Assembly: GCF_020076305.1 (NCBI RefSeq)
Contig: NZ_JAIQXE010000001.1
Span: forward strand, 620,001 to 684,000
Direction: 5' to 3'
Source: Flavihumibacter profundi
Lineage (GTDB): Bacteria > Bacteroidota > Bacteroidia > Chitinophagales > Chitinophagaceae
Length of the DNA stretch: 64,000 nt
A program made the position numbers and the translations under genes. Position 1 is the first letter of the stretch. Every line of letters starts with the position of its first letter. Of the stretch, positions 1 to 64,000 are shown one piece after another. A model generated the notes under the pieces. That model was not told the DNA's origin. It searched no databases and worked only from the letters and a program-made list of their open reading frames with translations.

Positions 1-143
1 TATCAATTCCTATGCGACCGGATCATGGACACCAGATATTGGATGATCTTAATAAAACAACTTACCCCGGATATTCCGCTATAGGGAGGTTGAAAGGCCT
101 TGCAGAATTACGTGGAATGGAATACGCTATAAGTAAATCCTGA
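1..143 (+). CDS. uxuA: Mannonate dehydratase, C-terminal end (partial)
   Basis: An open frame enters the window from the left and stops at 141-143. It encodes about 46 residues, including the motif MRPDHGHQ, then LDDLNK, NPGYS-like [16 protein letters not shown] and LRGMEYAI, which I recognise as the very conserved C-terminus of mannonate dehydratase UxuA. The enzyme dehydrates D-mannonate to 2-keto-3-deoxygluconate in glucuronate catabolism. The rest of the gene lies outside the window. The tagaturonate reductase gene and the hexuronate-type MFS gene a few kilobases downstream fit the same catabolic theme. The frame carries no start here, so only the 3' end is supported. Confidence 0.9.
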
Positions 144-171
144 TACAGGTTTTAACTAAATAACCTCATTA

Positions 172-197
172 AAATATACATTATTTTTTGTATATTT
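172..197. repeat. A/T-rich inverted repeat upstream of the DoxX gene
   Basis: Perfect 9-bp arms (172-180 and 189-197) are separated by 8 nt. The right arm overlaps TATATTTA, one base off the Bacteroidota -7 consensus TAnnTTTG. It could be an operator/promoter element for the DoxX gene or a weak terminator for uxuA. There is no G+C stem and no clean T-run, so neither role is secure. Confidence 0.35.
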
Positions 198-235
198 AGA
201 GGAGACATTTTCTTATTCACCTAAAACTTAGCCAT

Positions 236-670
236 ATGAACCTTCTTCATCGTATTGAGCTATGGGGTGACAGGCATCACCCTCGCTGGATGGACATTGT
301 GCGCATCGCATTAGGGTTATTCCTTTGTATTAAGGGCGTTGAGTTTGTTTATAACATGAGTTCCCTTCTGGGTGCGGTGAACTCCAAACTACCACTTCCT
401 GCATTTGCAATGGTGCTGCTTGGGCATTATGTTTTTGTTGCCCATCTTCTTGGTGGTATTTTACTGATACTTGGTGCTTATACCAGGATTGCCAGCCTGA
501 TCCAGGTTCCTATTTTGCTGGGTGCTGTTTTCTTCGTTAATGCATCAAGGGAACTCTGGAGGCCATTCCCCGAACTGATCGTTTCACTGATTGTGCTGTT
601 CTTACTTGTCTATTTCGTTATTGCAGGCGATGGTCATTGGTCAATCGAAGCAGATCAGCCAGTGAAATAG
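236..670 (+). CDS. DoxX family membrane protein
   Basis: This 144-residue protein is almost entirely hydrophobic and contains about four predicted membrane segments (roughly residues 20-40, 55-80, 83-102 and 110-130). The pattern RIALGLFLCIKG near the N-terminus, a central GGILLILGAYTR and a C-terminal hydrophobic helix match the DoxX/DoxD-like family of small inner-membrane proteins. Family members are linked to thiosulfate:quinone oxidoreductase subunits or to oxidative-stress membrane complexes, but most have no proven substrate. It stands alone between uxuA and the convergent peptidase gene, whose stop codon lies only 2 bp away. Function beyond family membership is unknown. Confidence 0.75.
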   Translation: MNLLHRIELWGDRHHPRWMDIVRIALGLFLCIKGVEFVYNMSSLLGAVNSKLPLPAFAMVLLGHYVFVAHLLGGILLILGAYTRIASLIQVPILLGAVFFVNASRELWRPFPELIVSLIVLFLLVYFVIAGDGHWSIEADQPVK

Positions 671-671
671 G

Positions 672-2144
672 TTAGTCTTTCCAGCGCCATTCACCGGCAA
701 TCTGTAATGGTGTTTTGAGATTGCTTTTAAGGAGCAGTTCTTTTGTAGCGGCATCATCCAGACGCTTTGCTGCAATGGTATCGGTGTCTGCCAGGCCGTA
801 CAGTAACATGGTATTGAAGCGCACCGTATTTTGCATTCCCTTTTCATCTACCAATGAAAAATCATCGCAGTCTGCATGATAGCAAATTCCTGAGTTATTC
901 GGCAAACTGCCACCACCAGCGCCTCCCGTTGGGATTCCCATTAGCATAAACGGCTGGTGGTCACTGTGCAGGTCGGCACCGCTTTGAAAACTATTTTTAA
1001 AACTTGTGTCTATGGATTGTGCGAGAGTACCAATTGATTGAAATAAAGCTTTACAATCATCTGTTAACGCAGCATAGCCTTTGGGATCGTTGGTCATGTC
1101 GTAATTAAGCATAAAACGGACCTTGTCAATGGAATTATTGCTGATTGCTTCCCTGACATAGGCTTTTGAACCGAGAAGGCCTTCCTCTTCGCCCATGAAC
1201 ATCACAAATTCCAGGGTTCTTTTCGGTTCCAGGTTCAGGGCTTTTACTGTCCTTGCCATGTCGAGTACGGCAAATGAACCAATACCATTATCAATGGCGC
1301 CCGTTGCCAGATCCCAGCTATCGAGATGGCCTCCAATAACAATTTTTTCATCCGGAATAGTCTTACCCGGCAGGGTGGCGATAACATTCCTGGCATTTAT
1401 TTTTCCTGAAAAATTGGTCATGCTTATATGCGCATATTGCTTTCCGGCAGTTAATGCTTTTTTTAGATCCAGTCCATCTTCTTTTCCAATGCAAATGGCC
1501 GGTATTGGGATGAGTTTACCCGTAACCGAAGCTGTCCCTGTTAACAAAACCCCATGATCCGGTGTATTCACCATAATAATCCCCTTTGCTCCATATTTAA
1601 TGGCCAGGGCTGTTTTTTCAGAGCGATGCAGGTTTTTTGCCGTTGCGGGACTGCCAGGCAAAATGCCCAGGTTCACAAGGGCAATTTTATTATTCACTTT
1701 TCCGGCATCTGCGATATAATCTGATTCCAGTCCATTGCCGAGATCAATAATTTCTGCTGTTATGTCTGCTTTAACCGGTGAATGTGCTAGTGAAACCGAT
1801 TTCACTGACACCAGGTGCTTCTTCGATCCGCCAATCTCCACAGCAATTGATTTGCGGCTCCAGCTTTCAACTTCAAAAGGTTGAAACCGTACATCACTGA
1901 ACCCGTAGGATTTAAGCAGGTCATAAGCGAATTGTTCTGCTTTTTGGCCATTGGGTGAACCTGTTAGCCGGTGACCGATAGTAGAAGTAGCATCATGCAG
2001 GCTGGAATAGGCTTTTGAATGGGTAAGTACCTCTTCATTGATAAGGGAAAAAATTGCTTTCCAGTTTTGGTTATCCTGGGCCTGGGTGGTTGTTACTGAC
2101 AAGAAAACCATCCCGAAAAAAAAGGAGAAAATGTGTTTGTTCAT
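672..2144 (-). CDS. Secreted M28 family metallopeptidase (carboxypeptidase Q-like)
   Basis: The 490-residue protein starts with a clear Sec signal peptide ending near TQAQ (residue 22). A protease-associated (PA) domain follows at about 130-240. The M28 catalytic core then shows the zinc ligands and catalytic residues: GGHLDSWD (His and Asp), AIDNGIGS (bridging Asp), MGEEEGLLGS (catalytic Glu plus Glu ligand), NYDM and SDHQPFM (last His). The length and PA insertion match plasma glutamate carboxypeptidase/carboxypeptidase Q-like enzymes, which release amino acids from small peptides in the periplasm or outside the cell. It is divergent from the GH125 gene with 87 bp between them. The exact substrate cannot be read from sequence. 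Confidence 0.9.
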   Translation of the reverse strand: MNKHIFSFFFGMVFLSVTTTQAQDNQNWKAIFSLINEEVLTHSKAYSSLHDATSTIGHRLTGSPNGQKAEQFAYDLLKSYGFSDVRFQPFEVESWSRKSIAVEIGGSKKHLVSVKSVSLAHSPVKADITAEIIDLGNGLESDYIADAGKVNNKIALVNLGILPGSPATAKNLHRSEKTALAIKYGAKGIIMVNTPDHGVLLTGTASVTGKLIPIPAICIGKEDGLDLKKALTAGKQYAHISMTNFSGKINARNVIATLPGKTIPDEKIVIGGHLDSWDLATGAIDNGIGSFAVLDMARTVKALNLEPKRTLEFVMFMGEEEGLLGSKAYVREAISNNSIDKVRFMLNYDMTNDPKGYAALTDDCKALFQSIGTLAQSIDTSFKNSFQSGADLHSDHQPFMLMGIPTGGAGGGSLPNNSGICYHADCDDFSLVDEKGMQNTVRFNTMLLYGLADTDTIAAKRLDDAATKELLLKSNLKTPLQIAGEWRWKD

Positions 2145-2231
2145 GTGTTGTGCTGTCTAAATTTCGAATGTACAGGTTTATTGGTATTGATTGCTGCTTG
2201 GCTTACCTTCAAAAGATAAATTATTGCAAAT

Positions 2232-3656
2232 ATGGATAGGAGAAAATTCATTCGGCAATCCGGTTTGGCTACTGCCGCCCTGGTAATTGGCGCCAAAGCA
2301 AGGGCTGCGGGTCCCGGTAACAATTTTCCTGATGTTCGGGTTCCACTGGCATCCCGTAAGTTTTCCAGTAAAGCTGTTGAGCAACTTATTTCAGATATAA
2401 GGAAGAAACTGGGCAATAAAGAAATGGGCTGGTTATTCGAAAACTGCTTTCCCAATACCCTCGATACTACCGTTGAATTTACCATGACAGATGGCAAACC
2501 TGATACATATGTAATAACCGGGGATATTGATGCTATGTGGCTGCGGGACAGCTCTGCACAGGTTTGGCCATATATCCCCTTGTGTCACCAGGACAAAGAT
2601 TTGCAGCAGTTGATCAGGGGCGTGATCAACAGGCAAGTGAAATGTATTTTGAAAGACCCTTATGCCAACGCTTTTTATAAGGATGAAAACAAAATAAGCG
2701 AATGGAAACAGTCAGATATCACTGATATGAAACCCGGTATCCATGAGCGGAAATGGGAAGTGGATTCATTGTGTTACCCTATCAGGCTAGCCCATGGTTA
2801 CCTTGCTGAAACCGGCGATATGTCAGTATTTGATGAACAATGGGTGGAGGCCATGCGTTTGGTGGTAGCTACCTTTAAAACACAGCAAAGATTTGAAGGT
2901 GCGGGTCCATATACTTTCCAGCGAAATACAGCCTGGGCCACTGATGGCGTACCTATGGGCGGCTACGGTTACCCTGCGCACCCGAATGGGTTAATCTGTT
3001 CCATGTTCAGGCCAAGTGATGATGCCACTATTTTTCCATACCTGGTTCCAAGTAATTTTTTCGCGGTTCAATCGCTATTGCAACTTGAAGAAATACTAAC
3101 CAGGAAAGGGAAGCTTCAACAGGATGCCGGGGCCGCAAAAGCACTAGCCATGCAGGTTTCCGCTGCATTAAAAAGGAATGCAATTACCCGGCATCCAAAA
3201 TATGGTGAACTTTATGCTTATGAAGTAAACGGCTTTGGCAGTTTTAACCTGATGGATGACGCAAATATCCCTTCTTTACTTTCCCTGCCATACCTGGGTG
3301 CAGTGAAAGCCAGCGATCCTTTGTACAAACAAACCCGCAATTATGTGCTCTCGACTGACAATCCTTTCTTTTTCAAAGGAAAGAAACTGGCAGGCACTGG
3401 AGGACCGCATGTTGGTCTTGATATGGTTTGGCCAATGAGCATCGTTATGCGGGGCCTTACTTCTACAGATGATAAAGAAATAAAATATTGCCTTGATACA
3501 TTGCAGCATTGCCATGCCGGAACCGGGTTTATGCATGAATCAGCGCACAAGGATGATCCTTCCAAATTTACCCGGAAATGGTTCGCCTGGGCTAATACTA
3601 TTTTCGGTGAGTTTATATGGAAAACCTACCGGGAAAAACCATCCCTGCTTGGGTAA
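2232..3656 (+). CDS. GH125 exo-alpha-1,6-mannosidase, Tat-exported
   Basis: A twin-arginine signal (DRRKFIRQ, then an Ala-rich hydrophobic stretch to about residue 26) indicates folded export. The mature protein carries GH125 hallmarks: TYVITGDIDAMWLRDSSAQ at about 92-110, MGGYGYPAHPNG and LMDDANIPSLL further on, and a C-terminal WFAWANTIFGEF. GH125 enzymes are metal-independent inverting alpha-mannosidases that remove non-reducing alpha-1,6-mannose; 474 residues is the usual family length. The next gene is a GH92 mannosidase whose longest frame begins directly after this stop codon. The pair suggests trimming of high-mannose N-glycan or yeast-type mannan in the periplasm. Confidence 0.92.
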   Translation: MDRRKFIRQSGLATAALVIGAKARAAGPGNNFPDVRVPLASRKFSSKAVEQLISDIRKKLGNKEMGWLFENCFPNTLDTTVEFTMTDGKPDTYVITGDIDAMWLRDSSAQVWPYIPLCHQDKDLQQLIRGVINRQVKCILKDPYANAFYKDENKISEWKQSDITDMKPGIHERKWEVDSLCYPIRLAHGYLAETGDMSVFDEQWVEAMRLVVATFKTQQRFEGAGPYTFQRNTAWATDGVPMGGYGYPAHPNGLICSMFRPSDDATIFPYLVPSNFFAVQSLLQLEEILTRKGKLQQDAGAAKALAMQVSAALKRNAITRHPKYGELYAYEVNGFGSFNLMDDANIPSLLSLPYLGAVKASDPLYKQTRNYVLSTDNPFFFKGKKLAGTGGPHVGLDMVWPMSIVMRGLTSTDDKEIKYCLDTLQHCHAGTGFMHESAHKDDPSKFTRKWFAWANTIFGEFIWKTYREKPSLLG

Positions 3657-3698
3657 ATGGATAAACATTTTAACTTCTTAAAACGCGGATTTACTATT

Positions 3699-6026
3699 AT
3701 GAAAAAAGCCTGTTTTTTGCTGACCTTTGCTGTTCTATACAATGCGTTTGGATATTCACAATTAGTCGGCAATATTAATGACCCGGTGGAATGGGTAAAT
3801 CCTTTGATGGGGACCGATTCAAAACCAGGTCTTTCTAATGGTAATACATATCCAAGTATTTGCCTTCCATGGGGAATGAATTATTGGACACCCCAGACCA
3901 ACAGGATGGGTGATGGATGGACCTACCAGTACAATGCTGACAAAATAAGGGGCTTTAAGCAAACGCACCAGCCATCGCCCTGGATGAATGATTACGGGCA
4001 GTTTTCAATTATGCCGGTGACCAATAAAATGGTATTTGACCAGGATGACAGGGCGAGCTGGTTTTCGCATAAGGCTGAAATTGCAAAGCCCTATTATTAT
4101 AGCGTTTACCTTGCCGATCACAACGTTACTGCCGAAATTACCCCAACAGAAAGGACTGCCCAGTTCAGGTTTACATATCCAAAAACGGATAGTGCTTTCC
4201 TGGTGGTAGATGCGTTTGACAATGGTTCATATATCAAAATCATTCCTTCAGAGCATAAGATAATTGGTTACACAACCAAAAACAGTGGCGGCGTACCTGC
4301 TGGGTTTAAGAATTATTTTGTTGTTTATATTGATAAGCCATTTTCGGTTGCTCGTACCTGGCATGAAAAAACAATGGGGAAAGACAACCTTGAAATTGAA
4401 TCCATCCACGCAGGTGCCATTATTGGATTTTCCACTTCAGGAGGTGAGCAGGTGAATTGCAGGGTTGCCTCTTCTTTTATATCCTTTGAACAGGCGGAAT
4501 TTAACCTGAAAAGCGAGCTGGGCAAAGATGATTTTGACCAAACCTGCAGGAAAGCAAAGTTAGCCTGGAACAAACAACTGGGCAAGTTATTGGTAGAAGG
4601 TGGTTCAGTAGACCAGACCCGCACATTTTATTCCTGCCTGTACAGGACCTTGCAGTTTCCGCAAAAGCTGTATGAGGTTGATGATAAAGGAAGTGTGCAG
4701 CATTATAGTCCATATAATGGAAAAGTATTACCTGGTGAACTTTTCGCCGGAACGGGTTTTTGGGATACCTTCCGCGCCTTATATCCTTTCCTTAATCTGA
4801 TGTATCCGTCAATTAATATTGAAATGCAGAAGGGTTTGGTAAATGCGTATAAGGAAGGGGGTTACCTTCCGGAATGGTCAGGCCCTGGTTACAGGAATGT
4901 AATGGTCGGTAACAATTCAGCTGCAATAGTTGCCGATGCCTATATTAAGGGGTTAAGGGGTTATGATATTAATACCTTGTATGAAGCGGTATTGAAAGAC
5001 GCTGATACAGAAGGTCCGATTGATGCGGTGGGCAGGAGAGGTGTAAATTATTATAATGAATTGGGTTATGTTCCTTATGATGTAAAAATTAATGAAAATG
5101 CTGCAAGGACATTGGAATATGCTTTTGATGATTTTACCATTTACCAGCTCGGAAAGGCTTTGAACCGTCCAAAAGCAGAGTTGGAGAGATTTGCCAACCA
5201 TGCTATGAATTATAAAAAACTGTTTGACCCGCAAACCAGATTGATGCGTGGCAGGAACAGAGATGGCAGTTTCCAGAATCCGTTCAACCCTTTCAAATGG
5301 GGAGATACATTCACCGAAGGCAATAGCTGGCACTACTCATGGAGCGTCTTTCATGATATTGCCGGCCTGGCCAGGCTGATGGGTGGGCGGAATGAATTTG
5401 CCAAAAAACTGGACTCTGTTTTTATATTACCGCCTGTTTTTGATGATAGTTATTATGGTACGGTGATCCATGAAATACGGGAAATGCAGATTATGAATAT
5501 GGGACAATATGCGCATGGCAACCAACCCATTCAGCATATGATTTATCTCTATAATTATGCCGGTCAGCCATGGAAAACACAATATTGGATCAGGGAAGTC
5601 ATGGACAAATTATATAAGGCAACGCCAGATGGTTATTGTGGTGATGAAGACAATGGGCAAACATCGGCATGGTATATTTTTTCCGCAATGGGATTCTACC
5701 CGGTTTGTTCGGCAACAGACCAGTACGTTATAGGAACCCCTTTATTTTCCAGGATGACATTAAAGCTGGATAATGGAAAAACGCTTCGCATAAATGCTGC
5801 GGGTAATTCCGGTATTAATAAATATGTACAGCGTGTACAATTAAACGGGAAAGTTATTCCTTACAACTGGCTGAAACATTCTGCATTGCAAATGGGTGGA
5901 AACCTTGAATTTATTATGGGGGAAAACCCTGAAAAAAACCGCGGAACAAAACCGGAACATGAACCCTATTCCTTGTCCACTGATCAACGCCTGGGTGGAT
6001 TATTCTCGGAGAAAGTGATCTATTGA
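3699..6026 (+). CDS. GH92 alpha-mannosidase
   Basis: I chose the ATG at 3699 because it begins the basic-hydrophobic signal peptide MKKACFLLTF and ends it at about GYSQ. The frame is open back to an ATG at 3657, which would add 14 charged residues in front. The protein has the two-part GH92 architecture: an N-terminal beta-sandwich (VNPLMGTDSKPG near the start) and a C-terminal (alpha/alpha)6 barrel. It carries the family signatures GTGFWDTFRA, EGNSWHYSW, GNQPIQHM and GDEDNGQTSAWYIFSAMGFYP. GH92 enzymes are calcium-dependent inverting exo-mannosidases, mostly alpha-1,2 or alpha-1,3. The linkage preference here is not predictable by eye. It is probably co-transcribed with GH125. Confidence 0.93.
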   Translation: MKKACFLLTFAVLYNAFGYSQLVGNINDPVEWVNPLMGTDSKPGLSNGNTYPSICLPWGMNYWTPQTNRMGDGWTYQYNADKIRGFKQTHQPSPWMNDYGQFSIMPVTNKMVFDQDDRASWFSHKAEIAKPYYYSVYLADHNVTAEITPTERTAQFRFTYPKTDSAFLVVDAFDNGSYIKIIPSEHKIIGYTTKNSGGVPAGFKNYFVVYIDKPFSVARTWHEKTMGKDNLEIESIHAGAIIGFSTSGGEQVNCRVASSFISFEQAEFNLKSELGKDDFDQTCRKAKLAWNKQLGKLLVEGGSVDQTRTFYSCLYRTLQFPQKLYEVDDKGSVQHYSPYNGKVLPGELFAGTGFWDTFRALYPFLNLMYPSINIEMQKGLVNAYKEGGYLPEWSGPGYRNVMVGNNSAAIVADAYIKGLRGYDINTLYEAVLKDADTEGPIDAVGRRGVNYYNELGYVPYDVKINENAARTLEYAFDDFTIYQLGKALNRPKAELERFANHAMNYKKLFDPQTRLMRGRNRDGSFQNPFNPFKWGDTFTEGNSWHYSWSVFHDIAGLARLMGGRNEFAKKLDSVFILPPVFDDSYYGTVIHEIREMQIMNMGQYAHGNQPIQHMIYLYNYAGQPWKTQYWIREVMDKLYKATPDGYCGDEDNGQTSAWYIFSAMGFYPVCSATDQYVIGTPLFSRMTLKLDNGKTLRINAAGNSGINKYVQRVQLNGKVIPYNWLKHSALQMGGNLEFIMGENPEKNRGTKPEHEPYSLSTDQRLGGLFSEKVIY

Positions 6027-6060
6027 ATCAGGATTGCCAACAGTTTAGTATATTCCTTGC

Positions 6061-7767
6061 ATGTTAAAACCGGAACGGAGAGATCATTATGATGTAGTTG
6101 TTATTGGTGCCGGCGTTGGTGGCCTGACAGCAGCAGCCTTACTCAGTAAAGCCGGACTTTCGGTTTGTGTGCTGGAGAAAGAACCTCACGCTGGTGGATA
6201 CCTTGCAGGATTCCAACGAAAACATTTTGTTTTTGATACTGCCATTCACTGGTTAAACCAGTATGGACCAGAAGGGATGGTGACCCGCTTATTTGATGCT
6301 ATCGGGAAAGACCATCCGGTAGCTGTAACCCAACAAAGGATAAGGCGGTATAAGGGACGGGGTTTTGATTATTTACTGACCAATAATCCCGATGATTTGC
6401 GCGATCAGCTAATAGCTGAATTTCCGCAGGAAAGAGAAGGTATTATACGTTTTTTTGCCAGTGCGAAAAAAATCGGTAAATCGCTGATGCGGTTTAACGG
6501 TATCTTCCTTTCTGATGAAATAAAAACAACGTTTGAAAAATTGCGTGGTAAACTGAAGTTGCTACAATTCGTCTTTCCATTTATTCCATATGTTACATAT
6601 CGCGGTGAAAAAGGTATTAAAAGAGGCTTAAACCGTTTTTTTAAAGATCCCCGTTTGCACCACCTGTTTACTTCAGAGACAGAATTGATAGGTTGTATGG
6701 TACCCATTGGATGGGCCTACTACAGCGATTTCCAGAGCCCGCCTAAAGGTGGTGGACAGGTTATACCCCAATGGTTGCAGCATGTGACTAATTATTATGG
6801 GAACCCGGTTTTTTTCCAGAGCATGGTAACCGAAATTATTTTGGAAGGCAGGGAATGTAAAGGTGTTAAGTATTCCCATGGAGGGCAACATTATGTTGTA
6901 AAAAGTAAGTATGTTATTGCAGCCTGTGACATTGAAGCTTTGTATGAGCGGATGTTACCGGCCGCTGCAGTTCCAGAAAGACTCAAACAAAAATTAAAAG
7001 CCGCTGAATTGTATAGCTCTTCGGTAACAATTTCAGTTGCCCTCGATTGTCCTGCTGAAGACCTGGGCTTCAATGAAGAACTGATACACCTGGCAGATGA
7101 GGGATTACCATTCTCAGCCTATACAAGTGGTGATCCTACACAAACTGAAATCAGTATACTGGCACCATCCGTTCGCGATAAAACTTTGACTGACCCGGGC
7201 AAAGGCACCCTTACCATTTTTATGCCGGCAAGCATGGACTACCAGCAAAACTGGAAAACTACACGAGACCGGCACGGGAATTATGTAAGGGGTGAAGACT
7301 ACCGGCAGCTAAAACAGGAAATTGCTAAAACTATAATCGAGCGGGTGGAGGACAGGGTAGCCCCCGGACTACGCTCGCATATCCTCTTTTATGAAGTGGC
7401 AACTCCAGTTACACATTACCGGTATACAGGTAATAAGGAGGGAACAATGATGGGTGCGAGGCCCGGACGCGCCAATATGCAGAATAAAATTGCGCATTAC
7501 CATACACCGGTAAAAAACTTGCTGTTGGGTGGCCATTGGGCCGAGTTGGGCGGTGGTGTGCCAATAGCTACCAAAGCTGGTGCAAATGCGGCATTACTGG
7601 TAATGAAACATGAAAATATGGCCGCATTTAAAGCACTTTCTGCTTATATGGAAGGGCGAATAGACCTGGACGGATTGGCTGCAATGAATTGTTTTAAGCA
7701 ATATGATGGTTCCTGGGTGCAACCATTAACCCCGGCAGAAAAACTGGCATCATCAACAGTGCAATAG
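6061..7767 (+). CDS. CrtI/CrtISO-like FAD-dependent oxidoreductase
   Basis: The 568-residue protein opens with a dinucleotide-binding Rossmann motif (VVVIGAGVGGLTAAALL, then LEKEPHAGGYLAGF). It ends with the FAD-binding signature GGHWAELGGGVPIATKAGANAA. This arrangement is typical of the phytoene desaturase / carotenoid isomerase / all-trans-retinol 13,14-reductase group, which acts on polyprenoid or fatty substrates at the membrane. A C-terminal extension of about 60 residues follows the FAD signature. It lies 34 bp after the GH92 gene on the same strand, a context that does not explain it, and no other carotenoid gene is nearby. A role in pigment or lipid modification is possible but only inferred. 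Confidence 0.8.
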   Translation: MLKPERRDHYDVVVIGAGVGGLTAAALLSKAGLSVCVLEKEPHAGGYLAGFQRKHFVFDTAIHWLNQYGPEGMVTRLFDAIGKDHPVAVTQQRIRRYKGRGFDYLLTNNPDDLRDQLIAEFPQEREGIIRFFASAKKIGKSLMRFNGIFLSDEIKTTFEKLRGKLKLLQFVFPFIPYVTYRGEKGIKRGLNRFFKDPRLHHLFTSETELIGCMVPIGWAYYSDFQSPPKGGGQVIPQWLQHVTNYYGNPVFFQSMVTEIILEGRECKGVKYSHGGQHYVVKSKYVIAACDIEALYERMLPAAAVPERLKQKLKAAELYSSSVTISVALDCPAEDLGFNEELIHLADEGLPFSAYTSGDPTQTEISILAPSVRDKTLTDPGKGTLTIFMPASMDYQQNWKTTRDRHGNYVRGEDYRQLKQEIAKTIIERVEDRVAPGLRSHILFYEVATPVTHYRYTGNKEGTMMGARPGRANMQNKIAHYHTPVKNLLLGGHWAELGGGVPIATKAGANAALLVMKHENMAAFKALSAYMEGRIDLDGLAAMNCFKQYDGSWVQPLTPAEKLASSTVQ

Positions 7768-7808
7768 TATTATTTAGTTATATTGACCATTCATCTGAAA
7801 AGTTCTCA

Positions 7809-8351
7809 ATGAAAAAAACAGTCATCTATGTTTTAGTAATTGCTGCAATAGTTGCGTCATGTGGTAAAGAGAATTCAACAGAACTGGACACTAATTATCA
7901 CCTGAATTGCAATATTGAAGGGGTACCTGTGAATTTTAATTTTAATGCTTACGGTGCAGTATTAAATGATAGTGGAACAATGGCCCTCGGAGTAATCGGG
8001 CAAACTGGTGATTCGGTTAATGCATCAATTTTCAGGTTTGCTATTTTTTCCCTTGAAGATAGCGTTAAGGTTCCTTTAGGTACCTACACAGATAATGAAA
8101 CAAGGTTTGAAACAGAGAGTGTTTATAATGATATGTACAATGTCATTGATTATTCTGCAGGCCAGGAAATGTATGATAAGTCCGTTGCTGCAGGAGTAAA
8201 CATTCAAAATCATTTAATAATAAATATTACTGAGCTTACTGATAAAATTGTCAGGGGCACATTTAGTGGAGATTATTACGCAAATAGTGAAATTAGCGGT
8301 GCTATAAAAAAAATAACTAACGGCGATTTTTACCTTAAACTGCAACAATAA
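7809..8351 (+). CDS. Hypothetical lipoprotein
   Basis: The 180-residue product has a lipoprotein signal peptide with Cys18 in an AAIVASC context. I do not recognise the mature domain. It is acidic, predicted to be rich in beta strands, and begins with YHLNCNIEGVPVNFNF, a pattern seen in small DUF-type Bacteroidota surface lipoproteins. The gene sits 41 bp after the CrtI-like gene and 6 bp before the MFS transporter gene, so it is probably part of the same transcript. An extracytoplasmic role is likely; its ligand is unknown. Confidence 0.7.
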   Translation: MKKTVIYVLVIAAIVASCGKENSTELDTNYHLNCNIEGVPVNFNFNAYGAVLNDSGTMALGVIGQTGDSVNASIFRFAIFSLEDSVKVPLGTYTDNETRFETESVYNDMYNVIDYSAGQEMYDKSVAAGVNIQNHLIINITELTDKIVRGTFSGDYYANSEISGAIKKITNGDFYLKLQQ

Positions 8352-8357
8352 ATAAGG

Positions 8358-9689
8358 ATGAGTACCCGAACAACAACGATCCCTGCCAATCCTGCCATTG
8401 GTAAATACAGGTGGACTATCTGTGCCCTGGTTTTTTTTGCAACTACAATCAATTATCTCGACCGGCAGGTTATCAGTTTACTTAAAACCACACTTGATGC
8501 TGAGTTTGGATGGAGCAAAACTGATTATGCCAATATAACTGTTGCCTTCCAGGTAACTTATGCATTGGCTATGTTCGGTGCAGGCCGTTTGATTGACAGG
8601 CTTGGTACAAAACTTGGATATGCTGTATCGTTAGTATTATGGAGTTTTGCAGCAATGGGGCATGCCCTGGTAAGATCAACCGGTGGATTTATTATTGCCC
8701 GTGCCTCCCTTGGAATTGCTGAATCCGGTAATTTTCCTGCAGCTATTAAAACTATGGCCGAATGGTTTCCTAAGAAAGAAAGGGCCCTTGCCACAGGAAT
8801 CTTTAATGCCGGTACTAATTTCGGTGCCATTATTGCGCCGCTTACCGTTCCTTTCATTGCCTTGCAATGGGGGTGGAGATGGGCGTTCATAATTACCGGT
8901 GCTGTTGGTTTTGTTTGGCTGATTTTTTGGTATTTGATTTATGAAAGACCCGGGAAAACGAAACGCCTGAGTGCAGGCGAACTGGCTTACATTAATTCTG
9001 ATAAAGAAGATTTTTTGGCTGAGGAGACGGGTCTTGCTGATAAAAAAATCGGTTGGGCGGAACTATTTAATTTTAAACAAACCTGGGCCTTCGCTATTGG
9101 TAAATTTATGACTGATGGGGTTTGGTGGTTCTATTTATTCTGGTTACCCGATTTCCTCAAAGAACAGTACGGCCTGGTTAGTACCAATATTTCAATACCG
9201 GTTGCACTTATCTATGTCATTGCTGCCGCGGGCAGTATTTTTGGCGGCTGGTTGCCAATCTACTTTATACGCAAGGGAGATTCTGTTTTTAAAGCGCGCC
9301 GTAAGGCAATGCTGATTTATGCTTTATGTGCCATACCGGTAATTGCCGCTCAATCACTTGGTGTTTACAGTCTTTGGTTAGCACTGCTGATTATTGGATT
9401 TGCTGCAGCGGCCCACCAGGCCTGGAGTGCCAATATTTATACAACGGTCTCGGATATGTTTCCTAAACCGACTATCGGGACAGTTACCGGAATCGGTGGA
9501 ATGGCAGGCGGACTCGGCGGGATTTTTATTTCCAAAGCTGCCGGCTATTTGTTTGATTGGTACAAGTCTATAGGGAAAATTGAAACTGGCTACCAATTGC
9601 TATTTATCTATTGCGGAATAGCCTATATCAGTGCTTGGTTTATTATGCGTTGGCTGGTGCCTCAATTCAGGATGGTTCATCCCAAATGA
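8358..9689 (+). CDS. MFS transporter, hexuronate (ExuT-like) ACS family
   Basis: The 443-residue protein has about twelve membrane segments. It carries the anion:cation symporter family features: INYLDRQVISLL in the first helix, FGAGRLIDRLGTKLGYA in the loop 2-3 region, GESGNFPAAIKTMAEWFPKKERALATGIFN-type helix 4/5 motif (here IAESGNFPAAIKT) and YERPGKTKRLS after helix 6. Members close to ExuT import glucuronate or galacturonate with protons. It is convergent with the tagaturonate reductase gene and lies near uxuA, which supports a hexuronate substrate, although other sugar acids are possible. Confidence 0.85.
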   Translation: MSTRTTTIPANPAIGKYRWTICALVFFATTINYLDRQVISLLKTTLDAEFGWSKTDYANITVAFQVTYALAMFGAGRLIDRLGTKLGYAVSLVLWSFAAMGHALVRSTGGFIIARASLGIAESGNFPAAIKTMAEWFPKKERALATGIFNAGTNFGAIIAPLTVPFIALQWGWRWAFIITGAVGFVWLIFWYLIYERPGKTKRLSAGELAYINSDKEDFLAEETGLADKKIGWAELFNFKQTWAFAIGKFMTDGVWWFYLFWLPDFLKEQYGLVSTNISIPVALIYVIAAAGSIFGGWLPIYFIRKGDSVFKARRKAMLIYALCAIPVIAAQSLGVYSLWLALLIIGFAAAAHQAWSANIYTTVSDMFPKPTIGTVTGIGGMAGGLGGIFISKAAGYLFDWYKSIGKIETGYQLLFIYCGIAYISAWFIMRWLVPQFRMVHPK

Positions 9690-9694
9690 TAGAA

Positions 9695-11215
9695 TTATTT
9701 AAGAAAATTGATTAATGTAGCTGTTCCGCCTTCGTGTAAAAGTCCTATTAAATTTTCCAGTACTTTTTTTTCAAATCCTTGAATTGTTGAAAGGTCATGC
9801 CCGAACAGATTCTTGTTTTGTAAAGCTGTTTTAACAAGTTCATTTGTTGGTGTATTTTGCCATAAGGAATAATAATAGGCAGCGTAATCATCTTTTATCG
9901 GGTATTCTTTTCCCTGGAGGCTGCCAAAGTATTGCCCGTTTTCATTTTTCACCCCCTTCATAAATAAAAGGTAGGCAGCAAATCCCAATGCGATATGGTT
10001 AGGTATTTTATTATACCTGGTATGGTATTCCAATAATACAGGAACACATCGCATGGCTATCTTGGAACTATATTGCAGTGTAATATTGATCCATTGATGC
10101 GCGATTCCAGGATTCCTGAACCGGTCCAGCACCTGATGTGAAAAATCAATCGCCTCCTGGAGTGGCAGGTCAATTGGTATTGCGGGTGCGATTTCTTCCA
10201 GCATAGTCTGGCTGATATAAGCAGACATGGCCTGGTTGTCCATTGCTTCTTTAACTGTCTGGATGCCCGACAGGAAGGCCAGTCCGCAGCTTAGTGTATG
10301 CGTACCATTCAGTAAGCGGAGTTTAAGTTCTTTAAACTTTTGGATATCAGGTGCTATAACAATTCCGTTGTCCAGTGACGCGAATGGAAGTTTTTCTTTA
10401 AGTTCTTCATTCCCTTCAATGGCCCATAACCTATACACCTCGCTAACAGTCAGTAGCTGGTCAGTATAACCGAATTGCTGTTCAAATTGCTTACGGAAAG
10501 ATGCATCCGGATAGCCTGGAACGATGCAATCAACCAGTGTATTGCAAAAAGTATTCTTGTTGTTTAGCCAGTTGATGAAATTCTCTTCGAGTTTGTTGTA
10601 CTCCGCCAGTTTATTTAAAATGGTTTTCAGGGTTTCGCCGTTATTGGAAATTAATTCAGTAGGCAGGATTACCATTCCGGCTTCGGTTTTATTTTCAAAG
10701 GATTCATATCGTGTATGCAGGCAGGCTAAAAGTTTTGCTGGAAATGAAACGGGTGGTGCCTGGAAAATGGATTCTTCATGGTATTGAATACCTACTTCAG
10801 TTGTGTTGGAAATAATGGTTTTTATGCACGGATCCTTTGCTGCATCAAGGACATCAGCCCATTGAATTGTTGCTGATAATACTCGGCTGATTGCTGAACA
10901 GACTATGTTCCTGTTAATTTGCCGCCCCTGTTGAATTCCCCTGATGCATAAGGTATACAATCCGTTTTGCTGGTCGAACTCATTTGATTTTCCTGATCCG
11001 GTAGATTTTACAATAACAATTCGGCCATTAAAAATACAATTGCGGTTGGCTTCATCGATAAAATAATCGGGTAAACCACGCAGCAAAACTCCTGTTCCGA
11101 ATTGCAAAACTTTTTCCTGGAGTTTGAATAAAGCCGGCGAAGGCTTTACTAGTTCTGCTGAATCTATTAGTGAAAGGTTATCCTTCGAAAGTGGTATTGT
11201 ATTATCTGTTTCCAT
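9695..11215 (-). CDS. uxaB: Tagaturonate reductase (altronate oxidoreductase)
   Basis: The 506-residue protein belongs to the polyol-specific long-chain dehydrogenase (mannitol dehydrogenase) family. The N-terminus contains VLQFGTGVLLRGLPDYFID, the NAD-binding region typical of UxaB. The central part has SNTTEVGIQY and a conserved LRLLNGTHTLSCGLAFL, where the Lys/Asn/His catalytic group of the family lies. UxaB reduces D-tagaturonate to D-altronate with NADH in galacturonate catabolism. The gene is transcribed alone in the minus direction and is convergent with the MFS hexuronate transporter. With uxuA it indicates Ashwell-type uronate catabolism, though uxaA and uxaC are not visible in the window. 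Confidence 0.88.
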   Translation of the reverse strand: METDNTIPLSKDNLSLIDSAELVKPSPALFKLQEKVLQFGTGVLLRGLPDYFIDEANRNCIFNGRIVIVKSTGSGKSNEFDQQNGLYTLCIRGIQQGRQINRNIVCSAISRVLSATIQWADVLDAAKDPCIKTIISNTTEVGIQYHEESIFQAPPVSFPAKLLACLHTRYESFENKTEAGMVILPTELISNNGETLKTILNKLAEYNKLEENFINWLNNKNTFCNTLVDCIVPGYPDASFRKQFEQQFGYTDQLLTVSEVYRLWAIEGNEELKEKLPFASLDNGIVIAPDIQKFKELKLRLLNGTHTLSCGLAFLSGIQTVKEAMDNQAMSAYISQTMLEEIAPAIPIDLPLQEAIDFSHQVLDRFRNPGIAHQWINITLQYSSKIAMRCVPVLLEYHTRYNKIPNHIALGFAAYLLFMKGVKNENGQYFGSLQGKEYPIKDDYAAYYYSLWQNTPTNELVKTALQNKNLFGHDLSTIQGFEKKVLENLIGLLHEGGTATLINFLK

Positions 11216-11359
11216 TCGTTCGTTTTAATAAAAATAGGATAAATATTTTCGGAAATATTGTGCAAATCCGGATCATTTCATTTGCAGACTTATACCTGTT
11301 ATTTAAAGATGAATAATAATATTTCCTAATTTTAATGTAGGACTCATTAATAAAAATGT

Positions 11360-11938
11360 ATGAAACAACTTAAATGGACTTTGTTTGTAATAGTTTTATT
11401 TTGTTTGTATTCTATTGAAACCTTAGCCCAGCAGGAACCAGGGGGGAAAGAGGAGTTTATTCCGCACCACGCAGTTGGTCTTGTTATTGGTCACTCCTTT
11501 GTGTTTCAGGAAAATAGTGAGAACGGTAATAAGGAAGCATTGATTATGCCTTCATGGGGAGTAGATTACTCGTATTATTTTCATCCGAAATGGGGTATTG
11601 GTTTGCATACGGATATAATCCTCGAAAAATTTGTAGTAGAAAAAAAACTGGAATCGGGTGGTGCCACGCAAACCATTGAAAGGAGCAATCCTGTTGCACC
11701 AGCACTAATGGGTATTTACAAACCTTCCAAACATTGGGGCTTGCAATTAGGCGCCGGAGTTGAGTTTGCAAAGGAAGAGAATCTCTTCCTCAACCGGGCG
11801 GGTGTTGAGTATAGTGCAGAATTGCCAAAAGGGTGGGAAGTCATGGGTGCTTTTACCTATGATATAAAATGGAATGCATATGATACCTGGGTATTGGGTT
11901 TGGGTATTTCAAGATCTTTTGGGGGACATAAAAAGTAG
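11360..11938 (+). CDS. Outer-membrane beta-barrel protein, hypothetical
   Basis: The 192-residue protein has a Sec signal peptide (ending near ETLAQQ, residue 25). Alternating amphipathic strands follow: GVDYSYYFHPKWGIGLHTDI, WGLQLGAGVEF, WEVMGAFTYDIKW and WVLGLGISRSFGG. The terminal aromatic-rich strands are typical of an eight-stranded small outer-membrane barrel. It is separated from the divergent uxaB by 144 bp and is followed 52 bp later by a larger barrel protein. I cannot assign a more specific role. Confidence 0.7.
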   Translation: MKQLKWTLFVIVLFCLYSIETLAQQEPGGKEEFIPHHAVGLVIGHSFVFQENSENGNKEALIMPSWGVDYSYYFHPKWGIGLHTDIILEKFVVEKKLESGGATQTIERSNPVAPALMGIYKPSKHWGLQLGAGVEFAKEENLFLNRAGVEYSAELPKGWEVMGAFTYDIKWNAYDTWVLGLGISRSFGGHKK

Positions 11939-11990
11939 AAGCTCACGCGCATCGGTTACCTTGTGTATTCACACAATAAAGGAATTTTAA

Positions 11991-13190
11991 ATGATGAAAT
12001 TTGCCTCAGGGAAACGCATCATAAACTTAGCCGGATTCAACCGGTTGACTGTATTACTTTTATTAATGCTTCCCTTTTATTATCCGGCCTTTTCGCAGGA
12101 ACCTGGCACAACCGGAAAAAAGAAATTAAAAGAGCTTATTAAGGATACCCTGGATAACAAGCTGGACCTGAGTGAATACGTAATCAAAGCCCATGGTTTC
12201 GTACCGGTTATGATGATCATAACAGAACCTGCGCTGGGTGGGTTTGGCATTGCCGCCGCCCCACTTTTTATATCACCCCGGAAGGAAGTACCCAATAAAA
12301 AAGGGTATATACCCCCGGATATTACTGCTGGTGTTGGTTTAGTGACTGCCAACGGGAGTTGGGCTGCTGGTGGGGGTAGGATAGGCTCTTTTCCAAAGGC
12401 TGGTATCAAATACCGGATAGGAGCTGCATATGCTGATATCAACCTTGATTTCTATCGTACTATTGCTAATGGGAGCGAAAAGAAATATTCATTCAACTTT
12501 GAGATGTTACCGGTATTCGTTTCCTTCAGTAAACAGATCCCGAAGACGGACCTTTATGCCGGCCTGCAATACATGTTTGCCAGTTCTATTGTGAAACCTA
12601 AATTCAGCGGTGACCTGCCTGAGTCTATCACTTCAAAGGAAATGGATGCTAATCTTGGATCCCTGGGTATGTTCCTCGACTGGGATAAACGTAATAGCAT
12701 TTTTACCCCCGACAAAGGACTAAGGGTTAACCTGCTTTATACCATGGATGATAATTGGACCGGAAGTGATTTCAACTACCAAAAAATGAATGAGCTTGTG
12801 AACTGGTTCTTTCCCATTCGTGATAACTGGATAAGCGGATTAAGGTTTGAAGGGCATCACGCTTTACAGGATCCGCCTTTCTACCTTTTGCCTTCGATCA
12901 CTTTACGTGGAATCCCGGCAATGCGGTACCAGGGCCAGACAACCCTGGTTGCTGAAACAGAGCAAAGATTTGACCTTACCAGGAGATGGAGCCTCCTGGG
13001 TTTTATAGGATATGGAAAAACAATTGTTAAAAATGATAGTTATATAGAAGGATCAAATGTTTACAATTTTGGGGGCGGATTCAGGTACCTGGTCGCGCGT
13101 GCATTTCGTGCACGGGCAGGTATCGATATAGCTAAAGGACCTGATAGCTGGGGATGGTATATAGTATTCGGGCACAACTGGAACAGGTAA
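11991..13190 (+). CDS. BamA/TamA-type surface antigen (Omp85-like barrel without POTRA)
   Basis: The 399-residue protein has a signal peptide ending near AFSQ (about residue 36; the frame starts Met-Met). A short linker leads into a barrel with repeated amphipathic strands. The C-terminal strand group FIGYGKTIV, NFGGGFRYLVARAFRARAGIDIAKGPD and WGWYIVFGHNW is the pattern of bacterial surface antigen/Omp85 C-terminal barrels. No POTRA repeats precede the barrel, so it is unlikely to be the essential BamA itself and more likely a stand-alone member of the family. It is possibly co-transcribed with the preceding barrel gene; function is unknown. Confidence 0.75.
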   Translation: MMKFASGKRIINLAGFNRLTVLLLLMLPFYYPAFSQEPGTTGKKKLKELIKDTLDNKLDLSEYVIKAHGFVPVMMIITEPALGGFGIAAAPLFISPRKEVPNKKGYIPPDITAGVGLVTANGSWAAGGGRIGSFPKAGIKYRIGAAYADINLDFYRTIANGSEKKYSFNFEMLPVFVSFSKQIPKTDLYAGLQYMFASSIVKPKFSGDLPESITSKEMDANLGSLGMFLDWDKRNSIFTPDKGLRVNLLYTMDDNWTGSDFNYQKMNELVNWFFPIRDNWISGLRFEGHHALQDPPFYLLPSITLRGIPAMRYQGQTTLVAETEQRFDLTRRWSLLGFIGYGKTIVKNDSYIEGSNVYNFGGGFRYLVARAFRARAGIDIAKGPDSWGWYIVFGHNWNR

Positions 13191-13204
13191 AGTATTTTGT
13201 CGTT

Positions 13205-14218
13205 TTACATTGTGATCGCCAGTTTTATCATGTCATCCGGTGCTGTAGCCCATTCGCTAAATGCTGATTTAGCCTGCTCAAATCCCACTGTCATAGAAAT
13301 ATAATCTGAAGGATTGACCAGCCCATCATTTATAGCTTTGATCACACTGTAAAAATCCTCCCTGGTTGCATTTCGGCTACTCATTAATGTCGTTTCCCTT
13401 TTGTGGAATTCAGGATGAGAAAAAATCAGGTCTCCTTTCTGCAGGCCAATTAAAACATAGCGCCCGCTATGTGTAAGGTAGTTGAGCCCGTTATTGATCG
13501 CCTGCTGGTTGCCTGTTGCATCGATCACAACTGATGGCATGTCACCATGCGTAATCTGGCGGATCTGCTCTGAAACGTTTGGGCCCAGGGCATTTACTGA
13601 ATAGGGTATTTGAAACTTAGTTTGTGCAATATTTAGCCTTTTTTCATTTACATCCATAGCGATTACTCTTGCTCCGGCTATCCTGGCGAATTCCATCGTG
13701 CCTAATCCAATAGGGCCGGCCCCTATTACCAGCACATATTCCCCTTCCTGGATTTGAGCGCGGCGAATACCGTGGGCGCCAATGGCCAGGGGTTCTACCA
13801 GGGCCAGTTCTGAAGCATTTAATCCCGAACTATGCACCAATGAATAGGAAGGTACCTGAAGGAATTCTACCATGCCACCATCAACATGCACCCCGCAAAC
13901 TTTTATGTTGGCGCAACAATTTGGTTTGCCTGTCCGGCAGGCCAGGCATTGGCCACAACTGAAATAGGGAATAATTGTAACCAGATCCCCTTTTGTAAAT
14001 CCCGGTGCCTGGTCAAATGCGATCAGTTCGCCCGATAATTCATGGCCAAGGATCCTGGGGTAATTGAAATAGGGCTGCGTGCCATCAAAGGCATGAAGGT
14101 CGGTACCACAAACACATACCCTTTGCAATTTTATGATTGCATGTGCGGGTTGCAGCTCCGGCTCAGCCATTTCCACATAATCTAACTGTCCGGGTTTTGT
14201 ACAAACTAATGCTTTCAT
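13205..14218 (-). CDS. Zinc-dependent alcohol dehydrogenase, sugar-alcohol/sugar-acid type
   Basis: The 337-residue medium-chain dehydrogenase keeps all zinc ligands. The catalytic site shows CGTDLHAFDG and GHELSGE. The structural zinc lobe shows CGQCLACRTGKPNCC. The Rossmann motif is VLVIGAGPIGLGTMEFA. Relatives oxidise L-threonine, sorbitol, L-galactonate or L-fuconate. Its ATG overlaps the stop codon of the upstream alpha-L-fucosidase gene by 4 bp (ATGA), implying translational coupling. L-fucose or an oxidised fucose derivative is therefore the most reasonable substrate, but this is inference from context. Confidence 0.87.
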   Translation of the reverse strand: MKALVCTKPGQLDYVEMAEPELQPAHAIIKLQRVCVCGTDLHAFDGTQPYFNYPRILGHELSGELIAFDQAPGFTKGDLVTIIPYFSCGQCLACRTGKPNCCANIKVCGVHVDGGMVEFLQVPSYSLVHSSGLNASELALVEPLAIGAHGIRRAQIQEGEYVLVIGAGPIGLGTMEFARIAGARVIAMDVNEKRLNIAQTKFQIPYSVNALGPNVSEQIRQITHGDMPSVVIDATGNQQAINNGLNYLTHSGRYVLIGLQKGDLIFSHPEFHKRETTLMSSRNATREDFYSVIKAINDGLVNPSDYISMTVGFEQAKSAFSEWATAPDDMIKLAITM

Positions 14219-15672
14219 GGCTTAAATTGAATGCGATAGGATATGGCAAAAGTTGAAGGATATTTTATTAATGGTTTGATCACCAGTTCGTCATCCTTCT
14301 GTATCCAGTTTACTTTTTCTGAACTGCCAATTAATTCAATCTTTGCAATCTGCCCATTTTTGGCCCTTTTTGCCAGGGCCTTGATACTGGTGGCCGATTT
14401 CGGAGCGCCTAGCAATGTGGCATAAACGATATTTCCTTTTTTCGTGAATCGTACATCCTGTGCAGTAAATGGAATGGTTTGATCGGCAAAGGAGCCACTG
14501 GCAGATTTCGTTGGTCCCTCTCCAAAGATAACCCATGGCCTGGTTCCATAAATTGCTTCCCCGTTAATGCTGAGCCATTCCCCTGTTTTTGTCAGTACTT
14601 CGGTTTCCTGGTCAGTAATCGTTCCATCCGGGCGCGGACCAATATTCAACAGCAGGTTTCCGTTCTTACTAACAATATCAATCAGGTTTGTGATAACATA
14701 TTGGGCCGATTTAAAAGTATTGGTGGTGGTATATCCCCAGCTTTCGTTGCCAATTGCGTCATCAGTTTGCCAGGCCAGTTTGCGGATGCTGTCCAGTTTT
14801 CCACGTTCCATGTCAAGTACAGCAACGTCTTCGGGATAGGATATGTTATTTTTATAATTAATCACCACGCCTTTATTCCATTCCAGGCCTTTGTTATAAT
14901 AGTAGGCAGCAAAGCTTTTCCGGTATGGATCAAGCGCTGGTTGCTCAATCCACCAGTCGAACCAGAACAATTGCGGCTCATATTTATTCACGAGTTCAGT
15001 ATTTCGCAACAACCAGTCGTTCATAAATTCTGGCGACATGGTTTCATTTTCTTCATGGGCCGGACCATAAAAATCACTGAATGCCAGGTCATTTACATCA
15101 GAATCAAATTTTCTGCCTTCGTTAAAAAACCACCAGTGTTCAATACGATGGGATGAAAGTCCGAACACCAGTCCGGCTTTTTTGACTGCTACCGACAATT
15201 CCCCTATGATATCACGTTTGGGGCCCATTTCAGCTGCATTCCATTTGGTCATGGATGTTTTGTACATGGCGAAACCATCATGATGTTCCGCAACCGGAAC
15301 TATATATTTCGCACCGGCTTTTTTAAACAATTCCACCCATTTGGTTGCGTCAAATTTTTCTGCTTTAAAATCAGTTATAAAATCTTTGTACCCGAATTTT
15401 TTTTGTGGTCCGAACTTTTCAACATGGTGCTTAAATTCATCGGTTCCCTGGTCGTACATATTTCGGGGATACCATTCACTGCCAAAGGAAGGCACCGAAT
15501 ACACCCCCCAATGGATGAAAATGCCAAATTTGGCATCCCTGAACCAATCGGGAATCTGGTAACTTTTCATTGACTCCCAGTTGGGCTGATAATATTTTTG
15601 TGCTGATAAACCGGAGATAGAAAGAAATGAAATAATGGCAAAGGCCATACAAATTTTGCGAAAGTTTTTCAT
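14215..15672 (-). CDS. GH29 alpha-L-fucosidase
   Basis: I chose the ATG at 15672 because it begins MKNFRKICMAF, a proper signal peptide ending at LSAQ. An in-frame ATG at 15690 would sit at or upstream of the likely transcription start. The catalytic domain shows PDWFRDAKFGIFIHWGVYSVP, VPVAEHHDGFAMY (conserved His pair) and LFWFDWWIE, which contains the GH29 nucleophile Asp. NGNLLLNIGPRPDGTI follows, then a C-terminal beta-sandwich. GH29 enzymes remove alpha-linked L-fucose from glycans with retention. The next gene, a zinc dehydrogenase, is translationally coupled. The AraC-type regulator gene is divergent and a plausible controller. Confidence 0.93.
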   Translation of the reverse strand: MKNFRKICMAFAIISFLSISGLSAQKYYQPNWESMKSYQIPDWFRDAKFGIFIHWGVYSVPSFGSEWYPRNMYDQGTDEFKHHVEKFGPQKKFGYKDFITDFKAEKFDATKWVELFKKAGAKYIVPVAEHHDGFAMYKTSMTKWNAAEMGPKRDIIGELSVAVKKAGLVFGLSSHRIEHWWFFNEGRKFDSDVNDLAFSDFYGPAHEENETMSPEFMNDWLLRNTELVNKYEPQLFWFDWWIEQPALDPYRKSFAAYYYNKGLEWNKGVVINYKNNISYPEDVAVLDMERGKLDSIRKLAWQTDDAIGNESWGYTTTNTFKSAQYVITNLIDIVSKNGNLLLNIGPRPDGTITDQETEVLTKTGEWLSINGEAIYGTRPWVIFGEGPTKSASGSFADQTIPFTAQDVRFTKKGNIVYATLLGAPKSATSIKALAKRAKNGQIAKIELIGSSEKVNWIQKDDELVIKPLIKYPSTFAISYRIQFKP

Positions 15673-15687
15673 GGCGCAATTATTGCC

Positions 15688-15695
15688 CAAACATA
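15688..15695 (-). promoter_or_regulatory. Candidate -7 promoter element for the fucosidase operon
   Basis: On the minus strand this is TATGTTTG, an exact match to the Bacteroidota -7 consensus TAnnTTTG, 15 nt before the ATG at 15672. I see no convincing TTG at -33. If used, it gives a very short leader and supports 15672 over 15690 as the start codon. Confidence 0.4.
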
Positions 15696-15775
15696 CTTTG
15701 ATCAGGCAGCTTTTAATTTTATTTATTTTACAAAAACTTGTGTTATTTTAACATTCCTGAAAATGGTAAATATAA

Positions 15776-16654
15776 ATGAAGCCAATACTCCGGCAGGTAA
15801 CTGCAACTCCCGAAAACTCTTTCCTGGTAAGGAAAGACAAGGGCAGTGAAATGATCAATACCTGGCATTACCACCCTGAACTGGAATTATTATTGATCAG
15901 AAAAAGTGCAGGAACCTGGTTAATCGGGAACCATACCGGTCCTTTCGGTCCCGGTGATATTGTGTTGATCGGTCCTCATTTGCCGCATTGTTTCCGGCAT
16001 GAAACGCAGTATGCAAACGACAACACGGAAGCAACCGGGGAAACCATTTGCGTTAAGTTTTTGCCCGGAATTTTTGGCCGGCAATTCATGGACCTTCCTG
16101 AAACAAGGGGGATAAGGGAATGCCTTGCTGCAAGCGAATTTGGAATAAGGATTAATGATAGTATAAGGGAAAGGATCGGTCAATTGATAGAGAAAATGCT
16201 GGATGCTTCCAATGGCATGAAACTGGTTTACCTGTTAACTATTCTCCAGGAGATGGCCGACCATGGTGATTTTACCCTCTTGTCATCTGCTGGCCTCATG
16301 CAGACTAACGGTGTTGTAGATGCGAATAGGATAAAAAAGGTTTTTGACTACACTTTTTCCCATTATGCTGAAAGGATCCAGATAGACGATGTTGCTTCCC
16401 TTTTAAATATGACACCGCAATCTTTCTGCCGGTATTTCAAGCAAAAGACCGGTAAAACCTACGTACAATTCCTGATGGAAGTCCGTATTGGTTATGCCTG
16501 TCGCCTGTTAACGGAAGATGAGAAAAATGTGGCCGAAATCTGCTATGATTGTGGTTATAACAATATCTCCCATTTCAACCACCAGTTTAAGATGATTACT
16601 GCCACTACTCCGCTGGGATATAAAAAAAATTCCCGGCGTACGATTATTCAATGA
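15776..16654 (+). CDS. AraC family transcriptional regulator
   Basis: The 292-residue protein has an N-terminal cupin-type ligand-binding domain (WHYHPELELLLI, then GDIVLIGPHLPHCF). The C-terminal double helix-turn-helix of the AraC/XylS family follows, with IQIDDVASLLNMTPQSFCRYFKQKTGKT-type first motif (here MTPQSFCRYFKQ) and the second motif NVAEICYDCGYNNISHFNHQFK. Such proteins sense a sugar and activate nearby catabolic genes. It lies 103 bp upstream of and divergent from the fucosidase operon, and 45 bp before the propeller-lipoprotein/GH97 pair, so it may control either or both. Confidence 0.9.
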   Translation: MKPILRQVTATPENSFLVRKDKGSEMINTWHYHPELELLLIRKSAGTWLIGNHTGPFGPGDIVLIGPHLPHCFRHETQYANDNTEATGETICVKFLPGIFGRQFMDLPETRGIRECLAASEFGIRINDSIRERIGQLIEKMLDASNGMKLVYLLTILQEMADHGDFTLLSSAGLMQTNGVVDANRIKKVFDYTFSHYAERIQIDDVASLLNMTPQSFCRYFKQKTGKTYVQFLMEVRIGYACRLLTEDEKNVAEICYDCGYNNISHFNHQFKMITATTPLGYKKNSRRTIIQ

Positions 16655-16699
16655 TAAATGAAGAGTATCTTCTCGGTATAAAATTGTTAATTTAAGGGT

Positions 16700-17980
16700 A
16701 TGGGTTTGTATGTTAAATCTTTCAGTTGTTGTTTGCTGATTGCGGTGTTTTTTTTTGCTGCCTGTAAACCCAAAGCCAAACTGGTCCCAACGGAAAAGTT
16801 TGAATTCAATTCCTTTGTGGATTGCAATATGGCTACTGTCTGGGTTGGCGACACTTTCCGGATTTTCCCGGGTAAATATGGCGAAGATCCGCTATGGGGG
16901 GATGCCCATGAACTGAAATATGCCAGTGGAAACACGGTGGATGAGGCTTTCAGCCGTCGTTCAAACGAATTTACTGAGCCGGTCATGCCAATGAATGCAG
17001 CTGTTGGGAAGGAAGGATTGCATGGGGCCGTTTGGTTTGAGACCCTGTTCCAGGATAAAAATGATACTTCAGGCAAAACTATTTATGCCTTATACCATAA
17101 CGAAAATTATCCATCTACATTACCCTATGATTCCATTTCGGGTGTTGGTTACCGTGATATTGACTGGCCGCAGGGATTGAAGGGCCCTGAAACCAAAACT
17201 GCAGTATGCAGGATAGGGATCATGAAATCAACGGATGGTGGCAGAAGCTGGTCTAACCGGGGTATTGTGCTGGAAGACTACCAGCCCAGGCTGATTTTGC
17301 GTCCAAACAATACAGGGATCAATTTTGCCGGTGGCGTTGGTGATCCGTCGGCAGTGGCCAATGGCGGTTACCTCTATATATTTTACGGCGAATACGGCTA
17401 TCCGGGTGAATACAACCCGGCAACCTATGATCCGTCTTTCGAATGGAAAGGCCAATGTATCAGTATGGCAAGGATTGCACTCGCAGATCTTGACAACCCG
17501 GTTGGTAAAGCCCGGCGTTGGGATGGAAAGGGATTTAATGCAGCGGCAACGGGAATTGGAGTTCCTGTTAGTGCTATCCGGATACCACGTGAAAATGGCG
17601 GCGGGCCTGCTTCTTCCCCTGTTGCAAAATACTATTGGGGCCCATCTGTAAGTTGGAACAATCATTTGAAATGCTGGGTGATGCTGATGGCGAAGGCCGA
17701 GGGACCGTCCTGGAAAGGCAGCAGTATTTATATTTCCTTTAATCCAAATGCTGACCTTGGCCAGGGAGATAATTCCCAGCAATGGTCAAGGCCGGAATTA
17801 TTGCTCGATAAACCCGGCCATATCTTATGGTATCCATCTTTACAACCTGTTAACAGTGCAGTTGATAAAGCCAAAAAATACACATCATTGAACCTTGGGA
17901 AAACTGCAAGGTTGTTTTTCAAGGACCAGTTTGGCGGCCAGAGTCCATATGTATCGGAATACCTGGTTGAGTTTAAGTAA
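16700..17980 (+). CDS. Lipoprotein with predicted beta-propeller (GH43/DUF4185-like)
   Basis: A lipoprotein signal peptide ends at Cys22 (FFFAAC). The mature 400-residue domain has sequence patterns of a five-bladed propeller hydrolase fold: VGDPSAVANGGYLYIFYGEYG, KYYWGPSVSWNN and HILWYPSLQP, plus an Asp-box-like STDGGRSWSN. This resembles DUF4185 or distant GH43-clan proteins, and I cannot separate these by eye. It precedes a GH97 gene by 17 bp, so the two are probably co-expressed. A surface-exposed glycan-binding or hydrolase role is likely but unproven. Confidence 0.65.
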   Translation: MGLYVKSFSCCLLIAVFFFAACKPKAKLVPTEKFEFNSFVDCNMATVWVGDTFRIFPGKYGEDPLWGDAHELKYASGNTVDEAFSRRSNEFTEPVMPMNAAVGKEGLHGAVWFETLFQDKNDTSGKTIYALYHNENYPSTLPYDSISGVGYRDIDWPQGLKGPETKTAVCRIGIMKSTDGGRSWSNRGIVLEDYQPRLILRPNNTGINFAGGVGDPSAVANGGYLYIFYGEYGYPGEYNPATYDPSFEWKGQCISMARIALADLDNPVGKARRWDGKGFNAAATGIGVPVSAIRIPRENGGGPASSPVAKYYWGPSVSWNNHLKCWVMLMAKAEGPSWKGSSIYISFNPNADLGQGDNSQQWSRPELLLDKPGHILWYPSLQPVNSAVDKAKKYTSLNLGKTARLFFKDQFGGQSPYVSEYLVEFK

Positions 17981-17997
17981 ACCGGAAAATAGAAAAC

Positions 17998-19980
17998 ATG
18001 AAGCAGCAAAGGGTTTTATCCTTTCTTATAGTATTGGTATTATTAGGTACAAGGGCCTTAAGTGCAGATACCTTGCAGGTTTGCTCGCCATCAGGTAAAA
18101 TTTGCGTGCAGGTATGGATGGGTAAACTGTTGACATACCAGGTGCGACAGCACGGCCAAATAATTCTGGAACCATCCTTCATTGATCTGGAGCCCGTGAA
18201 TAAGCCGGCAATGTCCTTTAAAGCCGCCATAAAATCATCTGCAGTGGCAAAGGTCGAAGAAGAGATTATTTCACCGGTTCCTGAAAAGCGGAAAATTATT
18301 CCGGATATCTATAATAAGCTCACCCTGGTGTTTAAGCAGCCTTACAAAATTGAGTTCAGGGCCTATGATGATGGCGTAGCTTACCGTATATCCACCGCAT
18401 TCAAAGACTCCATTAAAATTAAAAACGAAGTTGCAGAATTCAGGTTTCCTGGAACGCCTTCCGCTTACTTTCCTGAAATACCTGTAAAAGCCGGCGAAGA
18501 TGCTTTTAAAACCAGTTTTGAAGACCTGTATAGTTTTAAAAAAATTGCTGAGTTCCCGGCAACATCAATTGCCTACACGCCTGTTTTAATTGTGCCTGGA
18601 GCCACATCCAAAATTGCAATTACAGAATCGGACCTGGAAGACTATCCGGGTATGTTTTTAACAGGAACCGGGTCTGCTGCCTTAAAAGGGATTTTTGCAG
18701 GTTACCCGGTTAAAGAAACTATTGCAGAAGCGCTTTACTCCCAGGTAAGGGTAGCCGAACATGGCGATTTTATTGCCCTTACAAGAGGTAACCGCACATT
18801 TCCATGGCGGGTGTTGATGATTTCCGAACTGGATAAGGATTTACCATCCAATGACCTCGTTTACAGGTTAGGCTCCCCCTCTCGTGTAGCCGATGTTTCC
18901 TGGATTAACCCTGGCAATATAACAGATGAATGGATCATTGATGTAAACCTCTTTAATGTACCTTTTAAATCGGGCCGCAACACAGCCAGCTATAAATATT
19001 ATATTGATTTTGCACAGCGCTTCGGATTCGACCGGATCATGATGGATGCCGGCTGGAGTGATAACAATGACCTGTTTAAAGTTAATCCCGATATCAATAT
19101 GGACACCCTGGTTGCTTATGCCAGAGCAAAAGGGGTGAAAATTGCGATGTGGACCCTGGCAATGACACTTGACCGGCAACTGGATAGCGCCTTACAGCAG
19201 TTTAACCGATGGGGAATAGATTTTATTATGACTGATTTTATTGACCGCGATGACCAGAAATCAGTGAATTTCCATTACCGCATTGCCAAGGCCTGTGCCG
19301 AACATAAAATCATGATCATGTTTCATGGTACTTATCCGCCAAAGGGATTTAACCGGACTTATCCGAATGCTGTAGCACGTGAAGCTGTGCTGGGTTCGGA
19401 GTATAATATCTGGAGCGAAAAAGTTTCCCCGGACCATGATGTGCTTTTACCCTATACGAGAATGTTAGCCGGTTCCCTTGATTATGAGCCTGGTGCATTG
19501 AACAATGCAAATAAAAAAAGTTTCCGGATGATTGAGGGGATTGTGCTGAGTCAGGGCACAAGGGCGCACCAGGCTGCAATGCCGGTAATATTCGACAGCC
19601 CGATGCAGTTTTTTTCAGGAAACCCTTCCCAGGGTTGGTTGGAACCAAAGTATATGGAACTGATTGGAGGAATTCCTACAACCTGGGATGAGACCAGGGT
19701 ACTTGATGGAAAAGCGGGAGAGTTCATTATTACTGCTCGCAGGAAAGGAACGAATTGGTACATTGGCGGTATGACCGGATGGGCGCCAAGGGACCTTTCC
19801 GTGAAATTGGATTTCCTGGATGATGGTGAATATAAAACAACACTTTGCAAGGATGGTGTTAATGCCGACCATTATGCAGCGGATTATATTTTGGAAAACA
19901 GTGGAGTAAAAAGGAATGAGACTTTAGGCCTGCACCTGGCTCCAGGCGGTGGTTTCCTGTTGAAATTGGAAAAGCATTAA
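17998..19980 (+). CDS. GH97 family glycoside hydrolase (alpha-galactosidase/alpha-glucosidase)
   Basis: The 660-residue protein has a signal peptide to about residue 23, the GH97 N-terminal beta-sandwich (LQVCSPSGKI at 27-36, RAYDDGVAYR at 121-130), a central TIM barrel and a C-terminal beta domain. The barrel shows FDRIMMDAGWSDN (345-356) and IDFIMTDFIDRDDQ (407-420). An Asp in this second stretch resembles the nucleophile of the retaining GH97 alpha-galactosidases, whereas SusB-type inverting enzymes differ here. Alpha-galactosidase activity is therefore slightly favoured. It is paired with the propeller lipoprotein just upstream and ends 21 bp from the convergent propeller-toroid gene. Confidence 0.88.
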   Translation: MKQQRVLSFLIVLVLLGTRALSADTLQVCSPSGKICVQVWMGKLLTYQVRQHGQIILEPSFIDLEPVNKPAMSFKAAIKSSAVAKVEEEIISPVPEKRKIIPDIYNKLTLVFKQPYKIEFRAYDDGVAYRISTAFKDSIKIKNEVAEFRFPGTPSAYFPEIPVKAGEDAFKTSFEDLYSFKKIAEFPATSIAYTPVLIVPGATSKIAITESDLEDYPGMFLTGTGSAALKGIFAGYPVKETIAEALYSQVRVAEHGDFIALTRGNRTFPWRVLMISELDKDLPSNDLVYRLGSPSRVADVSWINPGNITDEWIIDVNLFNVPFKSGRNTASYKYYIDFAQRFGFDRIMMDAGWSDNNDLFKVNPDINMDTLVAYARAKGVKIAMWTLAMTLDRQLDSALQQFNRWGIDFIMTDFIDRDDQKSVNFHYRIAKACAEHKIMIMFHGTYPPKGFNRTYPNAVAREAVLGSEYNIWSEKVSPDHDVLLPYTRMLAGSLDYEPGALNNANKKSFRMIEGIVLSQGTRAHQAAMPVIFDSPMQFFSGNPSQGWLEPKYMELIGGIPTTWDETRVLDGKAGEFIITARRKGTNWYIGGMTGWAPRDLSVKLDFLDDGEYKTTLCKDGVNADHYAADYILENSGVKRNETLGLHLAPGGGFLLKLEKH

Positions 19981-20001
19981 TTCCTTAATTTTCCGGTTGA
20001 T

Positions 20002-22230
20002 TTATTTCCGGATCATTTTCAGGTAACGTCCCATCCAGTAAGGCAACAACCAGAACACGGGTTCCCTTTCCATAGTGGGGTGGCCTCCGACTGCATTCCA
20101 GGGGTTTTTATCCCAGCGTACAACCATCCTGATAGATGCAGGTGGTAAAACATTTACCTGTAAATCATTGAGTACCGGTTCATGCACAAGGGTGATATCT
20201 TCCCTTTTTGTATGGTCAATATGCCAGTCAATTAAATCCAGCGGGGTGTCGGTTAAGAAATCTATGGAAGCAGGCAATTCGCGCTGCTTATTTGCTGCAT
20301 AGCAATACAGGAAATTGAGCAGCGGGTTTTTGTCATTTATCCGACGCGCCATCCATTGCTCCAAATGTTGCTGGTAAAATGCCAGGAGTTCAGGATCCTT
20401 TTCGCAATGCAATAAAATAGGGTATATGTATGCTTGTAAGCTAACATCAAAGTAAATAAACCAACCGGGGTTTTGCTGGAAAATCTTTGCCATATTATCG
20501 AGATAGTGCTCTTCTTTGATAAGCCGCAGGTAATTTTCCTGGTACTTCATCTTCCCGGTCATATAATAAGCCAATTTCAAAAAAGCCAGCAGTTCCATGG
20601 AATTCTGGTACTGGTCTGGCTGCCATTCAGGATCCCTGTTAAGTGATTCCGGTGACCATACAGACCAGCGCGTGTGCGTACCATCAACATCTACCATATT
20701 GAAATTATGGGCAATCAGGTGGTCCACTAATTTGGCGACATGTGTTCGTACCTGTTCTTTCTCTGCTTCATCTGCCGCAAGTTCATAATAAAAGTAATAG
20801 CCCATCATATGCCCGCACCATTCATCACTGCTGGCATCACCCTTCCAAAGCCATTTGCCATCTGCAGATTTTCTCCAGCGGATTTCCACTGGTTTATTCC
20901 GGGGCTCAATTACCATTTCATCAGCAAGTTCCCTTTCAGTATAAGTCCGGTTTGGATCATGCACACGGTCTCCCCATTCAACGGGCACAATAGTGCGGGC
21001 AAAATATCCGTCACCACCAGTGATCTCCTCAAGCTTCTGTAAGAAATGGTAGGCTTTTTTTGCCTTTTCCCGGGCGTCATCATCTTTGGTGGTAGCATAG
21101 CGGAAGGATTCCATTGCGAGATAGTTGCCTGTGTATTCACCATCATTATCATCATCTTCAGGCTGCCATGAATTGACATCCCCCGGAATGGTCAGGCGAC
21201 AGTAACCGGCAATCCATGGCGCACGGATATGTCTTTTCATCAATACATCATAGAAATAATCCTGTTTGCCGGCAAGTGTCATTTTCTTTTTCATGATGGC
21301 ACTAACGCCGTTGTCAGTAGCCACCCAGGCATTGCCATCTGCATCAAAGGCGATATCATTAACATGGTCATCCAGCAACCATCGCCTGCTGAACAAAAGG
21401 GAATGTTTGCCATTTAATGAAAACCGGGCAATCCCAACATTTGTACCAATCCATATAGTGCCATTTTCATCTTTCTTCAAACAGTTTACAAACCTGGAAG
21501 GGCAACCATCTTTCGGAAGGATTACTTTTTCTTTCACATCCTTATACAAGATACTGACCCCGCCAAGACCGCCTGCCCATAACCTGTTACCTGCATCAAT
21601 TGCCAATCCGTTAATGTATGCACTTACCAGGTAAGTGGTGTCAACAAAATGATTTAAACCATTAGGTGTACAATGATATAAACCAACATCAGTAGCCACC
21701 CATACGCCATAGTTATTATCTGATATTATTTTCCTGACAGACCTTCCAATGGCATAGTTGAGCTTTACAAATGATTGTCCGTTGTAGCGCCATAAGCCTT
21801 TTGGGCCGGCTGCATATAAACCTTCTTTTGCAGTACATACAGCAGCTATAGGACCTTCTGTTCCATTCAGCAATTTCAGGGAATTATTTTTGAAGGAATA
21901 AACACCTTTCCAGGTTCCCATCCATACATCTCCCTGGTTGTTTGTTGCAATGCTGAATGCAGGACCGTTTTCAGCTGGCGGAAATGGTGAAGACCACAAT
22001 TTTTCATTTGCTTTTTTCAGCAACACGCCAGATTTTGTTGCGATCCATACATTGCCATCTTTGTCAACAGCAATGCTCCTGGCACCTGCATCCATATTAT
22101 CTGCAGTAACAGGATAGGGGCTATGGTATTCTTGCCAGAATGTAGTGTCTGTAAATGAATTCTCCTGTGCATTTGACAGCAATGAAACAGGCAATATAAA
22201 AATTAAGATAAATAGGTATCGCATTGTCAA
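20002..22230 (-). CDS. Secreted seven-bladed propeller plus alpha/alpha-toroid-like protein (copy 1)
   Basis: The 742-residue protein has a signal peptide ending near SNAQ (residue 22; Met3 is an alternative start). Residues about 45-330 contain seven repeats of the two-component-regulator propeller type: VWIATKSGVLL, VWMGTWKGVYS, LYAAGPKGLWRY, VWVATDVGLYH, LWAGGLGGVSI, IWIGTNVGIAR and AWVATDNGVSA. No histidine kinase follows. Instead there is a 400-residue mostly helical region with DDDNDG (about 360-366), WLWKGDASSDEWCGH (SSDE at 467-470), PLDLIDWH and the C-terminal LLPYWMGRYLKMI. This region looks like an (alpha/alpha) toroid of the kind found in glycan hydrolases and lyases. It is downstream of the HGSNAT-like gene in a two-gene unit and has a paralogue at 32160. 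I know no named family for the fusion. Confidence 0.7.
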   Translation of the reverse strand: MTMRYLFILIFILPVSLLSNAQENSFTDTTFWQEYHSPYPVTADNMDAGARSIAVDKDGNVWIATKSGVLLKKANEKLWSSPFPPAENGPAFSIATNNQGDVWMGTWKGVYSFKNNSLKLLNGTEGPIAAVCTAKEGLYAAGPKGLWRYNGQSFVKLNYAIGRSVRKIISDNNYGVWVATDVGLYHCTPNGLNHFVDTTYLVSAYINGLAIDAGNRLWAGGLGGVSILYKDVKEKVILPKDGCPSRFVNCLKKDENGTIWIGTNVGIARFSLNGKHSLLFSRRWLLDDHVNDIAFDADGNAWVATDNGVSAIMKKKMTLAGKQDYFYDVLMKRHIRAPWIAGYCRLTIPGDVNSWQPEDDDNDGEYTGNYLAMESFRYATTKDDDAREKAKKAYHFLQKLEEITGGDGYFARTIVPVEWGDRVHDPNRTYTERELADEMVIEPRNKPVEIRWRKSADGKWLWKGDASSDEWCGHMMGYYFYYELAADEAEKEQVRTHVAKLVDHLIAHNFNMVDVDGTHTRWSVWSPESLNRDPEWQPDQYQNSMELLAFLKLAYYMTGKMKYQENYLRLIKEEHYLDNMAKIFQQNPGWFIYFDVSLQAYIYPILLHCEKDPELLAFYQQHLEQWMARRINDKNPLLNFLYCYAANKQRELPASIDFLTDTPLDLIDWHIDHTKREDITLVHEPVLNDLQVNVLPPASIRMVVRWDKNPWNAVGGHPTMEREPVFWLLPYWMGRYLKMIRK

Positions 22231-22263
22231 TATATTTTGAACCGGCGGTTAGCAGTCAGCAAA

Positions 22264-23394
22264 TTAAATTTTGAGAAATATTTTCTTCCTGTACATTAGG
22301 TAAACCGGAATGTAGCAAAAGAGGCAATACAATAAAGCCCATAACAATGAAATAAATTCCGGGGATAATCCTGATGGCAATACTGCATTAATAATGGTTT
22401 CATTCAGGCTCGTGCCTTGTTTTCCACCAAACCTGTAATATATAACATCGTAGAATATTTCTGAAGCCAGGTAAGCCGCAATCGCATTGGAACCAAAGAC
22501 TACCGCGAACTTCGACCATTTTTTTATTCCGAGTACATCGACAAGGAAATATAAAAAAGCCAGCATCATACTGTCTAGTCCTGCTGTATATAAAACAAAT
22601 GAGCTGGTCCATAAATTCTTATTGATCGGGAAGAACCAATTCCACGCGTTGGCAATTGCAAAGGATATAAAGCCCGCAAAGAAAAGCCAGATGATTTTTC
22701 GTTCAGCGGTATTCTTGCTGAGCAATAAATGTCCGGCCAGCATACCGGCAATGCCTGTTACAATAGCAGGAAAAGTACTTAGCACTCCTTCAGGATCCCA
22801 GGTGCCGTTGAACAATTTTCCCGGGATAACCAATTGGTCGATCCATGCAGCAAGGTTCTTTCCGGGCTCAAGGATGGCATATCCATATCCTGGCACAGGG
22901 ACAACTGTCATCAGTAAAAAATAAGCCAGCAAAATGCTTATACCCAACCTGATTTGAAATTTTTTCGTTGTGTTCAGGTATAATAGGGAACAACAAAAAA
23001 ATACAATTGAAATACGTTGCAATACTCCAGTTATCCTCACTTTGGAGAAGTCGAAGGTTTGCAGTATACTGAGCAGTACACCCAGCAAAAAAAGTATGAC
23101 AACCCTTCTTAGTATTTTCCTCAGGATGAATTTTTTCGCAATGCCATTTTCCAATTGCTTTGAACAGGAGAGTACAATGGAAACACCAACAATAAAAATG
23201 AACGAAGGGAAAATATAATCTGTTGGTGTAATCCCATTCCACTCGGCGTGCTTTAATGGCCCATAAATACGTGACTCTATCCCCGGATCATTAACGAGGA
23301 TCATCGCGGCCATTGTGATACCCCTGAAAATGTCCAGGGATAATAATCGTTTGCCCTTCTCCAGGGGCAAAACCGTAGCTGGATTATGCTGCAT
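22264..23394 (-). CDS. HGSNAT/NagX-like transmembrane acyltransferase (DUF5009)
   Basis: The 376-residue protein has about ten membrane helices. The N-terminal RLLSLDIFRGITMAAMILVN and LKHAEWNGITPTDYIFPSFIFIVG are the hallmarks of the heparan-alpha-glucosaminide N-acetyltransferase/DUF5009 family; the His in LKHAEWNG lies where the family has a proposed acetyl-accepting residue. The human relative transfers acetyl from cytosolic acetyl-CoA to glucosamine across a membrane. The bacterial relatives are often in glycan loci and may modify amino sugars in the periplasm. It is followed after 33 bp by the first propeller-toroid gene, so the two probably form an operon. Confidence 0.87.
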   Translation of the reverse strand: MQHNPATVLPLEKGKRLLSLDIFRGITMAAMILVNDPGIESRIYGPLKHAEWNGITPTDYIFPSFIFIVGVSIVLSCSKQLENGIAKKFILRKILRRVVILFLLGVLLSILQTFDFSKVRITGVLQRISIVFFCCSLLYLNTTKKFQIRLGISILLAYFLLMTVVPVPGYGYAILEPGKNLAAWIDQLVIPGKLFNGTWDPEGVLSTFPAIVTGIAGMLAGHLLLSKNTAERKIIWLFFAGFISFAIANAWNWFFPINKNLWTSSFVLYTAGLDSMMLAFLYFLVDVLGIKKWSKFAVVFGSNAIAAYLASEIFYDVIYYRFGGKQGTSLNETIINAVLPSGLSPEFISLLWALLYCLFCYIPVYLMYRKKIFLKI

Positions 23395-23522
23395 GAAATA
23401 GTTATTAGGATTTTTTTTGATTTTTTCTGCTGATGGTCATTGCCTTCTAAATTGCTGAAAAGCAAAATTGACTGCCGAAATTAAGGATATAAGATTAGTA
23501 ATTCAGCTAACCTTATTTTGCG

Positions 23523-23543
23523 ATAATTCATTTCATGAATTAT
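23523..23543. repeat. Inverted repeat upstream of the sialidase-family gene
   Basis: Perfect 9-bp arms (23523-23531 and 23535-23543) are separated by 3 nt. They lie in the 211-bp region between the divergent acyltransferase and sialidase-family genes, about 60 bp before the latter's start. Its position suits an operator. The A/T-rich arms could also arise by chance. Confidence 0.35.
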
Positions 23544-23605
23544 TATTAGATTAATCGTTGAATGGTAGAATAACCAACTTTTAATAATTGTTGCATATAA
23601 AAAAC

Positions 23606-24793
23606 ATGAAAAGACAATTCATTTATTTCTTGCTCCTTCTTCTGATGGCAAATGATTCTTTTGCGCAGACTTCTGCACAAAAACTTACCCCTGTTTCCAG
23701 CTCACTGATATTTCCACCGCAAAGCAAGCATACCCATGGCAGTAGCCTGGTAGCCCTTCCAAATGGTGATTTCTTATGTGCATGGTTTATGGGAAGTGGC
23801 GAACGTACTGCTGATGACGTGAAAATTATGGGTGCGCGCCTGCAAAAAGGCGCAAAAGTGTGGAGTGAACCATTTGAGTTAGCGGATACTTACAATATAC
23901 CAGACTGTAATCCGGTTCTATTCCTGAATAGCAAAGGAAAACTTTTCTTAGTCTGGATTGCAGTGAATGCTAACCAGTGGGAATCTTCGGTCTTAAGATT
24001 TAAAACATCTTCCGATTTTTCAAAACCAGGCCCACCTGCCTGGAACTGGCAGGATAATATTTTACTTAAGCCAAATGACAATTTTGTATCAGAAGTTGCT
24101 AAAAATTTTAAATTTTTGCCAGAACGCGGAAAGGGATGGTCCGCCTATGCTCCGTCATATGATGCAATGATCATTGAGGCCAGTCACGATATAAAAAAAC
24201 GGAGCATTGGGTGGATGACCCGCATTAAACCCCTGGTCCTGGATAGTGGAAAAATTTTACTTCCCCTTTATTCTGACGGCTATAATTTTTCAATGGTCGC
24301 TATATCTGATAATGACGGAACAACCTGGCGCCCCAGCTTGCCAATTGTTGGAAGGGGCAATGTACAGCCAGCTCTCGCGCTAAAGAAAGACGGCCGTATT
24401 GCAGCGTACATGCGGGATAACGGGGATTCACCCGCACGGGTTCAGGTTAGTGAATCCGGCGATAAGGGGGAAAGCTGGTCTGTGGCAACAGAATCGGAAA
24501 TCCCGAATACGGCCAGTGTTGAATTACTTGTTTTAAAGGACGGGCGCTGGGCTTTCGTGGGAAATGATATCGAGGATGGCCGGTATAGAATTGGCCTTTT
24601 TATTTCAGATGACGAAGGCAAAACCTGGAAATCGAAATATTACCTGGAAAATGAAGCGCCTGGAAAGGGAAGTTTCTCTTATCCATCGCTGATTCAGGCG
24701 ACAGACGGGCTTTTACACATAACTTATTCATACCAAATGGATAAGACAGGTGAAACCATTAAATATGTGGTGGTTAACCCCAGGCAGTTATAA
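23606..24793 (+). CDS. Sialidase/BNR-repeat family secreted protein
   Basis: The ATG at 23606 starts MKRQFIYFLL, a signal peptide ending near SFAQ; an upstream TTG at 23588 is less likely. The mature protein is a six-bladed propeller of the BNR/sialidase type with Asp-boxes (SDNDGTTWRPS, SGDKGESWSV, SDDEGKTWKSK) and the N-terminal HTHGSSLVALPNGDFLCAWF typical of the BNR_2 group. True sialidases need an Arg triad plus Asp, Tyr and Glu, which I cannot confirm by eye; some relatives act on other sugars. It lies just upstream of the sigma/FecR/SusCD locus and GH20, which suits a host-glycan or glycoprotein target. Confidence 0.78.
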   Translation: MKRQFIYFLLLLLMANDSFAQTSAQKLTPVSSSLIFPPQSKHTHGSSLVALPNGDFLCAWFMGSGERTADDVKIMGARLQKGAKVWSEPFELADTYNIPDCNPVLFLNSKGKLFLVWIAVNANQWESSVLRFKTSSDFSKPGPPAWNWQDNILLKPNDNFVSEVAKNFKFLPERGKGWSAYAPSYDAMIIEASHDIKKRSIGWMTRIKPLVLDSGKILLPLYSDGYNFSMVAISDNDGTTWRPSLPIVGRGNVQPALALKKDGRIAAYMRDNGDSPARVQVSESGDKGESWSVATESEIPNTASVELLVLKDGRWAFVGNDIEDGRYRIGLFISDDEGKTWKSKYYLENEAPGKGSFSYPSLIQATDGLLHITYSYQMDKTGETIKYVVVNPRQL

Positions 24794-24927
24794 TAATTGC
24801 CTGTTATTTCTCATTTTAACTGCGATTTTGATTAAAAATATTTCGGTTATATTGGGAAGGTTATAATTAGATTAAGGAATTTGACCAGCAAAAATTAACG
24901 ATTAAGCTTTTATACATTCGCCATAGC

Positions 24928-25503
24928 ATGTTAGCAAATCTGAAAAACATAGATGCTGTTTATTGGCAGAACCTCAAAAACGGGGATACTGAGGCATTGG
25001 GTTTTTTATATGATAAATATGTAGACAAACTATTTATTAAAGCCTACAAACTTACCAATAACCGTGAATTGGCAAAAGATGCTGTGCAGGAGGTTTTCCT
25101 GGAATTATGGAGATACAGGAGTTCAATAACAGAAATTCAATACTCCCAAAGCTATCTCTCTAAAGTGCTGCTTTCTGTTACACTGAAAAAGCAGAAAAAA
25201 GAAAAATCCATTTCTTACGGTCAACTCGAAGATTCTTTCATTTCAGATGAACTGAATATAGAAAGTATCATTATTTCCCGTGATCTTGAAAACGAGAAAG
25301 AGAAAAAACTGCAAACAGCTATTTCCATGCTCAGCCAGCGGCAAAAGCAAATTTTAAAATTGCATTTTACGGACGGACTTAGTTATGAGCAGATTTCCGA
25401 AATGCTTGGCATAAACTACCAGTCGGTCAATAACCTCGCTTTCAGGACTATCCACCAGTTACGCAACCTGATGTACCTGCTTATCCTTTTTATTTTTTTA
25501 TAG
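24928..25503 (+). CDS. ECF-type RNA polymerase sigma-70 factor
   Basis: The 191-residue protein contains sigma region 2 (FLYDKYVDKLFIKAYKLTNN, then AKDAVQEVFLELWRYR) and region 4 (LSQRQKQILKLHFTDGLSYEQISEMLG, here split as QKQILKLHFTDG and YEQISEMLG). This is the typical ECF sigma that pairs with FecR-type anti-sigma proteins in Bacteroidota glycan loci. The last residues (LRNLMYLLILFIFL) form a hydrophobic tail beyond region 4, seen in some Bacteroidota ECF factors. The downstream gene, about 100 bp later, encodes its probable anti-sigma factor. Confidence 0.93.
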   Translation: MLANLKNIDAVYWQNLKNGDTEALGFLYDKYVDKLFIKAYKLTNNRELAKDAVQEVFLELWRYRSSITEIQYSQSYLSKVLLSVTLKKQKKEKSISYGQLEDSFISDELNIESIIISRDLENEKEKKLQTAISMLSQRQKQILKLHFTDGLSYEQISEMLGINYQSVNNLAFRTIHQLRNLMYLLILFIFL

Positions 25504-25605
25504 GCCATTTCCAGCATTATTTTCAGGATATGGGGTCCCTGTGTTTAAACACTGAAAATAAACTTTAACATTTTTGAGTATTAAGGACTCAAACGATTCT
25601 CTAAT

Positions 25606-26640
25606 GTGTCAGTGAAGTCAACATTTTCCATTTACAAAGGGTATACGCCGGCACAATTAGCTGAAGATGAATATTTTCAGCAATGGGTAAACCTTGCCCG
25701 GCCCGACGAAGAACTTTTCTGGAATACCTTCCTTGAATTATACCCTGAACAACAGGAAACTGTCTTAATGGCCAGGGTTTTAGTGCTGGAGAGCGATAAA
25801 GACGAGGATGTAGAACCATTAACTCCAGAGGAAAAATCCAATTTGAAGAAACAGATTTTAGACCAGATCAGGCCTAATACCACTTCGAATAGCTTAGCCA
25901 GGTCAGGTACTATGGCGATTTTCAAAATCGCAGCTGTTGTTGCAGGTCTTGTACTCCTGACAGCAACTTTATTCAAAGCAACTCCTGAGAAAGTTTACGC
26001 AATTGTTGAAAAATCCGGACCAGGGGAATCCAAAAGGGTTTTTCTGGCAGATAGTTCCGTTGTGATTCTAAATGCAAATTCCACATTAACCTATGCCAGT
26101 AATATGGCAGAAGCCCCAAGCCGTGAAATTCAGCTTGAAGGAAATGCGTTCTTCAGCATAAAGAAAAAAGCAGACCATAAATCCTTCAGGGTGCATGCTA
26201 ATTCACTTACAATTGCTGTACTGGGAACAGAATTCAATGTCAATGCCCGCAGTAGGGAAACTGAAGTTGTACTTGCCCGTGGTAAGGTAAAAGTTAGTTC
26301 AGACAACAATAACCTTGAGCCGGTATTCATGGATCCCGGAGAAAAAGTTCAGTTTGACCCTGTGAAAAAATCCTTTGTAAAATCCAGTACAGATGCTGGT
26401 TTGTACGAGGCATGGTCTGATGGGAAATGGCATTTTTCCTCCACATCAATGGAAGAAATTTCCGACCTTATCTATTCCTATTATGGAATTGAAACCATTT
26501 TTACTGAACCTAAGGTTAAGTCTCTTACTATAAATGGAATTATACCGGTTACCGATTTAGCGTCATTCACGAATATAATCGCCAAGACTTTGGATTTAGA
26601 TATCGTTCAAAAAAACAAACAGTTAATTATTCAACATTAA
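25606..26640 (+). CDS. FecR family anti-sigma factor
   Basis: The frame has an in-frame stop at 25582-25584 and no ATG near the N-terminus, so translation should begin at GTG 25606 (or GTG 25612). The protein has a cytoplasmic N-terminal region of about 100 residues, one membrane helix (IFKIAAVVAGLVLLTATLF, about 104-122), and a periplasmic FecR domain (GPGESKRVFLADSSVVILNANSTL; TIAVLGTEFNVNAR). A C-terminal DUF4974 domain contacts the SusC STN domain (SSTSMEEISDLIYSYYGI). It relays the SusC signal to the upstream sigma factor. Its length of 344 residues is normal for the family. Confidence 0.92.
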   Translation: MSVKSTFSIYKGYTPAQLAEDEYFQQWVNLARPDEELFWNTFLELYPEQQETVLMARVLVLESDKDEDVEPLTPEEKSNLKKQILDQIRPNTTSNSLARSGTMAIFKIAAVVAGLVLLTATLFKATPEKVYAIVEKSGPGESKRVFLADSSVVILNANSTLTYASNMAEAPSREIQLEGNAFFSIKKKADHKSFRVHANSLTIAVLGTEFNVNARSRETEVVLARGKVKVSSDNNNLEPVFMDPGEKVQFDPVKKSFVKSSTDAGLYEAWSDGKWHFSSTSMEEISDLIYSYYGIETIFTEPKVKSLTINGIIPVTDLASFTNIIAKTLDLDIVQKNKQLIIQH

Positions 26641-26661
26641 CGTAACCAAAAACAAACAGGG

Positions 26662-29600
26662 ATGAAAAAGAAGTATGCTTTACTGAGATTCTTGCCTGCC
26701 TTATTGATGGGCATTCTCTTTATGATGGTGTCGCCCTTAAACACTATCGGACAAAATCTTGCAGCCGATGCTTCGGTGGTGCAAGATGCTCCGGAAGAAA
26801 TGGGCGCAAAAACAATTTCCCTGGAACTGTTTATGCAGAAATTCCAACGTGTTTATAACGTGTATTTCAGCTACCAGGCAGTTTCCTTAAAGGAAATTAA
26901 AGTGACTGATATTAATATAGAAGGTAACCGGCAGCAAGACCCGGACCAGCTATTAAAAAAAGTATTGAATCCTGCAGGATTAACCTATGAAAAAGTAAGT
27001 AACGTTTACGTTATCAAACAAATCCCGGAGCCGAAACTGGTCCTCACAAAAAACGAAATTACCGCCCCGGTTGATTTTTTAGTTAAAGGATCAGTGAAAG
27101 ACAAGAATGGTGCCCTGGCAAATGTTACCGTTTCTGAAAAAGGTACCACAAATGCTACAACAACAAATGCAGATGGCCGGTTTAGCCTGAATGTTGCGTC
27201 CCCAAACGCAACACTTGTATTTAGTTATGTTGGCTATAAGGCAGTGGAATTGAAAATAAACGGACAGTCTGATGTAATTGTACTGCTTGAAGCACAGGTA
27301 TCTGAACTTTCTAATGTTGTGGTGACAGCGCTGGGTATTACCCGCAATAAAAAATCCATGGCCTATTCAGTTGGTGAAGTAAAAGCGGAAGACCTGGTAA
27401 AAGCCGGCAACCCAAACGTGCTTAAATCCCTGGATGGAAAAGTAAGCGGAGTGAACTTTACCAACCTTAGTAGCGATCCTACCTCCTCTGTTTTAGTGAA
27501 TATAAGAGGTACCACAGCAATGCCCACAAAGAGTAATGCCAATGTTGCTATTAGTGGTCAACCGCTTTATGTTATTGATGGTATACCAGTAGGAGCTCAA
27601 ACATTCACCAATAAAAACGGGGTTGATTTTGGTAATATCCTTTCGCAGTTGAATCCGGAGGATATTGATAATATCACCATTCTTAAGGGTGGTAGTGCTG
27701 GTGCCTTGTATGGTGCAGATGGCGGTAATGGTGTTGTTATGATCACCACCAAAACTGGCAAGGGCCGCAAAAAAGGGCTCGGCGTTAGCTTTAACTCTTC
27801 CTCTGTTTGGGACAAACCCACCGATTTTATTGAGGAGCAAATGGAATATGGCCAGGGTGAAAGGGCTTTCGAATGGCAATATGACAATACAGATACCTGG
27901 GGACCAAAACTGGATGGTAAATTCTCAGGCGACTACTGGGATACCAAACAGCAAAAATGGCTCAATAAAAGTATGACTTCTTCCATGGAAAACAGGATGC
28001 AGGCATACCTCCAGACTGGTAATACCCTTTCGAACACAATCGGCGTGTATGGTAATTATGATAAGGGATCATTCCGCTTCTCCTTTGGTGATATGAATAA
28101 TAAAGGAGTGATGCCAAATACTAAAACAGACCAGAAGTCAATTAGCCTGAACACAGATTACAGGATTACTGATAAAGTTAAATTAACTGTTAGCTCCAGT
28201 TATATCCATACTTTATCCCCCAATAAAGCAAACAGTGTTGGTTCAAACAGCGTGATCAATAACTTATTGTTCAACTTCCCGGCCAACCTGCAACCTTTGA
28301 GCGAAATGACAAATTACTGGCTCACAGGCTATGAAAATATCCAGCAAAATGGCGCCATTATGAAAGATAATGGCCTTGATGTGGATACCGACAATCCATG
28401 GTGGTCGACTTATGAGAAAATTAACCGGTTTGGCCGCGATAATTTCTTTGGGAAAGTGCAGTTAGACTGGCAATTGAGCAAGCCATTGGCCCTGGTAGTG
28501 CGTACCGGTATGGAAAGTGTAAAAGAAGAATACGAATACCGTCAGTCATGGGGTAAAACCAAGATGGCAGATAAGTTTAAAACCGGTGACGGGCAGTATA
28601 TTACTGGAACGAATAGCATGGCTATCTATAATACTGATGTTATTCTTACCTACAATAAAAATTTCGGAAAGTTTTCCCTGAATGCTTTTGGCGGTGGAAA
28701 TTACCAGTATACTAATAACAATAGCCTGGAAATGAATGCAGCGAAATTATCTACTCCTGCATTATTTACACTTAATAATGCTATGCCGGGACAATTATTC
28801 GTATCCCAATCTGGTTGGGCAACAAGTCAGACATATAGTCTTTATGGTAGTGCAAGTGTTGGTTACGCAAACCAGTTGTTTTTGGATATAACAGGTCGCA
28901 ATGACTGGAAGGGTATTTTGCCGGAAGAAAAAATAAATTATTTCTATCCGTCAGCTTCCTTAAGCTGGGTAGCTTCAGAAACGTTTAAACTTCCTGAAAT
29001 TTTTAACCTGGTTAAGGGAAGGTTGGCCTGGGCAGATGTAGGTAACGGACTAGTAAAACAAAGGTCAGTAGACACCTATTCTTACGATCCGAGCAATTGG
29101 GGTGCAGCTAAAACCGTAAGTATTAATGCTACATTGGTTGACCCTAATATTAAGCCAATGCACTCTATTACACAGGAAGCAGGACTTGATATCTGGATGC
29201 TGCAAAATTTGCTCAAATTTGATTTCACTTATTTCATAAAAGACCAGAAAGACCAGATTGACAATATTCCTACTGTACCGGGTACAGGTTATCCTGGTAT
29301 GCTGACTAATATTGGTGATGTGCGTAGCAAAGGATATGAAATGGGCTTAACGATTAACCCGGTTAGGACAAAAGACTGGAACTGGACAATTTCCGGAAGC
29401 TTTACCCATTACAAAGCAACAATCACCAGGCTTTCTGACCAGTTTGCACCAAATGGTTATGTATTTGCAGACTATGATGGAAAAACAAGGGTGAAGATTG
29501 CTGTTGGTGAAGAAATTGGAAATATTTATGAGCAAAACCCAATCCTTAGGGTTAAAGAAGGAAAATATGCCGGAATGCCACTACTCGATGGAGCTGGCGG

Positions 29601-30351
29601 GGAATTCCAGACTTCAGGTGATGAAAAAGACCGTGGTAAATTGGGTAATTATAACCCTGATTATATTGTGGGCTTTAACACGACTTTGCGTTATAAGCAG
29701 TTCGCGCTTAACCTGGTAGGTAGTTACAGGAAAGGTGGTAAATATGTTTCTGTTAACCAGCAATACCTGGAATCAAACGGTAGGGTATCAACTACCCTGG
29801 GTTCTGGTCCTAATAACCCCTGGTGGATGGGTGGAAGGGATGCTGAGCATGGTGGATTACCATGGCCAGCTGCAGGATCCAGCCAGTATGAGGCTATCAA
29901 TACTAATAATGATGGCCAGCGCGCAGACTGGAGTGATGCCAGTTATGCAAAAGGCGTTTTTGTTAACCCGAATTTTACTGGTGATAAGCCAACCGATGCA
30001 GACTATATAGTTAATGGCGCAGATCCTAACAATACCTTTTACCAGTTTGCTTATAATAGCTATGGAGATGTTATCTGGGATTTTGCTGCAACAAGAACCT
30101 ATAGCGCAACCAACTTCAAAATGAAAGAAATTTCATTGGCTTATACAGTACCAGCCAGTCTGACCAGCAAATACAAGCTTAATAATTTAACCCTGTCGTT
30201 TATCGGAAGGAACCTCATCCAGTGGAACGAATCAGGCCGTCACGAAGATCCTGAATCTGCCTTCAGTGGCGTAGGTACAGGCCTTGGCGTGCTTAGGGCT
30301 ACATTGCCCAGCATTCGTTCTTATGGCTTCAAACTTTCCGTTGAATTTTAA
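26662..30351 (+). CDS. SusC/RagA family TonB-dependent outer-membrane transporter with STN domain
   Basis: The 1229-residue protein starts with a signal peptide, followed by an STN (secretin/TonB short N-terminal) signalling domain at about 50-120 (ISLELFMQKFQRVYNVYFSY). A carboxypeptidase-like beta-sandwich (VKGSVKDKNGALANVTVSEK) comes next, then a plug (LKSLDGKVSGV; PLYVIDGIPVG; ITILKGGSAGALYGADGG) and a large barrel ending YGFKLSVEF. It imports oligosaccharides through the outer membrane with the SusD lipoprotein that follows 28 bp later. The STN domain allows regulation through FecR and the ECF sigma factor encoded just upstream. It is complete and of normal length. Confidence 0.96.
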   Translation: MKKKYALLRFLPALLMGILFMMVSPLNTIGQNLAADASVVQDAPEEMGAKTISLELFMQKFQRVYNVYFSYQAVSLKEIKVTDINIEGNRQQDPDQLLKKVLNPAGLTYEKVSNVYVIKQIPEPKLVLTKNEITAPVDFLVKGSVKDKNGALANVTVSEKGTTNATTTNADGRFSLNVASPNATLVFSYVGYKAVELKINGQSDVIVLLEAQVSELSNVVVTALGITRNKKSMAYSVGEVKAEDLVKAGNPNVLKSLDGKVSGVNFTNLSSDPTSSVLVNIRGTTAMPTKSNANVAISGQPLYVIDGIPVGAQTFTNKNGVDFGNILSQLNPEDIDNITILKGGSAGALYGADGGNGVVMITTKTGKGRKKGLGVSFNSSSVWDKPTDFIEEQMEYGQGERAFEWQYDNTDTWGPKLDGKFSGDYWDTKQQKWLNKSMTSSMENRMQAYLQTGNTLSNTIGVYGNYDKGSFRFSFGDMNNKGVMPNTKTDQKSISLNTDYRITDKVKLTVSSSYIHTLSPNKANSVGSNSVINNLLFNFPANLQPLSEMTNYWLTGYENIQQNGAIMKDNGLDVDTDNPWWSTYEKINRFGRDNFFGKVQLDWQLSKPLALVVRTGMESVKEEYEYRQSWGKTKMADKFKTGDGQYITGTNSMAIYNTDVILTYNKNFGKFSLNAFGGGNYQYTNNNSLEMNAAKLSTPALFTLNNAMPGQLFVSQSGWATSQTYSLYGSASVGYANQLFLDITGRNDWKGILPEEKINYFYPSASLSWVASETFKLPEIFNLVKGRLAWADVGNGLVKQRSVDTYSYDPSNWGAAKTVSINATLVDPNIKPMHSITQEAGLDIWMLQNLLKFDFTYFIKDQKDQIDNIPTVPGTGYPGMLTNIGDVRSKGYEMGLTINPVRTKDWNWTISGSFTHYKATITRLSDQFAPNGYVFADYDGKTRVKIAVGEEIGNIYEQNPILRVKEGKYAGMPLLDGAGGEFQTSGDEKDRGKLGNYNPDYIVGFNTTLRYKQFALNLVGSYRKGGKYVSVNQQYLESNGRVSTTLGSGPNNPWWMGGRDAEHGGLPWPAAGSSQYEAINTNNDGQRADWSDASYAKGVFVNPNFTGDKPTDADYIVNGADPNNTFYQFAYNSYGDVIWDFAATRTYSATNFKMKEISLAYTVPASLTSKYKLNNLTLSFIGRNLIQWNESGRHEDPESAFSGVGTGLGVLRATLPSIRSYGFKLSVEF

Positions 30352-30379
30352 ATTATTAATGATCGAATAAATAAATAAT

Positions 30380-32029
30380 ATGAAATCTTTAATTATAAAA
30401 TCACTGGCAATCGTTTCTATAGCCGCTCTTGCATCCTGTAGTAAAGATGCCCTTAGGTCTTATGACAAGAAGCAACAACTGGATGCTGTAGAATCTGTAA
30501 ATGATCCGTTCCTGCTTTCTTCTGTTATCAAGCAAACAAGTCTTTTTTACCAGGGCTTTGGTTATGATAACAGCAAACTGCCAGCTGCAGTGCAATACAT
30601 GCAGAGGAATTTCCAGGGTGGTGATAACCTGTATAACGGGTTTAAACAACCATCTGATGATATGTATGCAGCTTTGAATATCCTTAAGCTAATTGATGGC
30701 GCCATCGGTCTGACACATGATAGAGGTTCAAGTACACATGAAGGTATTTTCACGACTTTCAGGGTGTTGCTGTTTTCTTACATTACAGACTTCTATGGTG
30801 ATATTTATTATACCGAAGCGCTGAAGGGTAGGGAAGGTATTCTTTATCCCAAGTATGACCACCAGCAGGATATTTACACTGGTCTGCTGGCAGAACTTGA
30901 CAATGCCAACGCTCTGATCGCAAGCGGCACTGAACCCTTATCAAGTACTTACGACCTGATGTTCGCCGGTGATAAGGTAAAATGGCAAAAATTCACCAAC
31001 TCATTAAAGCTTCGTCTTTTAATGCGTGCATCAGCCAAGATGCCGGATGCGGGAGCTAAAATGTCTGCAATTCTCAGTGACCCGTCCCAACCCATCTTTA
31101 CAGAAGCTGATGATAATGCTTCCATTCCATTTGTTGGGGCAACAGCCGAAAATTCCTGGAAGGGTGGTACCAATAACTGGCCTGATGATGAGGAGTTCGA
31201 TAAAAGAAGGCCTTGTAAAACGCTGGTGGATAAACTGGCAAGTTTAAATGATCCGCGTATGCATGTTTGGATTGCCCCTGTTGAAAAACCCTGGACCAGT
31301 AATAAATCCCTTGATGGTGTTAGCTTTACAACCACAGATCCTAATGGATATAGCTATACTTCAACCTGGGAATTAATAGACAGGAATAAGGCGGAAATTG
31401 CGGCCCAATCTGAAAATATCCTGGACTCTAATAAAGTTTATGCCGGCTTTATTGCAGGTATGCCCGGTGACTGGAAAAACGGTAATGGCCATTACGATGT
31501 AGAAGCTGGAGGTGTTGTGGGTAATTTTAAAGTGTCCAGGTATTCTAAATTATTCCGGGAAAATTCGCACCCACTGCTTAAAGCAATGGTCATGAACAGC
31601 GATGAAGTACAATTCATCCTGGCAGAAGCTGCTGCTAAGGGAATGATTACTGGCGATGCCGATGCTTATTACAGGAAAGGCATTACTTATTCACTGCATC
31701 GCTGGGGTATTTCAGATGCAGATATTTCTACCTATTTAGCACAGCCTGCTATTGCTTTACCAGGTGGTACTACCCCGAATCTGGAGAAAATTGCTGACCA
31801 GAAATGGCTGGCCCTATTCTTTGTTTCAACAGAATCATACCTTGATATCCGTCGTACAAAATTGCCCAATATCTTCCAGAATGGTAATCTGGGTACCCGC
31901 GATTTCCCGGTACGGTATCGTTATCCGGGTGCTGAAATCGGTCAAAACAAAGACGCATACGATGCAGGTGTATCTACCCTGTCACCAGCAGTAGATAATG
32001 AATTTTCAAAAATGTGGTTATTGCAATAA
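30380..32029 (+). CDS. SusD/RagB family glycan-binding lipoprotein
   Basis: The 549-residue protein has a lipoprotein signal with Cys20 (AALASCSKD). The mature part begins with the DPFLLSSVIKQTSLFYQGF-type N-terminus of the 'SusD/RagB nutrient-binding outer membrane lipoprotein' subgroup. It also shows TPR-like helical segments (KWQKFTNSLKLRLLMRAS) and a C-terminal QKWLALFFVSTESYLDIRRTKLP, the classic SusD signature. It forms the lid on the SusC transporter encoded directly upstream. A hairpin lies 33 bp after its stop codon. The ligand is not predictable, but the GH20 gene in the locus favours a hexosamine-containing glycan. Confidence 0.94.
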   Translation: MKSLIIKSLAIVSIAALASCSKDALRSYDKKQQLDAVESVNDPFLLSSVIKQTSLFYQGFGYDNSKLPAAVQYMQRNFQGGDNLYNGFKQPSDDMYAALNILKLIDGAIGLTHDRGSSTHEGIFTTFRVLLFSYITDFYGDIYYTEALKGREGILYPKYDHQQDIYTGLLAELDNANALIASGTEPLSSTYDLMFAGDKVKWQKFTNSLKLRLLMRASAKMPDAGAKMSAILSDPSQPIFTEADDNASIPFVGATAENSWKGGTNNWPDDEEFDKRRPCKTLVDKLASLNDPRMHVWIAPVEKPWTSNKSLDGVSFTTTDPNGYSYTSTWELIDRNKAEIAAQSENILDSNKVYAGFIAGMPGDWKNGNGHYDVEAGGVVGNFKVSRYSKLFRENSHPLLKAMVMNSDEVQFILAEAAAKGMITGDADAYYRKGITYSLHRWGISDADISTYLAQPAIALPGGTTPNLEKIADQKWLALFFVSTESYLDIRRTKLPNIFQNGNLGTRDFPVRYRYPGAEIGQNKDAYDAGVSTLSPAVDNEFSKMWLLQ

Positions 32030-32061
32030 GCAATTAACCCGTAATAACTAAATACTAGTAG

Positions 32062-32104
32062 CATAGAACATCCTGGCCTTATTATAGGGCCAGTTTGTTC
32101 TATG
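32062..32104 (+). promoter_or_regulatory. Long stem-loop between susD and the enzyme genes
   Basis: Perfect 9-bp outer arms (32062-32070 and 32096-32104) enclose a 2/2 internal loop and a perfect 6-bp G+C-rich inner stem (32073-32078 and 32088-32093) with a 9-nt loop. No T-run follows, so it is not a textbook terminator. Its position fits partial termination or mRNA processing that would keep susCD transcript levels above those of the enzymes. Confidence 0.6.
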
Positions 32105-32159
32105 TTATAAATACATGCTTGCCACATATTTCAATAGTTTATCCCAACATTCACAAAGC

Positions 32160-34325
32160 ATGAGAAAATCCTTTTCCTTCCTTACTACTTTCGTACTTCT
32201 TTTCGCACAAATCATTTGTTTTGGTAATCCTGCGAATGAGCCTGTCTATAAGCAACCTGTTTCAATTCAATACAGTTTACCTGAAACCTTAAAAGGGGCT
32301 ATCCTGAAAAAAGTGGTAGTCGATTATAACGATAATGTTTATGTGCTGACTAATAAGGGTGTTTACCGCACGAACGGGAAAGACCTGGTAAAAGATTTTC
32401 GGTATACACCTATTGCAGAAAAAAAACCGCTGGATATTACCATACAGGAAAATACCGGTCACTTGTTTTACCTCTATGAGGAAAAATGGCTGACAAACGG
32501 CTATGCCGGTGTGCCTTACCTCAATATACCCAAAGGGAAATTTGACCAGCTGGCAGTGGCTGCAGATGGCACTGTTTTACTGGTTGGCGCAAATGCCGTA
32601 TCCCTCTGCAGGGATGGCAAGCTGACAGAAATTAAAAAGCCTGCCGATAAGATAAATGCAGTGCAGGTGAATAACGGAATTTTCTATGCCCTGAGTGCAA
32701 ACGGAGTATATAAACTCTCTGATGACCATTTTACACAAATCCATAAAGGTAATGGCCTGCAGGCTATGGCTTTAAGGGAAAACGAAATTGTGCTGGGCAC
32801 AACCAAAGGCTATTATGGGATCAATAAATTGAATGGTGATTCAAGTTTCTCATTACAAACCAAAGTGCCGGTTGAAAATATTTCCTGCCTGCAGGTAATT
32901 GACAATAAAGTTTGGGCTGGTACACCAATGGGTGCTTTTATGAAAGAGCCCGCCGGAAACTACAGGTATTATGCTTCCAGGAGATGGTTGAATGAGGATA
33001 AGGTAATTGCTATGGCGGCTGACAGCAAAGGTGATGCTTATTTCTTATCACCATCCGGATTAAATAAAATTGAATTTATTCCTTTTACACTTTTAGATAA
33101 GGCCAATTTATTCCAGGATCAAATCAGGCAAAGGCATATCCGGTATGGCTTTATTTCAAATGTAACCCTGCAATCACCTGGCGACCTTGCTTCGGCAAAA
33201 ATGACCGATACAGATAATGATGGCCTCTGGTCTTCTTTTTATCTCGGCAGCCAGGCATTCCGTTACGCTGTTACCGGTGACAAAAATGCCAAGCGTTACG
33301 CCTGGGAAGCTTTTGAAGCTTTTGAAAGAATTATTTCCATAAACCCTTTGAAAGGCTTTCCTGCAAGGACCTTCGAACGGAAAGGTTTTAAAGTTGGTGA
33401 ACCGGCTGCCTTTCGCGACTCACAGGACCCTGAGTGGGAATGGAAAGGAACCACCAGCAGTGATGAATTTTGCGGCTATATTTTTATTGCATCCGTACTG
33501 AATGAAATGGTTGCAGAAACAGAAAGCGAGAAAAAAAGGGTGGCAGATTTTATAGATAAAATCCTTACCCATATTATCGATAATAATTATTATTTCGTTG
33601 ATGCCGATGGCAAACCCACTTTATGGGGAAGATGGAACCCTGAATATATCAACTCCTTCCCGGAATCAGTAGAAGACCGGAAACTTGGTAGTGCCCATAT
33701 CCTCGCCGGACTTCAGTTAGCATATGCATTAACTGGAAAAGAAAAATACAAGACTGAAGCGTATAAATTAATTAACGAGCACGGATACCTGAAGAATATG
33801 ATGGTGAGCTATACCAAAATAAAAGAGACCCCGGGTACCATCCGGATGGGCATCGACCTTGGTATTGGTGGCTGGAACCACTCTGATGATGAAATGGCTT
33901 TTTTGACTTACTGGCCATTATACCGTTATGCGTTTACCCCTGAATTGCAGGAACAATACAAGTGGGTAATTACAGACCACTGGCAGATTGAAAAGCCGGA
34001 AAGGAATGCCCTTTGGAACCTGATCTCCCTGGCAACGGCCGGCGTTTGTGACGCGCCATCTGTTAACTGGCATTTGCAGGAATACCCGCTTGACCTGGTT
34101 AGATGGAATGTTAAAAATTCGCACAGGAAGGATATCGTCCTGCTTCCTGCAAATTTCAGGAAACAATCTACTGAGGTACTTTTGCCACCGGGCGAAAGGC
34201 CAATGAACCGCCACAATGCGAATGCTTTTGAACTCGACGGCGGCGAAAACGGTATGTCCGAGCTGGCTGGTGATGAATACCTTTTGCCTTATTGGATGGG
34301 GCGTTACTTAAAAGTGATAGAATAG
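32160..34325 (+). CDS. Secreted propeller plus alpha/alpha-toroid-like protein (copy 2)
   Basis: I chose the ATG at 32160, which begins the signal peptide MRKSFSFLTTFVLLFAQ; the frame is open back to 32115, which would add 15 unlikely residues. The protein is a diverged paralogue of the product at 20002. It has about seven degenerate propeller repeats (VYVLTNKGVYRT, VLLVGANAVSL, FYALSANGVYKL, IVLGTTKGYYG, VWAGTPMGAFM, AYFLSPSGLNK). A helical region follows with DTDNDG (352-355 for DNDG), WEWKGTTSSDEFCGY (SSDE at 433-436), YPLDLVRWN and the C-terminal LLPYWMGRYLKVI. It follows SusD and begins the enzyme operon, so it is probably a periplasmic or surface glycan-acting protein. The catalytic role is inferred only. 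Confidence 0.7.
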   Translation: MRKSFSFLTTFVLLFAQIICFGNPANEPVYKQPVSIQYSLPETLKGAILKKVVVDYNDNVYVLTNKGVYRTNGKDLVKDFRYTPIAEKKPLDITIQENTGHLFYLYEEKWLTNGYAGVPYLNIPKGKFDQLAVAADGTVLLVGANAVSLCRDGKLTEIKKPADKINAVQVNNGIFYALSANGVYKLSDDHFTQIHKGNGLQAMALRENEIVLGTTKGYYGINKLNGDSSFSLQTKVPVENISCLQVIDNKVWAGTPMGAFMKEPAGNYRYYASRRWLNEDKVIAMAADSKGDAYFLSPSGLNKIEFIPFTLLDKANLFQDQIRQRHIRYGFISNVTLQSPGDLASAKMTDTDNDGLWSSFYLGSQAFRYAVTGDKNAKRYAWEAFEAFERIISINPLKGFPARTFERKGFKVGEPAAFRDSQDPEWEWKGTTSSDEFCGYIFIASVLNEMVAETESEKKRVADFIDKILTHIIDNNYYFVDADGKPTLWGRWNPEYINSFPESVEDRKLGSAHILAGLQLAYALTGKEKYKTEAYKLINEHGYLKNMMVSYTKIKETPGTIRMGIDLGIGGWNHSDDEMAFLTYWPLYRYAFTPELQEQYKWVITDHWQIEKPERNALWNLISLATAGVCDAPSVNWHLQEYPLDLVRWNVKNSHRKDIVLLPANFRKQSTEVLLPPGERPMNRHNANAFELDGGENGMSELAGDEYLLPYWMGRYLKVIE

Positions 34326-34340
34326 TTTAAATTGCTGTAT

Positions 34341-35042
34341 ATGAAACCAATTGTTCAGATTTCCCTCGATTTAACCAATATTGACGAAGCTTTAGAGACT
34401 GCCGCAATGGCTATGCGTGCCGGCGTGGACTGGCTGGAAGCCGGAACCCCGCTGATCCTGGCGGAAGGCTTGCGCGGCGTCCGGTTATTGCGCGAGGCTT
34501 TCCCGAATGTTCCTATTGTGGCTGACCTGAAAACAATGGATGGCGGTTACCTCGAAGCGGAAATGATGGCGAAAGCCGGCGCCACCCATGTAGTGGTTAT
34601 GGCAAGGGCCCACGAAGAAACCATTAAGTGTGTGGTACAGGCCGGCCGTGATTTTGGTGTTAAAGTAATGGGCGATAACCTTGGTTGTCCCGATATGGTT
34701 GCAGCTGCAAAGTGGCTGGAAGACCTTGGATGTGATTATGTAATCCATCATATCGGTTACGATGAAAGGAGGGGCATAGCTGCCCGTGGATTACGCATGC
34801 CCAGTCCGTTAGACCAGCTGCGCGAAGTGGTTAATGCCGTGAAAATCCCTGTACAGGCAGTTGGTGGCTTGTCCCTGGAACAGGCCATTCAATGTCCGGC
34901 TTATGGTGCTCCGCTTGTTGTTCTGGGCGCACCTTTAACCATTGATGCCGATGCTTTTAAAACTGCCGATGGCAACCTGGAAGCATCACTCCGCATGATA
35001 TGTTCAACCATTCATGGTTACGGGGATGTTACTGTTAAATAA
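34341..35042 (+). CDS. HUMPS/KGPDC-family decarboxylase or aldolase (orotidine decarboxylase superfamily)
   Basis: The ATG at 34341 gives MKPIVQISLD; TTG 34332 is less likely. The 234-residue TIM-barrel protein carries the superfamily active-site set: Asp10, Glu33 (WLEAGTPLI), the DxKxxD motif ADLKTMDGG (Asp62, Lys64, Asp67) and His136 (YVIHHIGYD). These match 3-hexulose-6-phosphate synthase and 3-keto-L-gulonate-6-phosphate decarboxylase. The C-terminal phosphate-binding loop reads VVLGAPLT, without the Arg used by KGPDC. The enzyme may therefore act on a different or unphosphorylated sugar; this is inference. It is followed after 28 bp by a zinc-type dehydrogenase gene, suggesting sequential oxidation and decarboxylation. 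Confidence 0.8.
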   Translation: MKPIVQISLDLTNIDEALETAAMAMRAGVDWLEAGTPLILAEGLRGVRLLREAFPNVPIVADLKTMDGGYLEAEMMAKAGATHVVVMARAHEETIKCVVQAGRDFGVKVMGDNLGCPDMVAAAKWLEDLGCDYVIHHIGYDERRGIAARGLRMPSPLDQLREVVNAVKIPVQAVGGLSLEQAIQCPAYGAPLVVLGAPLTIDADAFKTADGNLEASLRMICSTIHGYGDVTVK

Positions 35043-35070
35043 ACATGATTAATCTAATAAACGTTCTGAT

Positions 35071-36105
35071 ATGTCTACGATAAAATCTGCAGCGGTAATC
35101 AATTACTCATCTGCAAAAGGATCCGTTGAAATAAGGGAAATAGCAAAACCCGAAATTGGCGAAGAGGATGTGCTGCTTGAAGTGGCCAATGTTGGTGTTT
35201 GTGGTAGTGACCTGCACCAATGGACTGCTGACCATAGCTGGACCGTTAATTACCCGGTAGTGCTGGGCCATGAATTCGGCGGGCATATCGTTGAATTGGG
35301 CAGCCGTGTTGCCAACTGGAAAATTGGTGACAGGGTAGTCAGTGAAACTGCAGCGGTTGTGAATATGGCCAGTCCTATGTCCAGGATTGGTTTGTATAAC
35401 CTTGATCCCGACCGTAAAGGATTTGGTTATGGTGTGAATGGCGCCATGACAAAATATGTAAAAGTGCCTGCAAGATGCCTGCACCGTGTTCCGGATGAAC
35501 TTCCTTTCGAACAGGCCTGCCTGACCGAACCCTGTTGCGTGGCGTATAATGCAGTTGTAAATAATTCCGGTATTAAACCCGGCGATCGTGTTATTGTGAT
35601 CGGACCCGGAACCATCGGCATTTTGTGTGCAGCTGTTGCGAAACTTTGTGGCGCACAGGTTGCTGTAACCGGATTGGAAGCTGACCGCAAAAGGTTGGCC
35701 ATTGCCGAACAATATGGTTGCGAATCTATTGTTGGTGATGCAACAGAATGGGCAAGAAAAGTTGATGGTTTGGGTGCAGATGTAATTATTGATGCAGCAG
35801 GTACAAGCTTTACACTGAAAATTGCCCTCGACCTGGTTCGCCCTAACGGACATATTACTAAAGTTGGATGGGGCCCCCAGCCACTGGGCTTTTCCCTTGA
35901 TCCGCTGGTACAAAAAAATATCACCTTACAGGGAAGCTTCAGTCATAACTGGCCTGTATGGGAAAAAGTAATTGCTCTGCTTGCAAGCGGGCAACTGGAT
36001 GTTAAACCTATTATTGGTGGTGTATGGCCAATAACAGAATGGCACGAAGCATTCGAAAAAATGCACAAAGGTGAAGTCGTGAAAAGTGTTTTAAAACCAG
36101 TATAA
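35071..36105 (+). CDS. Medium-chain (zinc-type) alcohol dehydrogenase lacking structural-zinc cysteines
   Basis: The 344-residue protein has the catalytic zinc motifs GVCGSDLHQWT and LGHEFGGHI and a Rossmann motif VIVIGPGTIGILCAAVA. It resembles sorbitol/butanediol/threonine dehydrogenases. The lobe that normally holds four cysteines reads SETAAVVNMASPMSRIGLYN, then LDPDRKGFGYG, with no cysteine at all, unlike the dehydrogenase at 13205 in this same window. The catalytic site looks intact, so activity is likely. The gene is flanked closely by the HUMPS gene and an SDR gene (3 bp), which implies a role in a multi-step sugar oxidation. Confidence 0.85.
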   Translation: MSTIKSAAVINYSSAKGSVEIREIAKPEIGEEDVLLEVANVGVCGSDLHQWTADHSWTVNYPVVLGHEFGGHIVELGSRVANWKIGDRVVSETAAVVNMASPMSRIGLYNLDPDRKGFGYGVNGAMTKYVKVPARCLHRVPDELPFEQACLTEPCCVAYNAVVNNSGIKPGDRVIVIGPGTIGILCAAVAKLCGAQVAVTGLEADRKRLAIAEQYGCESIVGDATEWARKVDGLGADVIIDAAGTSFTLKIALDLVRPNGHITKVGWGPQPLGFSLDPLVQKNITLQGSFSHNWPVWEKVIALLASGQLDVKPIIGGVWPITEWHEAFEKMHKGEVVKSVLKPV

Positions 36106-36108
36106 TTT

Positions 36109-36909
36109 ATGCGGTTAGAAAATAAGGTCATTATTATCACAGGCAGTACCACGGGTATTGGCAAAGCTATTGCTTTGCGCTGTGCCCAGGAAGGCGCCAG
36201 GATTGTATTGCATGGCCTCGAAGAAGAATGGGGCCAGGAAGTACTCGACCTGCTGGGCAATGATAGGGCAGTGTTGCACATTGAAGATATCAGCAGGGAA
36301 GGTGCTGCCGGCAGACTGGTTGAAGTTGCCATTACAAAGTTTGGGCAACTGGATGCCGTAGTGAATAATGCTGCCATGGTTGCTTCTTCAAATATTCAAA
36401 CCACTGATACAAAATTTTTAGAGCGGATATTTGCTGTTAATACAATTGCACCTTTTAACCTTATCAAAGCCGCATTGCCTTACCTGGAAATGCAGCGTGG
36501 TGCAGTATTAAATATCGGTTCTGTTAATGCGTACAGTGGTGAGCCAAACCTTTTTGCATATAGCATTTCAAAGGGTGCCTTAATGACCATGACCAGGAAT
36601 TTGGGTGATACCTTATTTCGCGAAAATGGGGTCAGGGTTAACCAGGTCAATCCGGGTTGGGTACTTACTGAAACAGAAATACAAAGAAAAAAGACGCACG
36701 GCCTTGCGGATGACTGGTACAAGGATTTACCGTCTGTGTATGCACCTGCCGGCCGTATCCTTAAACCATCTGAAATTGCTGCTGCTGCAGTATATTGGCT
36801 GGCCGATGAGAGCGGACCTGTCAGCGGGCAGGTAATGGACCTGGAACAATATCCATTTATTGGCCGCAATCCGCCAAAAGATACCTCAACTATAAAAACT
36901 TCTAAATAA
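36109..36909 (+). CDS. Short-chain dehydrogenase/reductase
   Basis: The 266-residue classical SDR has the cofactor motif ITGSTTGIGKAIA, the VNNAA motif at about 86-90, a catalytic Ser in LNIGSVNAYSG and the Tyr/Lys pair YSISKGAL. RVNQVNPGWVLTETE follows, then the C-terminal GPVSGQVMDLEQYPFIGR. It probably oxidises a sugar or sugar-acid hydroxyl with NAD(P). It starts 3 bp after the zinc-type dehydrogenase and ends 9 bp before the TIM-barrel isomerase gene, so all three are co-translated steps of one cytoplasmic pathway. The substrate is unknown. Confidence 0.9.
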   Translation: MRLENKVIIITGSTTGIGKAIALRCAQEGARIVLHGLEEEWGQEVLDLLGNDRAVLHIEDISREGAAGRLVEVAITKFGQLDAVVNNAAMVASSNIQTTDTKFLERIFAVNTIAPFNLIKAALPYLEMQRGAVLNIGSVNAYSGEPNLFAYSISKGALMTMTRNLGDTLFRENGVRVNQVNPGWVLTETEIQRKKTHGLADDWYKDLPSVYAPAGRILKPSEIAAAAVYWLADESGPVSGQVMDLEQYPFIGRNPPKDTSTIKTSK

Positions 36910-36918
36910 TTATTGCGC

Positions 36919-37809
36919 ATGCCTAAACTTGCCGTATTTCCCAAAGCATTTATGCAGGCACTCTGTAAGGACGGTTCCATGCTTGTTGAAGAATGGATCA
37001 AACTGGCAGCAGGACTGGATGTCGAAGGCCTGGAATGGTACGCCGGTTTTTTACAGATGGCCGACCAAAAAAACTGGAGTAAGTTTCGCAGCATGGTTGA
37101 AGACCATGGTAAAACCATTCCCATGATGTGCTGCTCACCAGATTTTACACATCCTGATAAAGCATTCCGCGATAAGGAAATTGCCAAGGAAAAGTATTGG
37201 ATTGATATGACCTATGCACTGGGTGGCAGTTATTGCAGGGTGTTATCCGGACAACGGCGCCCTGAATTGTCGATGGAAGAAGGTGTGAAACTCGCAGCGG
37301 ATTGTATTTACGAATGCCTTCCTTACGCCCAGGAAAGAAATATTACCCTGATCCTCGAAAACCATTACAAGGACGATTTCTGGGAATACCCGGAATTTGC
37401 CCAGAAAGCTGATGTGTTTTGCGCGCTGGTGGATGCAGTTAACCATCCTAATTTTGGGGTGAACTACGATCCCAGCAATACCTACCTGGCTGGTGAAGAC
37501 CCGCTTGACTTATTAAAGCGTATAGCCAAACGCGTGGTAACCATGCATGCCAGCGACCGCTACCTGAAAGAAGGGACCATTGAAGACCTCCGGAAAGAAG
37601 AGGGCGGCGCAGCCGGATATGCTAAACGATTGAGCCATGGTGAAATCGGGAAGGGGCTTAATGATTACGACGCCATTTTCTCTACACTGAAACAAGTTGG
37701 TTTTGATGGATGGATCAGTATTGAGGACGGGGTTGACGGTATGGACCAGTTAGAAAGAAGTGTTGCCTTCCTAAGAAAAAAACTCCCGCTTTACTGGGAT
37801 ATGCCTTAA
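36919..37809 (+). CDS. Sugar phosphate isomerase/epimerase (xylose isomerase-like TIM barrel)
   Basis: The ATG at 36919 gives MPKLAVFPKAF; a TTG two codons earlier is less likely. The 296-residue protein belongs to the AP-endonuclease-2/xylose isomerase-like TIM barrel family. The metal-site segments are visible as LEGLEWYAG-type strand 2 (here VEGLEWYAG), ITLILENHYK (Glu), FGVNYDPSN (Asp), VVTMHASD (His) and WISIEDGVDG (Glu). No signal peptide is present, so it acts in the cytoplasm. Family members isomerise or epimerise keto sugars, and some cleave 3-keto-glycosides. Its place between an SDR and a YhcH gene supports work on an oxidised sugar. Confidence 0.87.
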   Translation: MPKLAVFPKAFMQALCKDGSMLVEEWIKLAAGLDVEGLEWYAGFLQMADQKNWSKFRSMVEDHGKTIPMMCCSPDFTHPDKAFRDKEIAKEKYWIDMTYALGGSYCRVLSGQRRPELSMEEGVKLAADCIYECLPYAQERNITLILENHYKDDFWEYPEFAQKADVFCALVDAVNHPNFGVNYDPSNTYLAGEDPLDLLKRIAKRVVTMHASDRYLKEGTIEDLRKEEGGAAGYAKRLSHGEIGKGLNDYDAIFSTLKQVGFDGWISIEDGVDGMDQLERSVAFLRKKLPLYWDMP

Positions 37810-37819
37810 TAAAAATTAC

Positions 37820-38422
37820 ATGAAGACGATTTGCTTTTCACTATTACTTTCTATGATGAGTTTTGCCGGCCTTGCCCAACAACCAGCCCAGGCTGTATCC
37901 AATAAGACTGCCAAAAAATGGGTCAAAAAAAAGGAATGGGCAAATGGTTTAGCACTTGAACCCCATCAAACAGTAAATAAGCCTGCGTTTTATACAGCCT
38001 ACCATACCAACCAAAAATGGTGGGATGCGGCTTTCGCTTTTTTAAAGGAACAAAACCTGGATGAAATAAAACCCGGTAAGTATCCTATTGTTGGTGAAGA
38101 TGTATTTGCCTCTGTAACTGAAGCACCATCCCATCCAAAGGAGGAAGTGAAGTGGGAATCACACAGGAAATATATCGACCTGCAGTATATAATAAAAGGA
38201 AAGGAAATCATTGGTATTGCAGATGCATCAAAGGCTACCATTACAAAACCATATACGGTAGATGTGGTCAATTATACGGCAGACGGAAAGTATTATACCA
38301 CAGAACCTGGTAAATTCTTTTTATTTTTTCCCAATGATGCCCATCGCCCGACCATTAAGGCAGAAGGTTATGATGTGGTAAAGAAAATTGTAATTAAAAT
38401 AAGGGTGGACGCTAATCAATAA
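37820..38422 (+). CDS. YhcH/YjgK/YiaL family protein with signal peptide
   Basis: The 200-residue protein has a Sec signal peptide (MKTICFSLLLSMMSFAGLAQ). A YhcH/DUF386 cupin-like domain follows, with SHRKYIDLQYIIKGKEIIGIAD and KFFLFFPNDAHRPTIKAEG; the His in NDAHRP is a family metal ligand. Cytoplasmic relatives are associated with sialic acid or 2,3-diketogulonate operons and may act as sugar mutarotases/isomerases. Export is unusual for the family. It lies 34 bp before the NAL/DHDPS-type gene, an association also known from nan operons. An N-terminal insertion of about 40 residues (TAKKWVKKKEW region) precedes the domain. Confidence 0.85.
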   Translation: MKTICFSLLLSMMSFAGLAQQPAQAVSNKTAKKWVKKKEWANGLALEPHQTVNKPAFYTAYHTNQKWWDAAFAFLKEQNLDEIKPGKYPIVGEDVFASVTEAPSHPKEEVKWESHRKYIDLQYIIKGKEIIGIADASKATITKPYTVDVVNYTADGKYYTTEPGKFFLFFPNDAHRPTIKAEGYDVVKKIVIKIRVDANQ

Positions 38423-38456
38423 GCCCGGCCAATAATTAAACAAAAAACATTCTGGC

Positions 38457-39521
38457 ATGAAAACAACAAATAAATCATCAAGGCGGATTTTTTTGGAGAA
38501 AATTGCTGCGGCATCTGCTGGTGTTGCCCTTTCGGCTACAGTAGGTGAAAAAATATATGCTGCACAAAAATCACCGGTTATCAATCCATTCGCCAGTGAT
38601 AAAAAGTTTGTACCCGTAATGGTTACACCGTACAAGCAAAATGGCTCAATTGATTATGATTGTCTTTCGAGGCTGGTTGATTTTTACAGAGCTGCCGGTG
38701 TTAAAGGATTTTTCGCTAATTGCGCCAGCAGTGAAATGTATAGCCTGAGCCCGGAAGAAAGATTATCACTCGGCCGGCATGTGGTAAAACAGGTTAACGG
38801 CGCGATGTCTGTTGTTGCAACGGGCTCATTTGGAGATACCCTGGAGCAAAAAGCCGATTTCACAAAGCAGATGTACCATACCGGTGTTAACGCAGTTATT
38901 TTAATAACCTCGCATTTTGCAAAAAAGGAAGAATCAGATGACGTGCTGATTGCCAATTTAGACAAATTCCTTTCCATCACTGATAATATTCCTTTAGGTA
39001 CCTACGAATGTCCTTCTCCTTATAAAAGGATTATTACCCCTTACGTATTTAAATATATGCTGGGTACCAACAGGTTCATTTACCACAAAGACACTACGAT
39101 TGACCTGGATAAGGTAAAGGAGAAAATAGCCATGATCGGTAACAACAGGCTGGAATTCTATGATGCCTGCGTTGCCAATACCATGTATTCCCTGCAGGCC
39201 GGTGCAAAAGGCATGTCTGCTATCTGCGGAAATTTCTATCCTGAAATCCTGGTGTGGATGTGCAACAATTCCACTAATCCCGATCGCCAGGAAGATGTGA
39301 AATGGATGCAGGCACAGCTCACAAAGACTGAAGATATCGTTGGGCAGAATTATCCCCTCAGTGCAAAATATTTCCTGCATAAAAGAGGGCTGCCTATTGA
39401 AGTTACCAGCCGCGTAAATCCCAACCCTTTAACAGCTGCACAAAAACTGGCATTGGATGATACCTATAAAGTATTCCTTGGCTGGTGCGACCGTTTAGGC
39501 ATTCGCCCGGCGAAAGCATAA
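38457..39521 (+). CDS. Tat-exported NAL/DHDPS-family aldolase-like protein
   Basis: The N-terminus carries a twin-arginine signal (SSRRIFLEK and an Ala-rich stretch to about residue 36). The 354-residue protein then follows the N-acetylneuraminate lyase/dihydrodipicolinate synthase TIM barrel. Schiff-base Lys211 (FIYHKDTTID) and Tyr183 (GTYECPSPY) are both present with the usual spacing of 28 residues. The carboxylate-binding motif, normally GTTGE or close, reads CASSE (89-93), so pyruvate-type substrate binding is altered. Together with exported YhcH and the sialidase-family gene it could act on a released sugar acid in the periplasm; this is inference. Confidence 0.85.
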   Translation: MKTTNKSSRRIFLEKIAAASAGVALSATVGEKIYAAQKSPVINPFASDKKFVPVMVTPYKQNGSIDYDCLSRLVDFYRAAGVKGFFANCASSEMYSLSPEERLSLGRHVVKQVNGAMSVVATGSFGDTLEQKADFTKQMYHTGVNAVILITSHFAKKEESDDVLIANLDKFLSITDNIPLGTYECPSPYKRIITPYVFKYMLGTNRFIYHKDTTIDLDKVKEKIAMIGNNRLEFYDACVANTMYSLQAGAKGMSAICGNFYPEILVWMCNNSTNPDRQEDVKWMQAQLTKTEDIVGQNYPLSAKYFLHKRGLPIEVTSRVNPNPLTAAQKLALDDTYKVFLGWCDRLGIRPAKA

Positions 39522-39533
39522 TTCCCAGCACCT

Positions 39534-41558
39534 ATGCGCAAGACTATTTTGTTGCTTGTTTTTTGTATTGCCCTGGTGCATTTGTTTGCGCAGGACAATA
39601 CCTATAACCTCATGCCGGTTCCCAGGTCGTTGAAAACACATGGGAACTCTTGTGCCATCAATAAGCAATTCACCATTGGTATTATTGGACATCCGGGTGA
39701 CCGGGTTTATAAAGAAGCTTCCAGGGCTTTAAGGCGGCTCGACAACCGGATGGGATTTTTCTTCACCCAGGGTAATATTACCCCTAAGGATTCCAGCTCT
39801 TCCGCAACACTGTTGATTGATGTGAAGCGCAAGGCCGAACTGAATTTACAGGAAGATGAGAGTTATCATTTAATTACGGGTTCAAAACAGGTGAAGATCA
39901 CTGCCAATACTGATCTTGGCGCAATACGGGCATTGGAAACCCTCCAGCAGTTGGTTAGTGTGCAAAAGGGGGGCTACTATTTTCCTGGCGTAGAGATTTA
40001 CGATGAACCGCGTTTTCCCTGGCGCGGCCTGTTGCTTGATATAACCCTCCACTGGATGCCGATGGATGTGGTAAAACGAACCTTGGATGCAATGGCTGCC
40101 GTTAAGCTGAATGTGTTTCACATGCACCTTACCGAGGACCAGCTATTTGGCATTGAATCAAAAGTTTATCCAAGGTTAACCTCTGTTGGCGCCGAGGGTA
40201 ATTTTTATACGCAGGAAAATATAAAGGAGATTATAGCCTATGCCGACCAGCGGGGTATCAGGATTGTGCCTGAGTTTGATGTGCCCGGCCATTGCACGGC
40301 CATGCTGAAAGCGTACCCGCAACTGGCCAGTGTGCAACGCGACTATGAACTGCAACGGTATTATGGGGTTTTCGATCCTGCGCTCGATGTTACTAAACCG
40401 TATACCTATGCGTTTTTAGATACCCTGTTTACAGAAATGGCTGCCTTATTCCCGGATGAATATTTTCATATCGGCGGCGATGAAAATACCGGCAAGGACT
40501 GGGACCGCAATCCCGAGATTAAGGCTTACATGCAGCAAAAAGGCATGACCACTTACCGCGAACTCGAGACGGAATTTATCAGCCGGTTGCTGCCGATCCT
40601 GAAAAAAAACGGCAAGAAAATGATGGGCTGGGATGAGATTTTCCGCCCGGGTGTTCCGCATGATATTATGATACAGTCATGGCGGGGTTTGGAATCATTG
40701 GTAGATGCTGCCAGGCAGGGATATACAAGTTTGCTATCTACAGGCTATTATATTGACCTGATACAACCCACAGATTATCATTACCTCGTAGATCCTGTTC
40801 CGGTTAACACGCCGCTTACAAAGGAAGAGCAAAAATTTATTGTGGGTGGGGAAGCTACCATGTGGACGGAACATGTAACGCCGGAAACAGTGGATTCCCG
40901 TATCTGGCCAAGAACTGCGGCTATTGCTGAGCGTTTGTGGTCATCCCAGTCGGTAAATAATGTGGATGATATGTACCGGAGACTGGATAAAATTGATTTA
41001 TACCTGGAAGGCCTGGGTACAACGCAGTTAAAAAACAAAGGCATGCTGATGCGCAGGCTGGTTAACGGCTACAATACCCAGGCACTGGAAGTATTGGTGA
41101 ATGTAATTGAGCCATTGAAGCTGTATGAAAGGAATGAAGGGGATACCATGTACACGGTATTTTCTCCCTATACCAAAATTGCTGATGTAGCAACGCCCGA
41201 CCAAAAAACAGCAAGGGAATTCAGGAAGCTGGTTGCCGCTTTTTGCCAGTCGAAAGACGCTAAGGTGGTTCCCGAACTACGGAAAAGCCTTGAACTATGG
41301 AAAAATAATGATGTTGCTTTTCAAAAACTAATACAACAATCCCCGGTACTGAAAGAAGCAGCTAATTTGTCTGAACATTTAGCTCAGATCGCAAAAGTTG
41401 GCATTGAAGCGTTGCAATTTATTACCTCTGGTAAAAAGCCGCCACTGGGTTGGGAGACGAAGAGCCTGCAAATTACCAAAAAAGCAAAAGAACAGGGGGG
41501 GCGTTGTGAATTGCAGGTTGTTACAGCCATTGAACAATTGGTCAAAACCGCATTATAA
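39534..41558 (+). CDS. GH20 beta-N-acetylhexosaminidase
   Basis: The 674-residue protein has a signal peptide (ending near HLFAQ, residue 20). The GH20b non-catalytic domain (YNLMPVPRSLKTH start) comes next. The TIM barrel holds the catalytic Asp316-Glu317 pair in HIGGDE, with FPWRGLLLDITLHWMP, PEFDVPGHC and MMGWDEIF as supporting motifs. GH20 enzymes release terminal beta-linked GlcNAc or GalNAc through substrate-assisted catalysis. A C-terminal region of about 170 residues follows the barrel. It starts 12 bp after the NAL-type gene, in the same operon, and implies a hexosamine-containing target. Confidence 0.95.
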   Translation: MRKTILLLVFCIALVHLFAQDNTYNLMPVPRSLKTHGNSCAINKQFTIGIIGHPGDRVYKEASRALRRLDNRMGFFFTQGNITPKDSSSSATLLIDVKRKAELNLQEDESYHLITGSKQVKITANTDLGAIRALETLQQLVSVQKGGYYFPGVEIYDEPRFPWRGLLLDITLHWMPMDVVKRTLDAMAAVKLNVFHMHLTEDQLFGIESKVYPRLTSVGAEGNFYTQENIKEIIAYADQRGIRIVPEFDVPGHCTAMLKAYPQLASVQRDYELQRYYGVFDPALDVTKPYTYAFLDTLFTEMAALFPDEYFHIGGDENTGKDWDRNPEIKAYMQQKGMTTYRELETEFISRLLPILKKNGKKMMGWDEIFRPGVPHDIMIQSWRGLESLVDAARQGYTSLLSTGYYIDLIQPTDYHYLVDPVPVNTPLTKEEQKFIVGGEATMWTEHVTPETVDSRIWPRTAAIAERLWSSQSVNNVDDMYRRLDKIDLYLEGLGTTQLKNKGMLMRRLVNGYNTQALEVLVNVIEPLKLYERNEGDTMYTVFSPYTKIADVATPDQKTAREFRKLVAAFCQSKDAKVVPELRKSLELWKNNDVAFQKLIQQSPVLKEAANLSEHLAQIAKVGIEALQFITSGKKPPLGWETKSLQITKKAKEQGGRCELQVVTAIEQLVKTAL

Positions 41559-41621
41559 TTCAACGTTTTTTATTAGCTTACTGGAATTATTTGAAAAGGT
41601 TGTATAAGTATTAAAAAATAC

Positions 41622-43079
41622 ATGATAATGAAAAAGAAAACGGTAGGTTCGGATTCAAGGCGGAATTTCATCCGCAATTCAGCGTTAACTGCAGCTGGAT
41701 TCATGATTGTGCCACGCCATGTACTGGGTCGTGGGTTTATTGCCCCAAGTGACCGCCTGGTTGTTGCAGGCATTGGTGCTGGTGGTAAAGGTACCAGTGA
41801 TATCAAGAATTTCTTCGATAGTGGGAAAGCAGATATCGGGTTCCTTTGTGATGTTGATGAACGCCAGTGTGTGGAAACCAGGAAGAGATTTCCCAAAGCG
41901 AAATTCTACAAGGACTTCCGCGAGATGCTTAGCAAGGAACATAAATCTATAGACGCAGTTTCGGTTTCAACACCAGACCATACACATGCTGTTGCTGCAA
42001 TGGCTGCTATGTCCCTCAACAAACATGTTTACGTTCAAAAGCCGCTGACCCACGATATTTACGAAGCAAGGATGCTTACCGAGGCTGCGCATAAATATAA
42101 AGTGGTTACGCAAATGGGTAACCAGGGATCTTCAGGTGATGGTGTACGTCAATTGCAGGACTGGTACAATGCCGGTGTGATTGGTGATGTGCATACCATT
42201 TATTGTTATACAGACAGGCCGATCTGGCCCCAGGGTGTAGGCCGTCCTTCTACTTCTTCACCGATCCCGGCCGGACTTGATTTTGATCTATGGTTGGGTA
42301 CTGCACCAAAGCGTGATTATTTTGATGGTATTCTGCCGTTTAACTGGCGTGGCTGGTGGGATTACGGTACCGGTGCTTTGGGTGATATGGCCTGCCATAT
42401 TATGTCCCCGGCATTTGCTGTTTTGGGATTGGGTTACCCCACAAGTGCCGAGTGCAGTGTGGCAACAAAATATATTCAAAACTGGGACAGTGGTTATTTC
42501 CCTGAAAGTGGCCCGATTGCTTCCCATATCACATTAAACTTTAAGGGTCAAAATGGTAAACCAGATATCGAATTGCATTGGATGGATGGTGGAATACAGC
42601 CATCACGTCCGGCGGAACTGGGTGCCAATGAAGAAATGGGAGATGGCGGTAATGGTATCCTGTTTTATGGAACAAAAGGTAAAATGATGGCCGGCACATA
42701 TGCAGTAAACCCGCAATTGCTGCCCACTTCAAGAACTAAGGAAGTTAAAGTGCCCCAAACAATTGCCCGCGTAAAAAATGGCGAAGATGGTCACTATGCA
42801 GCCTGGGTTGAAGCAGCTATTGCCGGTTATGGCAGTGATAAAGCAAAGAACCTGAGCTCACATTTTGATATCGCTGGTCCCTTAACGGAAAGTGTGCTGA
42901 TGGGTAACCTTGCCATCCGTAGCTTTGACATCCGGAAGAAAAATGCAAAAGGTGATGACTTTGATTACCCGGGCCGTCATATTAAATTACTCTGGGATGG
43001 TCCAAATATGAAGATCACCAACTTCGATGAAGCTAACCAGTTTGTTAAACGCCAGTACCGTGAAGGCTGGAGTTTGTAA
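41622..43079 (+). CDS. Tat-exported Gfo/Idh/MocA family oxidoreductase
   Basis: The 485-residue protein starts with a Tat signal (DSRRNFIRNSALTAAGFMI). The Rossmann motif is VAGIGAGGKGTSDI. The conserved catalytic-site strand reads HVYVQKPLTHDIYEARML, where the classical EKP is replaced by QKP, as is common in the exported subgroup. A C-terminal dimerisation domain follows. Such proteins oxidise sugars with a tightly bound NAD, and exported members have been linked to 3-keto-glycoside processing or to GH109-type activity. It is the last gene of the operon; a strong intrinsic terminator lies 25 bp after its stop codon. Start Met1 or Met3 (41628) cannot be separated. Confidence 0.88.
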   Translation: MIMKKKTVGSDSRRNFIRNSALTAAGFMIVPRHVLGRGFIAPSDRLVVAGIGAGGKGTSDIKNFFDSGKADIGFLCDVDERQCVETRKRFPKAKFYKDFREMLSKEHKSIDAVSVSTPDHTHAVAAMAAMSLNKHVYVQKPLTHDIYEARMLTEAAHKYKVVTQMGNQGSSGDGVRQLQDWYNAGVIGDVHTIYCYTDRPIWPQGVGRPSTSSPIPAGLDFDLWLGTAPKRDYFDGILPFNWRGWWDYGTGALGDMACHIMSPAFAVLGLGYPTSAECSVATKYIQNWDSGYFPESGPIASHITLNFKGQNGKPDIELHWMDGGIQPSRPAELGANEEMGDGGNGILFYGTKGKMMAGTYAVNPQLLPTSRTKEVKVPQTIARVKNGEDGHYAAWVEAAIAGYGSDKAKNLSSHFDIAGPLTESVLMGNLAIRSFDIRKKNAKGDDFDYPGRHIKLLWDGPNMKITNFDEANQFVKRQYREGWSL

Positions 43080-43095
43080 ACTTTTAATACGATTT

Positions 43096-43470
43096 CTATT
43101 TCTTAGCCCTGGCTTTCTTAGCCAGGGCTTTTTTTTGGTTTTCACCAATCCGGTATTTGACAATTTTTGTAATTAGGGAAACCGGTAGTGGTTGGTCATA
43201 TGGGAACTGGACCCCGCCCTTCGACCCTTTAAAATTCGAAAGCTCCTCCTGGAATTCTTTTAATCCGGATGGCGCCGGGAAAAAACCGATATGCGCTTTA
43301 AATCCACCGAAATGTACCAGGTTGCCGTCAAGCTTAAATGTCGGGATCCCATAACCAATGGTTTCCGTAGCCTCAGGGGCAGCCTTACGGATTATTGCCC
43401 GCATATGCTCTAATCGTACCTGGATATCTTTTGGAAAACCAGCAATATACTCATCAATTGTGGCAGCCAT
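43096..43470 (-). CDS. DUF1801 (YdhG-like) protein
   Basis: The 124-residue protein shows the DUF1801 pattern: IDEYIAGFPKDIQVRLEHMRAIIRKAAPEATETIGYGIPTF in its N-terminal half (read here as KDIQVRLEHMRAIIRKAAPE and IGYGIPTFKL), then HFGGFKAHIGFFPAP and a basic C-terminus. Relatives include the Bacillus YdhG/Fra frataxin-like proteins. The C-terminal Ala/Lys/Arg tail is encoded by the stem of the terminator that ends the convergent operon. It is the last of three small same-strand genes (SRPBCC, VOC, DUF1801) that often occur together in Bacteroidota. The function is not established. Confidence 0.88.
   Translation of the reverse strand: MAATIDEYIAGFPKDIQVRLEHMRAIIRKAAPEATETIGYGIPTFKLDGNLVHFGGFKAHIGFFPAPSGLKEFQEELSNFKGSKGGVQFPYDQPLPVSLITKIVKYRIGENQKKALAKKARAKK
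43105..43136 (+). terminator. Intrinsic terminator after the Gfo/Idh/MocA gene
   Basis: A perfect 10-bp G+C-rich stem (43105-43114 and 43120-43129) with a 5-nt loop is followed by an 8-nt T-run. It begins 25 bp after the stop codon at 43079 and overlaps the last codons of the convergent DUF1801 gene. Confidence 0.93.
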
Positions 43471-43481
43471 TTTACAGGATT

Positions 43482-43907
43482 TTAAGCGTTCAGTAATTCA
43501 TCAATATTGAACTTTTTCATTTGCATAAATGCTTTCATCACGCGTGGTGATTTCTCCGGGTCATTCATGAGCTCCCCCAGGATTGTGGGAACTACCTGCC
43601 ATGATAAGCCGAATTTGTCTTTCAGCCAGCCGCACCGCGATTCTTCGCCGCCTTCCGTAAGCATTCCCCAGTAGTAATCAATTTCCTCCTGCGTTTCGCA
43701 GTTGATGACAAATGAAAATGCTTCGGTTAATTTGAAATGCGGGCCACCATTTAAAGCTGCGATCTGCAGGCCTTCCAGTTCAAAATTGGTGACCATTGGA
43801 TTGGAGCTAATGATCCTTGCATTTTTAAATATTGTTGTATAGAAGGCAGCTGCTTCTGCTGCTTCATTATTGAACCAGAGGAAGGGAGTTATTTTTTGCA
43901 GGGCCAT
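43482..43907 (-). CDS. VOC family protein (PhnB-like)
   Basis: The 141-residue protein matches the PhnB/3-demethylubiquinone-methyltransferase-like branch of the vicinal oxygen chelate superfamily: ITPFLWFNNEAAEAAAFY at the N-terminus, FEGLQIAALNGGPHFKL-type core (here FELEGLQIAALNGG), and DYYWGMLTEGGEESRCGWLKDKFGLSWQVVP (here EESRCGWLKDKFG). Family members are small metal-binding dimers with diverse or unknown roles. It lies 11 bp upstream of the DUF1801 gene and 20 bp downstream of the SRPBCC gene, so the three are probably one transcript. Confidence 0.9.
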   Translation of the reverse strand: MALQKITPFLWFNNEAAEAAAFYTTIFKNARIISSNPMVTNFELEGLQIAALNGGPHFKLTEAFSFVINCETQEEIDYYWGMLTEGGEESRCGWLKDKFGLSWQVVPTILGELMNDPEKSPRVMKAFMQMKKFNIDELLNA

Positions 43908-43927
43908 AAGATCAATGGTTAGGCTGG

Positions 43928-44353
43928 TTAACGGGACTCGGTATACTTTTTAAAACTGTCAAGTATGGCTTGCCAGCCATCTTTTTGCAGATTTATTGGG
44001 TTAGTCTTTTCAGCCTCGAATTTTTCGGTAACAATTATACCTTCATCAGATAGCTGAAAACTCACTTCCACTTTCCTGCCATCGGCAATGGTATAAGTGA
44101 TCAATCTATGAGGGATGATAGAATCGTAGGTCCATACGAAATCAAACCCGGTACTACCATCTTTGGCTTCCATCCGGATGGTACTCTTACCGCCATCCCT
44201 GAAATCGCTGGATGCTGCCGGCGCATGCCAGTCTTTCGAGGCATGGTACCAGTGGGTGATATGGCCAGGTTCGTTGAAGAAGTCCCAGACCTTTTCCATC
44301 GGGGCATTAACGGTGGTGGAAACGGTTATTACTGTGGAGGATGATGGTTCCAT
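43928..44353 (-). CDS. SRPBCC family (AHSA1-like) protein
   Basis: The 141-residue protein shows the AHSA1/START-type pattern TVSTTVNAPMEKVWDFF, then HWYHASKDWHAP, FDFVWTYDSIIPHRLITYTI and a C-terminal GWQAILDSFKKYTE. These small helix-grip proteins bind hydrophobic ligands or act as stress-related modulators. It is the first gene of the small minus-strand unit SRPBCC-VOC-DUF1801. Nothing in the sequence links it to the glycan genes on either side. Confidence 0.9.
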   Translation of the reverse strand: MEPSSSTVITVSTTVNAPMEKVWDFFNEPGHITHWYHASKDWHAPAASSDFRDGGKSTIRMEAKDGSTGFDFVWTYDSIIPHRLITYTIADGRKVEVSFQLSDEGIIVTEKFEAEKTNPINLQKDGWQAILDSFKKYTESR

Positions 44354-44423
44354 GACAAAGCTTTTTATTTGATAAGAAATGTAAAAACGGGAAAATAGGG
44401 GGGATTGCTACCAGAAAGTTAAA

Positions 44424-46640
44424 TTAAAATTCTATGGTTAGCCTTGCTTTTACAAAAAATGGGGTACCGGGAGTAAAATGAATTTCTTCCACGGGGATGG
44501 GCTCATTGTATAACCTGCTTTCTGTAAGGAACTGCGTCTCCTTCCATTTTAGGTTAAAAATATTTTCTGCTACGAGACCTGCACTCCATGTTTTATTGAA
44601 ATGCCAGGTTGCATTAGCGTCAGTGATAAAATATCCTTTGGCAATAACCGTGTTAGTTTGATCGGCCGGCCTGTTTCCCAACCAACGGTAACGCAATCCG
44701 GCATTGAATTTTACGCCAGTGTAGGCTAATCCACCGGTACTGCTGAATTTGGGGGCAAGGGGCAGGTACTGTGCATTTTTCGGTTCGTCTATAGCACGGC
44801 CAATGGTATAATTGGCATCTATGTCGGCAAAGAGGTGCTTAAAAATCTCATATCTGATTGAAACATCAATGCCCTTGCGAAAGGTTTTCCCACCTGGCTC
44901 AACAACAGCTTCATCGCCGACATAAATGAATTCCTGGTCAAGGTATAAAAACCAGGCAGCAGCATTGACCAGCATATTCTTTAAGGGCTTGGTAATTATC
45001 CCCAGGTCACTGCCCCATGCTGCAGGTAAAACATTCTGGCCGTTTTCGGGGATTACCACCCTGGCATCATTACTATGAAATCCCCTTCCGGCTTTAAGGT
45101 ATAGGGCGGTTTGCTTTGATGCCTGGTATTGTAAGTTCAATTTTGGACCCAGGATGCCTTTGCCAACTGATTTATTGGGAAGGCTATTGAGGTCATCTCG
45201 GTATTGGAAATTGAAATAATCATACCGCAAAGCACCGTTAATGGTCCAGTTATTTTTTTTATAGGTTTCACTCAAATAGCCTGAAAGGCTGGTTTCCCTG
45301 GCTGGCCCGAATGACATTGGCTCAGTAACCTCAGTACGCTGGTAGGTCCTGGAAAGTTCCAGGTTCCTGATATCATCATGGCGAAAATTTGCCCCTGCTT
45401 TAAACAGCAGGCTGGCGCCGTTCCGGAGATACTTTTCCTTTGTAAAGCTGCCGTTGTAGCCAAAGAGGTTGCGGTTTTCCTTTTGCCGGATCTGATCACC
45501 ATGTATTGTGTCTTCTTTAAAAAATGTGTAGTTGCTGTATAATTCAAAATTGTAGTTGGAATAGTACACCTGGTTTTCCATTGTCCCCCCATTCTTAAGC
45601 CGGCTGGTCAGCTTTGTGCTTAGGTTGGTACGGGAGGTCTGTCCGCCCTGGTTCGGGTCAATTGCGCCAAACCAGCCTATGCTTCCATCTGCCACTGCGC
45701 GTTCGGGAATCAGGCCACTTGCATTCCATTTGCTGTATAATGTAGAAGCCTGTGTGGTGAGGGTGGCGTTTTTGAAATGGAACTGGTGCTTGCCCGACAG
45801 GTTATACCTTTCCAGGTTTTGCGGATGTTCAAACGGTCCATCTGTAAAGTATAGTTCGCCGGCTATATATGCATTTTGTTTTTGGGACGGTTGAATGACA
45901 TTGAAGAGTCCGGCAGTCCTTAGCGTATTAAATATACCGCCTTCCACCCGCACCATATTTTTCGGGAGTTCATTAAAAGTATGCAGGGCTACATAACCCG
46001 CCGTGGTAAAATCACCTTTATCTGCGTAGTAGGGGCCTTTCCCGAAATCCAGTTTTTCAATGGTTTCAGGAATTACAAAATGCAGGTCTGCATAACCCTG
46101 GCCATGGGCATGGCTTACCATATTCACGGGAATACCGTCGGCACTGATATTCACATCTGTGCCATGGTCAACATCGAACCCGCGAAGGAACAGTTGTTCT
46201 GCCTTCCCCCCGCCGGCATGCTGCCCGATAAACAAACCGGGAACCATCCGTAAAATTTCCTGTGAGTTATTTAACGGCCGGGTGGTTAAATCAATCTTGT
46301 GCATATTGCTGAGTAAGGCATTGTCCAGTTTGGCGACGACCACTATCTCATCAAGGGAAGCCATTGCCTGGCTGAGGTAAATGACATTAGCCGTATTGTT
46401 TGTGGTGGCTAACATTGATTTACCGAGATAACCAACTTTAGATATAAAGATAGAATCTGATGGACCTGCTTTGATACTGAAATAGCCATCCTTGTCTGAT
46501 ATAGCGGAATATCCTTTTGTTGTTAAAATGGTGGCAGCATCAATGGCTGTTTTATATTGGCCATCCACCAGGCGGCCACGGTACACCTGGGCTTTTAGCG
46601 CAAAAGGTAAAAGCAGTAAGAGAAGGAATGCATATTTCAT
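44424..46640 (-). CDS. TonB-dependent receptor with carboxypeptidase-like N-terminal domain
   Basis: I chose the ATG at 46640, which begins MKYAFLLLLLL, a clear signal peptide ending at LKAQ. The frame is open up to 46748, but that would overlap the divergent channel gene and bury the signal. The protein has a carboxypeptidase regulatory-like sandwich (VYRGRLVDGQY), a plug (NNSQEILRMVPGLFIGQHAGG; LFLRGFDVDHGTD; KLDFGKGPYYADKGD) and a barrel. The barrel ends with the terminal strand FFVKARLTIEF. No STN domain is present. The plug's HAGGGKAEQLFLRGF pattern is of the siderophore/metal TonB-receptor kind rather than SusC. The substrate is unknown. Confidence 0.92.
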   Translation of the reverse strand: MKYAFLLLLLLPFALKAQVYRGRLVDGQYKTAIDAATILTTKGYSAISDKDGYFSIKAGPSDSIFISKVGYLGKSMLATTNNTANVIYLSQAMASLDEIVVVAKLDNALLSNMHKIDLTTRPLNNSQEILRMVPGLFIGQHAGGGKAEQLFLRGFDVDHGTDVNISADGIPVNMVSHAHGQGYADLHFVIPETIEKLDFGKGPYYADKGDFTTAGYVALHTFNELPKNMVRVEGGIFNTLRTAGLFNVIQPSQKQNAYIAGELYFTDGPFEHPQNLERYNLSGKHQFHFKNATLTTQASTLYSKWNASGLIPERAVADGSIGWFGAIDPNQGGQTSRTNLSTKLTSRLKNGGTMENQVYYSNYNFELYSNYTFFKEDTIHGDQIRQKENRNLFGYNGSFTKEKYLRNGASLLFKAGANFRHDDIRNLELSRTYQRTEVTEPMSFGPARETSLSGYLSETYKKNNWTINGALRYDYFNFQYRDDLNSLPNKSVGKGILGPKLNLQYQASKQTALYLKAGRGFHSNDARVVIPENGQNVLPAAWGSDLGIITKPLKNMLVNAAAWFLYLDQEFIYVGDEAVVEPGGKTFRKGIDVSIRYEIFKHLFADIDANYTIGRAIDEPKNAQYLPLAPKFSSTGGLAYTGVKFNAGLRYRWLGNRPADQTNTVIAKGYFITDANATWHFNKTWSAGLVAENIFNLKWKETQFLTESRLYNEPIPVEEIHFTPGTPFFVKARLTIEF

Positions 46641-46736
46641 TTCGGTTGTAAAGTTAAAGCGCTGCCTGCCATTTTCAACAGCACTGCTTGGAGTTTCCCC
46701 GGCTTCCCTTAATTTCATAGCCATACAGCCATATTT

Positions 46737-47699
46737 ATGAGAAAGCATGGTATCGGGTTATTAGTAATACTTTTTATTTGTTTTCCGAAAGCAAATTACG
46801 CGCAGCAAGCACCACCCGATACGGTTATTGCCGGTATTTATATTACCAGCATCCATGATATTGATTTCAAGCAGAAAGAGTATGTGGTCAATTGCTGGTT
46901 GTGGCTGAAGTATAAGAACAAGGATTTCAATTTTGTGGATAACCTGGAGATCCCGCAGGCGAAAAGCGTAACCAAATCGTTCTCCACCATAGATAGTTCC
47001 AATGGCCGGGTTTCCCTGATGATGAAGCTGCAATGTGTGATGAAGGATTCCTGGAAGATCAATAATTTCCCGTTTGACCAGCAGAAACTCAGGCTCTCCA
47101 TTGAAAATTCCCAGTATGATGTCAATTCCCTGGTGTTTAAAGCCGATACGGCCGGAAGGCATTATGACCCCCGCTTTGCTTTAAATGGATGGCTTATTGA
47201 CAGTTGTGTGTTGCAAACCGGAGTGAAGGCTTATGAAACAGCATTCGGGGATGAGTCGCTTTCCAAACAACATATGGATTACAGCAATTTCAGGGTTCGG
47301 ATGACCATCCATCGCGATGCGACCGGGCTGTTCTGGAAAATGTTCCTGGGTATGTACATCGCCTTCCTGATTGCCTATATCTGCTTTTACATCCATTATG
47401 ACGGAATCGATTCCCGTTTTGGGCTTAGCGTTGGTTCGTTGTTTGCCGTGATTGGTAATAAATACATTATTGATTCTTCCCTGCCCGAATCCTCCTCGTT
47501 TACGCTGGTGGATACTTTACACGGCCTTACCCTGTTTTTCATTTTTGGCATAATTACAGCAACAACGTACACGATGAAACTGGTAAAGGCAAACAGGGTA
47601 GAAGCTGCCAGGCGTTTTGATAAACGTATGGCTGTTTTGGTACTGGTTGCTTATATCCTTTTAAATACCTGGTTCATCTGGCAGGCGGCGAATGTGTAA
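46737..47699 (+). CDS. Prokaryotic pentameric ligand-gated ion channel homologue
   Basis: The 320-residue protein has a signal peptide (about 1-22). A beta-rich extracellular domain follows with GIYITSIHDIDFKQKEY (33-49), WLWLKYK and the signature NNFPFDQQKLRLSIE (FPFD at 111-114), as in the Cys-loop receptor family. The two cysteines of the eukaryotic loop are absent, as in bacterial members GLIC and ELIC. Four membrane helices follow: about 198-219, 226-247 (pore-lining candidate RFGLSVGSLFAVIGNKYII), 259-281 and 297-316. It is expected in the inner membrane with the ligand domain in the periplasm. It is divergent from the TonB receptor, with 96 bp between starts. The ligand and ion selectivity cannot be read from sequence. 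Confidence 0.85.
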   Translation: MRKHGIGLLVILFICFPKANYAQQAPPDTVIAGIYITSIHDIDFKQKEYVVNCWLWLKYKNKDFNFVDNLEIPQAKSVTKSFSTIDSSNGRVSLMMKLQCVMKDSWKINNFPFDQQKLRLSIENSQYDVNSLVFKADTAGRHYDPRFALNGWLIDSCVLQTGVKAYETAFGDESLSKQHMDYSNFRVRMTIHRDATGLFWKMFLGMYIAFLIAYICFYIHYDGIDSRFGLSVGSLFAVIGNKYIIDSSLPESSSFTLVDTLHGLTLFFIFGIITATTYTMKLVKANRVEAARRFDKRMAVLVLVAYILLNTWFIWQAANV

Positions 47700-47823
47700 T
47701 TGACCTTTTGGAAACCGTATGTTTTGTTCCCCGTTTGAGGGATATCATCATAGTGCCTGATGAAAGTCATGTATAGGCTTTTCCGTTCATGCATACTTTT
47801 ATCAAAATAAGTACAGAGCGTAT

Positions 47824-47835
47824 TTCAAATTTGAA
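47824..47835. promoter_or_regulatory. 12-bp palindrome upstream of the sulfatase gene
   Basis: The perfect palindrome TTCAAATTTGAA lies 22 bp before the sulfatase start codon, in a 158-bp gap. It could be an operator; the A/T content means chance cannot be excluded. Confidence 0.3.
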
Positions 47836-47857
47836 TTATGCTTTCCTTTAATTAATT

Positions 47858-50266
47858 ATGATGCACTATTTAAAACAATTAAGGCCATCCGCCTTTTATC
47901 TGCTGCTTGCAATAATAGCAATCGGGTTATTCAGTTGCAACCAGAAGAAGCCTGAAGGCGCTGGAACTGGAAAGGAAGAAACGGGAACTGTACAACCAGC
48001 AGGTGAAATGGACCGTACAGTCCTTCCTATTAAGGAACCTAAACGCCAGACCTACTCTGAGCTCGATGCCCGTAATGCCAAGGCGCCTGAACGTTTTGAG
48101 GTGAAAGCACCGAAGGGAGCACCTAACGTAGTGATTGTTTTAATTGACGACATGGGCTTCGGGGTATCTGAAGCTTTTGGGGGGCCTGTACATATGCCCA
48201 ACCTGGATAAGCTCGCCCAGAGTGGTATCAGGTATAACAATTTTCACACGACCTCACTTTGTGCACCAACCCGGGCAGCCTTGTTAACCGGTTATAACCA
48301 TCACTCAGTAAACATGGGATCTATTACGGAAACAGCCACTGCTTTTCCGGGTAACACTTCCATGAGGCCCCAGACGATAACGCCAATGGCGGAAGTACTT
48401 CGCCAGAACGGTTTCAATACTGCATTTTTCGGTAAAAGCCATGAAGTGCCCACCTGGCAAATTTCACCATCAGGCCCCCAGGATTTTTGGCCTACGAGAT
48501 CGGGGTTTGAAAAATTCTATGGCTTCCTGGGTGGGGAAACCAACCAATATGCCCCGTTAGTGTATGATGGCGTTACCCAGGTGGAAATTCCAAAGGACCC
48601 CAGGTACCATTTTACTGTTGATATGACCGACCATGCGATTTCATGGGTAAGGTTCCAGCAGTCAATAACACCCGACAAACCCTTCTTCATGTATTATGCC
48701 CCTGGTGCAACACATGCGCCGCACCATGTTCCTGCCGAATGGTCGGATAAATACAAAGGGAAATTTGACCAGGGATGGGATAAGGTTCGGGAAGAAACCC
48801 TCGAACGACAGAAAAAACTGGGCATCGTACCACCAAATACCAAGCTTGCGCCTAAGCCTGCTGATATAAAGGATTGGGATAAGCTTTCTGCTGATGAAAA
48901 GAAATTGTTCACCAGGCAGATGGAAGTTTATGCAGGTTTTGCCGAACACACCGATCATGAAATAGGACGGCTTATTGCTACCCTTGAAGATTTAGGTAAA
49001 ATGGATAACACCGTTTTCATTTTTATAGCAGGCGACAATGGTGCCAGCGCGGAAGGCCAAATGAACGGTATGTTCTCTGAAATGACCTATTTCAATGCAG
49101 TCGTGGAAACTGTCCCTGATATGCTGAAGCATTATAAAGAATGGGGGTCACCCAGTACATACCCGCATTTTGCTGCAGGATGGGCCGTGGCCATGGATGC
49201 GCCTTTTTCTTATACAAAACAGGTTAGTTCTGACTTTGGGGGAACCAGTAATGGTATGGTTATTCACTGGCCCGAAAGCATTAAGGCCAAAGGCGAGATC
49301 CGTTCACAATTCGGGCATGTGATTGATATTGCCCCAACCATCTATGAAATTACGGGTATCCCTTCCCCTAAAATGGTGAATGGTATAGAACAGGATCCCA
49401 TAGAAGGTACAAGCCTCGCCTACACGTTTAAAGATGCCAATGCAAAAGAGCGGCATACCCTGCAGTATTTTGAAATGTTCGGGAACAGGGCCCTTTATAA
49501 AGACGGGTGGTTTGCAAGGACAATTCACAGGCCGGCCTGGCGCCCCAAACCCCTTAATACCTTACAGGCGGATGTGTGGGATTTGTATAAAGTGACTGAA
49601 GATTTCAGCCTTGCCAACAACCTGGCGGATAAATATCCTGATACACTGAAAGCGCTGCAGGCTTTGTTTATGAAAGAAGCCGAAAAGTATCATGTACTTC
49701 CCCTGGATGACCGTTTCCTGGAAAGAACAGACGCCAAATTAGTTGGAAGGCCAACGGTTATGGAAGGACGCAATACTATGTTACTCGGTGACGGGATGAC
49801 AGGAATGGGGGTTGATATTTTCATTAGTTTAAGAAATACCTCTTATAACCTTACAGCAGATGTTGATGTTACTGCAAATGGGAATGGAGTAATCGTTTGC
49901 CAGGGTGGCAGGTTTGGTGGTGTATCATTTTACCTGAAGGCTGGCAAACCTGCATTTGCCTATAACTACCTTGGCCTGCAATCCTACTCAGTTATCGCTT
50001 CGCAGGCAATTAAGCCAGGTAAGCATACACTGGTTTACAACTTCGCCTACGATGGCGGCGGACCAGGTAAAGGCGGTTTGCTTAGCATCAATGTGGATGG
50101 GAATAAAGTTGCTGAGGGCCATATTGAAAAGACACAGCCCGGCATATTTTCAGTGGACGACCTTGCAGATGTGGGTGTTGATGAGGGAACTTATGTAACC
50201 GATTACGGGGCTTCTTCAAAGTTCAATGGCAAATTGGGCAATGTAAAGATCGAGGTTAAGAAATAA
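47858..50266 (+). CDS. Sulfatase (arylsulfatase-type) lipoprotein
   Basis: The 802-residue protein has a lipoprotein signal with Cys27 (GLFSC). The sulfatase core shows VIVLIDDMGFG (metal-binding Asp97-Asp98) and the formylglycine motif TTSLCAPTRAALLTG, where Cys135 is the residue matured to formylglycine. FFGKSHEVPTWQ, HAPHHVPAEW and IFIAGDNGAS complete the metal and substrate site. A C-terminal beta domain of about 150 residues (DVDVTANGNGVIVCQGG) follows. It resembles large arylsulfatases of the AtsA type. No sulfatase-maturating enzyme is in the window. Downstream genes for a glycine-zipper protein, an NTF2-like protein and others follow with short spacing. Confidence 0.92.
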   Translation: MMHYLKQLRPSAFYLLLAIIAIGLFSCNQKKPEGAGTGKEETGTVQPAGEMDRTVLPIKEPKRQTYSELDARNAKAPERFEVKAPKGAPNVVIVLIDDMGFGVSEAFGGPVHMPNLDKLAQSGIRYNNFHTTSLCAPTRAALLTGYNHHSVNMGSITETATAFPGNTSMRPQTITPMAEVLRQNGFNTAFFGKSHEVPTWQISPSGPQDFWPTRSGFEKFYGFLGGETNQYAPLVYDGVTQVEIPKDPRYHFTVDMTDHAISWVRFQQSITPDKPFFMYYAPGATHAPHHVPAEWSDKYKGKFDQGWDKVREETLERQKKLGIVPPNTKLAPKPADIKDWDKLSADEKKLFTRQMEVYAGFAEHTDHEIGRLIATLEDLGKMDNTVFIFIAGDNGASAEGQMNGMFSEMTYFNAVVETVPDMLKHYKEWGSPSTYPHFAAGWAVAMDAPFSYTKQVSSDFGGTSNGMVIHWPESIKAKGEIRSQFGHVIDIAPTIYEITGIPSPKMVNGIEQDPIEGTSLAYTFKDANAKERHTLQYFEMFGNRALYKDGWFARTIHRPAWRPKPLNTLQADVWDLYKVTEDFSLANNLADKYPDTLKALQALFMKEAEKYHVLPLDDRFLERTDAKLVGRPTVMEGRNTMLLGDGMTGMGVDIFISLRNTSYNLTADVDVTANGNGVIVCQGGRFGGVSFYLKAGKPAFAYNYLGLQSYSVIASQAIKPGKHTLVYNFAYDGGGPGKGGLLSINVDGNKVAEGHIEKTQPGIFSVDDLADVGVDEGTYVTDYGASSKFNGKLGNVKIEVKK

Positions 50267-50293
50267 TTCAATTGTTATAGTAAATAAACTAAG

Positions 50294-50851
50294 ATGAAAA
50301 CAAGGTATTTTAAAAACAGGTTTATCCAGGGTATCGCAGCAGCTTTCTTTCTGCTGGGGGGTCAAAACGCAATGGCCCAGCAACCAGCACCAACCGTACC
50401 CGATACGGCTAAGATGACGTATAACCAGATTTCAAACACGATGAAATTATATGTTTTTCCTTCTAAGGGACAAAGCAAGGACCAGCAAAAAAAGGATGAG
50501 TTTGCTTGTTATAACTGGGCTGTGGAACAGTCTGGCATTGATCCTTTGAACCTGCCTAAAGTAGAAGCGCCACCGCCTCAAACCGGTCCAACCGGCGGGG
50601 CTGTAAAAGGTGCCGCCAAAGGTGCGGCAGTGGGTGTGGCCATTGGTGCCATAGCGGGCGATGCAGGTAAGGGTGCAGCTATTGGCGCTGTTGCCGGCGG
50701 TGTGGCCGGAAGGCGTCAAGGCAAACAGGCGCAGGCCGAGCAAAACAAGCAAGCGGAGGCTGCAGCTGCAAAAACAGAGCAGGATATGAAAAATAGCTTC
50801 CAGAAAGCTTTTTCAGCATGTATTGAAGGGAAAGGGTACACGATTAAATAA
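50294..50851 (+). CDS. Glycine-zipper protein, exported
   Basis: The 185-residue protein has a signal peptide (ending near NAMAQ, residue 29). The middle contains a Gly/Ala-rich zipper segment (GGAVKGAAKGAAVGVAIGAI, then AGKGAAIGAVAGGVAG) typical of glycine-zipper outer-membrane or envelope proteins. Next comes a Gln/Ala-rich coiled-coil segment and a C-terminal FQKAFSACIEGKGYTIK with a Cys. A second Cys (FACYNWAVEQSG) precedes the zipper. It is 27 bp after the sulfatase gene and probably co-transcribed. The role is unknown; it may be an envelope or membrane-inserting component. Confidence 0.8.
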   Translation: MKTRYFKNRFIQGIAAAFFLLGGQNAMAQQPAPTVPDTAKMTYNQISNTMKLYVFPSKGQSKDQQKKDEFACYNWAVEQSGIDPLNLPKVEAPPPQTGPTGGAVKGAAKGAAVGVAIGAIAGDAGKGAAIGAVAGGVAGRRQGKQAQAEQNKQAEAAAAKTEQDMKNSFQKAFSACIEGKGYTIK

Positions 50852-50878
50852 ACCGACAACAATAAAAATTTTTCATTT

Positions 50879-51391
50879 ATGAAGCAGCTTATCTTTTTCG
50901 CAGTTATAATTACCTGCCTCTATTCATGTTCAGCGCCATCTGCTCCTGCTGATAAAATAAGAACAGAAAACCTTGCCCTTGCCAAAAAGTTTCTGCATGC
51001 TGTGGAAACCAAGGATGCTGTGACGATGGACTCCCTGCTTGCAGATAATTACAAAGGATTTGGTCCTTCTTATGGTGATTCAGTCAACAAAGAAGAAGCC
51101 CTTAAAGGCTTTAAGTATAATTCAGAAAACCTTTATGAATCAGTTAAGTATACCCGCTTTCAAAATATTGCGGTAACGGTAGAAGAGGGTGAAGAGGCTG
51201 AGCCGGGTAACTGGGTTTCCAACTGGGCCGAAATTGCCATTAAATACAAGGATGGCCGGGGGCCGGTACATGCCTGGGTGAATGCTGTTTACAAAATTAA
51301 GAACGGGAAAATCGTGTTGAGCAGGACCTTTTACAATGAAGCAGATGTGTTGCGGCAGCTGGGGTATAAATTTACTCCACCTAGTGAATAG
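50879..51391 (+). CDS. NTF2-like (SnoaL-type) lipoprotein
   Basis: The 170-residue protein has a lipoprotein signal with Cys17 (CLYSCSAPS). The mature domain shows the NTF2-like/SnoaL pattern: LALAKKFLHAVETKDAVTMDSLLADN-type first helices (here FLHAVETKDAVTMDSLLADN), NWAEIAIKYKDG and VNAVYKIKNGKIVLSRTFYN. Such small cone-shaped folds bind small ligands or act as immunity or accessory proteins. It is located 27 bp after the glycine-zipper gene. No specific function can be assigned. Confidence 0.82.
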   Translation: MKQLIFFAVIITCLYSCSAPSAPADKIRTENLALAKKFLHAVETKDAVTMDSLLADNYKGFGPSYGDSVNKEEALKGFKYNSENLYESVKYTRFQNIAVTVEEGEEAEPGNWVSNWAEIAIKYKDGRGPVHAWVNAVYKIKNGKIVLSRTFYNEADVLRQLGYKFTPPSE

Positions 51392-51428
51392 TAATTTTTT
51401 TTGATCCAGGCGAGAGAAAGCAGCGTCT

Positions 51429-52172
51429 ATGCCAAACCGTAATTTTTTTTTAAAAATTTCCCTGGCCCTGATACTGGTTGGATCGGGATCGGAGGTAATG
51501 TCACAGCTTTCAAAAAAGGCCCAGGAAGTCTGGCCCTCTATTGATGCTTATTATACTATTAATCATAGGTTTCGGTTATACGGAACCGCTGGCGGGACTA
51601 AACTCGATGAGTCATCCTATTCTGATGGAGCAATAGGACTGTTTGTTGACTATTTCACGTTTCCTATAGTAAAGAAAATCCACTCCAACTATAGCCATGC
51701 TGATAGTCTTCCCGGAAAGTATATATTCTTTAGGGGTGGTTATCAATATAGTGCCACCCCGCCGAGTTCAGAAGACCCTTTCAAAGAGAGCATGATCGTT
51801 ACTGAGGCGGATGCCAGGTTCTACCTGCCCTGGGCAATGTTACTTACCAACAAAAACCGTTTCGACTGGCGGATAAATAACGGTGAATTTAAAAGCCGCT
51901 ACCGGCCGCGATTGAACGTTGAAAAGGACTTGCGGACCCAATACCTGATTTTTACAGCCTATGGGTTTGTAGAATACTTTGCCAACTTCGGTAATAGCGC
52001 TGTCAACCGTTTCAGGACCCAGCTGGGGGTTGAATTAAGGGTAACAAAAAGGACGAACTATGAAGTTTTCTGGAACCACCAGTTTGAGCACCAGCCAGAG
52101 ATCCAGACCGTAGATGCCTTCGGTATGACATTTAAAATGTACTTGGTAAAAAAACAAAAGAAGGCTAAATAG
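51429..52172 (+). CDS. DUF2490 outer-membrane protein
   Basis: The 247-residue protein has a signal peptide and aromatic-rich beta strands. Segments such as VWPSIDAYYTINHRFRLYGTAG, RFDWRINNGEFKSRYRPRLNVEK and TKRTNYEVFWNHQFEHQPE match the DUF2490 family of predicted outer-membrane barrels. It ends with a basic tail (KKQKKAK). It lies between the NTF2-like lipoprotein and the GH63-like glucosidase gene, with short spacing, suggesting co-expression. The role is unknown. Confidence 0.78.
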   Translation: MPNRNFFLKISLALILVGSGSEVMSQLSKKAQEVWPSIDAYYTINHRFRLYGTAGGTKLDESSYSDGAIGLFVDYFTFPIVKKIHSNYSHADSLPGKYIFFRGGYQYSATPPSSEDPFKESMIVTEADARFYLPWAMLLTNKNRFDWRINNGEFKSRYRPRLNVEKDLRTQYLIFTAYGFVEYFANFGNSAVNRFRTQLGVELRVTKRTNYEVFWNHQFEHQPEIQTVDAFGMTFKMYLVKKQKKAK

Positions 52173-52196
52173 AATTATAAATGTATTCGGGTTAAT

Positions 52197-52210
52197 TATA
52201 AAATTTTATA
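52197..52210. promoter_or_regulatory. 14-bp A/T palindrome before the glucosidase gene
   Basis: The perfect palindrome TATAAAATTTTATA ends 2 bp before the ATG at 52213, where the ribosome would bind. It could influence translation or bind a regulator, but its pure A/T composition lowers confidence. Confidence 0.3.
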
Positions 52211-52212
52211 TT

Positions 52213-54936
52213 ATGGAAAAGCAGAGACTCCAGGAAGCAAGAGAAAATAAACTCCCATGGAAAAAATGGGGGCCTTACCTGAGTGAACGCCAGTGGGGTA
52301 CTGTGCGTGAGGACTATAGCGAAAATGGTGATGCCTGGAATTTCTTCACCCACGATCATGCCCGCTCGCGTGCATACCGTTGGGGTGAGGATGGTATCGC
52401 CGGCATTTCCGATGACAAACAGCATCTCTGCTTTGCATTAGCCCTGTGGAATGGGAAAGATCCCATCCTCAAGGAGCGTATGTTCGGATTGACCAACAGC
52501 CAGGGTAACCATGGGGAAGATGTAAAGGAATATTATTTCTACCTCGACAGTACACCGACGCACTCTTACATGAAAATGTTGTACAAGTACCCGCAGGCGG
52601 CTTATCCTTATCTTGACCTTGAACAAGTGAACAGCCGGCGTTCACGCGAAGAGATGGAGTACGAACTCCTCGATACCGGTATATTTAATGAGAACCGGTA
52701 TTTCGATGTCTTCGTCGAGTATGCTAAAGCCGGACCTGAAGATATACTGGTGAAAATCAGCGCAGCTAACCGTGGGCCTGAAGCAGCTGAACTGCACCTG
52801 GTGCCAACACTCTGGTTCCGGAACGACTGGTCAGCCTGGATCGCAGAATCTAACAGGGCCGAAGTGAAACCAAACCTCCGGCAGGTTAATGCAAAACCAG
52901 GTATTAGCGCTATCACAGCAAGCCATCCACTACTGGGTGAATTCATATTAGCCTGTGATGCCGATGTGCCTTTGTTATTTACAGAAAATGAAACGAACCA
53001 TGAAAGACTTTTTCCTGGATCCAAAAACGAAAGCCCGCATGTTAAGGATGGCATAAATGATTATGTTGTATATGGCAACGCGGGTGCTGTGAACCCCGAA
53101 AAGCAGGGTACAAAAGCTGCAGCGCATTATACCGTAAATATCGGTGCCGGCCAGACTTCAGTGATCAGGTTGCGACTTACAAAAAATCCGGCAGAAATTA
53201 AGGACAGCCCGTTCGGGCTTAATTTTGAAAAGATTTTTGCGGATAGGTTAAACGAAGCCAATGCATTTTATAAGTCAGTCACACCGCCATCAATAAGCGA
53301 AGACAAGGCCAATGTAATGCGCCAGGCGCTTGCGGGTATGCTATGGAGCAAACAGTTCTTCTTTTTTGACGGCGATAACTGGCTGGATGAACACAATTCC
53401 AATCCCCTGCATAAAGGCTATAAAAACGCCCGGAATTCTGAGTGGTACCATATGCTGAACGAGGACGTTATTTCCATGCCCGATAAATGGGAATATCCCT
53501 GGTATGCGGCGTGGGACCTGGCTTTCCACACATTACCCATATCAATAGTGGACCCCGATTTCTCCAAAAATCAATTGGAGCTGATGCTAAGAGGGGCATA
53601 TATGCACCCTAACGGCCAGATGCCTGCATACGAATGGAATTTCAGCGATGTGAATCCTCCGGTACATGCATGGGCGACCTTGTTCCTGCACCGCACTGAG
53701 CAGGCCCTGCGCGGTGAAACAGATATTGAATTCCTCAAGTCGACTTTCAATAAGTTGTTGCTGAATTTCACCTGGTGGGTGAACAGGAAGGACCGCTATG
53801 GTAAGAACGTATTCGAAGGAGGTTTCCTGGGCCTTGACAATATCGGTGTTTTCGACCGCAGCGCACCATTGCCCACCGGTGGCAGCCTGGAGCAGGCGGA
53901 TGGCACTGCCTGGATGGCACTTTTCAGCCAGAATATGCTGGAGCTCGCAGCAGAAGTCGCTGCCCAGGACCCCAGTTATGAACCGATGGTTTTCAAGTTC
54001 ATCGAACACTTCTTTTTTATCGCCGCGGCTATGAACCAGCCGGGGGATGAAAGTATGTGGGATGAAGAAGACGGATTCTATTATGACCTGCTCCGGTTAC
54101 CCGATGGCAGTGCCCATCGGCTTAAAGTGCGGTCAATGGTGGGATTGCTGCCATTGTGTGCCAGTACTGTCATAGAAGAATACCAGCGGAAGCGACTGCC
54201 GAAGTCGATGGCTACTATAGGAGAACGTTTGCGCCGTATGCCTGAACTTAAAACATCCATCCATCCTACCGGTGAAGGTAATTTGGGGGTAGCCAATAGG
54301 GGTATCCTCGCCCTTGTGAACCCGGATCGCCTGCGCCGCATCCTTACGAAGATGCTGGATGAGAATGAGTTCCTGGGACCTCACGGCATCCGTTCGATCT
54401 CTAAATTCCACAAAGACCATCCGTTCGTTTTCAACGTCAATGGCCAGGAGTACCGGGTAGACTACCTTCCGGCCGAATCTAATACGGGTATGTTCGGTGG
54501 TAACTCCAACTGGCGCGGACCGGTATGGATGCCTGTAAATGTTATGATCATCAGGGCACTGCTCAACTACTACCTGTATTACGGCGACAATTTCAAGATC
54601 GAATGCCCGACAGGGTCTGGTAATATGATGAACCTGTTTGAAGTTTCAAAAGAAATCGGCGACCGGCTTACCAGCACTTTTTTGCTGGATGAAAAGGGCA
54701 GGCGACCAGTCTATGGCGGAACAGAAAAGTTCCAGACTGATCCCAACTGGCGTGATAATATCCTCTTTTATGAGTACTTCCATGGCGACAATGGTGCCGG
54801 GCTTGGTGCCAGCCACCAAACCGGATGGACCGGTGTCGTAGCCAAAATTATCCAGCTTTATGGAATGATGGATCCAATCCAGGCGCTTAACACTGGTAAG
54901 GAGTCTGCATTTTTAAAAAAAACGGACAAGAGCTGA
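52213..54936 (+). CDS. GH63-like glucosidase (MGH1-type), cytoplasmic
   Basis: The 907-residue protein has no signal peptide and starts with KLPWKKWGPYLSERQWGTVREDYS, the typical N-terminus of bacterial 'glucosidase' proteins related to GH63 mannosyl-oligosaccharide glucosidases. The (alpha/alpha)6 barrel shows YPWYAAWDLAFHTLPIS, AYEWNFSDVNPPVHAWA, GNSNWRGPVWMPVN (about 763-776) and SHQTGWTG (about 867-874), including conserved Asp and Glu candidates. Family members hydrolyse alpha-glucosides; the physiological substrate of this cytoplasmic subgroup is not settled. It follows the DUF2490 gene by 40 bp. Confidence 0.88.
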   Translation: MEKQRLQEARENKLPWKKWGPYLSERQWGTVREDYSENGDAWNFFTHDHARSRAYRWGEDGIAGISDDKQHLCFALALWNGKDPILKERMFGLTNSQGNHGEDVKEYYFYLDSTPTHSYMKMLYKYPQAAYPYLDLEQVNSRRSREEMEYELLDTGIFNENRYFDVFVEYAKAGPEDILVKISAANRGPEAAELHLVPTLWFRNDWSAWIAESNRAEVKPNLRQVNAKPGISAITASHPLLGEFILACDADVPLLFTENETNHERLFPGSKNESPHVKDGINDYVVYGNAGAVNPEKQGTKAAAHYTVNIGAGQTSVIRLRLTKNPAEIKDSPFGLNFEKIFADRLNEANAFYKSVTPPSISEDKANVMRQALAGMLWSKQFFFFDGDNWLDEHNSNPLHKGYKNARNSEWYHMLNEDVISMPDKWEYPWYAAWDLAFHTLPISIVDPDFSKNQLELMLRGAYMHPNGQMPAYEWNFSDVNPPVHAWATLFLHRTEQALRGETDIEFLKSTFNKLLLNFTWWVNRKDRYGKNVFEGGFLGLDNIGVFDRSAPLPTGGSLEQADGTAWMALFSQNMLELAAEVAAQDPSYEPMVFKFIEHFFFIAAAMNQPGDESMWDEEDGFYYDLLRLPDGSAHRLKVRSMVGLLPLCASTVIEEYQRKRLPKSMATIGERLRRMPELKTSIHPTGEGNLGVANRGILALVNPDRLRRILTKMLDENEFLGPHGIRSISKFHKDHPFVFNVNGQEYRVDYLPAESNTGMFGGNSNWRGPVWMPVNVMIIRALLNYYLYYGDNFKIECPTGSGNMMNLFEVSKEIGDRLTSTFLLDEKGRRPVYGGTEKFQTDPNWRDNILFYEYFHGDNGAGLGASHQTGWTGVVAKIIQLYGMMDPIQALNTGKESAFLKKTDKS

Positions 54937-54971
54937 AAGAGATTGAAAGTCAGAAGTGAAATAAGTATCAA

Positions 54972-56486
54972 ATGAATTCAAAACAAATTATTTGTTGTTG
55001 CGGCATCTTCTTATCAACCTTATTTATGAAAACTACTTATGGCCAGAAGGCCCCGAAGTTAAAAATGACCACGAATATTCCTGCCGGGATCGCATTGCCG
55101 GATAAAGTGCAGACACGCCTGGGAACACTTAAATTTTTTGATGGGTTTCCCGATAAGGCATCAGTCAGCATACTTTATGATAACCTGGATTTCCAGCGGG
55201 CTGTGCAGGCCTATTTACTGGCACTTCCAGCAGTTAATGTAATGGGACTGAGGGAAGGTTTGACGAAACTTGGACCACCCAATTTCACTATTCCCACTTT
55301 CGAATCCATGATGGATTCCCGGTCCCTGTTTCTGACAGCCAATGCAAACACCGCATACACGTGGATTTGGATTAATCTTCATGATGGTCCACTGGTGGCA
55401 GAGGTTCCCCCCATGATCCTGGGGATGATTGACGATTTCTGGTTCCGTTATGTTACGGACATTGGTATCGTTGGTCCCGACAAGGGACAAGGAGGCAAGT
55501 ACTTGTTATTGCCTCCCGGCTATAAGGGCGAAGTTCCGGATGGTTACCATGTTGTGCGGGTTCCTACCTATGAGTCTATTCTCGTTTGGCGCAATTTCCC
55601 GGTGAATGGAAATATCGAACCTGCAATTGAAAAGCTAAAAAGCCTGACAAAGATTTACCCGCTTGCAGCGTCAGCAAAGCCAAAGGCGAATACTTTTGTA
55701 AATGTTTCAGGGAAAGATTTCAGCACTATCGCACCAGCAGATTATACCTTCTGGGAATACCTTAATGTGGTAGTTCAAAATGAACCTGTTGAATCCATCG
55801 ACCCCGTAACCCTGGGCTTTTTTGCCGCTATAGGTATCGAAAAAGGGAAGCCTTTCGCACCAGACGAGCGCATGAAGAAGATTCTTACTGAGGCCGCATT
55901 GGTAGGAGATGCCACGGCCCGGACATTAACCTACCAGAGTCGCATTCCAGAAGCATTTTATTATCCTAACAGTACCTGGCGGCAATGGTTAGGTGGTTAT
56001 AGGTTCGAGTCGCAACCCGGTGTGAGCTACCTGGATGCCGCTGCATTTTTCTATTTCTATGCCACAGGTGTAACGCCTGCTATGGAAGCGAAGATGGTTG
56101 GGCAGGGCTCCCAATATGCAGTTGGAATTGTGGATGCTAAGGGCAATCCATTGGATGGTGGCAAAAACTACCGCTTACATGTACTACCCAAAGTTCCGGT
56201 AAAGGATTTCTGGTCGGTTATCTTATATGATAACCAAACGCGTTCCATGCTCCAGACCGACCAGAAATTCCCGATGGTAACCAGTCAAAATAAAAATTTA
56301 ATTGTTAACCAGGATGGATCTGTTGATGTCTACTTTGGGCCTAAAGCACCGGCAGGCATGGAAAACAACTGGATACAAACAATTCCTGGCAAAGGCTGGA
56401 ATACATTATTCCGCCTTTACGGGCCGCTGGAGCCCTGGTTCGATAAAACCTGGAAATTATCTGAGATAGATGAGGTGAAGGGGTAA
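54972..56486 (+). CDS. DUF1254/DUF1214 exported protein
   Basis: The 504-residue protein has a signal peptide (ending near TYGQ, residue 25). The N-terminal DUF1254 domain includes FDGFPDKASVSILYDNLDFQRAVQAYL (here FQRAVQAYLLALPAVN) and NANTAYTWIWINLHDGPLVAEVPP. The C-terminal DUF1214 domain includes DGGKNYRLHVLPKVPVKDFWSVILYDNQTRSM and YFGPKAPAGMENNWIQTIPGKGW. This pair is widespread and often called a 'murein/lipid-linked' or unknown envelope protein, but no activity is proven. It lies 35 bp after the glucosidase gene. Confidence 0.88.
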   Translation: MNSKQIICCCGIFLSTLFMKTTYGQKAPKLKMTTNIPAGIALPDKVQTRLGTLKFFDGFPDKASVSILYDNLDFQRAVQAYLLALPAVNVMGLREGLTKLGPPNFTIPTFESMMDSRSLFLTANANTAYTWIWINLHDGPLVAEVPPMILGMIDDFWFRYVTDIGIVGPDKGQGGKYLLLPPGYKGEVPDGYHVVRVPTYESILVWRNFPVNGNIEPAIEKLKSLTKIYPLAASAKPKANTFVNVSGKDFSTIAPADYTFWEYLNVVVQNEPVESIDPVTLGFFAAIGIEKGKPFAPDERMKKILTEAALVGDATARTLTYQSRIPEAFYYPNSTWRQWLGGYRFESQPGVSYLDAAAFFYFYATGVTPAMEAKMVGQGSQYAVGIVDAKGNPLDGGKNYRLHVLPKVPVKDFWSVILYDNQTRSMLQTDQKFPMVTSQNKNLIVNQDGSVDVYFGPKAPAGMENNWIQTIPGKGWNTLFRLYGPLEPWFDKTWKLSEIDEVKG

Positions 56487-56526
56487 AAAACCTGATGCAA
56501 TAAAATGCAATGATCCTCTCCGTAGC

Positions 56527-56534
56527 TATATTTG
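56527..56534 (+). promoter_or_regulatory. Candidate -7 promoter element for the sorbosone-dehydrogenase-like gene
   Basis: The sequence TATATTTG matches the Bacteroidota -7 consensus TAnnTTTG exactly and lies 18 bp before the ATG at 56553. No clear -33 TTG is visible at the expected distance. Confidence 0.4.
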
Positions 56535-56552
56535 CGCCTACTTAAATAGGAT

Positions 56553-57809
56553 ATGAAAAAAATAGCAATTGCATCAGGTTTTTTCTTAATAACTGTATTG
56601 GTCTCTTTCGTGGCAAATGCCCAGGCTGGTAAAGCAAAAGGTATACAGGTAATGGCTGCGCCGGTAGATGCGAAGCTCGTCCTGCCCGCAGGATTTTCTT
56701 CTACGATAGTCGCTGACGGTGTAGCAGGAGCAAGGCATATTGCGGTTAGCCGGCAGGGTGGTATTTATATTAAACTGGCATGGCTGAACGAAGGCAAAGG
56801 CATCGTTTATTTGAAAGATACCAACCACGATGGCCTGTTTGACCAGCAGCAACTATTCGGCAATTACCCGGGTACAGGTATCTGCATCCGCGACAATTAT
56901 TTATATGCCTCGTCGAATGATGACGTCTACCGTTATGCGCTTGACAAGAACGGGGAAGTGCTGCATCCAGACCAGCCGGAGAAAATCATCACCGGACTGG
57001 TTAACCACGACCGCGATAATTCCAAATCGATCACGACCGATGGCAAGGGACATATTTATGTGAATGTTGGTTCCTACTCGAATTCCTGCCTGCTGGATCC
57101 CAATTCCAAAAAGGCGCCGAATCCCTGTCCCTTGCTGGATTCCGTGGGTGGCATCTGGCAGTTTAATACGGCTAAATTGAACCAGCACCAGGGTGATGGT
57201 GTTCATTATGCCACCGGCTTCAAAAATGTAGTGGGACTGGATTGGAACAGCCAGGTAAATGCCCTTTATATTATGGAGCATAACCGCGGCCAGTTGCATG
57301 AACTTTATCCAGAATATTATACCGAAGAACAGGGCGATTTAACTGCCGCGGAAACCATGTATAAAGTAACCAAAGGATCCACTGGCGGTTGGCCCTATGT
57401 GTATTACGACCACTTCCAGCATAAGCAGATATTATCACCGGAATATGGAGGTGATGGTAAGAAAACGGCGACCAAAAAATACCAGGACCCGACCATGGCG
57501 TTCCCCGCACACCTTGCGCCAAATGGCTTATTGTTCTATACCGGCAACCAGTTCCCCGCGAAGTATAAAAATGGGGCTTTCATTGCCTTCCATGGCCGCT
57601 CCGCCCAATTGAAGAAAGGCTACCTGGTGGCTTTTGTGCCGATGAAGAATGGCCAGCCTTCAGGACCCTGGGAAATCTTTGCCGATAATATTATGCTGGA
57701 AAAGGAACTGCACAAACCCTGCGGATTGGCACAAGGTCCGGATGGCTCGCTTTATGTAACGGATGATACCAATGGCCGGATTTATAAGATCAGTTATAAG
57801 AAAGGATGA
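56553..57809 (+). CDS. Sorbosone/glucose dehydrogenase-like six-bladed propeller protein
   Basis: The 418-residue protein has a signal peptide (MKKIAIASGFFLI...NAQA). The propeller resembles PQQ-dependent soluble sugar dehydrogenases and L-sorbosone dehydrogenases: LVLPAGFSSTIVADGVAGARHIAVS, HIYVNVGSYSNSC, VHYATGFKNVVGLDWNSQ, IMEHNRGQLHELYPEYY and a C-terminal PCGLAQGPDGSLYVTDDTNGRIYKI. No CxxCH heme motif is present. It would oxidise an aldose or its derivative in the periplasm if it binds PQQ. It follows the DUF1254 gene by 66 bp but has its own candidate promoter. Confidence 0.85.
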   Translation: MKKIAIASGFFLITVLVSFVANAQAGKAKGIQVMAAPVDAKLVLPAGFSSTIVADGVAGARHIAVSRQGGIYIKLAWLNEGKGIVYLKDTNHDGLFDQQQLFGNYPGTGICIRDNYLYASSNDDVYRYALDKNGEVLHPDQPEKIITGLVNHDRDNSKSITTDGKGHIYVNVGSYSNSCLLDPNSKKAPNPCPLLDSVGGIWQFNTAKLNQHQGDGVHYATGFKNVVGLDWNSQVNALYIMEHNRGQLHELYPEYYTEEQGDLTAAETMYKVTKGSTGGWPYVYYDHFQHKQILSPEYGGDGKKTATKKYQDPTMAFPAHLAPNGLLFYTGNQFPAKYKNGAFIAFHGRSAQLKKGYLVAFVPMKNGQPSGPWEIFADNIMLEKELHKPCGLAQGPDGSLYVTDDTNGRIYKISYKKG

Positions 57810-57817
57810 TTTCGGGG

Positions 57818-58867
57818 CTATTGAATTATTTTGTTGGCGACTGATTTTGCGGACTGTATAGCACCATCCATGTACCCGCCGTATTGCGTGCTTGTTTCAG
57901 TTCCCGACAGGAATAATTTGTTGTTCATATAGTTATCCTGGAATATAGCATGACCATTTTTGTGATGCGGCGGCAGGAAACTATCATTACCTGAAGTAAT
58001 GAATTGGTCATTCCATATTTTATCCTGGTAGCTGGTAAAACCCTTAGCGGTTTCGCCAAAATAATGCGCCAGTTGCCCGATAACTTTTGCCTGGCGTTCT
58101 TCCCGGGTGTAATGAAATGCACTTCCATTTAAAAAACCTTTTAGTGCAAAAGCGGAATCCTTAAAATCTGAGTGGTCGTAAATTTCTGTGGCTAACCCTG
58201 ATTGGCTGAAGATGGTTCCGGAGAATCCTTTTTCCCTCCAGAAAGGTGTTGCATATTCTACGGCAAACTTAACCGATCCGCTCATCCAGGTTTGCACTTC
58301 CTGCATTGTTGCGGCAACCTGCGCTGGTAATGCCGGGAGAAACTGCACAGTGTTAATAAGCACCTTAGGAGGGATAGTTGACACCAGGGTTTTGCACCGG
58401 TATACCTTATTGAGGCTGTCTGTAACGCAGATATGGTCACCTTCGTCGGTGATCCGGGCAACAACCGTATTTAGTTGAATGGTATCGGGGCCAATGATTT
58501 GGCTCAGCCTGTCAATGATTGCGCAGGTGCCGTTTTTAATCCGGTAATAAGGGGAATCTGCAGCGGGAATAAAGAATTGTTGCGGGGGTTCAAAAGACAT
58601 GGCTTCAAAAAGCGCTATGCCTTCATCGTGTTGTTTAAAAAAGCCGATTTGCAATTCAGCCAGCAATTCCTGTACATGCAGGTGCTGGTTACCGAACCAG
58701 GTGGCGCCCATTTCCATTGGTGTATCCAGTTTGCCGTAAATCGTTTGAATTCTTCCTCCCAACCGGCTTTTGGCTTCCAGTATCCTGCACTTTATGTTTT
58801 TTTGCTTAAGGTAATAAGCAGTGGACAAGCCGCTTAATCCAGCCCCTAATATGATAATATCCTCCAT
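57818..58867 (-). CDS. Flavin-containing amine oxidase family protein
   Basis: The 349-residue protein begins with the FAD-binding motif DIIILGAGLSGLSTAYYL, LEAKSRLGGRIQT and the conserved MEMGATWFGNQH. It ends with the C-terminal amine oxidase pattern LFLSGTETSTQYGGYMDGAIQSAKSVA. The protein is somewhat shorter than monoamine oxidases (about 450) but appears complete. No signal peptide is present. It is convergent with the sorbosone-dehydrogenase-like gene (8 bp apart) and divergent from the NTF2-like gene at 58944. The amine substrate is unknown. Confidence 0.9.
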   Translation of the reverse strand: MEDIIILGAGLSGLSTAYYLKQKNIKCRILEAKSRLGGRIQTIYGKLDTPMEMGATWFGNQHLHVQELLAELQIGFFKQHDEGIALFEAMSFEPPQQFFIPAADSPYYRIKNGTCAIIDRLSQIIGPDTIQLNTVVARITDEGDHICVTDSLNKVYRCKTLVSTIPPKVLINTVQFLPALPAQVAATMQEVQTWMSGSVKFAVEYATPFWREKGFSGTIFSQSGLATEIYDHSDFKDSAFALKGFLNGSAFHYTREERQAKVIGQLAHYFGETAKGFTSYQDKIWNDQFITSGNDSFLPPHHKNGHAIFQDNYMNNKLFLSGTETSTQYGGYMDGAIQSAKSVANKIIQ

Positions 58868-58943
58868 TCTTTTACCAACAACTTTCGGGTTAAAAAGTTA
58901 GGGAACCGGCAATATAAAATACATGAACCTTTAATTATTCTCT

Positions 58944-59444
58944 ATGAGCAAATTCAGCAGCTTTATAATATGCCTTTTACTCCTGGTATTTAAACAGGCA
59001 GATTGTCTTGCACAGCAGCATTATGAATATCCTTTGACCAAAAATTACCAGCCCGATGATCCCCAATTATATGAGACCATTGTCCGGTTGGACAGCCTCT
59101 TTTTCAATGCCTACAATACCTGTACGGTTAACCTCGATAAGTACGCCGCTTTCTATGCAGAGGATATAGAGTTCTACCACGACAAGGGAGGATTAATGAC
59201 TTCAAAAAAGGAACTGGTTGAAGCCACAAAAAAGAATATCTGCGGCAAAGTGACCCGCGAACTGGTAAAAGGCAGCATAGAGGTATATCCCATTAAAGAT
59301 TACGGAGCCATAGAAATTGGCTTACACAGTTTTCACAACAACACCGAACCTTCAGGTGCACCGTCAAAAGTTGGCCGGTTCATGGTGATCTGGCACAACG
59401 ATAAAGGCAGCTGGAAAATAGCCAGGGTGGTAAGCCTGCATTGA
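58944..59444 (+). CDS. NTF2-like (DUF4440) exported protein
   Basis: The 166-residue protein has a signal peptide ending near CLAQQ (about residue 24). The DUF4440/NTF2-like domain shows LYETIVRLDSLFFNAYNTCTVNLDKYAAFYAEDIEFYHD-type N-terminal helices (here DSLFFNAYNTC and KYAAFYAEDIEFYHDKGG) and a C-terminal GRFMVIWHNDKGSWKIARVVSLH. It is the second of three NTF2-like genes in the window. The product is probably periplasmic; no ligand is known. The gene ends just before the repeat-bearing intergenic region. Confidence 0.87.
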   Translation: MSKFSSFIICLLLLVFKQADCLAQQHYEYPLTKNYQPDDPQLYETIVRLDSLFFNAYNTCTVNLDKYAAFYAEDIEFYHDKGGLMTSKKELVEATKKNICGKVTRELVKGSIEVYPIKDYGAIEIGLHSFHNNTEPSGAPSKVGRFMVIWHNDKGSWKIARVVSLH

Positions 59445-59540
59445 CCTAACCATTCGGGAAATCCGGATTATTCCAGTTTTCATACTGTCGTTCCCTTTTG
59501 CAATTCCGGGTCCACCTGCCAATGATTTTCCGGGAACAGG

Positions 59541-59643
59541 CCTCTTTGGCTCCCCGATACTACCTCTTTGGGTCCTCTTTGGGTCCTCGGCCCCGGAGGT
59601 CTTTCCGAGGACCCAAAGAGGACCCAAAGAGGAGGCAAAGAGG
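59541..59643. repeat. Long perfect inverted repeat built of 11-bp units
   Basis: Two perfect 28-bp arms (59563-59590 and 59605-59632) are separated by 14 nt. Each arm is itself two 11-bp units of CCTCTTTGGGT plus CCTCGG (or the complement). Outer 8-bp arms (59541-59548 and 59636-59643) extend the pairing past a bulge. The stem is G+C-rich and lies between the 3' ends of convergent genes, so it can end transcription from both sides. It could also be a mobile REP-like element. Confidence 0.9.
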
Positions 59644-59669
59644 TGTTTTCGAGGTAAAACAGACATTCA

Positions 59670-59720
59670 TCACAGGAATGAGTATAGCCCGTCACAGGAA
59701 TGGGTACAGACCGTCACATA
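59670..59720. repeat. 22-bp tandem repeat
   Basis: Units at 59670-59691 and 59692-59713 match at 19 of 22 positions (TCACAGGAATG core), followed by a third partial copy (TCACATA). It begins 27 bp beyond the inverted repeat in the same intergenic region. Its role is unknown. Confidence 0.75.
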
Positions 59721-59893
59721 ATTGAAGAAAAATAGTGGTTGTGGTTTGATTTTTGTTACCGGAAAATTCAAAGGCTCCCTCAGTAAAGAACTTGTATTCC
59801 GTGAGTGGGTGCTGTAACACCGGCCCAGGCAAAAACCCAGGTAAACCCATCGCAGGCAAATTGCAGAATCCATTATCGGTTAATGTCTGATTT

Positions 59894-60502
59894 TTATGGT
59901 GCTTCATTAATTACTTTTATTTTCTGCAACCATTTCTTCACTTTGGTTTCTGCCTCTTTGGCCTTTTCATCTTTGATAACAAGATACTGGCCATCTCTTT
60001 CCGCCCCAGCCGTTATTGCAAATCCTTCGAGTATCTTGCTGTCAGGGCAAAGCTCCTTTACAGTTTCGAAACCACTTCCTACACCATAGCCAGCATTTGT
60101 ATTGAAAGGGATTACCGTTTTCCCGCTTAGGTTATACTGGTGTAAAAAGCTTTTCATCGGTGGCGGCATCTTCATATCCCAGGTAGGAAAGCCCACAAAT
60201 ACAAGATCATATTTTTGAATGCTGTCAATCCTGGTTTTTAATGGTGGTAAATAACCTGTCTCATTTTCATTTACCACCTGTTGTACGGTGGCCTTGTAAT
60301 TTTCGGGATAAGGCTTTTCCAACTCAAGTGCAACCAATGTACCGCCAGTATTTTTATGAATGATTTCTGCAATTGCTTTTGTATTGTTTGTCCGTGACAA
60401 ATACACTATCAATATTTTTTTTGAAAATACAGTTTGTGCGTGGGTGCAACCGTATGCAATACATAGGTTGAAGATTGCCGATAGAACAACAACATTTTTC
60501 AT
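59894..60502 (-). CDS. Exported flavodoxin-like protein
   Basis: The 202-residue protein starts with a signal peptide containing AYGCTHAQ; Cys19 could be a lipobox Cys or the peptide may be Sec-cleaved after HAQ. The flavodoxin fold follows, with the FMN phosphate loop ILIVYLSRTNNTKAIAEII, DLVFVGFPTWDMKMPPPM and IPFNTNAGYGVGSG. Flavodoxins are normally cytoplasmic electron carriers; this exported type resembles the flavodoxin_4 family of Bacteroidota. It is downstream of the DUF4440 and aldo/keto reductase genes on the same strand and could be part of a small redox or detoxification group. Confidence 0.87.
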   Translation of the reverse strand: MKNVVVLSAIFNLCIAYGCTHAQTVFSKKILIVYLSRTNNTKAIAEIIHKNTGGTLVALELEKPYPENYKATVQQVVNENETGYLPPLKTRIDSIQKYDLVFVGFPTWDMKMPPPMKSFLHQYNLSGKTVIPFNTNAGYGVGSGFETVKELCPDSKILEGFAITAGAERDGQYLVIKDEKAKEAETKVKKWLQKIKVINEAP

Positions 60503-60723
60503 TTCGGTAATTCTTTATTGTCTTTGTGGTGATTTAAAAACGCATTTTTGCCTGGCAGATTCCGACCGGTTTCCTGGTCGATATTCCAGCCGAACTTTGT
60601 TTCGAATTGATAAAAGCGCTTCACCGGGAATTCGTTCTACTTCAAAATGACTGTATACCCCGGCTAAGGTCAAGCCAGGTTTTAAAAGGTTCCATGGATT
60701 CAAATAATTCAGGTTCGCGTTAA

Positions 60724-61236
60724 TTAATGTTGCGGCTGAGGCTGGTTGTTATCATTGCTATTCAATTTAACGGGCCTCATCAAATGTGAGAAAGTGAGTG
60801 ACCCCATCTTCCATTTGCCATTTTCTTTGAGGTATACCTCAGTGACCATAAAAGGATTGGTGACTTCGCGTCCGCCAACTACTGCCACGAGGTCAATGTC
60901 ATTCAACAGGATAGCGGTGTTGCCGAACATGTTCACTATAACTGCGTAAACCTCGGCTTTCTTATACCAGATACCCCCGCTTTTTATAGTGGCAAGCTCC
61001 TGGGTTTTTCCCCAGGTTCCTCCCATGTGGATGAACATGGATTTTTCATCAAACAGCACATTTAAGGAGTCTACATTCTTGTCAGCCATCCAATTCCATT
61101 TCTGTTTTGAAAGGTTGATAATTTCCTGTTGTTCAGGTGTAATTTTCGCGGCAGTTTTAATTGTTTCGGTTGGCTGTGCATAGGACGATTGCACACCTGT
61201 AATTACCAGGAACAGTCCAAGAAGTAATGATTTCAT
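60724..61236 (-). CDS. NTF2-like (DUF4440) exported protein
   Basis: The 170-residue protein has a signal peptide ending near SSYAQ (about residue 21). The DUF4440 pattern is EIINLSKQKWNWMADKNVDSLNVLFDEKSMFIHMGG (here KQKWNWMADKNVDSL and KSMFIHMGGTWG), then EVYAVIVNMFGNTAILLNDID and a C-terminal TEVYLKENGKWKMGSLTFSHL. It lies 18 bp downstream of the aldo/keto reductase gene and 221 bp upstream of the flavodoxin gene. That gap holds no supported gene. The function is unknown; the family includes ketosteroid-isomerase-like folds. Confidence 0.87.
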   Translation of the reverse strand: MKSLLLGLFLVITGVQSSYAQPTETIKTAAKITPEQQEIINLSKQKWNWMADKNVDSLNVLFDEKSMFIHMGGTWGKTQELATIKSGGIWYKKAEVYAVIVNMFGNTAILLNDIDLVAVVGGREVTNPFMVTEVYLKENGKWKMGSLTFSHLMRPVKLNSNDNNQPQPQH

Positions 61237-61254
61237 AATTTATTTTTTAGTGTA

Positions 61255-62133
<879 letters not shown>

Positions 62134-62152
62134 CTACCTATTTGACTGCGCA

Positions 62153-62191
62153 GACGGTATATGGATTTCGGTTTTCTCTACCATTATTGCT
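62153..62191 (-). repeat. 39-bp dispersed repeat, copy 1 (upstream of the aldo/keto reductase gene)
   Basis: This stretch matches 63950-63988 at 33 of 39 positions with no gaps. Both copies lie 47-84 bp upstream of minus-strand genes and in the same orientation. It may be a shared regulatory element or the remnant of duplicated coding sequence. Confidence 0.65.
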
Positions 62192-62219
62192 GATGCTGTA
62201 GATTGTTTATTGATAACGG

Positions 62220-63866
62220 TTAGTGTAAGTTCCCGGAACTGACTGCCTTTTCTATTAGATCTAATCTTGCTTTTCTTGGGTCTGGTTTACTGACAGCCGA
62301 ACCATCAGCCTGAAACTCCAATATCTCGCCGCTTTTGGGATCATAGGTTGACCATTTCGACAGTCCGGCACCGTTAGGATTTCCTGTTTTGGCGAAGTTT
62401 GCCCAATAAGTGTTCATCATTTTGGCCACCTCCTTGTCTTTTTCTGCGACAGTGGCTCCATTCCACCCCCTTAGATTGTTAAAAACATAGCCAATTTCGG
62501 AGGCATGCCCGGCGCCAAACCGCATCATCCCTTGCATTGGAGGAGAAACGTAGGAGAACAGGTAAATATAGGCCGGATAGCCTTTTGCTGTAAAGGCATT
62601 TGCGGTAAACCTGGCAGGCTCGGCCCAAACCTTGTCAGTATTTACCAGCGTGAGCATTTTTGCAAAATCAGCATTGCCATCAGGATCGTAGACTGTCGAC
62701 GCTTCGTTCTTCATACTTCCAAACAATGATAACAATTCATCTTTTGAACGGGCATTAACGAAACCTGCCGGAACCTCTGCACTGTTCGATCCGATTATCA
62801 GCGAAATGCCTGCCTGCCTGCCGGCCTCGTATGCGCTCTGCGCAGTTTCCACAACCAGCTTACCATCGAGAATCGGACCCGGGTAGGTAGCCGGACCACC
62901 AGGGCCAGCGGTTTCCTGGCCTCCATCTACAACCTGGGCAACAGTAAGCGCACGCAGCTTAGCCAGTGCGGCTGCATCAGTGCCTTCGATGCCGTATTTG
63001 CGGGCAAAGTTTATTCCGATGGTTTCTGCCGAAACGGGGTAATAGGGATCGGCATTTTCTTCATGTATTGGTCTACCGGTAAGGACACCATTCCGGCCAC
63101 CACCAGACTCGATGATTGCCTTTTTGAAAAGTCCTTTTGCGGCAGGCATTGCCAGGAGTGAATGAACTGACACACCACCGGCAGACTCACCGAAAATAGT
63201 AACATTCCCCGGATCGCCTCCAAATGCGGCGATATTCTTTTGCACCCATTTGAGTGCAGCAACCTGATCCATGTAACCGTAGTTGCCTTTCGGTTCTTCC
63301 GGATGCTCACTGCTTAGGGCAGGGAAGGCGAAAAAGCCGAGGCGCCCGAGACGATAGTTGAATGTGACCAAAATGACGCCTTGTTGAGCGAATTTCTCAC
63401 CAGAAAAGTCAGGCTGGGAACCACTGCCGAACACGAAAGCACCGCCGTGGATCCACACCATGACGGGCAGTTTTGAACCCTCTTTGGTTCCTGCAGGTAC
63501 CCACACATTGAGAAACAGGCAATCTTCCGATGAGGTCTTCGAGATTGAGTCGGCGCCGCGGGGAAAGCCCAACTGCGCACAGTCTGCGCCGAACTTATTT
63601 GCGTCACGTATTCCCTTCCATGCAGGAAAAGGTTGTGGCGGGCGCCAGCGATAATCGCCAACCGGTGCTGCCGCATAAGGTATGCCCTTGAAAATAGAGA
63701 CTTCCCCCTCGGTAACGCCACGCAAGACTCCGTAATTGGTACGAACCGTGGGCATAGTGACCGTAGGAGCGTTAACAACAGTATTCGGTGCTTTGCTTTC
63801 TGTTTGCTGAGCATGTAAAGAACATGCGATAAGAATCAGCATAAAACCGAATGATACATTTTTCAT
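62220..63866 (-). CDS. Carboxylesterase type B, exported
   Basis: The 548-residue protein has a signal peptide (ending near LHAQ, residue 20). The type B carboxylesterase fold shows [45 protein letters not shown] (oxyanion hole), the nucleophile motif FGESAGG with Ser228 and a catalytic His in [12 protein letters not shown]. Such enzymes hydrolyse esters, including acetylated or feruloylated carbohydrates and small aliphatic esters. The gene is alone, 113 bp upstream of the aldo/keto reductase gene on the same strand. The natural substrate is unknown. Confidence 0.94.
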
Positions 63867-63949
63867 CGTTAACTTTTTATTTGGTTGGTAGGCTTAATCA
63901 GGTTTAACATTATGAAGTACGCTTAAAGGTCATTGCATTTTCCCGCCAG

Positions 63950-63988
63950 GATGGTATACGGATTCCGGTTTCTTCTACCAATATTGCT
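63950..63988 (-). repeat. 39-bp dispersed repeat, copy 2 (upstream of the carboxylesterase gene)
   Basis: It is 85% identical to 62153-62191. A minus-strand frame enters from beyond the window edge, runs through this copy and stops at 63923-63925, so part of it may be the 3' end of a gene lying mostly outside the window. Confidence 0.6.
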
Positions 63989-64000
63989 TATTTGGAGCTG

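Follow-up and report, generated by a model that had tools for sequence, protein, structure and literature searches.

The protein encoded at positions 20002..22230 of the window is, with a probability of about 0.6, a secreted or periplasmic carbohydrate-active enzyme that cleaves hexosamine-containing glycans, its C-terminal toroid being the catalytic domain. The window is a stretch of 64,000 nt of Flavihumibacter profundi contig NZ_JAIQXE010000001.1 (620,001-684,000), and coordinates are positions within it. Residues of the protein, which belongs to clade A of its family, are numbered from the ATG at 22224. The features are listed in the table.

Features of the window. Residue counts refer to alignments of 113 sequences or, where stated, to a wider set of 32. 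+/-, strand. The signal peptide was delimited by eye.
Feature	Positions	Strand	Remarks
Propeller-toroid protein, clade A	20002..22230	-	ORF; 742 aa from TTG, 740 aa from ATG at 22224
Putative N-terminal signal peptide, ~20 residues	22165..22224	-	Model pLDDT low there
7-bladed Reg_prop beta-propeller, residues 29-315	21280..22140	-	Pfam PF07494 and model
(alpha/alpha)6 toroid, residues 316-740	20005..21279	-	Separate model and fold matches
DDDNDG loop, 357-362	21139..21156	-	Just ahead of a helix; matches the Dx[DN]xDG pattern of calcium loops
R410	20995..20997	-	113/113; wider set 32/32
WKGDASSDE, 460-468	20821..20847	-	D467, proposed catalytic acid
D514-G-x-x-T-x-W-x-x-W-x-P loop	20650..20685	-	W520, W523, possible sugar-stacking residues
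D593, near helix start	20446..20448	-	Candidate second acid; 113/113; wider set 25/32, N in 5
R674-x-D676	20197..20205	-	Each 113/113; wider set 26/32 each
P-Y729-W730-M-G-R733-Y, last helix	20023..20043	-	Y, W 113/113; R733 106/113
NagX/HGSNAT-like transmembrane hexosamine N-acetyltransferase	22264..23394	-	Upstream of clade A gene, same strand, 33 bp gap
BNR_2 sialidase-like protein	23588..24793	+	PF13088 2.1e-47; related to L168 domain
SusC and SusD pair	26662..32029	+	Pfam
Clade B paralogue	32115..34325	+	Directly downstream of SusC/SusD; clade B by tree
GH20 beta-hexosaminidase	39534..41558	+	PF00728 1e-93

Domain architecture and predicted fold

The structure model of the whole protein is of high confidence (pLDDT 95.0, pTM 0.92). 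The N-terminal half is a seven-bladed propeller of the two-component-regulator type, as had been read from its repeats in an earlier note made from the letters of the DNA: Reg_prop PF07494 is found at E 1.7e-18, with four stretches above the Pfam cut-off, and the model agrees. Its best matches among PDB sequences are 4a2l (9.5e-24) and 3v9f (1e-21); five further PDB matches of the protein have E values of at least 0.16. The ectodomains of the hybrid two-component sensors BT4663, BT4673 and BT3049 (PDB 4a2l, 3ott/3va6 and 3v9f, respectively) share the Reg_prop propeller and are among the closest solved matches of this half, in sequence and in fold. Unlike these sensors, the clade A window protein carries no kinase family and its C-terminal half is a toroid. 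Histidine kinase and response regulator families are absent from its Pfam matches up to E 10, so the reading as a kinase sensor was rejected. The earlier statement that a helical domain replaces the kinase was thus borne out. Judging by its N-terminal residues, the protein is probably secreted. R281-W282-L283 (21376-21384, -) is kept in clades A and B, amid an otherwise variable propeller; this tripeptide is perhaps a domain interface or a contact with the toroid.

Residues 310-740 were also modelled alone (pLDDT 95.3, pTM 0.94). In a fold search, the predicted structure of the C-terminal half groups with the (alpha/alpha)6 toroids of glycosidases and epimerases, the fold suspected in the earlier note. 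The top Foldseek matches of the toroid are sugar 2-epimerases, and hydrolases are also among the nearest folds. As epimerases and hydrolases are found alike, the fold does not fix the reaction type.

Comparison with known families

The C-terminal half of the clade A window protein has no Pfam or NCBIfam family above cut-off, which agrees with the earlier suggestion that it could be a new family. Lower-scoring candidates for the whole protein or its relatives were rejected. The type IX secretion protein PorZ (NCBIfam NF052228) gives 40.2 bits for a cut-off of 260, one other NCBIfam entry gives 14.3 bits for a cut-off of 175, and Acetyltransf_6 is a single match below cut-off. DUF2750, found in 4/113 relatives (best E 0.00029), was treated as chance.

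The toroid was compared by hhalign with the profiles of GH127, AGE, GH88 and GH76 (43 family rows in all). Probabilities are 36.6% for GH127, 14.1% for AGE (profile of 15 sequences), 2.4% for GH88 (profile of 4 sequences) and 1.3% for GH76 (profile of 10 sequences). Among the reference families themselves, they are 92.6% for AGE-GH76, 74.2% for GH88-GH76, 68.5% for GH127-GH76, 22.3% for GH127-GH88, 16.3% for GH127-AGE and 11.2% for AGE-GH88. The value of 36.6% lies inside this inter-family range (11.2-92.6%), and GH127 is the nearest of the four families compared.

The GH127/GH146 beta-L-arabinofuranosidases share the toroid fold (GH146 6yqh, Foldseek E 8.1e-3) and have a catalytic Cys/Glu and zinc site. 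Their likeness to the family by hhalign is 13-37% across 58-171 columns. PF07944 is found at E <= 0.1 in 10/113 relatives (best 0.0017) but is not listed at that threshold for the clade A window protein. AGE and cellobiose 2-epimerases, which use a catalytic histidine pair, reach 7-14% by hhalign, and GH76 alpha-1,6-mannanases 1-3%; PF07221 and PF03663, respectively, are found in 0/113 members at E <= 0.1. A profile search of the PDB gives 5opj (E 0.0029, 58 positions), 4c1s (0.013) and 6ccz (2.7) with the broad alignment, one match (E 1.2) with alignment A3 and two (about 0.4) with alignment A1. The 5opj match, like PF07944, is a weak sequence signal towards GH127/GH146. A search of the plasmid collection gave no match at E <= 1e-3. 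Titles and opening lines of abstracts in the open-licence PMC literature describe no Reg_prop-toroid protein.

Conserved residues of the toroid

Alignments A2 and A3 (113 sequences) include 111 of the 117 ORFs of the loci and the two window proteins. The wider set includes 14 near and 18 distant members (n=32). Twenty toroid columns are invariant across the 113 sequences. The widest conserved set is G406, R410, S465-x-D467 and Y729-W730-x-G-R733: G406 is kept in 32/32 members of the wider set, S465 in 32/32, D467 in 30/32, and Y729, W730, G732 and R733 in 30/32 each. In L164 and L165, both of them distant members, H replaces D467. In the 113 sequences, S465 and D467 are invariant and E468 is found in 109. 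G515, W520 and W523 are invariant in alignment A2, and W520 is kept in 23/32 of the wider set.

In the DDDNDG loop, D359 and D361 are found in 113/113 sequences and D357 in 109/113. Among the stand-alone toroids of the wider set, neither the DNDG loop nor E468 is conserved. The earlier note had seen the SSDE and DNDG motifs kept in the window paralogue, as expected of a catalytic or calcium site. Across the wider set, S465 and D467 are the widely kept part of these motifs, DNDG being limited to the propeller-linked subfamily. The earlier interpretation is supported in part, for the predicted toroid fold and the lack of a matching family, and is corrected for DNDG, which is not a motif of the whole toroid family.

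According to the helix boundaries of the model, DDDNDG precedes one helix, SSDE opens another, D593 starts a third and P-Y-W lies on the last. The active site of toroid enzymes is usually at N-terminal helix ends. By topology, the conserved acidic and aromatic residues would sit where toroid active sites usually lie. The DDDNDG loop may hold calcium; the same Dx[DN]xDG pattern is described for a calcium loop of the alpha/alpha toroid glycosidase YgjK (PMC3123361). Loop pattern and type of fold are shared with YgjK, although the stand-alone members of this family do not keep the loop.

Distribution and clades

In a scan of genome contigs of GTDB representatives, at least 566 of 589 stretches encode a relative; one gene may count twice among them, two peptide patterns having been used. 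The best 80 loci were kept, so locus statistics lean to near kin. As 13 of the 80 are titled Dyadobacter, the loci are not independent. L085 was left out (no family ORF called) and 79 loci were analysed. Relatives are present in 5/99 related whole genomes and 6/296 whole genomes of the same phylum, the genome of the window counted in both. Of 199 whole genomes from the phylum to which L091 (titled Planctomycetes) belongs, 33 have a relative, the genome of L091 itself counted; E values run from 1e-192 to 9e-4, and many of the matches are incomplete.

Clades A (72 sequences) and B (41) lie on opposite sides of one branch of the tree (support 99). The branch of L087 is very long and its placement unsure. 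The two window proteins share 28% identity (E 2e-66), and the F. profundi genome has three family copies. Both A and B are present in 40/79 loci. In 36 loci, B shares the strand of A and lies downstream of it, immediately so in 15. One A only is found in 38/79 loci and two A copies in one; some loci are cut by contig ends.

Other domain architectures

The fusion of propeller and toroid proposed in the earlier note exists, the propeller being one of several partners and sometimes absent. Besides stand-alone toroids, there are toroids joined to an FGE domain and a single fusion with a BNR sialidase-like domain. Stand-alone toroids are encoded by open frames of 428-438 aa (L161, L162, L167) or 461-489 aa (L184-L187). 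In L184-L187 (Planctomycetes sample), a lipobox-like cysteine was seen by eye near the N-terminus. L163 carries the toroid and an FGE-sulfatase domain (1.8e-43).

L168 (945-4181; 1079 aa), from the genome of L086 (titled Nitrospiraceae), combines BNR_2 (3.4e-60), Reg_prop (7.3e-7) and the toroid in a single chain. It matches the window BNR_2 protein at 23588 (31% identity, E 7e-42) and the two window family copies (E 3e-71 and 7e-71). This one case of fusion points to a functional link of BNR_2 genes with the toroid family.

In L164 (1044-3677) and L165 (449-2956), a BNR-type propeller seems, by eye, to precede the last YW-x-GR helix of the toroid. Three long open frames (1408, 1484 and 1514 aa) lie in L021 (7076-15767) and L022 (11351-15892). 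The longer two each match the toroid twice, so double-copy proteins may exist. Several frames of more than 1000 aa are found in the GC-rich contigs L180-L183; the long upstream stretches of these frames may be spurious.

Gene neighbourhood

Neighbours were named by Pfam on one representative per cluster or on the window member. Their counts are raw frequencies in the 79 loci, many of which are close kin. BNR_2 is present in 19/79 loci (adjacent in 16), YdjC in 16 (adjacent in 15), DUF3748 in 16 (adjacent in 16), the NagX-like cluster in 9 (adjacent in 8), GH20 in 7 (adjacent in 5), the Gfo/Idh cluster in 25 (adjacent in 4) and SusC in 23. A UxuA cluster is present in 11 loci. The third family copy of the genome is near a GH20 (8.7e-126) and a glucosamine-isomerase/PIG-L protein. 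Amino-sugar genes (GH20, NagX-like, YdjC, NagB/PIG-L) recur near family members; other loci have GH78, GH92 or sulfatases.

The NagX-like protein of the window matches PF07786 above cut-off (2.7e-9) and NCBIfam NagX NF046061 at 2.7e-61, with 207.7 bits for a cut-off of 480. The region also carries GH97 and GH29. The BNR_2 protein at 23588 is a weak candidate for a true sialidase (best PDB sialidase match 3.1e-5). Behind SusC/SusD and the clade B copy, 34332-39521 encodes hexulose-phosphate-synthase-like, ADH, SDR, TIM-barrel, YhcH and DHDPS-like proteins. The DHDPS-like aldolase at 38457 is closer to DapA than to NanA, so a sialic-acid pathway is not claimed. The Gfo/Idh protein at 41622-43079 is near the BT_2158 glycoside 3-dehydrogenase family (NF058561, 5.3e-145; 483.7 bits for a cut-off of 750). 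An ORF of 426 aa at 16700-17980, between an AraC-type regulator and GH97, has no Pfam or NCBIfam match at E <= 0.001.

Proposed function and alternatives

From the sequence, the predicted fold, residue conservation, domain architectures and gene neighbours, which are what the analysis shows, we infer catalysis, calcium binding, the substrate and how A and B share the work, as follows. The propeller would be a structural or substrate-guiding module and the active site would lie at the N-terminal ends of the inner helices of the toroid. D467 of the S-x-D motif would be the most likely catalytic acid, with R410 as a helper and, for the propeller-linked subfamily, E468 and D593 as well. W460, W520, W523 and W730 would stack sugars, and the DxDNDG loop may hold calcium. 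A glycosidic bond in hexosamine-containing glycans would be cleaved, jointly with GH20, the NagX-like N-acetyltransferase and BNR sialidase-like proteins, the A and B proteins acting on different linkages of the same glycan. Hydrolysis seems more likely than elimination or epimerisation. H at D467 in L164 and L165, variable neighbours and the single occurrence of the BNR fusion speak against the enzyme reading.

Some of these data would also fit a non-catalytic secreted protein, resembling SusE/F or a kinase-free sensor, whose propeller and toroid capture oligosaccharides. The propeller sequence best matches sensor ectodomains (4a2l, 9.5e-24), SusC is found in 23/79 loci and D467 is H in 2/32 members. 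However, charged and aromatic residues are invariant, the fold is used mostly by enzymes and the toroid exists without the propeller, and such a binding protein is rather unlikely. The sugar 2-epimerases at the top of the Foldseek matches give some ground for an enzyme that epimerises or isomerises free or terminal sugars, a reading that is nevertheless improbable. A polysaccharide lyase, its toroid acting by beta-elimination on uronate-hexosamine chains, would overlap with the preferred reading, since the chain is cleaved too. Toroids serve several lyase families, R410 and Y729 are conserved and the UxuA cluster is found in 11 loci. The widest conserved set (R, S-x-D, YWxGR) differs, however, from the His/Tyr/Asn set of toroid lyases, and Pfam Alginate_lyase is found in only 2/113 members (best E 0.035); a lyase has little probability.

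A broader claim than that of a glycan-cleaving enzyme is put at slightly under even odds. The toroid would found a new carbohydrate-active enzyme family. Its core would be G406/R410, S465-x-D467 and Y-W-x-G-R, and it would extend, by record titles, over Bacteroidota, Planctomycetes, Nitrospirota and candidate division KSB1, alone or with Reg_prop, BNR or FGE. The ancient Bacteroidota paralogues A and B, sharing loci, would then catalyse consecutive steps on an amino-sugar glycan, exposed glucosamine being first N-acetylated by the NagX-like neighbour.

Significance

The enzyme idea is directly testable through its candidate catalytic residues and the pairing of A with B. If the protein is an enzyme, the carbohydrate-active enzymes would gain a large unlabelled family, and proteins that probably bear regulator names because of the propeller would have to be reinterpreted as enzymes. 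The sensor propeller would then be reused outside signalling.
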